A stretch of 33,032 bases of DNA from an uncultured Clostridia bacterium (GTDB taxonomy: Bacteria; Bacillota; Clostridia; Christensenellales; Borkfalkiaceae): positions 1 to 33,032 of the forward strand of contig CANRFW010000007.1 in NCBI GenBank assembly GCA_947630035.1, written 5' to 3'. Below the pieces are notes generated by a model. It had not been told where the DNA came from and did not search any database. It saw nothing but the letters and a program-made list of their open reading frames with translations. Made by a program: the position numbers and the translations under genes. This document shows positions 1 through 33,032 of this stretch, in pieces (within the stretch, counting starts at the first letter, position 1; every line of letters begins with the position of its first letter).

Positions 1-54
1 GGGGCATTTTTTAATGATTTTTGCGTGTTTTTGGTCGATTTTTGCCCTGTTGCC

Positions 55-104
55 ACGGACTCTGACTCCGTCATTCGGGTGTTCGAATCACTTCACCCCG
101 GCCA
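55..104 (+). pseudogene. 3' half of tRNA-Gln (anticodon CTG); 5' half absent
   Basis: Positions 55-59 and 67-71 (ACGGA/TCCGT) form an anticodon stem around the loop CTCTGAC, placing CTG at 62-64. A T-arm follows (77-81 with 89-93, loop TTCGAAT), then a seven-base 3' acceptor strand (94-100), discriminator G101 and CCA at 102-104. The 54 bases upstream are T-rich; they contain no D-arm and no complete 5' acceptor strand. Only GGGG at 1-4 could pair, at the wrong distance. The break lies at the 5' side of the anticodon stem, where many tyrosine integrases cross over, so I infer an attachment-site remnant or decayed tRNA rather than a working gene. No integrase is in the window. Confidence 0.6.
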
Positions 105-139
105 ATCCCCGAGCCGATTTTTCGGCTCGGGGATCTTTA
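105..139 (+). terminator. Terminator after the tRNA-Gln fragment
   Basis: A perfect 13-bp stem (105-117 with 122-134) has a TTTT loop and is followed by the short T-containing tail CTTTA. It begins directly after the tRNA CCA end, as expected for the original terminator of that tRNA transcript, which has travelled with the fragment. Confidence 0.7.
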
Positions 140-143
140 TACG

Positions 144-168
144 AAAAGCGGGAGCAATTCGCTCCCGC
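144..168 (-). terminator. Terminator of the glp-like operon
   Basis: Read on the minus strand, GCGGGAGC-GAATT-GCTCCCGC is an 8-bp GC-rich hairpin followed by TTTT. It lies about 100 bases beyond the DUF1667 stop codon and is the best candidate end for the 3310-272 transcript. Confidence 0.65.
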
Positions 169-180
169 CTGTGCTGCTAC

Positions 181-213
181 ACCCCGCAAAAAGACAAAGT
201 ATTTTTGCGGGGT
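181..213. repeat. Inverted repeat with 12-bp arms
   Basis: ACCCCGCAAAAA (181-192) is the exact reverse complement of 202-213, with a 9-base loop. The A and T tracts sit inside the stem rather than after it, so this is not a textbook terminator. It lies between the DUF1667 gene and the stronger hairpin at 144-168 and may assist 3'-end formation or stability. Confidence 0.6.
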
Positions 214-271
214 GCCCATTTAAGGTTTAGGATATTCGGCTTTCGCCTCTTTGGTCCTCTTTCCCGAAATT

Positions 272-619
272 CTATGCCTTGGCATGGCCCGTAACGATCA
301 GGTCGGCGTCGCCCTCTATGCCGCGAACCAGCACGTCGCCGATGGAGAGCGGCAGCCGGGGGTGGGTGGCGTTGATTTTTTCCATCACCGCAAAGATCTC
401 CGATTTTCGGATCGGCTTGCTCGTTTTTACGGGGACCATCCGTCCCTCCTGCGTCCGCACGACGCTCGTCACCACGCGCACGGGGCAAGTCACCTCGCTC
501 TCGGCGTATGCCTTGCCGCGGGGGCAGCCGTTCCCTTTGACGCTTACCGCCACGCCGTTCTCCGTTTCCACTTCGATCGTACACCCCATGGGGCACTCGA
601 TACACGTCACCTGCTGCAT
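272..619 (-). CDS. DUF1667 protein, partner of the GlpA/GlpB-like dehydrogenase
   Basis: A 115-residue soluble protein with cysteines at 6, 9, 13, 32 and 45 (CIECPMGC and GCPRGKAY), the hallmark of DUF1667. Members are typically encoded directly after the two flavoproteins of a GlpA/GlpB-like glycerol-3-phosphate dehydrogenase, as here. The cysteine pattern suggests an iron-sulfur or metal site that could pass electrons from the flavoproteins; this is inference. The start lies one base after the stop of the upstream gene (TGATATG) and has an AAAGGAGAA ribosome site inside that gene, so translation is probably coupled. It is the last gene of a three-gene operon. Confidence 0.85.
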   Translation of the reverse strand: MQQVTCIECPMGCTIEVETENGVAVSVKGNGCPRGKAYAESEVTCPVRVVTSVVRTQEGRMVPVKTSKPIRKSEIFAVMEKINATHPRLPLSIGDVLVRGIEGDADLIVTGHAKA

Positions 620-620
620 A

Positions 621-1880
621 TCAACCGTTCTCCTTTACCGTTACGGTGATTTGTCCGTTCCCCGACGAGATTTTTTCTTGGGACAGCAAAACCGTCTCCA
701 TCTCTCCGGGCGTCACCACTCTCTTTTTGCGCGACACCAAAACGGTCTCGCCGCACGACACCGTTATCGTGCAGTCGCGCATCGTTTGGCGGACGCGGAA
801 GAACAGCTTCACGTCACCCGCTATGTTCTTATCCAACTTCTGCGGCAAGACGTAACTCACGTTTTGTCCGTTTGTCACCTCCACGGTGTCGCGTTGATGC
901 GGTCCCCGTGCAATGTACTGCGCCGCCGCCCGTCCCGCGATCTCAGCTTCTTCGGACACGAAGTCCACCAGATCGTGAACCTGTAGTACGTTTCCGCAAG
1001 CGAAGATCCCCTCCGCTTCGGTTTCGCGGTTCTGGTACACGACGGCGCCGCGGGTGCCTCCGCTGAGTGCAATGCCCGCGGCTTTGGTCAGCTCGTTTTC
1101 GGGAATGAGCCCCACCGAAAAGAGGACCGTGTCGCAATCGAAATGGATTTCCGTCCCGGGGATGGGGCGCTTGTTTTCATCCACGCGGGAGACGACAACG
1201 CCGGTCACGCGGTCCTTCCCCTCGATTTTTGTAATGGTATGATTGAGATAGAGGGGGATGCCGAAGTCATCGAGGCACTGCACGATATTGCGGCGCAAAC
1301 CGCTCGAATACGGCATGATCTCGCACACCGCGTGAACCTTGGCGCCCTCGAGCGTCATGCGGCGTGCCATGATCAGTCCGATATCTCCCGAGCCGAGGAT
1401 GACGACCTCTTTCCCCGGAAGATACCCTTTGATATTCACATACTTCTGCGCCGTGCCCGCCGAGTAGATCCCCGCGGGGCGGCTCCCCGCGATATTGAGC
1501 GCGCCGCGGCTGCGTTCACGGCAACCCATGGCAAGGACCACTGCCTTTGCCTGCAAAACGAACACGCCGTGCGTGGGGCTGATCGCCGTCACTTTCTTCT
1601 CCGCGGTCAGCGAAAGGACCGTCGTTTCCAACAGCGTCTCTATCCCGCGCTTTTGTACTTCGGCTTCAAACCGTGCCGCGTACTCCGGGCCCGATAAGCT
1701 CTCCTTGAAGCGCGTGAGTCCGAATCCGTTGTGGATACATTGGTTGAGAATGCCGCCCGTGCGCGCCTCCCGTTCCAAGATCACAATGTCCCGCGCGCCG
1801 CCGTCGTATGCCGCCACCGCCGCCGCAAGCCCCGCAGGGCCGCCGCCTATAATAATGATATCGTACTCTGTTTTCATCAT
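621..1880 (-). CDS. FAD/NAD(P)-dependent oxidoreductase (GlpB-like, pyridine-nucleotide-disulfide oxidoreductase fold)
   Basis: About 419 residues from the ATG at 1880 (or the adjacent ATG at 1877). I chose this start because it follows GGAGAAG and overlaps the preceding stop as ATGATGA; the open frame continues to 2048, but that part lies within the upstream gene. The N-terminus IIIIGGGPAGLAAA is an FAD-binding Rossmann motif and GSGDIGLIMARR a second dinucleotide-binding motif. The redox-active CxxxxC pair of disulfide reductases is not seen. A C-terminal beta domain follows. Between a GlpA-like protein and DUF1667, it is best read as the second flavoprotein of an anaerobic glycerol-3-phosphate dehydrogenase-like complex, possibly transferring electrons to or from NAD(P). 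The exact substrate is not shown by sequence. Confidence 0.85.
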   Translation of the reverse strand: MMKTEYDIIIIGGGPAGLAAAVAAYDGGARDIVILEREARTGGILNQCIHNGFGLTRFKESLSGPEYAARFEAEVQKRGIETLLETTVLSLTAEKKVTAISPTHGVFVLQAKAVVLAMGCRERSRGALNIAGSRPAGIYSAGTAQKYVNIKGYLPGKEVVILGSGDIGLIMARRMTLEGAKVHAVCEIMPYSSGLRRNIVQCLDDFGIPLYLNHTITKIEGKDRVTGVVVSRVDENKRPIPGTEIHFDCDTVLFSVGLIPENELTKAAGIALSGGTRGAVVYQNRETEAEGIFACGNVLQVHDLVDFVSEEAEIAGRAAAQYIARGPHQRDTVEVTNGQNVSYVLPQKLDKNIAGDVKLFFRVRQTMRDCTITVSCGETVLVSRKKRVVTPGEMETVLLSQEKISSGNGQITVTVKENG

Positions 1881-3310
1881 TTGCTTCTCCCCATAAGAAG
1901 TCGCGACGCCTTCCCGCTCTTGGTCACTTGTTCGAGCGGTATGCCCGTCTCGCGCGCAATGATCTCGGCAACGGAGGGCTGGCAGAAGCCGCCCTGGCAT
2001 CTTCCCATGCCGGCACGGGTGCGCCGTTTCACCGCGTCGATATTGCATGCGGGCGGATTTTCATGCACGGCACGCACGATCTCCCCCTCGGTGATCTGTT
2101 CGCATCTGCAGACGATCCTGCCGTATGCGGGGTCTCGGGCGATCAGCTCGTTCTTCTCCTCCGCGGAAAGTTGCTTGAAGAAGGCATCGGGAGCGCGTCT
2201 GCCCGAAAAATTCTCATTCTTCCGAAGCGGCAGATGCTTGCTTACCAATTCCTCGACCGCAAATTTCGCGATGGCGGGCGCACTCGTAAGCCCCGGTGAT
2301 TCGATGCCCGCGATATGGATCAGCCCCTCCACCGCGGCGCTCTCTTCTATGATGAAATCGTGGCGGTCGTGGCTGTACGCCCGCACGCCCGCAAACGACG
2401 TGATGGTGTTGAACAGCGGCACGTTTTCGCACATTCTCGCCGCGCTCGCCGTAACCGCCGCCATCCCCGCAGCCGTCGTATCGGTATTCCCCTCTTCTGC
2501 CTCTTCCGCCGTCGGTCCCAACAAAATGTTGCCGTCTACGGTGGGAGAGACCAAGATCCCCTTGCCCTTCTTGGTGGGCGTGGTAAAGAGGGTGTGGCGC
2601 ACGAATCCGCCGCTCTCGCGGTCGAGCAGGATATACTCCCCTATGCGTGCGCCGATCTTGATCCCGTCGTCGCCCGCGAGCGCCGCCACATGCCCCGCGC
2701 CGAGACCCGCGCAGTTGATGATGAGTTTGCCCTGCACTTCCTTGCCGGACGCCGCCTTCACGGTGAACACGCCGTTCGCCTTCGTAATGCTCGCCGCCTC
2801 GAAGCCGGTATAGAGATCGGCGCCGTTGTCCATGGCATTGCCGATGGCGGCGATCGTCAGCTCGTACGGGCACACGATGCCGCCCGTAGGCGCGTACAGC
2901 GCACCGACCGCATTCCGCGAAACATTCGGCTCCATCGCGCGCAGTTCGGCTTGGCCGATGACGGAAAGGCCCTCCACCCCGTTGCGCACGCCGCGCGCTT
3001 CGAGGACGGAAAGGAGGCGCATATCCTCCTCCGAAAACGCCAATACCAAAGAGCCGATCCGTGCAAACTTGACGCCAAGCTCCGCGGCATAGCCCTCCAT
3101 CATCCTGTTTCCGAGAACGTTGAATTTTGCCTTGTTGGTTCCCTCGGGTGCATCGAAGCCCGCGTGTACGATCCCGCTGTTGGCCTTGCTCGCCCCCATG
3201 GCGACGTCGTCCTCTTTTTCAACCAGACAGACGCGCAAGCGGTATTTGGTCAGCTCTCTCATCACCGCGCCGCCGATCACACCGCCGCCGATCACGATCA
3301 CGTCATACAT
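1877..3310 (-). CDS. GlpA-like FAD-dependent glycerol-3-phosphate dehydrogenase with C-terminal BFD-type [2Fe-2S] domain
   Basis: A 477-residue protein. VIGGGVIGGAVMREL near the N-terminus is the FAD-binding motif of the DAO/GlpA family, followed by GASKANSGIVHAGFD. The C-terminus holds a BFD-like [2Fe-2S] domain with C401-x-C403 and C438-x4-C443 (CRCEQ...GRCQGGFC). GlpA proteins with this tail oxidise glycerol-3-phosphate to DHAP and pass electrons to partner subunits. At 477 residues it is shorter than E. coli GlpA (about 540) and resembles the form common in Clostridia and Thermotoga, which pairs with a second flavoprotein and DUF1667; both are encoded next. An L-2-hydroxyglutarate-type substrate cannot be excluded. 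AGGAGA lies about 12 bases before the ATG. It is the first gene of its operon. Confidence 0.87.
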   Translation of the reverse strand: MYDVIVIGGGVIGGAVMRELTKYRLRVCLVEKEDDVAMGASKANSGIVHAGFDAPEGTNKAKFNVLGNRMMEGYAAELGVKFARIGSLVLAFSEEDMRLLSVLEARGVRNGVEGLSVIGQAELRAMEPNVSRNAVGALYAPTGGIVCPYELTIAAIGNAMDNGADLYTGFEAASITKANGVFTVKAASGKEVQGKLIINCAGLGAGHVAALAGDDGIKIGARIGEYILLDRESGGFVRHTLFTTPTKKGKGILVSPTVDGNILLGPTAEEAEEGNTDTTAAGMAAVTASAARMCENVPLFNTITSFAGVRAYSHDRHDFIIEESAAVEGLIHIAGIESPGLTSAPAIAKFAVEELVSKHLPLRKNENFSGRRAPDAFFKQLSAEEKNELIARDPAYGRIVCRCEQITEGEIVRAVHENPPACNIDAVKRRTRAGMGRCQGGFCQPSVAEIIARETGIPLEQVTKSGKASRLLMGRSK

Positions 3311-3350
3311 TTTCTTGCTCTTGTCTCCTTTTCAAACTGTATCCTATTTT

Positions 3351-3379
3351 ATAATATCACACTTATGCGATCGATTCAA
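3351..3379 (-). promoter_or_regulatory. Promoter of the glp-like operon
   Basis: On the minus strand TTGAAT (3379-3374) and TATTAT (3356-3351) are separated by 17 bases. The -10 box is about 40 bases before the GlpA-like start codon, with the ribosome site between. The flanking DNA is AT-rich, unlike the genes. Confidence 0.65.
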
Positions 3380-3420
3380 CTGCTTTTCGGTGCCGTCCCC
3401 GCGTACAGGGCGCAAGAATA

Positions 3421-3448
3421 CCCGGCGACCACGGTATCGGTCGCCGGG
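3421..3448 (-). terminator. GC-rich hairpin after the remnant anchor gene
   Basis: A 10-bp stem (3421-3430 with 3439-3448) surrounds an 8-base loop. On the minus strand it is followed by TATTCTT, a weak T tract. It lies just after the stop of the truncated GCGS anchor and resembles the hairpin after the intact surface protein at 7817-7848 (both contain GGCGACC), so it may be the original terminator of the lost gene. Confidence 0.5.
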
Positions 3449-3473
3449 GCCATAGTCTTCTTGACGGGCCGTA

Positions 3474-3653
3474 TTATCGGTCGGACGGTCTTCTCTTCTT
3501 GCAGAGGACAACTGCGAAGGCGACGGCGGCGAAGCCGACGAGCGCGATCCCGCTGCCCGTGACGACGGAGCCGCAGCCGCCCAAACGGCAGACGGGAAGA
3601 AACGCCTCTTCTTTTTTCGACGGACCTTTTCGGCGGGAAATACGCGCATTCGT
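3474..3653 (-). pseudogene. Remnant of a surface-protein gene: C-terminal GCGS membrane anchor only
   Basis: In one minus-strand frame, which has no start codon of its own, the sequence reads a charged linker (GPSKKEEAF), then GGCGSVVTGSGIALVG, a hydrophobic stretch and CKKRRPSDR before TAA at 3476-3474. This closely parallels the C-terminus of the intact surface protein ending at 7801 (KKGCGSTLGLGAFAIAG, hydrophobic segment, KKKRK). The frame is closed upstream by TGA at 3656-3654, and no coding continuation is visible to about 3900. I therefore read it as the 3' remnant of a deleted or frameshifted surface protein. Two longer overlapping frames here encode only arginine- and serine-rich shadow sequence. 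Confidence 0.6.
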
Positions 3654-3839
3654 TCAATCCGTGTACTTTCCTTCGCCTGTCTATCCTATTATATCGCGCA
3701 CGGGCGCGGGAATCAAGTATTGAATTGAAACTTTTCGAAATTTTTTAAGAACTTCTTTCCATATTGCCCGCCGTATGCTCTGCCCCGCAAACAGGTTCGG
3801 CGCAACCCCCGCGCCTAAAGAAAAGTAATTTTTATAAAT

Positions 3840-3858
3840 GAAACAAAATTTTTGTTTC
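3840..3858. promoter_or_regulatory. Perfect 9-1-9 palindrome upstream of the surface-protein promoter
   Basis: GAAACAAAA, one T, then TTTTGTTTC. It lies 37 bases upstream of the -35 box of the 3986 gene. The symmetry and spacing suit a dimeric regulator's operator, but no cognate regulator can be named from the sequence. Confidence 0.4.
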
Positions 3859-3895
3859 GGTGAAAATATTTCTGAAAAGTTTTTTCGGAAAACTA

Positions 3896-3924
3896 TTGAA
3901 ATTATTTTTATTACAATGTATAAT
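3896..3924 (+). promoter_or_regulatory. Promoter of the InlB-repeat surface protein
   Basis: TTGAAA (3896-3901), a 17-base spacer, then TATAAT (3919-3924). Transcription would begin near 3931, leaving a leader of about 55 bases that contains AAGGAGG at 3974-3980. Confidence 0.75.
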
Positions 3925-3985
3925 AGTAACAAGACTAAAATCGGGAAAACCAAAAATTTTTTTCCGATTTCATAAGGAGGAAAGG

Positions 3986-6900
3986 ATGAGAACGAAGAGG
4001 AGCCGGAAACTATGGACGGCGCTTTTGACGACGTCGCTCGCGGCGTGCGTGCTTACGGGAGGGCTGCTGCTTGCGCCGCACGGGGGCGAAGTTTTCGCCG
4101 CGGAGCCGGACGCTGCCCTGCTTGACGGCGTCGAATGGCGCACGGTGTTTACGGATGATTTCAACTCGGGAAAGCTGTCTAATGTTTGGAACAGCTATTA
4201 TAACACCTCGAGTAAGCAGTTATTATTGAAGGAAGGCAGCGTCCCGACAGGTTCCGACGCGCAGGCATTCCGCGAACATTCCGAGGAAGAAGCGGGTAAC
4301 AAGTTTGAAAGCGCAGGCGATAAGTACCTGTTTTTGAATAAAAATTACGCAGGTGCTTTTCACATTCAATCGGGGGTATTGCGCGAACGCGATTATGCGG
4401 TAGAGGTCGACTTTTGTTTGTTCCCCAAGGATCCGCTTTCCGCCGCAACCTCCCCTTGGTCAAGGTTTTACCTTCGCGCGGGAACGAGTAGCAGCTCCTC
4501 CTCGGACATCTCCTACCAGAAACACAATATCACCATAGAACTCCAAACGAGTACAATTCAAGTAATGTACTTTGGCGACGCTCTGTTGGAACAGCACACA
4601 ATCGACAATGTGACCCCGACGGAATGGCATCACTACCGCTTTGAAGCCGTCGGGCAGACAATCAAGATTTACCTCGACCAAAACGAGATATACAGCTATG
4701 ATTATGCAAGCGGCGGGTCCCCCGCGGGTGAACACGTCACCGTCAAATCGGGCGCGGGTAAGGCGCAGGAAAATAAGGACAATTTCGATCACGGCATCTT
4801 CGGCTATCGTACGAACTCTTCCACCGCAGGGGGGAAAGCCGCAAGCGGACTTGATAATCTCACTTATCTCCGTCCCGTAGATAAATACACGACCGAGGAC
4901 TTCCACCTGACAAGCGCGGACTTCGTTGCAGACAATGGGACCGGAATGATGGGCGAGGGCGAGGGTACGCACGTACATTTTTCAACGGAGAAAGGAACGA
5001 TCGCGTCCGCCGCCGACAACGCAATTACGATAAACGGCGGCATGGTTGCCCTTTCGGACAAGGCGACCTCGGATTTGGAAATGACGCTCTCTTTCGCCGA
5101 TTTTAACGGAACGGCCTATAATATAGGCGCAATCCTTCGCGGCTATTATCTTGGACATACCGGCAAGGGCACGCCCGCCTGTGATTTCCACGGATATATG
5201 TTGCGCTATGCCACCGCGACAAAACTTGAACTCGTTTACCGCAACGGGTGGCCGTCTTCGGGTTCTTCCCAAGGTGCCGGCTCGCTTGTGGGCGGAACGG
5301 GACTTCTCACATCGTGGACCTCGAGAATCGGAGATATAAAGGATCTTACTTTTAAGATCACACTCAAAGAAAATATCCTCACGGTCTACAACAATGCAGA
5401 TCAAGCGCAGCTCTTTGGATACGACTTGAAATCGGCCGATAAGAACGGCTACTTCGTAGACCGTGACTATCTCTCCGCCGGGTGCGTCGGGTTTGCGGAT
5501 TGGACTTCGGCCGTTTCCGCAACTCTCAAATTCGACATTGCGGCAAAGGCGAGCGCGGAGGCTGTTGCCGTAGATTGCGGACTCATGCGCGTTCAGACGG
5601 ATGAACACGATACCATGTTCAAGATCAACGGAAAGGATATCGGCGCAAATGCCAATGTGTATGTCCCCGTACTCCCCTTCATCGGGGCGAACACGGTCGA
5701 GGCAACGAGCGCGGAGGGCTACGCCCGCACACTCACGGTCGGCGAAAAGACGGTTGAGGGAGACGGCAGCGGCAAGTATATCTTCGATTACGTCGCAAAC
5801 GGCACGATCGTCTCCGCAAATGCGCGCAAAAAGTACGAAGTGAAGTTCGTGGATGACGGCGGCGCGCCGTATGCGGACGGCGCCAACGACAAGACGTATG
5901 AACACGGCTCCGAACTCACCGCGCCCGAACAGCCCGTAAAGGCGGACGACGTTGCAAACACCTACACCTTCGACGGGTGGTACGTCTGGACAGGCACGGA
6001 CTACGGCGCAAAGTGGAAGTTCTCGGGTGAGGGCACCCCCGACACGGTTACCGATAATCTCACCCTCAAGGCGAAGTTCACCGCGGCGACGCGTAACTAT
6101 ACCATTCATTGGACGGTCGGCGAGGGCGGCACGCTCGCAAGCGGTTCGGCGGAGGAGACGAAGGCGTATAACGGCGAAATCGTATTCCCCACGGTCAACG
6201 CGGAGACGGGCAAGAAGTTCACGGGTTGGTACAAGGCGGAAGGCGGCAGCGAGAAGATCGAGACAAAGGAAGCCCTCTGGGGACTTGCGACGGCGGAGAA
6301 GGCGGAGATCACCCTCTACGCCCACTACGAAGCGACTAAGACGGCCGTCACGTTTGCGCTCGGCGAACCCGCGCACGGGACGCTTGCAGACAAGGAAGAG
6401 ACCTACACCTACGGCGAGGACGTCACCCTCCCCTCCCCCACTCCCGATGCGGGCTACACCTTTGACGGGTGGTACAGGGACGGCGGCACGCAGGTAAAAG
6501 ACGGTGCATGGGCGATCGCGGAGGAAAGCCTCACCCTCACCGCGAAGTGGTCGGCAAAGACGTACACCGTGAAGCTCGAAGCTGGCGCACACGGTGCATT
6601 CGATAGCGAAAAGACGGTTGAGGCGACGTACGGCGAGGCCCTCACGGTTACAGACGTCCCCACCCCCGCCGCGGGCTATGTGTTCACGGGTTGGAAGCAC
6701 GGCGACGCGGAATTTGCGAGCGGCACCGCGTGGACGTTCGATGAGGCGGCGCCCGTCCTCACCGCGCAATACAGGGCAAAGACGTTCACTCTGAAGTTCG
6801 ATTACGGCGCAGACGGCACCGCACCCGCTGATGCGAAGGCGGTGACGGTCACTTACGGCGGCACGATCCCCGAACTTCCCGAGCCGACCGTAACCAACCC

Positions 6901-7801
6901 CGCGAGCGCGTTCTCCGGGTGGTTCACGGAACAGACGGGCGGCAGCCAGGTGAAGGCGGGCACGGCGTGGACATTCAAGGGCGAGGAAGAAGACGGCGCC
7001 GAGATCACCCTCTATGCCCGTTACGGCGAGAAGTACACCGTGACCTTTGACCTGCAGCAGGGCACGGGCACCTTCGAACCGCAATATATCGGCGAGGGCG
7101 GCTCGGTGAACAGGCCCGCGGAGACCCCCGAGAGGGAGGGCTACGACTTCGCGGGTTGGTATAAGGCGGCGGACGGCGACGACAAATTCGACTTCGAGGC
7201 TCCCCTCACGGGTACGGAGAAGAGCATCACCGTCTACGCGCATTGGACATTGAAGACGTACACCGTCACCTTCGACCCGAACTACACGGGCGGCACCGAT
7301 GAGACGAAGACCGTAAACCACGGCGACACCGTGACCGCGCCCGCCCCCACCCGCACGGGGTACACCTTCGGCGGTTGGTACAGGGAAGCGGCCTGCACGG
7401 CGGAGTTCGACTTCGGGACCAAGATCACGGCGGAAACCACCCTCTACGCCAAGTGGACGGCGAATGTGTACACCGTCACCTATGAACTCGACGGCGGTAC
7501 GAATGCGGAAGGCGCACCCGAAACGTTCACGTTCGGCGAGGGCGTCGGCACCCTTCCCGCCCCCACGCGCGAGGGCTACACCTTCGACGGGTGGTACGAC
7601 GCGGCGACGGGCGGCAACAAGGTGACTGCGATCGGTGCGGACAGGGCGGAAAACGTCACCCTGTATGCACGTTGGACGAAGAATGCGGAACCGCCAAAGC
7701 CCGCCAAAAAGGGCTGCGGCTCGACGCTCGGGCTTGGCGCATTCGCCATTGCGGGCATTGCCGCGGCGGCGGTCGTTCTCACCAAGAAGAAGAGAAAGTA
7801 A
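3986..7801 (+). CDS. Large cell-surface protein: lectin-like domains, eight InlB B-type repeats, C-terminal GCGS anchor
   Basis: 1,271 residues from ATG 3986, chosen because AAGGAGG ends five bases upstream and a signal peptide follows at once (basic RTKRSRK, a hydrophobic stretch, likely cleavage near VFAA). An upstream in-frame ATG at 3860 precedes the promoter. Residues about 45-300 and 305-520 look like two concanavalin/LamG-type domains (FTDDFNSGKL; later ITLKENILTVYNN). From about residue 615 to 1230 eight tandem repeats of the Listeria-Bacteroides type (Flg_new) follow, each with GYTFDGWY-like and LYAKW-like motifs. The end is KKGCGSTLGLG, a hydrophobic segment and KKKRK: a membrane anchor, not LPXTG. 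Likely a glycan-binding adhesin; the ligand is unknown. It is transcribed alone, with its own promoter and terminator. Confidence 0.88.
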   Translation: MRTKRSRKLWTALLTTSLAACVLTGGLLLAPHGGEVFAAEPDAALLDGVEWRTVFTDDFNSGKLSNVWNSYYNTSSKQLLLKEGSVPTGSDAQAFREHSEEEAGNKFESAGDKYLFLNKNYAGAFHIQSGVLRERDYAVEVDFCLFPKDPLSAATSPWSRFYLRAGTSSSSSSDISYQKHNITIELQTSTIQVMYFGDALLEQHTIDNVTPTEWHHYRFEAVGQTIKIYLDQNEIYSYDYASGGSPAGEHVTVKSGAGKAQENKDNFDHGIFGYRTNSSTAGGKAASGLDNLTYLRPVDKYTTEDFHLTSADFVADNGTGMMGEGEGTHVHFSTEKGTIASAADNAITINGGMVALSDKATSDLEMTLSFADFNGTAYNIGAILRGYYLGHTGKGTPACDFHGYMLRYATATKLELVYRNGWPSSGSSQGAGSLVGGTGLLTSWTSRIGDIKDLTFKITLKENILTVYNNADQAQLFGYDLKSADKNGYFVDRDYLSAGCVGFADWTSAVSATLKFDIAAKASAEAVAVDCGLMRVQTDEHDTMFKINGKDIGANANVYVPVLPFIGANTVEATSAEGYARTLTVGEKTVEGDGSGKYIFDYVANGTIVSANARKKYEVKFVDDGGAPYADGANDKTYEHGSELTAPEQPVKADDVANTYTFDGWYVWTGTDYGAKWKFSGEGTPDTVTDNLTLKAKFTAATRNYTIHWTVGEGGTLASGSAEETKAYNGEIVFPTVNAETGKKFTGWYKAEGGSEKIETKEALWGLATAEKAEITLYAHYEATKTAVTFALGEPAHGTLADKEETYTYGEDVTLPSPTPDAGYTFDGWYRDGGTQVKDGAWAIAEESLTLTAKWSAKTYTVKLEAGAHGAFDSEKTVEATYGEALTVTDVPTPAAGYVFTGWKHGDAEFASGTAWTFDEAAPVLTAQYRAKTFTLKFDYGADGTAPADAKAVTVTYGGTIPELPEPTVTNPASAFSGWFTEQTGGSQVKAGTAWTFKGEEEDGAEITLYARYGEKYTVTFDLQQGTGTFEPQYIGEGGSVNRPAETPEREGYDFAGWYKAADGDDKFDFEAPLTGTEKSITVYAHWTLKTYTVTFDPNYTGGTDETKTVNHGDTVTAPAPTRTGYTFGGWYREAACTAEFDFGTKITAETTLYAKWTANVYTVTYELDGGTNAEGAPETFTFGEGVGTLPAPTREGYTFDGWYDAATGGNKVTAIGADRAENVTLYARWTKNAEPPKPAKKGCGSTLGLGAFAIAGIAAAAVVLTKKKRK
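5831..7677 (+). repeat. Eight tandem InlB B-type (Flg_new) repeat units inside the surface-protein gene
   Basis: Each unit is roughly 65-90 codons with a YTVTF-like opening strand, a central GY-F-GWY and a closing LTLYAKW-like strand. The last three units are most alike (GYDFAGWYK, GYTFGGWYR, GYTFDGWYD). The more divergent early units suggest old duplications; the 3' units could still recombine. Confidence 0.8.
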
Positions 7802-7816
7802 GCGGAACGCGAAATG

Positions 7817-7848
7817 CCGCGGCGACCAGATCGGTCGCCGCGGTTTTT
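7817..7848 (+). terminator. Terminator of the surface-protein gene
   Basis: An 11-bp GC-rich stem (7817-7827 with 7833-7843) has the loop AGATC and is followed by TTTTT, 15 bases after the stop codon. A strong intrinsic terminator. Confidence 0.9.
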
Positions 7849-7873
7849 GTTTGGGAGCGCCACGGCGGGGTCC

Positions 7874-7913
7874 CTCATTCCGAACGGAGCCGTAAGCGGA
7901 GTGAGTGAATCTT
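7874..7913 (+). repeat. 40-bp dispersed repeat, copy 1
   Basis: The unit begins CTCATTCCGAACGGAGCCGT and ends GTGAGTGAATCTT. It matches the reverse complement of 32375-32414 at 39 of 40 positions by eye, so the two copies are inverted repeats about 24.5 kb apart. Confidence 0.85.
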
Positions 7914-8022
7914 CCCATGAAAGATACGCTCCGCCGCTGCGCGGCGTCGGTATGAGGAGAGGAGTGACATGCGCCCGCTCGCATGCCCCCTCCGTGGGAG
8001 GGGCGGGTTGCGTCGCCTACCA

Positions 8023-8052
8023 CGTCATGTCGAGCGTAGTCGAGACATGACG
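8023..8052. repeat. Dispersed palindrome, GTCATGTC-arm type
   Basis: Arms CGTCATGTC and GACATGACG flank the core GAGCGTAGTCGA. This is the first of at least seven full copies in the window that share the core but carry one of two arm types. Confidence 0.8.
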
Positions 8053-8064
8053 CATTTTTACTAT

Positions 8065-8092
8065 GTCACCCCTCGACTATGCTCGGGGTGAC
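8065..8092. repeat. Dispersed palindrome, GTCACCCC-arm type
   Basis: Arms GTCACCCC and GGGGTGAC flank a core that reads as the reverse complement of the GAGCGTAGTCGA family (CTCGACTATGCTC). It is only 12 bases from the previous copy and in opposite core orientation. Confidence 0.8.
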
Positions 8093-8122
8093 GTGGTTAT
8101 GAGATTGGGAGGCGTGCCATGT

Positions 8123-8154
8123 ACGTCACCCCGAGCGCAGTCGAGGGGTGACGT
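8123..8154. repeat. Dispersed palindrome, GTCACCCC-arm type
   Basis: ACGTCACCCC and GGGGTGACGT arms flank the core GAGCGCAGTCGA, one base different from the family core. Confidence 0.8.
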
Positions 8155-8411
8155 GGAGGGGCGGGGTGACGTGGGCGCGCTTGATTGACGCCCCACCCCC
8201 CTACCCCCCTCCCACGGAGGGGGCATGGGGTGTGCCTACCACGGAGGGCAGAGGAAACGCCCCGCGGCGGGAGCCGCGGGGCGCCGTATGGGGAATACGC
8301 GGGGGGAACGCGTGATTCGCCAAGTATGACACCTCATCCGTCACGGCGGTGCCGTGACACCTTCCCCTCAAGGGGAAGGCAAGGGAGTGGGTGGGTTTGT
8401 GCCTCCTATCC

Positions 8412-8443
8412 ACGTCATATCGAGCGTAGTCGAGACATGGCGT
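8412..8443. repeat. Dispersed palindrome, GTCATGTC-arm type (diverged)
   Basis: ACGTCATATC and GACATGGCGT flank GAGCGTAGTCGA. Single substitutions in both arms weaken the hairpin, so this copy appears older. Confidence 0.75.
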
Positions 8444-8453
8444 GGTAACCATA

Positions 8454-8520
8454 TACGGACTCCGTACCTCGGGATCCTTCGCACGATGGGCTTGGGCGTT
8501 TTATTCCTACGCTATCGGCT
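8454..8520 (+). repeat. 67-bp dispersed repeat, copy 1
   Basis: A unit centred on CTCGGGATCCTTCGCACGAT with a T-rich GCGTTTTATTCCTAC segment. The reverse complement of 32717-32784 aligns along its whole length with about ten differences. Confidence 0.8.
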
Positions 8521-8568
8521 CAGGATGACGCGGTAATCAAGGGGAAGGCAGAGGGTTAAAGGAAGGCG

Positions 8569-10191
8569 TCAGGCGATATCGCCGATTTCCTCGTCGGGAA
8601 TCGATTCGCCGTACATTTGATATGCAGCCGTCGTTGTGTATGCGGTCCAAAGCGCCGTAGGGTTGCCGTCTTTATCGCAGATACCGCAGGTCGGCCAATC
8701 GACCATGCCGTTGGAGTTATCGCCATTCGCCTGCTCGATCTTGCCGAAGATGACACCGTAGTACTTATTGCCGTCAACGCCGTATGCGATGATATCGAGC
8801 AAAGCCACGTTATCGGCATCGCCGATGATCAAGCCCAAATCGGGATCGTCCAATTCCTTGTGCATGAAGATGATATCCTCACAGGTCCAGCAGTCGAAGG
8901 CGCGGCCGTTCATTACGCCGGCAATGCCGCCCGCCTGTCCGCCGCCCGCGATCTCGCCGAAGTTCTTGCAGCGCCGTATAATCTGGTAGGTACCGTTGCA
9001 GTTCGCGCCGCCCGCGGGTTCCGAAAGCATGGCGCCGATGATACCGCCGTCCTGCACGCCGTTGCCGTGGACGTAGCCGTAGTTGACGCAGTCCTCGATG
9101 AGGGTGCGGAGCTTATACGCCGCGCCGCTCGCGCCGACGATACCGCCCGTCTTCTCGCCGTGGTTGAATATCTCGAGGTGGTTCTCGACGTTGGAGATCT
9201 TCACGAGCGCAGTGCTTCCGCCGCTCTTTGCGCTGATCAGGCCGACTGCGCCGCCGACGCAACCGTTGCCTTCGACTTTGCCCGAGAGGAGCTTTACGTT
9301 ATCGATAGTGAGTTCCAATTCAGAATTGCTGACAAGGGCGGCCGCGGCGCGCTGGTTCACGCCGGCAGCGACATCGGTGGTGTCTATCGTTGCATATACG
9401 TCTACATCGGAGAGTTTGATATTCTTAAGCGTGGCGCCCTCGGTCAGCCCGAACAGGCCGACGCGACCGCGGTATTCGCTACCCAAGTCGAAATTGGTGC
9501 GCGACGTGAGACGGTAGATCGTGTGATTGTCGCCGTCGAACGTCCCCGAGAAGGGATACTTCTTCGCAAACTTCGTGTAGGAACTGATCTTCGAATCGGG
9601 AAGATCCATTCCGCCGATGGGCGTCCAGCTCTTGGCGACCTCTATCTTTTCGACGGGGGCATCGGGATTCTCGGGATCCGCAGGTCCATCCACTTGCTCC
9701 TTCACATTGCCGAGGTCGAGGTCCACCGTAAGTTTTATATATTTGCCCGCATAGGTCTCCGCCTCTTCCGCCTTGTTGACGTTTTGGGCGATGAGGGCAA
9801 GTTCGGAGGCGTGCGCAATCTCGATGGGATCGTCCGCCGTACCCGTGCTTGTATCCGCAATGGCAGTTGCAACGGTGCCGTCCCATACGGACATGCCGCA
9901 GGTCTCGCAAATATCGTCGCCGCCGAGGCTGTGCCCGAGAGGAGCGAGAACGAGAGATTCCTCCGTCGCCTCCTGCAGGCAATCCGCATCGAGGTACTTC
10001 GTACCGTCGAGTTCCCAATACTCTTTCGTTCCGCTGTGGATGCAGTCCCCTACCACCTGCGTGTGATGCACGGGCGTGGCCGCCGGGGGATTGTCGTCGG
10101 GCCCGGGAGGCGGAGTCTCTTCGGGTTTACAACCCGCCGCTACGACGCCGACAAGCATCACTGTTGCCAAAAGCCAAGCAAACTTCTTCAT
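8569..10191 (-). CDS. GLUG-repeat surface lipoprotein (last gene of the sugar-uptake operon)
   Basis: 540 residues. The N-terminus KKFAWLLATVMLVGVVAAGC is a lipoprotein signal with the lipid-modified cysteine at position 21, followed by a proline-rich linker. Residues about 40-105 form a short His/Cys-containing segment (HTQVVGDC, ICETCG). From about 125 onward it shows a GLUG-type parallel beta-helix: the opening ASELALIAQNV, WTPIGG, FSGTFDGDNHTIYRL, then repeated glycine motifs GGAVGLIS, GGIVGASG, GGIIGAML and GGIAGVMNG. Such domains are surface-exposed and often adhesive or glycan-related. No catalytic motif is recognised. GGAGGT lies five bases before the ATG, and only 17 bases separate it from the GH43 stop, so it is probably cotranscribed with the transporter. 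Confidence 0.85.
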   Translation of the reverse strand: MKKFAWLLATVMLVGVVAAGCKPEETPPPGPDDNPPAATPVHHTQVVGDCIHSGTKEYWELDGTKYLDADCLQEATEESLVLAPLGHSLGGDDICETCGMSVWDGTVATAIADTSTGTADDPIEIAHASELALIAQNVNKAEEAETYAGKYIKLTVDLDLGNVKEQVDGPADPENPDAPVEKIEVAKSWTPIGGMDLPDSKISSYTKFAKKYPFSGTFDGDNHTIYRLTSRTNFDLGSEYRGRVGLFGLTEGATLKNIKLSDVDVYATIDTTDVAAGVNQRAAAALVSNSELELTIDNVKLLSGKVEGNGCVGGAVGLISAKSGGSTALVKISNVENHLEIFNHGEKTGGIVGASGAAYKLRTLIEDCVNYGYVHGNGVQDGGIIGAMLSEPAGGANCNGTYQIIRRCKNFGEIAGGGQAGGIAGVMNGRAFDCWTCEDIIFMHKELDDPDLGLIIGDADNVALLDIIAYGVDGNKYYGVIFGKIEQANGDNSNGMVDWPTCGICDKDGNPTALWTAYTTTAAYQMYGESIPDEEIGDIA

Positions 10192-10208
10192 AATTTACCT
10201 CCATCTTA

Positions 10209-12698
10209 TCAATTTGCGATTGCCCGTTCTGTTTTCGGGGCATCGCTCGATGCCGTAATAATGAGATTTTTGTAACTGCCGGAGCCGCCCGTGGAGTACA
10301 GCCCGAAGGAACCCGTCTGGAAAGCGAGCGGGTCGCTTACCTCGAAGAGGGTCTCGCCGTCCCTGTACACCGTGAAGAGGTTCCCCTTTGCCGTGATGCG
10401 GTAGGTATAGTAGCGGCCGGGCGCCGTGGGGACCTCCAGGCGGGCAAGCTCGATGCTCTTCACCTTCCCGAAGTTGTAGCGGGAGAAGGAGAGCGCATCC
10501 TCCGTGATCTGCAGATAGTACCCCTGAATGTGGCAGTAACCATCCGCAAAGTTCTGGGCGGGGACAAGGGAACTTGCAAAGTTATCCTGCCGCAGGATGA
10601 CCCCGAAGGGACCCTCGCCGCCCTCGATCTTCATCTCGATCTGCGCCTCGAAATCGTGGAGGTGCCTCCCTCCGAGCCCGAGGAAGCACCGCTTCCCCTC
10701 CGCGTGCGTGGCGCCGCTCTTTCTCGTGTAGCTCCCCTCTTTCAGCCGCGCGGAGGCGGGAAGTTTGAGAAGGGTATTCGAGAAGGGGACGAACTCCGTC
10801 TTCTCGAAGGTGAAGGTGACGAAGGAGAAGGGCTCCTCGCAGCTTACCGTGACGAGATGGACGCCCACCGAGACGGGGACGGGACCGAGGAAGACGCGCA
10901 CGTAGTCCGAAAGATAGGTCTTTACGGGCGGGACTTCGAGGATATGCCGCTTGCCGCCGTCGAAGCGGAGGATTATCTTCTTGCCGCATTCCCGCTTGTG
11001 GAGGACGAGGGTAAGCCCGTAGTCGCCCCTCTCCTTGAAGAGGACGCGGTAGCGCGCATACTCCTTCCCGCGGGTGAAGCGGAGTTCCTTTAACCCCGCA
11101 TACTCGCCCGACCGCGTTTGGGTGGGGGCAAGGCCGCTCCCGCGCACCAGACGGCAGGAGCGCACGCCCTCTATCTCCCCCTCGGGAAGATAGGCGGAAG
11201 CGGGGATCTCGGCATGGGACTGCTTTATTTCCGCCCTGTCAGAACTGCCGAACGCATGGCGGGAGAGTGCGGTGTAGCCCACCTCGAGCTTCTTGCCGCC
11301 CATGTAGCCGATTTTTCCGCCCTGCACCGCAAGCTCCCCTTCGAGCTTGGTCATCCCGTCGAATTTCACGGTGTATTTGCCCTCTGCGCAGGCGACGAGG
11401 AAGGTGTGAAGGTCCTCATGCGAGAAGGTGTGGACAAAGGTCCCGCGCTGCACGCACGTCCTCTTGCCCTCTTCCATGCGGTACAGGAGAAGTTCTTTCG
11501 CGGAAAAGTCCGCCTTTACGTAACAATAATTCTGCGGGTCGCGCCAACCGAAGACGCACCGCGCGGCAGGGTCCCCCCGCAGGTTGAACTCCGCCGAGAA
11601 GCGGGTGTTTGCGGAAGGCTCCGCGAGCAGGAACTCCCCTACCCGCTCCAGCCCCTCCTTGCCCCGCGCCGAAAATGCGGGAGGCTCGGGAGAAACGGAG
11701 CCCGTCTTGTTGGGGGCGACCGTCATGAATCCCCCGGAGACGAGGAGACGGTCGATATTCATGCTGCGGTGGGTCATGCCGTCGGGATAGAGCCTGTCGA
11801 GATTGTGGTAGACAATGTAGTAACTGTCGAGGTCGGGTCCCAAAAAGTTGGCGGAATGCCCGTTGCCGACGTGGCCCTCATCCTCATCGCAATTTATGAG
11901 CATGGGGTTGTGCGCACCGCGGCGGAAGGAGGCGGCGACGGCGGCGGGCGACGTTTTATCGAGCTTGTCCGCAACCGCGTAACACACCTGATAGCCGGGC
12001 GTCTGATAGTGAAGACCCGTGTAGGTGAGGTAGTATTTCCCCGCGATCTTGGTGCATGCGGGGCCTTCCGTCCATCCGCCCATGAGATCGCTCGAATCGA
12101 TCGCCGCGGGTTCGGAGAGGGCGGTGAGGCCCTCCGTAAGCTCCCGCACGGTGATATGGTTGGGCGTTGCGTGGAAGAAGTACATGCGCTCGTCGTCGTC
12201 GATGAGGAGGCTGCCGTCTATCTTCGTGTCGAGAGGACCCGCGTGGTAGACGAACGGCCCCTCGGGCGAGCGGGACTTTAAGATATAGTGCCCGCGCGGA
12301 TTGGCGGCGTACCCCGGCGAAGTGAACATATAGAAGAAGCCGTTGAAGTAGTACACCTCGGGCGCATAGGCGTTCTGGGTGTAGAGCTTTTTCTGCCCGA
12401 AAAGGCTCGCGGCCTGCCCTTCGGGGGAGACGACATACCCGAGAGGAAGCCCCTCTCCCCTGCACTTTTCCCAATGGACGAGGTCGGGCGATTTCCACCC
12501 GCGGAGGCCGAAGTTATCGAGGCCGCTCGTCGTCGCATAGAGGTAATACATGCCGTCAAATCGCAGGATGAAGGGGTCGGCAAGACCCGTCTCCCACTGC
12601 CCTTTGATGACGGAATCGTCGACATGTCCCCCGCAATCGATATCGTCGAAGGCGGCGTTGTCGTATGTCTTCGGAAAAGTTTTCATCGATCTTTTCAT
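10209..12698 (-). CDS. Glycoside hydrolase family 43 enzyme with C-terminal lectin/CBM-like domains, no signal peptide
   Basis: 829 residues. The five-bladed propeller domain (about 1-330) shows the GH43 triad in expected contexts: Asp41 in LADPF (general base), Asp161 in KIDGSLL (pKa modulator) and Glu211 in WTEGPA (general acid). GH43 enzymes hydrolyse arabinosides, xylosides or galactans; the exact specificity cannot be read. The C-terminal 500 residues look like two concanavalin-type jelly rolls (about 345-490 and 650-825) around a CBM35/6-like segment. There is no signal peptide or membrane segment, so it should act in the cytoplasm on imported oligosaccharides. The ATG overlaps the permease stop by one base (TGATG), implying coupled translation; a second ATG four codons later is possible. 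Confidence 0.87.
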   Translation of the reverse strand: MKRSMKTFPKTYDNAAFDDIDCGGHVDDSVIKGQWETGLADPFILRFDGMYYLYATTSGLDNFGLRGWKSPDLVHWEKCRGEGLPLGYVVSPEGQAASLFGQKKLYTQNAYAPEVYYFNGFFYMFTSPGYAANPRGHYILKSRSPEGPFVYHAGPLDTKIDGSLLIDDDERMYFFHATPNHITVRELTEGLTALSEPAAIDSSDLMGGWTEGPACTKIAGKYYLTYTGLHYQTPGYQVCYAVADKLDKTSPAAVAASFRRGAHNPMLINCDEDEGHVGNGHSANFLGPDLDSYYIVYHNLDRLYPDGMTHRSMNIDRLLVSGGFMTVAPNKTGSVSPEPPAFSARGKEGLERVGEFLLAEPSANTRFSAEFNLRGDPAARCVFGWRDPQNYCYVKADFSAKELLLYRMEEGKRTCVQRGTFVHTFSHEDLHTFLVACAEGKYTVKFDGMTKLEGELAVQGGKIGYMGGKKLEVGYTALSRHAFGSSDRAEIKQSHAEIPASAYLPEGEIEGVRSCRLVRGSGLAPTQTRSGEYAGLKELRFTRGKEYARYRVLFKERGDYGLTLVLHKRECGKKIILRFDGGKRHILEVPPVKTYLSDYVRVFLGPVPVSVGVHLVTVSCEEPFSFVTFTFEKTEFVPFSNTLLKLPASARLKEGSYTRKSGATHAEGKRCFLGLGGRHLHDFEAQIEMKIEGGEGPFGVILRQDNFASSLVPAQNFADGYCHIQGYYLQITEDALSFSRYNFGKVKSIELARLEVPTAPGRYYTYRITAKGNLFTVYRDGETLFEVSDPLAFQTGSFGLYSTGGSGSYKNLIITASSDAPKTERAIAN

Positions 12699-13639
12699 CA
12701 GCCTTTCACCGCGCCGATCGCCATGGACTTAATGAAGTAGTTCTGGAGAATGAGATACAGCACGATCATGGGAAGGCAGGAGAGCGTAGCCCCCGCGAAG
12801 ACGACCGTGAAGCTCCCCTCTGCCTTATACGCCGTGAAGAAGTTCGCGAGCAAGACCTGAAGGGTGTACATCTCCTCCTTGTGGAGATAGATGGACGGAG
12901 CGAAGTAGTCGTTCCACGTCCCCATGAATCCGAAGATCGCCTGCGCCGCAACGGCGGGGAGCAGAAGGGGAAGCATGATCATGAGGTGCATCTTGAAGTA
13001 GGAACAGCCGTCCACCTTCGCCGCCTCGAAGATCTCGGAAGGGACCCCGTGCATGAATTGGATGAAGAAGAACATTCTGCCCGCATTGGAGAAGAGGTGG
13101 GGTACGATGAGGGGCAGGAAGGTGTCGATCCAGTTGATCTTGGAATAGACGAAGTAGCGGGGCATCGTCAAGACGGCGCCCGGGACCATCATCCCGCTGA
13201 GAAGGAAGAGGAGCCAGAACGTCTTGTGCTTCAGGCGGAGTTTTGCGAACGAGAAGGCAGCCATGGATGTGAAGAACAGGTTGCACGGAAGTTCGCAAAT
13301 GATGATGATGAACGTGTTGAGATAGCCGTGGAGGATATTGACCTCCGCGATGACCCTGCGGTAGTTCTCCCATGTAAAGGGATCGGGCCAAATGTTGAGC
13401 CTCGACGCACTGTAATGCGCAAACGTGCGGAAGGAGTCGAGGACCATGACGACGAACGGGAACATGACGAGCGCCGAGAGGAAGATGAGAATGCCGTAGA
13501 CCAAGATCTTGAAAATAATAGATTTGATCTTCTCGTTCCTCTTGCGGATCTCGAATTCGTCCCGTTGGGGCTTTACGGGCACAGCTATATCCTGCGGGGC
13601 TTCCGATACGGTTTCGGGGACCAAAGTTTTTCTCTTCAT
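12698..13639 (-). CDS. Carbohydrate ABC transporter permease (MalG-type)
   Basis: 313 residues. A hydrophilic N-terminus of about 38 residues precedes six predicted membrane helices. The ATPase-contacting EAA loop is at about 205-225 (EAAKVDGCSYFKMHLMIMLP), as in the MalG/LacG group of CUT1 sugar importers. It pairs with the MalF-type permease encoded 13 bases upstream and the binding protein before that. No ATPase gene is present, which is common in Firmicutes where a shared MsmX-like ATPase serves several importers. The last base of its stop codon is the first base of the GH43 start. Confidence 0.93.
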   Translation of the reverse strand: MKRKTLVPETVSEAPQDIAVPVKPQRDEFEIRKRNEKIKSIIFKILVYGILIFLSALVMFPFVVMVLDSFRTFAHYSASRLNIWPDPFTWENYRRVIAEVNILHGYLNTFIIIICELPCNLFFTSMAAFSFAKLRLKHKTFWLLFLLSGMMVPGAVLTMPRYFVYSKINWIDTFLPLIVPHLFSNAGRMFFFIQFMHGVPSEIFEAAKVDGCSYFKMHLMIMLPLLLPAVAAQAIFGFMGTWNDYFAPSIYLHKEEMYTLQVLLANFFTAYKAEGSFTVVFAGATLSCLPMIVLYLILQNYFIKSMAIGAVKG

Positions 13640-13652
13640 CTTCTCTCCCCTC

Positions 13653-14729
13653 CTATAATTGAACGACCCACTTGGACGAACGGCGGAACTGTATGACCGT
13701 GACGATCATGATTATGACGCCGAGGATGAGCGCCGCCGCGGAAGCTATGTTGTAGTTGTGCTGATTGATCCCGAAGTTCCAGATGAAGTAGACCGCCGTC
13801 CGCGCGTCGGGGTCCCCCGAAGCGAAAATCGCGGAGTCGGCATAGGACTGCAACGTTCCCGAGACACGCATGATGAGCTGGTAGAAGAGGGTGGGCGTGA
13901 CCATGGCAAAGGTAATGTGCCAGAACTTCTGCCATCCGTTCGCGCCGTCGAGTTCCGCCGCCTCGTAGTATTCGGGAGGAATGGTGCTGATCGAAGCATA
14001 GAAGAGGATCATGCTCCTGCCCATGCCGCAAATGGAGTTCTTGATGATGATCGCCGCGAGGACCCAGCCCTGATCGGAGAGCCACTTAATGTTGGTGCCG
14101 AAGAGATAGTTGAGGAAACCCCTGTTGATACGGGCGGGGTCGTCGAGGAAGATCTGCTGCCAGATGATGCTCGCCGCAACCACACTGCACACCGTGGGAA
14201 GATACAGAAGAATGCGGAAGATCTTGTTGTAACGGATCTTCGACCCGGAGATGAGGGCCGCAGCCATAAGCCCGAGCGCGATGACGATCGGCACTTCGAT
14301 GAGGTAGAACACCGTGTTTATCATGCAACGGTAGAACTCCTGCCCGTACTGCCAATCCTTGGGATTGAAGAGCTTGGCGAAATTGTCGAACCCGACAAAT
14401 TGGAAGGTGGCGGTGAGCGGCTCGAATTGGGTGACCGACAGGATAATGGCGAACACCATCGGCGCAAGGATAAATACGCTGAACGAAAGAACGCTCGGCA
14501 ATATCATGAGGAAGGCGGCAATGTTCTCCCGGCGGTAGAGTCTGCCGGGAGCCAACTGCTTTGCGGGTTTCGAGGGCTTCGTTGTCCCTGCACGGGAAGC
14601 CGCCTCTACTGCGGAGGCCGCTCCCGCACAGGCCCCGATCTGCCCGTCTGCGGACACGAGGGGCGCCCTGCCCGCTTCCGTGAATTCGGCGAAAGCGGGG
14701 GTTGTCGTCTTATCTTCGTATTCTTTCAT
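13653..14729 (-). CDS. Carbohydrate ABC transporter permease (MalF-type) with long N-terminal extension
   Basis: 358 residues. Hydrophobic segments begin near residue 70 and the EAA loop is at about 253-279 (EYYEAAELDGANGWQKFW), typical of MalF/UgpA-type CUT1 permeases. The first 65 residues are hydrophilic, alanine- and lysine-rich and without recognisable domain; most CUT1 permeases have shorter tails. The start is supported by GGAGGT eight bases upstream. It is the second gene of the uptake operon, 26 bases after the binding protein. Confidence 0.92.
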   Translation of the reverse strand: MKEYEDKTTTPAFAEFTEAGRAPLVSADGQIGACAGAASAVEAASRAGTTKPSKPAKQLAPGRLYRRENIAAFLMILPSVLSFSVFILAPMVFAIILSVTQFEPLTATFQFVGFDNFAKLFNPKDWQYGQEFYRCMINTVFYLIEVPIVIALGLMAAALISGSKIRYNKIFRILLYLPTVCSVVAASIIWQQIFLDDPARINRGFLNYLFGTNIKWLSDQGWVLAAIIIKNSICGMGRSMILFYASISTIPPEYYEAAELDGANGWQKFWHITFAMVTPTLFYQLIMRVSGTLQSYADSAIFASGDPDARTAVYFIWNFGINQHNYNIASAAALILGVIIMIVTVIQFRRSSKWVVQL

Positions 14730-14755
14730 TGGATACCTCCGTCAAAGAGACGGGT

Positions 14756-16357
14756 TCATCTGCCGATCTTAGCGTTATAGGTCTTGACCCAGTTGGCGAT
14801 CGTATCTTTGTAGAGCGCGACGAGGGCGGTGGCACTCATATCCTTTTCATAGAACTTCTGCCGCGAGACAAGGCTGTCCCATGCCGTCATCCACTCGGTG
14901 CCGAGGGTCTTCGCCTCGTAGCGGCCCGCGCCGCCGACCCTGTCGTCTTCATCGGAGAATTCGAGCATGTCGACGAAGACGCTGAGATTGGAGGGGTTCA
15001 GCGGGTGCTTGTTGCCGTCGGAGTCCGTGACCTCGGTCATCGTGAGGTACTCCTCGTACGCCATCGACTTGAGGTTGGGGACCTGCTGGCCGTGCAGCAT
15101 GATATCGCGCTGCGCGTCCTCATTGTAGCAGATATATTTCGCGAGCTTCAAAGCCGCAGCCTTCTGGATGGGGGTCGTCTTGTCGCGGGCGGAGATGCAG
15201 TAGCCGATGCCGCCGAGATAGCCGATGCTCTTGCCGTCGTCCGGGGTGCCGAACTTGCCGTCCGCGCCGGGGCCGTAGGGAACGGGAAGGACCTTTAACT
15301 TATACTCCCAATACTCGGATGCGGTCGTCGCGCCCCAAACGGAGGCGCAGTCCCACGCGCCGAGCCACGAGAAGATCGCGTTGCCCGCCTTGAATGCGGT
15401 GTAGCCCTTGGAGGAACCGCTCTTGGCGTTGCTGCCCGCCATCAGGGTTCTGGTGCCCCACTGCAATTCGTGCATGAAGTCGAACGCCGCCGCGAACTGA
15501 GGCTCCTCCACACGAGAGGCGGAACCGTCTTCGGAGACGAAGCTCGCATCGTTGGAGTTGAGCGCCGCGTGTTCTTCGTAACCCGAAAGCACCCAATAGT
15601 TCTTCTGCTCGTTCTCGGGAACACCTTTGTTGAGGGCATCGATACCGTCGAGCAGGATGCCGCCGATCTCACGAAGATCGTCCCACGACATCGGGTTCTT
15701 ATCGTCGAGATACTTTGCCTCCGCCTGTTCGAGGGTCATCCCATTCTTGGAGGATTCGGGCGCCGCATTGTACACTTCCTCAAAGCGGGTGAGGTTGACG
15801 CAGAACGCGTACGGGCCGATATCCTTGGGCAGACCGTAGAGCCTCCCGCCGTCGGCAAGCCCCGCGAGGAGTTTCGTCTCGGGGTTGTAGGTGTAGCGCT
15901 CGTAGCCCGCCTGCCAGATCTGGTCGAGTTCTTCTTCCGTGACGTAGTCGGTATAGTCCCAGAGAACGTTGTTGGAGACGAAGCGCAGGAAGTCGGTATC
16001 GGGGACGTAGAAGATATCCGGAACATAGTTCAGGATCTGGTTATCGAGGTTGGTGAGATAGGCCGAAGAAGTCGCGGAAACGACCTTCACGCGAATGTTC
16101 TTGTTCTCTTCCATGAACTTGTCGATGATGGGCATGTAGATCTTTTCGGATGCGTTGGAAAACTGCAGCCAGAACTCGATCTGAACGTTTTGATCCGCAG
16201 GAATCGTGATCTCGCCCGTCGACTTGTTATAATACTCGTCGATGCTCGCTCTGACGTTCCCCGCAGTGGAGCCGCCGCACGCGGTAATTGCAAAAGATGA
16301 ACAGAATATCATCGATATTGCAAATCCGAACGCCGCGATTTTGTTCCCGAGTTTCAT
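14756..16357 (-). CDS. Sugar-binding lipoprotein of the ABC importer (extracellular solute-binding protein family 1)
   Basis: 533 residues with a lipoprotein signal ending SSFAITAC, lipidated cysteine at 27. The mature protein has features of CUT1 binding proteins: EFWLQFSNASEKIYMPIIDKF near the N-terminus, NKNIRVKV, and a C-terminal half with AFKAGNAIFSWLGAWD and KAAALKLAKYICY. It captures an oligosaccharide outside the membrane for the two permeases encoded next. It is longer than the usual 400-450 residues, consistent with an oligosaccharide rather than monosaccharide ligand. AAAGGAGG lies nine bases before the ATG. First gene of the operon, read from the strong promoter at 16403-16432. 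Confidence 0.92.
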   Translation of the reverse strand: MKLGNKIAAFGFAISMIFCSSFAITACGGSTAGNVRASIDEYYNKSTGEITIPADQNVQIEFWLQFSNASEKIYMPIIDKFMEENKNIRVKVVSATSSAYLTNLDNQILNYVPDIFYVPDTDFLRFVSNNVLWDYTDYVTEEELDQIWQAGYERYTYNPETKLLAGLADGGRLYGLPKDIGPYAFCVNLTRFEEVYNAAPESSKNGMTLEQAEAKYLDDKNPMSWDDLREIGGILLDGIDALNKGVPENEQKNYWVLSGYEEHAALNSNDASFVSEDGSASRVEEPQFAAAFDFMHELQWGTRTLMAGSNAKSGSSKGYTAFKAGNAIFSWLGAWDCASVWGATTASEYWEYKLKVLPVPYGPGADGKFGTPDDGKSIGYLGGIGYCISARDKTTPIQKAAALKLAKYICYNEDAQRDIMLHGQQVPNLKSMAYEEYLTMTEVTDSDGNKHPLNPSNLSVFVDMLEFSDEDDRVGGAGRYEAKTLGTEWMTAWDSLVSRQKFYEKDMSATALVALYKDTIANWVKTYNAKIGR

Positions 16358-16402
16358 TTTTATTTTCCTCCTTTACAATAAGGTTCTTATTGTTTCATCG
16401 CG

Positions 16403-16432
16403 ATTATAACATACCCCCCCCGCCGCTGTCAA
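16403..16432 (-). promoter_or_regulatory. Promoter of the sugar-uptake operon, with a G8 tract in the spacer
   Basis: On the minus strand a perfect TTGACA (16432-16427) and perfect TATAAT (16408-16403) are separated by 18 bases that include eight consecutive G. The near-consensus boxes make it strong. Loss of one G would give the optimal 17-base spacing, so slippage could tune or switch expression. Confidence 0.85.
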
Positions 16433-16533
16433 GGCTTTTGCTCGAATTTATAAAAATTTTTTTTATCATTCGCAAATTTTCAAAATTAAAAGTGAAATTT
16501 TAAGAAAAATTTTTTGATATTGCGCCAAAAGTC

Positions 16534-16563
16534 TTGACGAAATTAAATTTTTATGTTTATAAT
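16534..16563 (+). promoter_or_regulatory. Promoter of the GLUG/sialidase-like lipoprotein gene
   Basis: TTGACG (16534-16539), an 18-base spacer, then TATAAT (16558-16563). It is back to back with the uptake-operon promoter, about 100 bases away, with AT-rich DNA between. Confidence 0.75.
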
Positions 16564-16633
16564 AGAAATGATAAAACGCACGCGCCCCCCGCTGAAAAAA
16601 TTTTTCGGGTTTGCGCATGCGGGGAGGAAAAGA

Positions 16634-19027
16634 ATGAAGTTTCGCAGAACTATAGGGTCCGTTCTTCTCGGCGTCTTCCTGTTCGGGTCCATGGGGACCG
16701 TGGCGGGCTGCGGGGGCGGATGGAACGGCAGCGTCTCCGAATCGCTCTCGGGAGCAGGCACGCAGCAGGATCCCTACCTCATCCAGAGCGGCGGCGACCT
16801 CGCGTATTTGCGCGACAAGCTGAACGCGGACGAGGCGTCCTACAAGAGCGCCACCTACTCGCTCGGGCAGGACATCAACCTCGGCGACCGTGAGTGGACC
16901 CCCATGAAGGGCTTTGCGGGGACCTTCCTCGGGAACGGGCACAAGATCACCCATCTCAAGGTCACGAAGGCGGGAGAGAACAGCGGGCTGTTCGCCTCCC
17001 TCTCGGGCGCCGTCGTAAAAGACCTCTCCGTCTCCGCCGAGATCCAATGCGCGGCGAAGAGCGGCATCCTCGCGGGCGAGGCGGCGGGCAACACCGTCAT
17101 CTCGAACGTCACGGTGAGCGGGTCGCTTACGGGGAACGACCAGTCGCAATACCTCGGCGGCATTGTGGGTTACATAAACACCGAGGGCGTGACGACGATC
17201 TCCGACTCCGTGAACAATGCGGAGATCAGCGGTCTCACCTATGTGGGCGGCATCGCGGGCGTCAATGCCCTGTGCGACGTCGTCTACGATTCCTGCGTCA
17301 ACAACGGCAAGATAAGCGGCAAGCAGAATATCGGCGGCATCGCGGGTTACAGCTTTGCGCGCTCGGCAAGCACGGCGGGCAAATTCGTCGACTGCCGCAA
17401 CAACGGCACGGTCGACGGTGAAAAGAACCTCGGCGGCATCACGGGCACGGCGAACCTGCCCCTCATCCGCTGCACCTCCGGCCCCTCTGCCGCCGTCACG
17501 GCGGACGACGGGTTCGAGAAGATCACGGCGGGCGGCATGGCGGGCTTTGCCGCTCCCTTCATCGGGAAGCTGTGCGGCCTCTCCAACTACGACGGACAGA
17601 GGTCTTTCTCGCAGATGACCGACTGCACCGACGAGTTCGGCTGGGCGGTGACGACGACCGAGCAGAGCGGTTGCGTCCGCTTTGTGGACTATAAAGACAA
17701 GGTCTACCTCTTCGGCACGACCAATAAGTATGCGGTCTCCGAGGACGGCGGGCGCTCCTTCGGCCCCTTCACGACGATCAGCACCGGCTCTACGCCGACC
17801 GAGATCGGCCCCTCCGAAATCGACTGCCCCGCCAACGCCCAGCACAAGCTGAACGACGTCGGCAACACCCAGCCCTTCGTCCTGAAAGACGGGAGACTTG
17901 CGATCTTCTACCGTGCCCACTACAAGGGGACCTTCTCGGGCGGGACCTTCTATCCTTACAGCTCCATCCGTATCCGCATCAGCGACAAGAACGGCGTGTT
18001 CAACCCCAACGACGAGCCGATCATGCTGATCGAGACCGGTTCCTCCGTCTCCACAAGAAAGACGGGCGGGCTGTGGGAACCCTTCCCCATGTACCTCGAG
18101 GACGGGACGATCGCCGTCTACATTGCAAGCGACGTCCACCTCTCCGAAGAGAGGACCGCGTACGGGCGCACGATCCCCGCGCTCGATCCCTCCCTTCTCT
18201 CGGCGGGCGATTCCCAAAACATTATTATGGTCCCCCTCACGATCGAGGACAATGCGACCGAGGTCGGCAAGGGCATCACGATCGGGACGACCGAACTTGC
18301 GATCAAGGGTTCCAAGACGAATGAGGAAGGCACGGGCGACGGCCAGACGGAAGCGGACGGCGTTGCAGCGGGCAACCACGGGAACACCGACGCCCGCCCC
18401 GGCATGCCGGTCGTAACCACCCTTAAAGACGGCAGCTATGCCATGATCGTGGAATCCTGCGACGAGCAGAAAGACTTCTGGGATCTCGAAGAAGACAGGA
18501 TCCCCGCGGGATACAACGGCAATGCCTTCCCCATGGTCATCCAGATCTCCTATTCGAAAGACGGACACAAGTGGACGCAGCCCGAGACCATCGTCCGCCC
18601 CGCGGTCATCGGCAAGAAGTGCGCCGCGCCCGGGATCGCGACCCTCCCCGACGGCAGGGTGATCATCACCTACCACACGACGATGGACTATGTGGGCGGC
18701 ACCCCGAACGACTCCGCCCGCATGCAGCAACTCACGGCCGCCGTCTCCAAAGAGGTTTTGACCTACGGGGCGCAACTCAAAGTGAGTTACCGCTACGCGG
18801 TCGACAAGGTCTCCGAGGACAAGAACAGCTCGTTTATCCAGCTGCCCCTCTACCGCTACAGCGAGAACGAATCGTGCGTGTGGGGGAACGTCAACGTCCT
18901 GAAGAACGGGCGGGTGTACATCGGCGGACAGCACGCCATCAACACGGTCAACGGCAGCACCGTTACCTCCGCCACCAAGTGGACCCTCATCATGGAGCGG
19001 GACGCAAGCGACCTCCCGAAGGCTTAA
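16634..19027 (+). CDS. Surface lipoprotein with N-terminal GLUG beta-helix and C-terminal sialidase-like (BNR) propeller
   Basis: 797 residues from ATG 16634, chosen because GGGGAGGAAAAG precedes it and a lipoprotein signal follows (GTVAGC, cysteine 26). An upstream in-frame ATG at 16553 lies within the promoter. Residues about 35-280 form a GLUG-type repeat domain (TPMKGFAGTFLGNGHKITHL, then GGIVGYI, GGIAGVN, GGIAGYS, GGITGTA). From about 330 to the end it resembles a sialidase/BNR six-bladed propeller with Asp-box-like motifs SEDGGRSFGPF (about 368) and YSKDGHKWTQP (about 639). I cannot confirm a full sialidase catalytic set, so the substrate is open. Divergent from the sugar-uptake operon, it probably captures or trims the same glycan at the surface. 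Confidence 0.8.
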   Translation: MKFRRTIGSVLLGVFLFGSMGTVAGCGGGWNGSVSESLSGAGTQQDPYLIQSGGDLAYLRDKLNADEASYKSATYSLGQDINLGDREWTPMKGFAGTFLGNGHKITHLKVTKAGENSGLFASLSGAVVKDLSVSAEIQCAAKSGILAGEAAGNTVISNVTVSGSLTGNDQSQYLGGIVGYINTEGVTTISDSVNNAEISGLTYVGGIAGVNALCDVVYDSCVNNGKISGKQNIGGIAGYSFARSASTAGKFVDCRNNGTVDGEKNLGGITGTANLPLIRCTSGPSAAVTADDGFEKITAGGMAGFAAPFIGKLCGLSNYDGQRSFSQMTDCTDEFGWAVTTTEQSGCVRFVDYKDKVYLFGTTNKYAVSEDGGRSFGPFTTISTGSTPTEIGPSEIDCPANAQHKLNDVGNTQPFVLKDGRLAIFYRAHYKGTFSGGTFYPYSSIRIRISDKNGVFNPNDEPIMLIETGSSVSTRKTGGLWEPFPMYLEDGTIAVYIASDVHLSEERTAYGRTIPALDPSLLSAGDSQNIIMVPLTIEDNATEVGKGITIGTTELAIKGSKTNEEGTGDGQTEADGVAAGNHGNTDARPGMPVVTTLKDGSYAMIVESCDEQKDFWDLEEDRIPAGYNGNAFPMVIQISYSKDGHKWTQPETIVRPAVIGKKCAAPGIATLPDGRVIITYHTTMDYVGGTPNDSARMQQLTAAVSKEVLTYGAQLKVSYRYAVDKVSEDKNSSFIQLPLYRYSENESCVWGNVNVLKNGRVYIGGQHAINTVNGSTVTSATKWTLIMERDASDLPKA

Positions 19028-19053
19028 CGCTTTCCCCATCCGAAAATACGGCA

Positions 19054-19087
19054 AGGACCCATGGTTTCCCCATGGGTCCTCTTTTTT
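19054..19087 (+). terminator. Terminator of the sialidase-like lipoprotein gene
   Basis: An 11-bp stem (AGGACCCATGG with its complement, 19054-19064 and 19070-19080) has a 5-base loop and is followed by CTTTTTT, 26 bases after the stop codon. Confidence 0.9.
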
Positions 19088-19187
19088 GCACCCCATGTCG
19101 CGATTTTACGGATTTCCCCGCATGCCCATTCCCGCGCCACACCGCCCGAAGGCGGCATGCCGCCGCAACACGTCACCCCGCCAAAAT

Positions 19188-19219
19188 ACGTCACCCCGAG
19201 CGTAGTCGAGGGGTGACGT
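19188..19219. repeat. Dispersed palindrome, GTCACCCC-arm type
   Basis: ACGTCACCCC and GGGGTGACGT arms flank GAGCGTAGTCGA. It lies between the convergent 16634 gene and the catabolic operon, beside a partial left arm at about 19170-19180 (CGTCACCCCG) and a GCCCGAAGGCGGC-type inverted repeat. Confidence 0.8.
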
Positions 19220-19267
19220 ACATGGACGGAATGACATGACGAACGAGGGAAGGCCTGCATCACGGCA

Positions 19268-19295
19268 CAAAAGATCCCCCGCCGTGGGGCGGGGG
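19268..19295 (-). terminator. Terminator of the eight-gene catabolic operon
   Basis: An 8-bp stem CCCCCGCC/GGCGGGGG with a 4-base loop (19276-19295). On the minus strand it is followed by ATCTTTTG. It lies 20 bases after the stop of the FucI-like gene. Confidence 0.7.
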
Positions 19296-19314
19296 AATAG
19301 GGGGGAATTGGGGA

Positions 19315-20700
19315 TCATGCGAGGCTGTCGAATTGCAGTCCCGCATACTTGGCAAATTCTTTCAGAGCGCGGGTGTAGTCGCCGGGGACTTCACTCATGT
19401 GGTGGATATACGGTCCCTCCACCATCTTGCGCTCGAGGGCGGGCAGGTCTTTGAACTCCGCCCACATGTAAGTCCCCGTCGTCGCGGGACCTTTCACGGT
19501 GTGTACGGTCTCGGCAAACAGGTAATAATTCCCCCTGTCGGCCTGAAAACGTGCGATCGTGTATTCGCCGTCTTGGAGTCTGAACGCGGGCTTCCCGCCG
19601 CAGATGCGGGGCTTTCCGACGCTGTATTTCGTGGGGAAGGGGCCGCAGTGCCACAGAAGTTCCGCATTCTCGTTTTCGGGGTGACGGCTCGTGAATTCGC
19701 CCTGTATGGGCTTCTCTTTGCCGCGCGTCGCCGCAAGCAGAAGTGCGTTCGTGATCGCCATGTGGATATCCGATTCGCAGATGACGTAGATGCCCCGTGC
19801 GGCGAGGACGCTCATCGCAAGGCAAGGGTACACCCCGCCCCACGCGACTTTAAGCCCCGTCCAGCATTCGCCGCTGATGAGGTTGCAGTTGTACGTCTTC
19901 GCAAGGTCCTCGTAGAACAGCACATACGCCATCGAGCGCATGAGAAGTTCCTCGGAGCTTTCGCCGACGTCGAACATCTTTTTGAGAGATGCGACCTCGC
20001 GGGCGAGGTCCTCCTGCCGCGTCTCCCATATCGCATTGAGAGCGACGCCCGCCTCCGCCAAATTGACGGGGGTCACGCCGATGCCGAATTTCTCGCAGAG
20101 TTCGAGTTCGTTGTACATGACGGAGCGGAAGGGCGAGACGCGCGTCCCCACCGAGAGAATGCGCAGGTCCTTGAAATTCTTCACCATGCAGGCAACGGAA
20201 AGGAAGGTGTTCAACCCCTCGCGGAAGGCGGGAACCTCGATATCGCAGTTCTCGATATAGGAGAAGGGGATATTGTTCCTGCGGAGCTGTTTCCCGATGG
20301 CGAACAGCCCGCACTGCGTATCGGTGTAGCGGAGCCCCTCCGAATAGTTCCTGTCGCGAGGGCCCCAAAGGAGAGTGGGGACGCGGAGCTGTTTGGCGAC
20401 CTCCCCCGCCGCCTCTTCGTTGCCGAAGTTGCAGGCAAGGATGAAGAGCGCATCGATCTTCTCCTTGCGGAAGTATTCCGCCACCCTGTCGCAATCGGCG
20501 TTGAGGCGGAGGATCCCCTCCTCGTTCAGCCAATCGAGATCGACGAATTCCGTGTCCGCATCTGCGAAGTGTTCCTTGATATAGGGAACGCACTTCTCTT
20601 TGTTCTCCATCGCATATTCCGCCTGAAAGATCCCGACGAACTTTTCCTTGCGGTACCTGCGAAGGGGCAGCAGTCCCACTTTCAGATGATAATTCAGCAT
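19315..20700 (-). CDS. L-fucose/L-arabinose isomerase-family protein
   Basis: 461 residues, similar in layout to the FucI/AraA-like fold: an N-terminal Rossmann-type region (IDALFILACNFGNEEAAGEVAKQL), a middle domain (LRILSVGTRVSPFRSV), and a metal-binding C-terminal part with acidic and histidine residues in plausible positions (Glu278 in SGECW, Asp311 in CESDIHMA, His351 in LLWHCGPFP). Such enzymes interconvert aldoses and ketoses with Mn2+. At 461 residues it is shorter than E. coli FucI (about 590), so it belongs to the divergent fucose-isomerase-like group, and the substrate should not be assumed to be fucose. AGGAGG is five bases before the ATG, nine bases after the PfkB stop. Last gene of the operon. 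Confidence 0.78.
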   Translation of the reverse strand: MLNYHLKVGLLPLRRYRKEKFVGIFQAEYAMENKEKCVPYIKEHFADADTEFVDLDWLNEEGILRLNADCDRVAEYFRKEKIDALFILACNFGNEEAAGEVAKQLRVPTLLWGPRDRNYSEGLRYTDTQCGLFAIGKQLRRNNIPFSYIENCDIEVPAFREGLNTFLSVACMVKNFKDLRILSVGTRVSPFRSVMYNELELCEKFGIGVTPVNLAEAGVALNAIWETRQEDLAREVASLKKMFDVGESSEELLMRSMAYVLFYEDLAKTYNCNLISGECWTGLKVAWGGVYPCLAMSVLAARGIYVICESDIHMAITNALLLAATRGKEKPIQGEFTSRHPENENAELLWHCGPFPTKYSVGKPRICGGKPAFRLQDGEYTIARFQADRGNYYLFAETVHTVKGPATTGTYMWAEFKDLPALERKMVEGPYIHHMSEVPGDYTRALKEFAKYAGLQFDSLA

Positions 20701-20709
20701 ACAGACCTC

Positions 20710-21609
20710 CTATTTTCTCTCCGATAAAAATTTTTGTACTTCACCGTAATCGGGCAATGCGTTGCGCACGCCCGCACGCGTACACTTGATCGCCGCCGCC
20801 GCGCTCGCGAAACGGCAGCACTCCTCTCTCGCCATACCCCTTAAATACGCCGCGAGGAAGGCGCCGTGGAAGGTGTCGCCCGAGCCGTTGGAATCCACAC
20901 AGCGGACGGGGAACCCGGGGTAAGCACGGCAGGCGCCGTCTTCATAATACAGCCCGCCCTTTGCGCCCTGCGTGACTGCGAGTACCTCGGGGGAATAGGC
21001 GCTTTGCAGGGCGAGCATCGCCTCCTCCGCCGTCCCCTTTCCCGTTTGGGCGAGGGCGAATTCCTCGGACGGGATGAGGATATCGGCATACGGGAGAAGC
21101 TCCCCTATGCCCTCGTAATTGCCGCCCGCGTCGAGGCTTACCTTCACGCCCCGCCCGCGCGCATACTTCGCCGCGGCGATCGCCGAACGGAGATAGTTGC
21201 CGTCGAGGTGGAGGACGTCCGCCCCGTCGATCGCGGAAAACAGCACGTTCTCCTCCCTATCGGGCAGGGTGCCGCGGTCGAACACGCAGGTGCGCGAACC
21301 GCTCTTCTCCGAGAGAAGGATATAGGACGTGAACGCCTTTGTCCCCTTGACGCAGACGGTACGGTCGGTGCGGACGCCGAACCGCGCGAACTCCTCAAGA
21401 AGCCGCGCGCCGTTTTCGTCGTCCGAGACGCCGCCCAAATACTCCGCCGAAACGCCGAGCCTTGCGAGCGCGACGAGCGCATTTCCGACCGGGCCGCCGC
21501 CCGTCGAAAAGACGCTCTCCGCCCGCGCCTTCTTGTCCTCCGCGGGATATTCCCGCATACAGATCACCGTATCGAGGACGTTTGCACCGATGCCGACTAC
21601 CCTTTTCAT
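20710..21609 (-). CDS. PfkB-family carbohydrate kinase
   Basis: 299 residues with the two ribokinase-family signatures: STGGGPVGNALVALARLG (about 35-52) and DSNGSGDTFHGAFLAAYLRG (about 239-258), with Asp245 the expected catalytic base. It should phosphorylate a sugar or sugar acid with ATP. Its start overlaps the aldolase stop by four bases (ATGA), a strong sign that it makes the aldolase's substrate. Close functional models are IolC (2-deoxy-5-keto-gluconate kinase), LacC and sulfofructose kinase; sequence alone does not separate them. Confidence 0.88.
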   Translation of the reverse strand: MKRVVGIGANVLDTVICMREYPAEDKKARAESVFSTGGGPVGNALVALARLGVSAEYLGGVSDDENGARLLEEFARFGVRTDRTVCVKGTKAFTSYILLSEKSGSRTCVFDRGTLPDREENVLFSAIDGADVLHLDGNYLRSAIAAAKYARGRGVKVSLDAGGNYEGIGELLPYADILIPSEEFALAQTGKGTAEEAMLALQSAYSPEVLAVTQGAKGGLYYEDGACRAYPGFPVRCVDSNGSGDTFHGAFLAAYLRGMAREECCRFASAAAAIKCTRAGVRNALPDYGEVQKFLSERK

Positions 21610-22451
21610 GCGCGGTTTTCCGCCCCCAGTACCTTGATTTTCGATTCTGCGAAGGATTGCACCGCCTCGATCGGGGAATGCTCGCCCTCCATGAAGAGGT
21701 CGATCCCGACGATGGACTTATCCCGCGAACGGCAGCCGTCGAGGAAGGAATAGCAAAGATCTGTGCTGAAATTCATCTTGCGGACGCCCGCCTCCACGGC
21801 GGCGCGGATCTGCTCGTCGGGAACGCCGCTCCCGCCGTGCAGAACGAGCGGGGTGTCCGTCCGTTCCTTGATGGCGCGGATGCGCGCAATGTCGAGCATG
21901 GGCGCCTGTTTGTACCGCCCGTGCGCCGTGCCGACCATGACGGCAAGGGCGGAGACCCCCGTCTCGCGGATGAACTCCTCCGCTTCGGCGGGATCGGTGT
22001 ATTCCGCCTTGACCGTTTCATCGCCGTCCGCGGCCTTCCCGACGTGCCCGAGTTCCCCTTCCACGCCGACGTTCACGTACCCCGCGAGGCGGACGGCCGC
22101 ACCCGTGCTTTGCTTGTTTTCCTCCAAGGGGAGGGCGGAACCGTCGTACATGATGCCCGTCATGCCGAGGCGGAGGGAGCGGACGATCTCCTTCTCCCCC
22201 GCGCCGTGGTCGAGGTGGAAGGCGACGGGAACGGGCGACCTGTGTGCGAAATCAAGCACGATGGGCGCCACGCCCTCGGCAAAGCCCGAGGTCACGAGCC
22301 GCGAATAAAATTGCAGGATGACGGGAGAGCGGAGCTTTTCCGCGGCGTTCATCACGCCCTTCACCGTCTCGAGATTGTACACATTGAATGCGGGAATGCA
22401 GAATTTTTTCTCCTCGGCAAGCCCGAGGATCTCCTTAAGTCCTATCAGCAT
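21606..22451 (-). CDS. Class II (zinc) ketose-bisphosphate aldolase, FbaA/GatY/IolJ type
   Basis: 281 residues with all class II aldolase landmarks: HLDHG (79-83, catalytic Asp81 and zinc ligand His82), EGELGHVG (131-138), zinc ligands His177 in GTAHGRY and His205 in LHGGSG, and KMNFST (225-230) at the DHAP-phosphate site. It should cleave a ketose-1-phosphate or bisphosphate to DHAP plus an aldehyde. The length fits GatY, KbaY and IolJ. It is translationally coupled to the PfkB kinase, giving a kinase-aldolase pair as in tagatose-6-phosphate, inositol or sulfofructose pathways. Confidence 0.9.
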   Translation of the reverse strand: MLIGLKEILGLAEEKKFCIPAFNVYNLETVKGVMNAAEKLRSPVILQFYSRLVTSGFAEGVAPIVLDFAHRSPVPVAFHLDHGAGEKEIVRSLRLGMTGIMYDGSALPLEENKQSTGAAVRLAGYVNVGVEGELGHVGKAADGDETVKAEYTDPAEAEEFIRETGVSALAVMVGTAHGRYKQAPMLDIARIRAIKERTDTPLVLHGGSGVPDEQIRAAVEAGVRKMNFSTDLCYSFLDGCRSRDKSIVGIDLFMEGEHSPIEAVQSFAESKIKVLGAENRA

Positions 22452-22470
22452 AAACTTCCTCCCTGTCGGT

Positions 22471-23838
22471 TTATATCAGTTCGCGCGCATCCGCCACGAT
22501 GCCGTAATCGGCATAGCCGAAGATGCGCTCCTCTCTGTTGGAATTGACGGCGATCACCGTGCCCGAGTTCTCCATCCCGCAGGTGTGCTGGACGGCGCCC
22601 GAGATGCCGATCGCGACATACACCTTGGGGTTGACGATCTTTCCCGTAAGCCCCACTTGCGCCTCGTAGGGAAAGGCGCCGCTGTCCGCCGCAACGCGCG
22701 AACAGCCGATCTCCCCGCCGAGCCTTTCGGCAAGGGCAACGATCTCCTCTTTTGCGCACAGCCCCCCTCGCCCGACGGAGAACATGAGGTCCGAACCGCG
22801 GCAAGCCGTCTTTACGGTCGCCATCGAGACGGGGCTCTCCGCCACGATATCCGCAATGACGTTGCCGCCGCAGGCGGGACGCGTCATCACCGCTCTCCCC
22901 TCCCGCACCGAGAAATCGATGCAGTCGGCGCACAGCCCCGCACCGAGCAGGACGGCGGTGCGCGCCGCGAGTTCCTTGTAGCGGTCCGTCCCCTCCCAAA
23001 GCACCGTGCGGTATCCGCCCGATGCGATCTCCTCCGCGATCTCTTCGGGCGTTTTTCCCGATACGTCGAGGGAAACGGCGCCGCGGGCGAGCTTCTGCGC
23101 CGCCTCCGCCGCTCCGCCGACAAAGGCACAGCGGCCGAGAAGTCCCTCTCCGATCTTCGTTCCCTCCGCGCGGACGGGGGTCTTTTTCAGCCCCTCGGCG
23201 ATGAGGGAGGGAAGGGCGGAGGGGGGGACAAAGGTGCATACGCGCCTGCCCACCGTACTCTCGCGGGAGGAGACGACGCGCGTCGGCGAACCCCGCAGTC
23301 CGCACCTTTCGGGATCGAGCCGCAACACGGCGTTGTCCCACACCTCCGTCTCCCCCGCCGAGGAGAAGATGGAGGGAAAGCGCAGGGCGCAGATCTTTTC
23401 GAATGCCGCCACATACCTCTTCTGCGGGAAGACGGTCTCCCCTCCTCGCAGGCAAAGGGACTTGCCGTCCGTCTGCATGACCTTGTTGTAAAACTCCAAC
23501 CCCATGCGCTGGGCGAGCATGGCGGGGACTTGCCCCGTATCGCCGTCTACGCTCTGCCTTCCGCAGAACACGGCGTCGAACTCGAGGCGCCCGAGCGCCT
23601 CGGAGAGAATGTAACTCGTGGCGATCGTATCCGACCCCGCATAGGCGCGGTCGGAGAGCAGCACGGCCCTGACGCCGAGGCGGGTGAGCGAGCGCATCGC
23701 ATCCGCCGCCGCGGGGGGCGCCATGGCGAGCGCCGTGACCTCTCCCCCCAAACGGAGCGCCGTTTCGAGCGCGGCGCCGTCGAACGGGTTCAGCTCTCCC
23801 CTGTAAAATTTCAGAAGGACGACGATCTTATTTTTCAT
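22471..23838 (-). CDS. Single-chain electron transfer flavoprotein: EtfB-EtfA fusion
   Basis: 455 residues in one frame. Residues 1 to about 230 are EtfB-like: LNPFDGAALETALRL (17-31) and CGRQSVDGDTGQVPAMLAQ (92-110), the nucleotide-binding motif, whose GRQ-DGDT form resembles ETFs of bifurcating dehydrogenases. Residues about 230-455 are EtfA-like: LGAGLCADCIDF (298-309), SVGRGG (354-359) and the FAD-binding stretch 378-422 with GCSRVAADSG, YEAQVGLTGK and GISGAVQHTCGM, ending with IFGYADYGIVAD. Separate EtfB and EtfA usually total about 580-600 residues; the loss is mainly in the EtfA N-terminal domain. It should take electrons from the FAD oxidase and Fe-S protein of this operon. Its start overlaps the FGGY kinase end by 11 bases. 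Confidence 0.88.
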   Translation of the reverse strand: MKNKIVVLLKFYRGELNPFDGAALETALRLGGEVTALAMAPPAAADAMRSLTRLGVRAVLLSDRAYAGSDTIATSYILSEALGRLEFDAVFCGRQSVDGDTGQVPAMLAQRMGLEFYNKVMQTDGKSLCLRGGETVFPQKRYVAAFEKICALRFPSIFSSAGETEVWDNAVLRLDPERCGLRGSPTRVVSSRESTVGRRVCTFVPPSALPSLIAEGLKKTPVRAEGTKIGEGLLGRCAFVGGAAEAAQKLARGAVSLDVSGKTPEEIAEEIASGGYRTVLWEGTDRYKELAARTAVLLGAGLCADCIDFSVREGRAVMTRPACGGNVIADIVAESPVSMATVKTACRGSDLMFSVGRGGLCAKEEIVALAERLGGEIGCSRVAADSGAFPYEAQVGLTGKIVNPKVYVAIGISGAVQHTCGMENSGTVIAVNSNREERIFGYADYGIVADARELI

Positions 23839-25291
23839 GGAAAAACTCCGCGTAGAACGCGGCAGCCCTCTTGTATTTTACGAACATTTCGCCGTAAAAC
23901 TGCGTACGGGCGGGGTCGGGATAGGTCTCCCCCGTCTTCTTTCCGCAGCGGCGGATCCCCTCGTCGAGGGTAGAAAAGAAGCCCGCGGCAACCGCGGCGC
24001 ACACCGCGGAGCCGAAGGACGAATCGTTGTTTTCGGTTGTCACGAGGACGAGATCGAGGACGTCGGCAAGGATCTGCCGCCAGAGATCGCTCTTCGCCCC
24101 GCCGCCGATCGCGTAGGCGCGTCCCCCGAGGCGTACCCCCTTTTCGAGGAGGTACCGCTTGCAGTCGAGGAGACTCATCGCCACGCCCTCCATGACGGCG
24201 CGGGCAAAGTGCCCCTTGCCGTGTTCCGCCGAGACGCCGAGGAACCCACCGCGGAGGAGGGGATCGGAATAGGGCGTGATCTCGCCGCGGAGATAGGGAT
24301 GGAAGAGTAGCCCGCCGCTTCCCGCGGGGACTTCGGCTGCGAGCCCGTCGAACTCCCTGTAGCTTCCGCCGAAGGTATCGCGCAGCCAGCGGAGAGACGC
24401 CGCCGCCGACTTCGTCCCGCTCCCGGGATAATACAGCCCGCTCTTCAAGTGGGAGTAATTGAGAATGCTCTTATCGGGATAGATGCGGTCGTCCACCGTG
24501 CAGATCCTGCCCGCCGTGGCGAGTTTGACCGTCATATCCCCCTTGTTTACGCCGCCCGCCGCGAACACTTCCATGACGGTGTCCGTCGCGCCGCAGATGA
24601 CTTTCGTCCTCTCCGAAAGCCCCGTCTCCCGCGCAACGGCGGGGAGTACGGTGCCGACTTCCTCCATCGGTTCGACGATGCGGGGCATGTTTTCCTTCCG
24701 AAGCCCGACAATGCCGAGGAGGTGTTCGTCCCACTCCTTTTTATCGAAATCGAGGAGCATGCTCCCCTCTGCCTCGATGCGGTCGGTGACGAAGTCCCCC
24801 GTAAACTTTCTGCGGACGTAGTCCTTGGCGAACACGACTTTTCTTACCCGCGCGAATGCCTCGGGGAAGTTGTTTTTAAGGTATAAGATCTCGGGCAGAG
24901 ACCACACGGTATCGACGCGGTGCCTGCACTTTCGGAAGATCTCGTCGCCGTAGCGCTCTTCGAGGAACGCCTTCTCGCGGTAGGAGCGGGTGTCCGTCCA
25001 ATAGATCGCGGGAGCGACGGGCACGAACTGCCCGTCCGTCAGAACGGCGGTGTGCGTCGCCGCGTCGAAACAGATGCAGGCGATGTCCTCGCCGCGGAAC
25101 CCCATGCCGAGAACGGCGCAGATATTCGCGCATGCGGCTCGGTACCAATCCTCGGGGTCCTGCTCCGCCCTGCCGTCCCCGCCGTAGTCGGTGGGATACT
25201 CGGAGGACGCCGTCGCGACGACCCTGCCGCGCTCGTCTATGAGCGTAGCTTTCCCCGAGCCGCCGCCGAAATCGATTCCCAATGCGTACAT
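23828..25291 (-). CDS. FGGY-family carbohydrate kinase (xylulokinase-like)
   Basis: 487 residues, the usual length. LGIDFGGGSGKATLID (4-19) is the N-terminal phosphate-binding motif. YWTDTR (97-102) and CGATDTVMEVFAAGG (233-247, Asp237 the expected catalytic base) follow, then the C-terminal ATPase fold with ARAVMEGVAMSLLDCKRYL and IGGGAKSDLWRQILADVL. It phosphorylates a sugar or polyol with ATP. Xylulokinase is the nearest general description, but FGGY specificity is not readable. It sits 86 bases after the IolB-like gene, the widest gap in the operon; that gap shows no clear promoter or terminator. Confidence 0.87.
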   Translation of the reverse strand: MYALGIDFGGGSGKATLIDERGRVVATASSEYPTDYGGDGRAEQDPEDWYRAACANICAVLGMGFRGEDIACICFDAATHTAVLTDGQFVPVAPAIYWTDTRSYREKAFLEERYGDEIFRKCRHRVDTVWSLPEILYLKNNFPEAFARVRKVVFAKDYVRRKFTGDFVTDRIEAEGSMLLDFDKKEWDEHLLGIVGLRKENMPRIVEPMEEVGTVLPAVARETGLSERTKVICGATDTVMEVFAAGGVNKGDMTVKLATAGRICTVDDRIYPDKSILNYSHLKSGLYYPGSGTKSAAASLRWLRDTFGGSYREFDGLAAEVPAGSGGLLFHPYLRGEITPYSDPLLRGGFLGVSAEHGKGHFARAVMEGVAMSLLDCKRYLLEKGVRLGGRAYAIGGGAKSDLWRQILADVLDLVLVTTENNDSSFGSAVCAAVAAGFFSTLDEGIRRCGKKTGETYPDPARTQFYGEMFVKYKRAAAFYAEFFHEK

Positions 25292-25377
25292 AGTTGCTCC
25301 CTTCCCATTCGGGATTTTCTCCCGTCTCTTTTAAGAAGCTCCCCGTGTTTTCCGCCGCCCTCTCCCTGAAAGGACGG

Positions 25378-26169
25378 TTATTTTGTCATCCACTTATGCG
25401 CCTCTTCGGTGACGCTTAAAAGCCCGCGGCGCTTGCCCGCCATGATCCAGAGGCAATAGTTACGGTATCCGGGCGCCACCGTGAAGGGATGGTAGCCCTT
25501 GGGGATCTCCACAAAGTCTCCCGTCTTTACCCTGTACGCCTCGTCGATCGTGCCGTCCGACGTGTAGACCATCTGCACGCCGAAGCCCTGCGGCTTATCG
25601 AATTCGAAGTAGTAGATCTCGTCGAGGAAGGCTTCGGGCGGGGCATCCACGTCGTGCTTGTGGGGCGGGAAACTCGCCCAGCTGCCGTCTTTCACCCAGA
25701 ACTCCCCGATATAGAGTTTGTCCGCGGGCACCGTCTCGGGGAAGGTGAACGCCACTTCGCGCACATACGCCCCCTTGCCGAAGGTACTCATCGCCACGTC
25801 CTTTGCGCGGGTGCAGACGGCGGGGTGATCCTTTTCGGCGCGTGCCTTGCATACGCAGATCTTCACGTCTCCCCCCACGGCCGTCACCGTAAAGGGCTTG
25901 TTCCTGCCGACATAGACGGACTCCGCCGCCGTGCCGTCGAACACGCTCTTGCGCACGCCGACCTTGGGGAAGGAGAATCCCTCGCCCTCTACCGAACACG
26001 TCCCGTAAAGGACGATGAGAACAAACTCCTTGCCCGGTTCGTCGACCGTATAACTCGTCCCGTCCGCAAGTTTGAGCATGTCCGCCTCCTCATAGGTGAG
26101 GGGGCTGTTGCGCTCCGTGACGATGTGTTCGTAGCCGTATTTTTCGCTGTACCTTTTCAAGAGATCCAT
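25378..26169 (-). CDS. IolB-like sugar-acid isomerase (5-deoxy-glucuronate isomerase family, double cupin)
   Basis: 263 residues, close to the typical 260-270. The C-terminal cupin is well conserved: WASFPPHKHD (164-173, ligands His170 and His172), EIYYFEF (184-190, Glu184), GFGVQMVYTSDGTIDE (195-210), GYHPFTVAPGYRNYCLWIMAG (225-245, His227). IolB converts 5-deoxy-D-glucuronate to 2-deoxy-5-keto-gluconate in myo-inositol breakdown, just upstream of an IolC kinase and IolJ aldolase, and PfkB and class II aldolase genes are in this operon. IolG, IolE and IolD are absent, so the real substrate may be another deoxy-uronate. It lies 13 bases after the Fe-S gene. Confidence 0.85.
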   Translation of the reverse strand: MDLLKRYSEKYGYEHIVTERNSPLTYEEADMLKLADGTSYTVDEPGKEFVLIVLYGTCSVEGEGFSFPKVGVRKSVFDGTAAESVYVGRNKPFTVTAVGGDVKICVCKARAEKDHPAVCTRAKDVAMSTFGKGAYVREVAFTFPETVPADKLYIGEFWVKDGSWASFPPHKHDVDAPPEAFLDEIYYFEFDKPQGFGVQMVYTSDGTIDEAYRVKTGDFVEIPKGYHPFTVAPGYRNYCLWIMAGKRRGLLSVTEEAHKWMTK

Positions 26170-26182
26170 ATCTTCCTCCCGT

Positions 26183-27262
26183 TTACAGATTTTCGAGCAG
26201 CATTTCTTCGACGGAGATCACGCGGGAGCCTTCGGGACAGGTCTCCTTGAGAAGGACATATTCCGCGGGATTTTCCGTGACGACCGTGCGGCATTCCATG
26301 TTGTTTGCGTTCTCCCACCGCTTGAGGGCAACGGCGCGCTGCACTTCGGGCATATAGGTACGCATGACGAGGTGCCCCGCAAGATTCGCCTCCTTCCCGA
26401 AAAGCAGCATCTCCCTGTTCTCGCCGGCGCACTCCACGAGGCTGCGCACCGTCTCCGTGTCGTCGAGATCGCGCGCATAGGCGTAGTTATCCTGCACGGT
26501 GTAGACGTTCTTCCCCTTCTTCACGCCGAGCTTTTTGCCGCGGATAAGGCCGAGCAGGAAGGCGTTGAAGCCGACGATCTCCGCATGTACCCCGATCCCC
26601 CACTCCTTGTATTCGTGGAGGAGGAGCTTGAGGTCCGCGGGGTCGTACACCACCACGGTGCGGTAGCCGTTCAGGATCTTCGCGCACGCCTCCGCCGCCG
26701 CGCGGGTCTCCTCCGTCTTGCCCGTGAGGAACCACATGGCAGCGCCCGTATCGCATGCCTTTTCGTCGAGCGCGGCCTCAACTCCCGCACGGGAGAGAAG
26801 GTCCAGCGCCTCTTTGACGCAACCGGGGGCGCAATAGAGCGCATCTTGCCCTGCGAGGAAGAGGGTCCCGCTCTTTTTGCCGAAGAGCGGGGAAAGGCTC
26901 CCGTCCGCCTTCGCGCCGTACACGTTGCCCGTCTCCGCATATTTTTTGAGAAGGTCTGCGATATAGGGCGGGATGCACCCTTCGAGGACGGCCTGCGTCT
27001 TCACCGTCTGCACAAATTCCTTGGGGTCGAACCCCGTCATGCAGTTGTTCGTGCATGCGCCGCAGAGACTGCATTCATAGAGATTGTCGACGACGTTTTC
27101 GAGCTTCTCCGCCCCTCTTGAGACCATGGAGACGGCGAGAGCGCGGGCGCGGGCCGTATTCCGCTCCTGCCCCGTGGCGTTCCCGATGGGACACACATGG
27201 CGGCACATCCAGCAGAATCTGCAGTTGTCGAGGATATAATTCGTGTTTTCACTCACTCTCAT
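26183..27262 (-). CDS. [4Fe-4S] electron-transfer protein (GlpC/LutA/GlcF-like)
   Basis: 359 residues. Two classical [4Fe-4S] motifs sit at the N-terminus: C14-C17-C20-C24 (CRFCWMCRHVCPIG) and C64-C67-C70-C74 (CSLCGACTNNCMTGFDP). The C-terminal two thirds match the position of the CCG domains of GlpC/GlcF-type proteins, but only a few cysteines (CAPGC) are visible and the repeated CCG motif is not, so that part is degenerate or distinct. There is no membrane segment. Lying 15 bases after the FAD oxidase and upstream of a fused ETF, it probably wires the oxidase to its acceptor, as in lactate or glycolate oxidase complexes. Confidence 0.83.
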   Translation of the reverse strand: MRVSENTNYILDNCRFCWMCRHVCPIGNATGQERNTARARALAVSMVSRGAEKLENVVDNLYECSLCGACTNNCMTGFDPKEFVQTVKTQAVLEGCIPPYIADLLKKYAETGNVYGAKADGSLSPLFGKKSGTLFLAGQDALYCAPGCVKEALDLLSRAGVEAALDEKACDTGAAMWFLTGKTEETRAAAEACAKILNGYRTVVVYDPADLKLLLHEYKEWGIGVHAEIVGFNAFLLGLIRGKKLGVKKGKNVYTVQDNYAYARDLDDTETVRSLVECAGENREMLLFGKEANLAGHLVMRTYMPEVQRAVALKRWENANNMECRTVVTENPAEYVLLKETCPEGSRVISVEEMLLENL

Positions 27263-27277
27263 GATTTCTCTCCCTTT

Positions 27278-28702
27278 TTATAATCCGAGCTTGAACGGGT
27301 TCATGATGCCGTTGGGATCGAGAGACTTTTTCAGCCCCTCAAAGACCTGCATCGCCGGACCGTATTGTTCCTTCATCAGTCTGCCGAGCTTGAGGCCGAC
27401 GCCGTGGTGATCGTTGACGACGCCGCCGTTCTCGAGCGCCGCCCTCACGCCGACCGACCAGATCCTGTTGTGCAGGCGCATCGCCTCCGCGGGATCTTCG
27501 GGCACGAATTCCTTTTCGACGATGAACCGGTCGTATACCATACACCCCCACTCGTACCAATGGGAGAAGTGCGCGATGAACTTCACATGCTCGAACTGCG
27601 TCTCGATGGCCTTCTTCATCGCCCAATAGATCTTCTCGATCTTATCGTAGGGCGCGATCGTATCCATGGTGCCGAACATCTGCGGAATATCGAGCATGTG
27701 CCCCGGGTAGAAGAAGGTGATCTTCTCCTTCCACCACTTCTCGCCGTATTCGCTCCCGAGGTCCTCCGCCCCGTATTTCCCGAAGACGGAAAGCACGATC
27801 TTCTCTTCCACCTCCACGAGTTCCTTCGGCCCCTCGTAGGCAAGCGTCATGAAGGCGCCGGGCTTCTGCACGCCCACGATCTTTTTGATGAGCGAGACCG
27901 TCTCCGCCTCGTCGAAGAGCCGCATGACGCTCGGCTTGAATTTCTGCAGAACTTCCTTTGCCGCAAGGAAAGCGGAGTGCATGTCCTTAAAGAGGAACCC
28001 GCGGAACTTGCGCGATTCGGGCTGCTCGTAGATCCGCATCTGCGCCTTCGTGATGATGCCGAGCGTCCCCTCCGAGCCGATGAAGATCTGGTTGAGGTCG
28101 GGCCCCGCCGCATGCTTGGGCGCGGGAGACGTCTCGATAATGTCGCCGTTCGGAAGCACCACTTCGAGCTTTAACGCCATGTCGTCGATCTTGCCGTATT
28201 TGGTGGAGACGACGCCGATGCCGCGGTGCGCGAGGAATCCGCCAACCGTGGAGCAGGTGAGCGAGGAGGGATAGTGCATGGTGGTACACCCCTTTTCGTT
28301 CGCCGCCCACTCGACGTGCTTATAGATGGCGCCCGCCCCGCACTCGACATACATGGAATCGGTGTTCACATCATAGATTTTATCCATGCGCTTCGTATCG
28401 AGGACGATGCCCCCCGCAACGGGAATGGCGCCGCCCTGCGTGCCGCCGCCCCCGCCCCATGTGGTGACGGGGATCTTGTAGTAGTTTGCGATCTTCAGAA
28501 CCTTGGAAACTTCCTGCGCATCCTTGGGGGAGACGACGAAATCCGCCTCGGGCATTCTCCTGCCCCTGTCCGCCCACATCCTCGAGAGCCAGAAATAGTC
28601 CACGCTGTGCGTGACCCTGTCGATCTCCTTGGTTGAACAATTCTCCCTCCCGATTGCATCCTCAAGTTCCGTCAGTACCTGCGTGAATAAGAAATCGTTC
28701 AT
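27278..28702 (-). CDS. FAD-linked oxidase of the GlcD / alkyl-DHAP synthase (AGPS-like) family
   Basis: 474 residues. The PCMH-type FAD domain is marked by TWGGGGGTQGGAIPVAGGIVLDT (81-103), CSTVGGFLAHRGIGVVSTKYG (150-170) and GSEGTLGIITKA (about 210). The C-terminal cap has FSHWYEWGCMVYDRF, NDHHGVG (430-436) and DPNGIMNPFK, patterns nearer to AGPS than to classical GlcD or D-lactate dehydrogenase. Such proteins oxidise a 2-hydroxy acid or related alcohol through FAD; with the Fe-S protein and fused ETF here, a dehydrogenase role is more likely than ether-lipid synthesis. First gene of the operon, preceded by GAGGT and a clear promoter. Confidence 0.87.
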   Translation of the reverse strand: MNDFLFTQVLTELEDAIGRENCSTKEIDRVTHSVDYFWLSRMWADRGRRMPEADFVVSPKDAQEVSKVLKIANYYKIPVTTWGGGGGTQGGAIPVAGGIVLDTKRMDKIYDVNTDSMYVECGAGAIYKHVEWAANEKGCTTMHYPSSLTCSTVGGFLAHRGIGVVSTKYGKIDDMALKLEVVLPNGDIIETSPAPKHAAGPDLNQIFIGSEGTLGIITKAQMRIYEQPESRKFRGFLFKDMHSAFLAAKEVLQKFKPSVMRLFDEAETVSLIKKIVGVQKPGAFMTLAYEGPKELVEVEEKIVLSVFGKYGAEDLGSEYGEKWWKEKITFFYPGHMLDIPQMFGTMDTIAPYDKIEKIYWAMKKAIETQFEHVKFIAHFSHWYEWGCMVYDRFIVEKEFVPEDPAEAMRLHNRIWSVGVRAALENGGVVNDHHGVGLKLGRLMKEQYGPAMQVFEGLKKSLDPNGIMNPFKLGL

Positions 28703-28750
28703 GATTACCTCGTAAAAAATTTTTATTTTTTCAGCGTTTCTCTTGGCTAC

Positions 28751-28779
28751 ATTATAACACTATATGAAAATTTTTTCAA
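28751..28779 (-). promoter_or_regulatory. Promoter of the eight-gene catabolic operon
   Basis: On the minus strand TTGAAA (28779-28774), a 17-base spacer, then a perfect TATAAT (28756-28751), about 50 bases before the first start codon. Confidence 0.8.
28765..28778. promoter_or_regulatory. Candidate RpiR operator overlapping the catabolic promoter
   Basis: TGAAAA-TT-TTTTCA is a 6-2-6 palindrome covering the -35 box and much of the spacer; binding there would block RNA polymerase. TGAAA/TTTCA half-sites suit RpiR-family regulators, and an RpiR gene is divergent. A similar imperfect site (GTGAAAATTTTTTTGAAC) lies near 28816-28833. AT-richness makes chance matches possible. Confidence 0.45.
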
Positions 28780-28882
28780 CTGTTTCGCGAAAAAAAATTA
28801 AAAAATTTTTCCGGCGTGAAAATTTTTTTGAACATTCGGAGCGTTTGGCGCAAGTCGGCGAAAAAATAAAACCGAAAAAGAA

Positions 28883-28911
28883 TTTACTTTTTCCGAGTAT
28901 TGTGATATAAT
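28883..28911 (+). promoter_or_regulatory. Promoter of the RpiR regulator gene
   Basis: TTTACT (28883-28888), a 17-base spacer, then a perfect TATAAT (28906-28911), about 50 bases before the start codon. Confidence 0.65.
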
Positions 28912-28960
28912 ACGATAAAATAAGGTCTCGTAAAAAAATTTTTTTCGGATAAGGGTACCG

Positions 28961-29815
28961 ATGGATAACACACTTTTGGATATCAAGATCCTCTACGACA
29001 AGATGAGCGTCTCCGAAAAGAAGGTCGCCGACTTTCTTTCGAGCAAGCCCTATGCCGTCCCCTCTATGACCATTTCGCAGCTCGCGGAGACCTGCGGCGT
29101 GAGCGAGGCGACGATCGTCCGTTTCACAAAACGGGTCGGTCTCGGCGGGTATCAGCAGCTCCGTATCGCCTTTGCGCAGGTGAGCGGAAGTCCCATAAAC
29201 GAGGGCATCACCGTTACCGATTCCCCCTATGATATCTACTCGAAGATCTGCAACGATATCTATTGCTCTCTCGAGAAGACGAGGGGCGCACTCGACGCGG
29301 AGCAGATGCAGAAGGCGTGCGACATGATCATCGCCGCGGAGGATATCCTCGTGTTCGGGCTGGGGAACTCCGCCGCGATCGCGCAGGACGCCTCCCACAA
29401 GCTCTTCCGCCTCGGCCTCAACGCGCACTTCTTCACCGACAACCACATGCAGGCCATCGCCGCCTCGCACACCTCGGATAAGAGCCTCATCATCGGCATC
29501 TCCCACTCGGGGAGAACGCGCGACATTGTGGAATCCATAGAGCTTGGCAAGCAGAACGGGGCCAAGTCGATCGCCATCACGAACTGCGAGAAGTCGCCCA
29601 TCAGCAGGGTGTGCGACGCCGTCCTGTATACCGCGTCCGACGAGACCAACTACCGCGTCCTCGGACTTTCCTCCCGCCATGCGCAAATGGCGATCGTGGA
29701 CTCCGTCTATTCCTACCTCGTGTGCCACCTCGAGCAGTCGAAGGAATATATCTACCGCACGGAGACCGCCGTCGCCCCCAAGCGCTATCCGCAAAAGAAA
29801 GAGCGGAAATCGTAA
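28961..29815 (+). CDS. MurR/RpiR-family transcriptional regulator
   Basis: 284 residues. The N-terminal 80 residues are the RpiR helix-turn-helix domain (KKVADFLSSKPYAVPSMTISQLAETCGVSEATIVRFTKRVGL...). Residues about 125-245 are a SIS sugar-phosphate-binding domain (DILVFGLGNSAAIAQDASHKLFRLG, IGISHSGRTRDIVESIELGKQNGAKSIAITN). RpiR proteins sense a phosphosugar and repress or activate adjacent catabolic genes. It is divergent from the eight-gene operon across a 258-base AT-rich gap containing a palindrome at the operon's promoter, so it very likely controls that operon, with a phosphorylated intermediate of the pathway as the probable signal. Confidence 0.92.
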   Translation: MDNTLLDIKILYDKMSVSEKKVADFLSSKPYAVPSMTISQLAETCGVSEATIVRFTKRVGLGGYQQLRIAFAQVSGSPINEGITVTDSPYDIYSKICNDIYCSLEKTRGALDAEQMQKACDMIIAAEDILVFGLGNSAAIAQDASHKLFRLGLNAHFFTDNHMQAIAASHTSDKSLIIGISHSGRTRDIVESIELGKQNGAKSIAITNCEKSPISRVCDAVLYTASDETNYRVLGLSSRHAQMAIVDSVYSYLVCHLEQSKEYIYRTETAVAPKRYPQKKERKS

Positions 29816-29837
29816 CACTTCGCAAAAAAATATGTTT

Positions 29838-29866
29838 CCCCCGCTTTCCGAGGCGGGGGATTTTTC
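29838..29866 (+). terminator. Terminator of the RpiR gene
   Basis: CCCCCGC/GGGGGCG-type 7-bp stem (29838-29844 with 29853-29859), 8-base loop, followed by ATTTTT, about 20 bases after the stop. Confidence 0.85.
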
Positions 29867-29959
29867 ATGGGGCGGAGGAGCTATACCTATTTATATATAA
29901 GTATCTTTTCGGCTCCGTCCGACCGGGGGCGCGTTTTTCGCACCCCATGTAGCGTTTTT

Positions 29960-29979
29960 GCCCGTATACGGGCTTTTTT
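29960..29979 (+). terminator. Second plus-strand terminator hairpin
   Basis: GCCCG-TATA-CGGGC followed by TTTTTT. It lies downstream of the RpiR terminator with no gene between and probably insulates the convergent GAPDH gene. The preceding GCACCCCATGTAGCG resembles GCACCCCATGTCGCG at about 19088, another short shared intergenic segment. Confidence 0.7.
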
Positions 29980-29986
29980 CGGGCAC

Positions 29987-30015
29987 GAAAAAAGAGCGGG
30001 GATCGCCCGCTCTTT
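29987..30015 (-). terminator. Terminator of the GAPDH gene
   Basis: A 10-bp stem AAAGAGCGGG/CCCGCTCTTT (29991-30000 with 30006-30015) with a 5-base loop. On the minus strand it is followed by TTT beyond the stem. It lies 11 bases after the stop codon. Confidence 0.85.
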
Positions 30016-30025
30016 CCGGTTCTTT

Positions 30026-31048
30026 TTACAGGGTCGCGAAATACTTGATCGTGCGGACCATCTGCGAGGTGTAGCTGTTCTCGTTGTCGTACCACGAAAC
30101 GACCTGCACCTGATAGGTATCGTCGTCGATCTTGGTGACCATGGTCTGGGTCGCATCGAAGAGAGAGCCGTAGGTGATGCCGATCACGTCGGAGGAGACG
30201 ATCTGCTCTTCGGTATAGCCGAAGGACTTGGAAGCAGCCGCCTTCATCGCCGCGTTGATGCTGTCCTTGGTGACTTCCTTGCCTTTGACGACGGCGACGA
30301 GGATGGTCGTGGAGCCGGTGGGCACGGGAACGCGCTGTGCGCTGCCGATGAGTTTGCCGTTGAGGGCGGGGATGACAAGCCCGATCGCCTTCGCGGCACC
30401 CGTGGAGTTGGGAACGATGTTGACGGCCGCCGCGCGCGCTCTTCTGAGGTCACCCTTGCGGTGAGGCCCGTCGAGAACCATCTGGTCGCCCGTGTAGGCG
30501 TGAACGGTGGTCATGATGCCCGAGACGATGGGATACGCCTTGTTGAGGGCGTCCGCCATGGGGGCGAGGCAGTTGGTGGTGCAGGAAGCGGCGGAGATGA
30601 TGGTATCCTCGGGCTTGAGCGTCTTCTCGTTGACGCCGTAGACAATGGTAGGCAGGTCGTTGCCCGCGGGAGCGGAGATGACGACCTTCTTCGCGCCTGC
30701 ATCGATATGGGCCTGCGCCTTTTCCTTCTTGGTGTAGAAGCCGGTGCATTCGAGGACGACGTCTACGTCGAGTTCCTTCCAAGGCAGGTTGACGGCCTCT
30801 TTCTCCTTATAGATCTTGATGGTGGTGCCCTTAACGGTGATCGTGCCCTCTTCGTCGTTCGCGGAGACGGTGTCCGCATAGGCGTATCTGCCCTGCGCGC
30901 TGTCGTACTTCAGAAGGTGCGCGAGCATGGTGGGGCTTGTCAGGTCGTTGATGGCGACGATCTCGTAACCCTTCGCGCCGAACATCTGGCGGAATGCGAG
31001 ACGGCCGATGCGACCGAAACCGTTGATTGCTACTCTGACGTTTGCCAT
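30026..31048 (-). CDS. gap: Glyceraldehyde-3-phosphate dehydrogenase, type I, NAD-dependent
   Basis: 340 residues from ATG 31048, chosen because GGAGGA lies ten bases upstream and [21 protein letters not shown] is the canonical N-terminus; the frame extends to 31075 without support. Asp35 in VAINDL indicates NAD preference. The active site [13 protein letters not shown] places catalytic Cys156. The C-terminus has the usual [15 protein letters not shown]. It oxidises glyceraldehyde-3-phosphate with phosphate to 1,3-bisphosphoglycerate in glycolysis. It stands alone with its own promoter and terminator, without pgk or tpi, and would receive trioses from the aldolase of the neighbouring operon. 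Confidence 0.98.
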
Positions 31049-31106
31049 AATGATGAATTCCTCCGATTCTTTCATTGACGGATCTTACCGTCTTTTTCCA
31101 AACCTT

Positions 31107-31135
31107 ATTTTACCATATTCCACGGCTTCCGTCAA
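31107..31135 (-). promoter_or_regulatory. Promoter of the GAPDH gene
   Basis: On the minus strand TTGACG (31135-31130), 17 bases, TAAAAT (31112-31107), about 60 bases before the start codon. A long T/A tract lies just upstream (31139-31155), which could act as an UP element. Confidence 0.7.
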
Positions 31136-31194
31136 TGCTTTTTTTTGTTTTTTTTGTCTGACGGAAATTTTCGTGCAAATTGCCCGCAACGAAC

Positions 31195-31223
31195 AACCCC
31201 CGCGCGCAAAAGGCACGGGGGTT
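31195..31223 (-). terminator. Possible terminator of the small membrane-protein gene
   Basis: AACCCCCG (31195-31202) pairs with CGGGGGTT (31216-31223) around a 13-base loop, four bases beyond the stop of the membrane-protein gene. The following minus-strand sequence GTTCGTT is a poor T tract, so termination may be weak. Confidence 0.5.
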
Positions 31224-31226
31224 CGT

Positions 31227-31814
31227 TTAATCGACCGCGTCCGCGATGAAGAGACAGATGCCCGCGGGGATGCTGAAAAAGAGGAACGTGCATACTTTGA
31301 ACGCCGTGCCCGCGTTATCGTTCCACTGCACCAACCGCCAACCGTATACCGTCATGGGGATTGACCATGCGAGCGGCACAAGCGAAACAACGCAAGTGAG
31401 AAATTTCCACTCAAGATACGGTTCACTTGCAATAATGATACAACTTATTACGCAAGCGAGACAGGAAAGGGTCATGAAAACGGCGGCGACGATGCGAAAA
31501 ACAAGGCCTCCCCTGCCCCGTGTCGCAAAATAGTCGTCCGCCCGTTTGCCCTGCGCCTTTAAGGGGGACGGCCCGCTCCCTCCCGCGGAGGACAGTCCGC
31601 CTTTATGGCTTGCGTTATACTGCCTGATCAACGCTTGGATGCGCGCCTCGTCCTCCGTGTTCGTCGTCGAAAGCCCGCAATAAAATGCCTCCGGAAATTG
31701 ATAGCAGACCTCTTTGTCCTTGAATTGCACCGTGATCGTCTTTCCGTCCCACCTCTTCAAAGTCCCCGCGCCCCGCTGTTCATGGTAGAGCGGCATGCCG
31801 ATGATACTCTCCAT
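31227..31814 (-). CDS. Small membrane protein with N-terminal soluble domain, function unknown
   Basis: 195 residues from ATG 31814, chosen because GGAGGGAG precedes it by two bases and a perfect promoter lies just upstream; the frame is open to 32111, but that part overlaps the divergent XRE gene. Residues 1-65 (MPLYHEQRGAGTLKRWDGKTITVQF..., YQFPEAFYCGL) resemble the short beta domain with a G-G-T-I..V-F pattern and terminal FPEAF found in many uncharacterised Firmicutes proteins. A polar linker (65-105) leads to three or four hydrophobic segments (about 107-128, 133-152, 170-192). I do not recognise the family with confidence. Divergence from an XRE regulator suggests controlled expression. 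Confidence 0.7.
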   Translation of the reverse strand: MESIIGMPLYHEQRGAGTLKRWDGKTITVQFKDKEVCYQFPEAFYCGLSTTNTEDEARIQALIRQYNASHKGGLSSAGGSGPSPLKAQGKRADDYFATRGRGGLVFRIVAAVFMTLSCLACVISCIIIASEPYLEWKFLTCVVSLVPLAWSIPMTVYGWRLVQWNDNAGTAFKVCTFLFFSIPAGICLFIADAVD

Positions 31815-31853
31815 TTCTCCCTCCAGAAAATATCTCTTATATGGATTTCTTCC

Positions 31854-31882
31854 ATTATACATATTTTCAGTATTTATGTCAA
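31854..31882 (-). promoter_or_regulatory. Consensus promoter of the small membrane-protein gene
   Basis: On the minus strand a perfect TTGACA (31882-31877), 17 bases, then a perfect TATAAT (31859-31854). TACATATT at 31858-31865 (plus strand) touches the -10 box and recurs at the XRE start region. Confidence 0.88.
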
Positions 31883-31916
31883 GAGGTGCGTAGTGAAAAT
31901 ATTTAGATTTCGAATG

Positions 31917-31937
31917 TACATATTGTAAAATGGAGCT
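31917..31937 (+). promoter_or_regulatory. Probable -10 region and operator of the XRE gene
   Basis: TACATATT (31917-31924) repeats the 8-mer at 31858-31865. TAAAAT (31926-31931) ends six bases before the ATG, placing the expected transcription start at or next to the start codon. No good -35 is seen. GGAG at 31932-31935 is only two bases from the ATG, too close for a usual ribosome site. Confidence 0.45.
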
Positions 31938-32255
31938 ATGGATAAATCGTTCATCGCCGACCGCTATGCCGTCATCCGCCTTGCGCACGGCATTTCGGGG
32001 AGAAAACTGAGCTGCGAACTCGGGCAAAGCACCGAGTATATCAACCAGATCGAGAATGGGAGATCGCTGCCCTCTGTGGAGGGGCTTCTCAATTTTTGCG
32101 ACTACTTCCACATTTCCGTGGGGGAATTTTTCGAGGACAAGTTCCGCTATCCCGTGGAATACGACAAGATCATCGGAGAGCTGAACAAGATGGACGCGAT
32201 CGCGCTGAACACCGTCTACGACCTATTAAAACTCATCAACGACAAGAGGGGCTGA
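31938..32255 (+). CDS. XRE-family helix-turn-helix regulator
   Basis: 105 residues. Residues about 9-62 form the HTH_3 domain: IRLAHGISGRKLSCELGQSTEYINQIENGRSLPSVEGLLNFCDYFHISVGEFF. The remaining 40 residues are a helical tail (DKIIGELNKMDAIALNTVYDLLKLIND), probably for dimerisation. It is divergent from the membrane-protein gene with 123 bases between starts, and an 8-mer occurs once at each promoter, suggesting that it regulates both. Translation may start from a leaderless message. The stop codon lies in the loop of the downstream terminator. Confidence 0.88.
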   Translation: MDKSFIADRYAVIRLAHGISGRKLSCELGQSTEYINQIENGRSLPSVEGLLNFCDYFHISVGEFFEDKFRYPVEYDKIIGELNKMDAIALNTVYDLLKLINDKRG

Positions 32256-32270
32256 ACGCCTCTCTTTTTC
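32245..32270 (+). terminator. Terminator of the XRE gene, overlapping its stop codon
   Basis: AGAGGGGC (32245-32252) pairs with GCCTCTCT (32258-32265, one G-T pair) around the loop TGAAC, followed by TTTT. The stop codon TGA is in the loop, so translation ends inside the terminator. Confidence 0.8.
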
Positions 32271-32305
32271 GGTCCGGCTCTTTGCCGCTTTCTTGTTCCG
32301 TCCTC

Positions 32306-32347
32306 TTTTTTGCCGCCCGTCCGCAGTTGCGGGCGGGCGGCAAAAAA
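32306..32347. repeat. Near-perfect 20-bp hairpin with T/A-tract base
   Basis: TTTTTTGCCGCCCG (32306-32319) is the exact complement of 32334-32347, and the inner CCGCA/TGCGG also pairs with one T-G wobble, leaving a two-base loop. Being symmetric with T and A tracts at its base, it could terminate transcription from either side. Confidence 0.7.
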
Positions 32348-32374
32348 CGCCACGGAGGGCGAAGCATATCTTGA

Positions 32375-32414
32375 AAGATTCACTCACTCCGCCTACGGCT
32401 CCGTTCGGAATGAG
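32375..32414 (-). repeat. 40-bp dispersed repeat, copy 2 (inverted)
   Basis: The reverse complement matches 7874-7913 at 39 of 40 positions; the one difference is CCGTAGGCGG against CCGTAAGCGG. Confidence 0.85.
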
Positions 32415-32568
32415 GAACGCGCGCCCGCCCCCTCCGCGGGAGGGAGGGGCGGCAATCGTGCATGCCCACCCCCGCCCCTGCGGGGCACCCCCTCCTGTGG
32501 AGGGGGCAAGAGAAACTGTAATCGAGGGCGACGCGAGCCGCATGTCATTCTGCCCCGCCTGCTTTTAT

Positions 32569-32600
32569 ACGTCATGTCTCGACGATGCTCGACATGACGT
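32569..32600. repeat. Dispersed palindrome, GTCATGTC-arm type
   Basis: ACGTCATGTC and GACATGACGT arms flank TCGACGATGCTC, the reverse-orientation core of the family with one change. Confidence 0.8.
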
Positions 32601-32716
32601 GTGCCCGCCCCGCCTGCGATACACACGGTATAGCCCGCGCCAGGTTACCGCGTCATCCTGCCCCGCCCGCAGCTATGAATGCTATCGAAGGGCGGCACAA
32701 GCGCACAGCGCGAAGT

Positions 32717-32784
32717 AGCCGACAGGGTAGGAATAAAAACGCAAAAGCCTATCGTGCGAAGGATCCCGAAGTACGAAGTCCGCA
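32717..32784 (-). repeat. 67-bp dispersed repeat, copy 2 (inverted)
   Basis: The reverse complement aligns with 8454-8520 over the full length with about ten differences and one extra base; GGGATCCTTCGCACGAT is identical in both. Confidence 0.8.
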
Positions 32785-32857
32785 TTACTTAATCATCGCT
32801 TATATCCTCGGGATTCTTCACCCCCACCGAGTGTTCCGCATAACGAAGTCAACCGCG

Positions 32858-32935
32858 GGGGGTTCAGAATGACGCGTAAAACAGGCGGCAGCCCCGAAAT
32901 AATGCGGGGGTTCAGAATGACGCGTTGAACAGGCG
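32858..32935 (+). repeat. 30-bp direct repeat, two copies 48 bp apart
   Basis: GGGGGTTCAGAATGACGCGT, two variable bases, then AACAGGCG, at 32858-32887 and 32906-32935. Only the two variable bases differ between the copies. Confidence 0.8.
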
Positions 32936-32943
32936 CGGGACGC

Positions 32944-32975
32944 ACGTCATGTTGAGCGAAGTCGAAACATGACGT
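32944..32975. repeat. Dispersed palindrome, GTCATGTT-arm type
   Basis: ACGTCATGTT and AACATGACGT arms flank GAGCGAAGTCGA. The arm change T for C is matched by a compensating A in the other arm, so the hairpin is preserved. Confidence 0.8.
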
Positions 32976-32985
32976 GCGGTATACC

Positions 32986-33012
32986 GTCACCCCTCGACTA
33001 CGCTACTTCGCC
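32986..33012. repeat. Truncated copy of the GTCACCCC-arm palindrome
   Basis: GTCACCCCTCGACTACGCT matches the left arm and core, but the sequence then runs into ACTTCGCCTTACGG instead of the GGGGTGAC arm. A broken or hybrid copy near the window edge. Confidence 0.6.
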
Positions 33013-33032
33013 TTACGGCTCGTGCCACCCTT

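Follow-up and report, generated by a model that had tools for sequence, protein, structure and literature searches.

The analysed window, a stretch of 33,032 nucleotides from an uncultured Clostridia bacterium, contains eight genes on the minus strand (28702 to 19315) that, in our judgement, rather more probably than otherwise represent an RpiR-controlled accessory sugar-catabolic operon of anaerobes, with a flavoenzyme/Fe-S/ETF core and, most likely, an acidic sugar as the substrate. The positions and families of the eight genes, proposed in an earlier note from the letters of the sequence, were borne out by ORF and family checks, as was the tight spacing. From the first to the last gene, the intergenic gaps are 15, 13, 86, -11 (overlap), 19, -4 (overlap) and 9 bases. 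The first gene is preceded by a sigma-70-type promoter-like site (TTGAAA-17-TATAAT, 28751..28779, minus strand, 11/12 match), and a terminator-like hairpin (19275..19296, minus strand) directly follows the 3' end of the isomerase gene, the last of the operon. In total, the window has 3 promoter-like sites (shuffle mean 2.1) and 12 terminator-like ones (shuffle mean 10.2), numbers close to expectation, and thus the case for both sites rests on position and score, not on count. The eight genes probably form a single co-transcribed catabolic unit.

The divergent gene (28961..29815, plus strand) indeed encodes an RpiR-family regulator of 284 aa with HTH_6 and SIS domains, and a relative is present in 45 of 82 loci. 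The palindrome TGAAA-N4-TTTCA (28765..28778) occurs once in the whole window, overlaps the -35 box, and is probably the RpiR operator. With a spacer of four or five nucleotides, the pattern was found in 15 of 25 RpiR-FAD intergenic regions (shuffles: mean 0.15, maximum 3) and was absent from the other 10, the pattern having been picked after inspection of the same 25 regions.

The earlier note had proposed to look for co-occurrence of the genes in other genomes. A collection was scanned with the flavoenzyme, the most conserved protein of the set; 269 stretches encode relatives, and 80 loci were kept, over which its identity is 81-86%. According to the record titles (Clostridia, Bacilli, Cloacimonadota, Planctomycetia), these loci represent three phyla and, where the title tells the source, largely gut genomes. 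All seven non-isomerase genes occurred together in 38 of 73 loci examined, and three gene orders were found. The set recurs in dozens of other genomes, which excludes chance. Distances calculated exclusively from operon-neighbour gene copies revealed that the flavoenzyme, Fe-S protein, ETF, IolB-like, FGGY and PfkB genes co-diverge (pairwise r 0.76-0.93), while the correlations with these six genes were lower for the aldolase (0.59-0.71) and the FucI-like isomerase (0.57-0.76). The set also exists in shorter versions. Locus G099 comprises the flavoenzyme, Fe-S, IolB, DUF4867, FGGY and ETF genes, and no PfkB, aldolase or isomerase gene was present within the 33 kb read; the isomerase was not found in G099, G112 and G214 in a search that had no positive control. 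The proposed logic of oxidation, isomerisation, phosphorylation and aldol cleavage with DHAP as a product is in keeping with the families of the enzymes, but, given the shorter versions in G099 and G214, one obligatory line of eight steps is not established.

The first gene (27278..28702, minus strand) encodes an FAD-dependent oxidoreductase of 474 aa with the Pfam domains FAD_binding_4 and FAD-oxidase_C. The family of the "FAD oxidase" thus stood, and its type could be refined to that of alkyl-DHAP synthase (AGPS), the best PDB match (154 bits; LctD, 110 bits). The conserved flavin-site motifs of AGPS are present, as seen in alignments with 2uuu and 4bby and in the family alignment, in the form of HFSHWYEWGxxxY and DHHGVG. 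Assignment as a 2-hydroxyacid oxidase of the GlcD/lactate type was rejected, because the score with the GlcD model TIGR00387 is 197 bits, below the cut-off of 567.9, and the sequence lacks GDGN and the complete HxGDGNxH, which we take to be the motif of these oxidases. AGPS is redox-neutral overall and not a dehydrogenase, and this closest solved relative is a point against our main reading.

Relatives of the flavoenzyme are encoded in other phyla too; in 8 of the 9 plasmid regions viewed, they adjoin an FGGY kinase, and the distances of the two proteins are correlated (r 0.86 over 24 taxa). The Labrenzia/Shinella/P. contaminans group is placed differently in the two trees, indicating that partners were swapped, and the FGGY partners include GlpK-like kinases; both points count against our main reading. 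This association bears on a rather doubtful alternative, a polyol-phosphate route, in which, as with GlpK and GlpABC for glycerol, the FGGY kinase would phosphorylate a polyol, the flavoenzyme and a GlpC-like Fe-S protein would oxidise the polyol phosphate to a keto-phosphate, and the isomerases and aldolase would act later. AGPS handles DHAP, itself a keto-phosphate, and three glycerol-type operons with related flavoenzyme/Fe-S pairs are in line with this route: in G121, the neighbours of the pair are a GlpA-like flavoprotein and an FGGY kinase that has a GlpK-type stretch, a related pair in Microbacterium occurs with GlpK and glycerol-3-phosphate dehydrogenase, and one in S. clavuligerus lies near a glycerol-3-phosphate responsive antiterminator. 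However, the operon kinase (23828..25291, minus strand, 487 aa) is xylulokinase-like. It scores 339.4 bits with the xylulokinase (XylB) model TIGR01312, where the cut-off of 380 makes relatedness clear and membership not, versus 123 bits with the glycerol kinase model; its best PDB match is a xylulokinase (203 bits), and it carries a THT stretch, in contrast to RAT or RTT at this place in the GlpK-like partners.

The second gene (26183..27262, minus strand) encodes a Fe-S adaptor protein of 359 aa with a Fer4_8 domain and two C..C..C...C motifs. Weak matches to GlcF (26 bits) and GlpC (20 bits) characterise it, at the sequence level, as a GlcF/GlpC relative without CCG motifs. Of the 69 operon Fe-S proteins, 68 have no such motif beyond residue 100; G112 has one and G214 has two, and no ETF match was obtained in the G214 genome. 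The ETF (22471..23838, minus strand, 455 aa; Pfam ETF and ETF_alpha) is a compact fusion of a beta part and an alpha FAD domain, whereas longer fused ETFs occur in the relatives G074 and G066. Its beta part matched 5ol2, 7koe, 6fah, 4kpu and 7qh2 with 72-85 bits, compared with 24 bits for the canonical 1efp_B, and its alpha part scored 109 bits with bifurcating versus 91 bits with canonical ETFs; this small margin and the longer fused ETFs speak against our main reading. Which of the PDB entries bifurcate is in part presumed. The fused ETF resembles bifurcating more closely than canonical ETFs and is predicted to be of the bifurcating type.

It is conceivable, though we do not favour it, that the AGPS-type flavoenzyme, the cluster-depleted GlcF/GlpC-like adaptor and the compact fused ETF constitute a soluble electron-confurcating sugar dehydrogenase for the first step of a new anaerobic sugar pathway. 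The complex would oxidise a sugar or sugar acid while consuming NAD+ and reduced ferredoxin jointly. If so, a flavin chain in which the quinone-type Fe-S output was swapped for an ETF would be common to many herbivore-gut fermenters. The closeness of the ETF beta part to bifurcating ETFs and the LctD match would also suit two functions side by side: isomerase, kinase and aldolase would split a sugar, yielding DHAP and an aldehyde, for instance lactaldehyde, and the flavin module would be a confurcating 2-hydroxyacid dehydrogenase for the lactate or glycerate that results. A distant flavoenzyme/Fe-S pair has as its neighbour a gene that, by inspection of the N-terminal sequence alone, looks LarA-like. 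The AGPS-type motifs, the missing GDGN, and the co-divergence of the flavin genes, which is looser with the aldolase than with IolB, FGGY and PfkB, argue against such a division, which we regard as unlikely.

The third gene (25378..26169, minus strand) encodes an IolB/KduI-type sugar(-acid) isomerase of 263 aa, which has a KduI Pfam domain and exceeds the cut-off of the IolB model TIGR04378 (226 versus 205 bits); the G214 protein remains below it (185 bits). The lower part of the inositol pathway consists of IolB, a kinase and a class II aldolase, and a pathway for myo-inositol or another cyclitol, with PfkB in place of IolC and the aldolase in place of IolJ, would accommodate this score. However, of 27 operon genomes, not all of them complete, 1 had IolD above its cut-off (control: 3 of 14 known genomes), and the barrel protein encoded in G214 scored 35 bits with IolE (cut-off 290). 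A myo-inositol-type cyclitol, among the substrates suggested earlier, is thus disfavoured, and we consider this pathway highly improbable.

The aldolase (21606..22451, minus strand, 281 aa; F_bP_aldolase) belongs to the class II ketose-phosphate aldolases. The DPR stretch of 1gvf, of which the Arg presumably binds the C6 phosphate, is found after residue 200 in 0 of 57 aldolases of the family, and assignment as a 1,6-bisphosphate type was therefore rejected. YdjI (6ofu) is among the top matches. For the PfkB-family kinase (20710..21609, minus strand, 299 aa; PfkB Pfam), the nearest solved relative is the sulfofructose kinase YihV (7ag6; 130 bits, next 97). The presence of two kinases is hard to fit into one line and is a further point against our main reading.

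The "FucI-like isomerase" of the last gene (ISO; 19315..20700, minus strand, 461 aa) has no Pfam match. Its AlphaFold model (pLDDT 91.5) best matched L-arabinose isomerases in Foldseek (TMq about 0.8), so the predicted fold is that of L-arabinose/L-fucose isomerases, in agreement with the name, and its sole NCBIfam match is a weak one to the sulfoquinovose isomerase model SftI (NF048012; 76.9 bits, cut-off 700). The same model matched 37 of 37 ISO proteins scanned (best E 2.4e-45). Together with the YihV-like kinase, this match raises the alternative, to which we give little credence, that ISO, PfkB and aldolase form a sulfo-EMP2-like route for sulfoquinovose or another sulfosugar, while the flavin chain handles the C3 sulfonate. 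DUF4867, for which 22 of 82 loci have a gene, is also a member of sulfoglycolysis clusters according to PMC11968277, in which, however, its largest cluster goes with FucI-family and FGGY genes, and SQ degraders are abundant in the cow rumen according to PMC13219744. The ISO score is far below the cut-off, ISO was not found in the three genomes mentioned above, and the sections considered of the SQ review PMC12890257 contain no FAD/Fe-S/ETF, IolB or FGGY step. The gene families common to at least 5 loci included none that we recognised as a sulfoquinovosidase, a sulfolactaldehyde (SLA) reductase or dehydrogenase, or a sulfonate exporter; annotation covered a minority of the single neighbours, with Pfam run on 91 of 224 flanking ORFs and the 25 commonest families listed.

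The inferred substrate class of our main reading is, most likely, an acidic sugar (uronate- or aldonate-like), as similarity to enzymes that act on anionic sugars is hinted at by several members of the operon, each on its own: the IolB score, the relationships of PfkB and ISO, the aldolase without the DPR Arg and with its YdjI match, and a DctP-type TRAP binding protein carried by the G214 version. GH67 was found in none of 41 genomes, which counts against methylglucuronate released by this enzyme. NagA-like/NagB-like, ManA-like, Ldh_2 and Gfo/Idh genes, each in a minority of loci, point in conflicting directions, and no transporter or glycosidase that would pin down the substrate recurs at the loci. 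In this genome, the pathway is probably fed by a sugar ABC transporter (12698..16357, minus strand; two permeases and a solute-binding protein by Pfam); in both L057 and L075, homologs of all three proteins are encoded near the operon. An 824-aa protein (16553..19027, plus strand), by inspection a secreted lipoprotein with repeats, is a probable accessory, and homologs with 36-40% identity are encoded upstream of the operon in L057, L075 and L063.

We infer the following activities and order of steps for the acidic sugar. In the shared core, the AGPS-type flavoenzyme would take two electrons from a substrate hydroxyl and pass them via the cluster-reduced Fe-S adaptor to the compact fused ETF of bifurcating type; the next acceptor would probably be NAD+, alone or together with ferredoxin. 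The IolB-type isomerase would shift the carbonyl, and the FGGY kinase would phosphorylate the resulting ketose or keto-acid. In the eight-gene version, the YihV-like PfkB travelling with the core would make a ketose-1-phosphate, which the aldolase would split into DHAP and an unphosphorylated aldehyde. The AraA/FucI-fold isomerase may often feed in a further aldose, and at other loci DUF4867 and an aldose epimerase may do so as well.

As had been supposed, no pathway for exactly this gene set was found in the literature searched. The bacterial genomes with the set come largely from guts of plant-eating animals, and identification of the substrate would name a food source common to many uncultured gut fermenters and reveal what these microbes take from the diet. 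It would also give a function to the pair of AGPS-type flavoenzyme and FGGY kinase, which is widespread and was seen in the phylum of the window as well as in Pseudomonadota and Actinomycetota. Electron-bifurcating ETFs might thereby gain a new client.

Several known systems share parts of the operon. Clusters of Mesorhizobium, Labrenzia, Shinella and Paracoccus, for which the literature searched for this gene set yielded no function, contain a homologous flavoenzyme adjoining a homologous FGGY kinase, but no IolB, aldolase or fused ETF in their (incomplete) gene tables. The lower myo-inositol pathway (IolB-IolC-IolJ) likewise combines an IolB-type isomerase, a PfkB kinase and a class II aldolase, whereas 26 of 27 operon genomes have no IolD above the cut-off, and the operon adds FGGY and the flavin module. 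Sulfo-EMP2 (SqvD/SftI, SqiK, SqiA) follows the same three-step logic with a distantly related isomerase, and YihV belongs to the related sulfo-EMP pathway; in contrast, the operon adds FAD/Fe-S/ETF, IolB and FGGY, its isomerase is far below the SftI cut-off, and no SQ-specific genes were recognised among the families common to at least 5 loci. AGPS has the SH-Y-x2-G-x3-Y and HHG motifs and an aligned Arg in common with the operon flavoenzyme, which, unlike AGPS, is encoded in a catabolic operon, where its partners are a Fe-S protein, an ETF and an FGGY kinase. Lastly, the LDH/Etf complex LctBCD (7qh2) also couples a flavin dehydrogenase with a bifurcating-type ETF, whereas the operon encodes a single-chain fused ETF, a separate Fe-S protein and an AGPS-type flavoenzyme, and joins this flavin module to sugar isomerases and kinases.

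The operon comprises eight minus-strand genes (28702 to 19315), whose products are, in this order, an FAD-dependent oxidoreductase (the flavoenzyme), an Fe-S protein, an isomerase of the IolB/KduI family, an FGGY kinase, a fused electron-transfer flavoprotein (ETF), a class II aldolase, a PfkB kinase and a second isomerase. The intergenic gaps are at most 86 bases, and two gene pairs overlap. The first gene is preceded by a single promoter-like site on the minus strand (28779-28751; 11 of 12 positions of the sigma-70 consensus), the last is followed on the same strand by a GC-rich hairpin (19296-19275) whose tail is rich in T, and an RpiR-family regulator with HTH_6 and SIS domains starts divergently at 28961. 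The operon structure proposed in the earlier note was thereby confirmed. A second strong hairpin (19053-19081), T-rich at both ends on both strands and terminator-like both ways, lies in the gap that separates the operon from the convergent gene. A TGAAA-N4/5-TTTCA palindrome was present in 15 of 25 intergenic regions between the RpiR and flavoenzyme genes; 200 shuffles gave 0.15 on average and never more than 3. The pattern was set after inspection of the same regions and some loci are closely related, but the margin is still large. Its single match in the 33 kb window (28765-28778) overlaps the -35 box of the promoter, and the palindrome is probably the RpiR operator.

To characterize the spread of the gene set, one scan of genome contigs was used, which yielded 269 stretches encoding relatives of the flavoenzyme. 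The best 80 of these 269 were analyzed and were 81-86% identical over almost the full length. Their record titles include Clostridia, Oscillospiraceae, Lachnospiraceae, Bacilli, Erysipelotrichaceae, one Cloacimonadota and one Planctomycetia bacterium; an explicit word for a herbivore host or organ occurs in 38 of the 80, most remaining titles being isolate codes. Together with the window and a further genome, G099, they made up 82 loci. Genes were called with a crude ORF caller that keeps the longest non-overlapping ORFs, so that real genes were lost under longer antisense ORFs. Three genes of the window itself (ETF, aldolase and isomerase) were missed in this way, and the tallies are lower bounds: relatives of the flavoenzyme were found in at least 74 of the 82 loci, of the Fe-S protein in at least 70, of the FGGY and PfkB kinases in at least 61 each, of the aldolase, IolB and ETF in at least 57 each, of RpiR in at least 45 and of the last isomerase in at least 38. 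Several contigs stop inside the operon, and two loci (L048 and L055) share one isolate name. The association of the fused ETF with an alkyl-DHAP synthase (AGPS)-type flavoenzyme, IolB and FGGY, which the earlier note had put forward, was borne out: all seven non-isomerase genes, from the flavoenzyme onwards, were found together in 38 of 73 loci (72 of the 80 plus G099, all with a called flavoenzyme gene, the window being excluded). These 38 loci show three gene orders (14, 19 and 5 loci), and the constancy of gene content despite the reshuffled order argues for functional unity of the set.

Among 101 genomes of the window's wider kin, a query-length ETF alignment was obtained only in G099 and in the window's own genome, and none of the 20 same-genus genomes listed gave an ETF match. 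The set thus looks rare in this group, and the operon is accessory. Longer fused ETFs with about 30% identity occur in two genomes (G074 and G066), and a fused ETF as such is therefore not unique. A search of viral contigs confirmed no relative of either the flavoenzyme or the fused ETF.

Three other versions, the last two of them more distant, were compared with the eight-gene operon. G099 contains the flavoenzyme (82% identical), the Fe-S protein, IolB, a DUF4867 gene, FGGY and the fused ETF; PfkB, aldolase and isomerase were not found in the 33 kb compared, and two aldolase relatives (37-41% identity) lie elsewhere in the genome, one of them on the same contig as the operon. In G112 (flavoenzyme 71% identical), genes for NagA-like, Gfo/Idh, NagB-like and barrel proteins precede those for flavoenzyme, Fe-S protein, aldolase, PfkB, IolB and FGGY. 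The G214 locus (58%) consists of RpiR, flavoenzyme, an Fe-S protein gene broken by unread bases, aldolase, a glycerol-dehydrogenase-family protein, a TRAP transporter, an epimerase-like barrel protein, IolB (under the IolB cut-off) and FGGY. The last isomerase was not found in these three genomes in a search that had no positive control. Common to all versions read are the flavoenzyme, the Fe-S protein, IolB and FGGY; beyond them, the next flavoenzymes in a sample of 398 genomes are about 36% identical or less.

Next, pairwise protein distances across the loci were compared, using plus-strand copies near the flavoenzyme gene (flavoenzyme 74, Fe-S protein 66, FGGY 56, PfkB 56, ETF 53, aldolase 55, IolB 53, isomerase 34). 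Correlations among flavoenzyme, Fe-S protein, FGGY, PfkB, ETF and IolB were high (r 0.76-0.93), compared with 0.59-0.71 for the aldolase and 0.57-0.76 for the isomerase against these six; kinship between the sequences inflates all such values, and the contrast between genes is the relevant measure. Four loci contain second copies, of PfkB (L035, L058 and L081) or of the isomerase (L071). When the longest copy per locus was taken, PfkB reached only 0.49-0.72 and the isomerase 0.38-0.55, whereas with near-flavoenzyme copies PfkB showed 0.76-0.92 against the other co-diverging genes. PfkB thus belongs to the co-diverging group. This bears on the reading that two unrelated functions lie side by side, namely a sugar split by isomerase, kinase and aldolase, and a separate 2-hydroxyacid dehydrogenase made of flavoenzyme, Fe-S protein and ETF. 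We had already regarded that reading as improbable, and the placement of PfkB makes it slightly less likely still.

The flavoenzyme, called an FAD oxidase in the earlier note, does belong to an FAD-dependent oxidoreductase family, but it is not of the GlcD type (its 197 bits fall short of the cut-off, 568) and carries the AGPS-type motifs SH-Y-x2-G-x3-Y and HHG together with an Arg aligned in AGPS. A plain lactate or glycolate oxidase was likewise rejected, as the motifs are wrong and the scores lie far under the cut-offs. Among solved structures, alkyl-DHAP synthases match best (154 and 135 bits), followed by D-lactate dehydrogenases (126 bits) and, lower in the ranking, LctD (110 bits). An AlphaFold model of low confidence (mean pLDDT 51.7; the alignment was too uniform) was left out.

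Relatives of the flavoenzyme are encoded in nine plasmid regions, which were hand-picked from listings and are not a random sample. In eight of the nine, an FGGY kinase gene adjoins the flavoenzyme gene (29-43% identity) or is one gene off: in Mesorhizobium (42.5% identity to the operon flavoenzyme), Labrenzia, Shinella, two Paracoccus species, Vibrio pelagius, Streptomyces clavuligerus and Microbacterium, the regions of Labrenzia, Shinella and P. contaminans being near copies of one cluster. The Methylobacterium region is the sole exception. Distances of flavoenzyme and FGGY correlated with r 0.86 over 24 taxa and with r 0.85 in the 12 taxa other than the 80 loci, the window and G099. However, the Labrenzia/Shinella/P. 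contaminans group falls with Streptomyces, Vibrio and genome G142 in the flavoenzyme tree and with Mesorhizobium in the FGGY tree. Correlated distances combined with partly conflicting trees indicate that the partnership is old and that kinases were sometimes swapped. This partnership suggests that the flavoenzyme reaction is close to the FGGY step. G142 encodes in one run (L151:7405-12758; some names by inspection) a short-chain-dehydrogenase-like protein, an FGGY kinase, an AGPS-type flavoenzyme and EtfB- and EtfA-like proteins, and the combination of flavoenzyme, FGGY and ETF thus exists outside the operon too, with an unfused ETF. Elsewhere in the window, two flavoproteins of the glycerol-operon type, named by inspection only, are encoded on the minus strand at 621-3310; the protein at 1877-3310 is 42% identical to one from genome G121 (L147:6108-7577), whose gene has a flavoenzyme/Fe-S pair and a gene resembling glycerol kinase in its vicinity.

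Of 69 Fe-S proteins, 68 have two C..C..C...C motifs, but just one has a CCG motif past residue 100; the G112 protein has one CCG and the G214 protein two. No ETF match was found in the G214 genome, and G112 has only separate ETF genes, on another contig. The Fe-S protein likely derives from a GlcF/GlpC-like ancestor whose CCG clusters disappeared once the ETF became its partner. On the Mesorhizobium plasmid, the gene following the flavoenzyme gene (L167:13446-14570) resembles the Fe-S adaptor in place and size; its product has no cysteine motifs, gave no blastp match with the window's Fe-S protein and possibly represents a further step of cluster loss. The beta part of the ETF matches bifurcating ETFs best (72-85 bits versus 24 for the canonical 1efp_B), and the alpha part shows a small lead of bifurcating over canonical ETFs (109 versus 91 bits). 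Electron confurcation by the ETF chain is plausible.

We propose that the flavoenzyme would oxidize the substrate and pass electrons via the Fe-S protein to the ETF, that the IolB-like enzyme would move the carbonyl, and that FGGY would phosphorylate a ketose or keto-acid. In the eight-gene version, a ketose, partly formed from an aldose by the last isomerase, would be phosphorylated at C1 by PfkB, and the aldolase would split the product into DHAP and an aldehyde. The G214 locus, with FGGY and aldolase and without PfkB, suggests that the two kinases can replace each other; they may act on one shared molecule or on two sugars that enter the pathway. An acidic sugar is our best guess for the substrate, a tentative one that is less secure than the general scheme.

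No account of this gene set was found in the literature searched, the scope of which excluded preprints and most subscription papers, in agreement with the earlier note, which knew of no described pathway; its substrate class of polyols, sugar acids and cyclitols was only partly upheld. An inositol-type cyclitol is disfavored, and the usual myo-inositol degradation was rejected, as IolD was above the cut-off in only 1 of 27 operon genomes. Methylglucuronate via GH67 was unsupported (GH67 in 0 of 41 genomes, the control being positive in 4 of 14; GH115 was outside the search). NagA-like genes in 11 and NagB-like genes in 10 of the 82 loci were regarded as accessory, and an amino-sugar pathway was rejected. 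Such genes lie beside or inside the operon at L101, L103, L044, L036, L042, L049, L050 and L144; the NagB-like protein of G112 reaches 83 of 237 bits, and NagA was named by inspection only. In this minority of genomes they hint at amino-sugar input.

No recurrent glycoside hydrolase or transporter that would fix the substrate was found among the operon neighbors, and ten large neighbors scanned were rhamnosidase-like, fucosidase, GH2, GH3, leucine-rich-repeat, dockerin, GDSL or unknown proteins. Two loci encode a 671/672-aa protein between IolB and DUF4867 inside the operon (L034:13334-15349 and L039:13334-15352), which may serve the pathway as a glycosidase; the L034 copy gave neither a Pfam nor a significant PDB match. 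In the window, substrate entry is probably mediated by the ABC transporter at 12698-16357, since homologs of it and of the 824-aa protein at 16553-19027 adjoin the operon in L057 and L075; partial sets occur in L054, L063 and L065. The region 8569-16357 encodes, besides this sugar transporter, repeat proteins and a GH43-like protein with a 3-keto-disaccharide-hydrolase-type domain, which has a relative beside the operon in L065 only, probably via its second domain. A 540-aa protein has weak relatives in L065 and L057. A 1313-aa protein (3860-7801, plus strand) with seven Listeria-Bacteroides repeats and two Flg_new_2 stretches is a probable surface protein.

The lower enzymes allow a comparison with known sugar-splitting pathways. 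The top matches of the aldolase (8q57/8q58, YdjI, 7ncc and 1gvf) differ by ten bits at most. The DPR stretch seen in 1gvf, the Arg of which binds the second phosphate of bisphosphates, was absent from all 57 family members, and an almost invariant Q-x-Y-x-RL stretch stands where these solved enzymes have other loops. The substrate of YdjI is a ketose-1-phosphate that bears a carboxylate tail. Given the missing DPR and the likeness to YdjI, the better guess for the aldolase substrate would be a monophosphate whose tail is unphosphorylated and possibly charged. The best solved match of PfkB is the sulfofructose kinase YihV (130 bits; next 97). The AlphaFold model of the last isomerase (pLDDT 91.5) has the L-arabinose/L-fucose isomerase fold (best TMq about 0.8 at 13-17% identity). 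All 37 isomerases scanned match the sulfoquinovose isomerase model only, and the window's protein, at 77 of 700 bits, is far under the equivalog cut-off, which speaks against a simple sulfo-EMP2 pathway for sulfoquinovose; the portions of PMC12890257 on this sugar considered here name no FAD/Fe-S/ETF, IolB or FGGY step. DUF4867 is present in 22 of the 82 loci. According to the part of PMC11968277 consulted, 434 of the 557 members of the largest DUF4867 cluster sit with aldose/ketose genes, including those for FucI-family isomerases and FGGY kinases. This company suits the present operon better than sulfoglycolysis.
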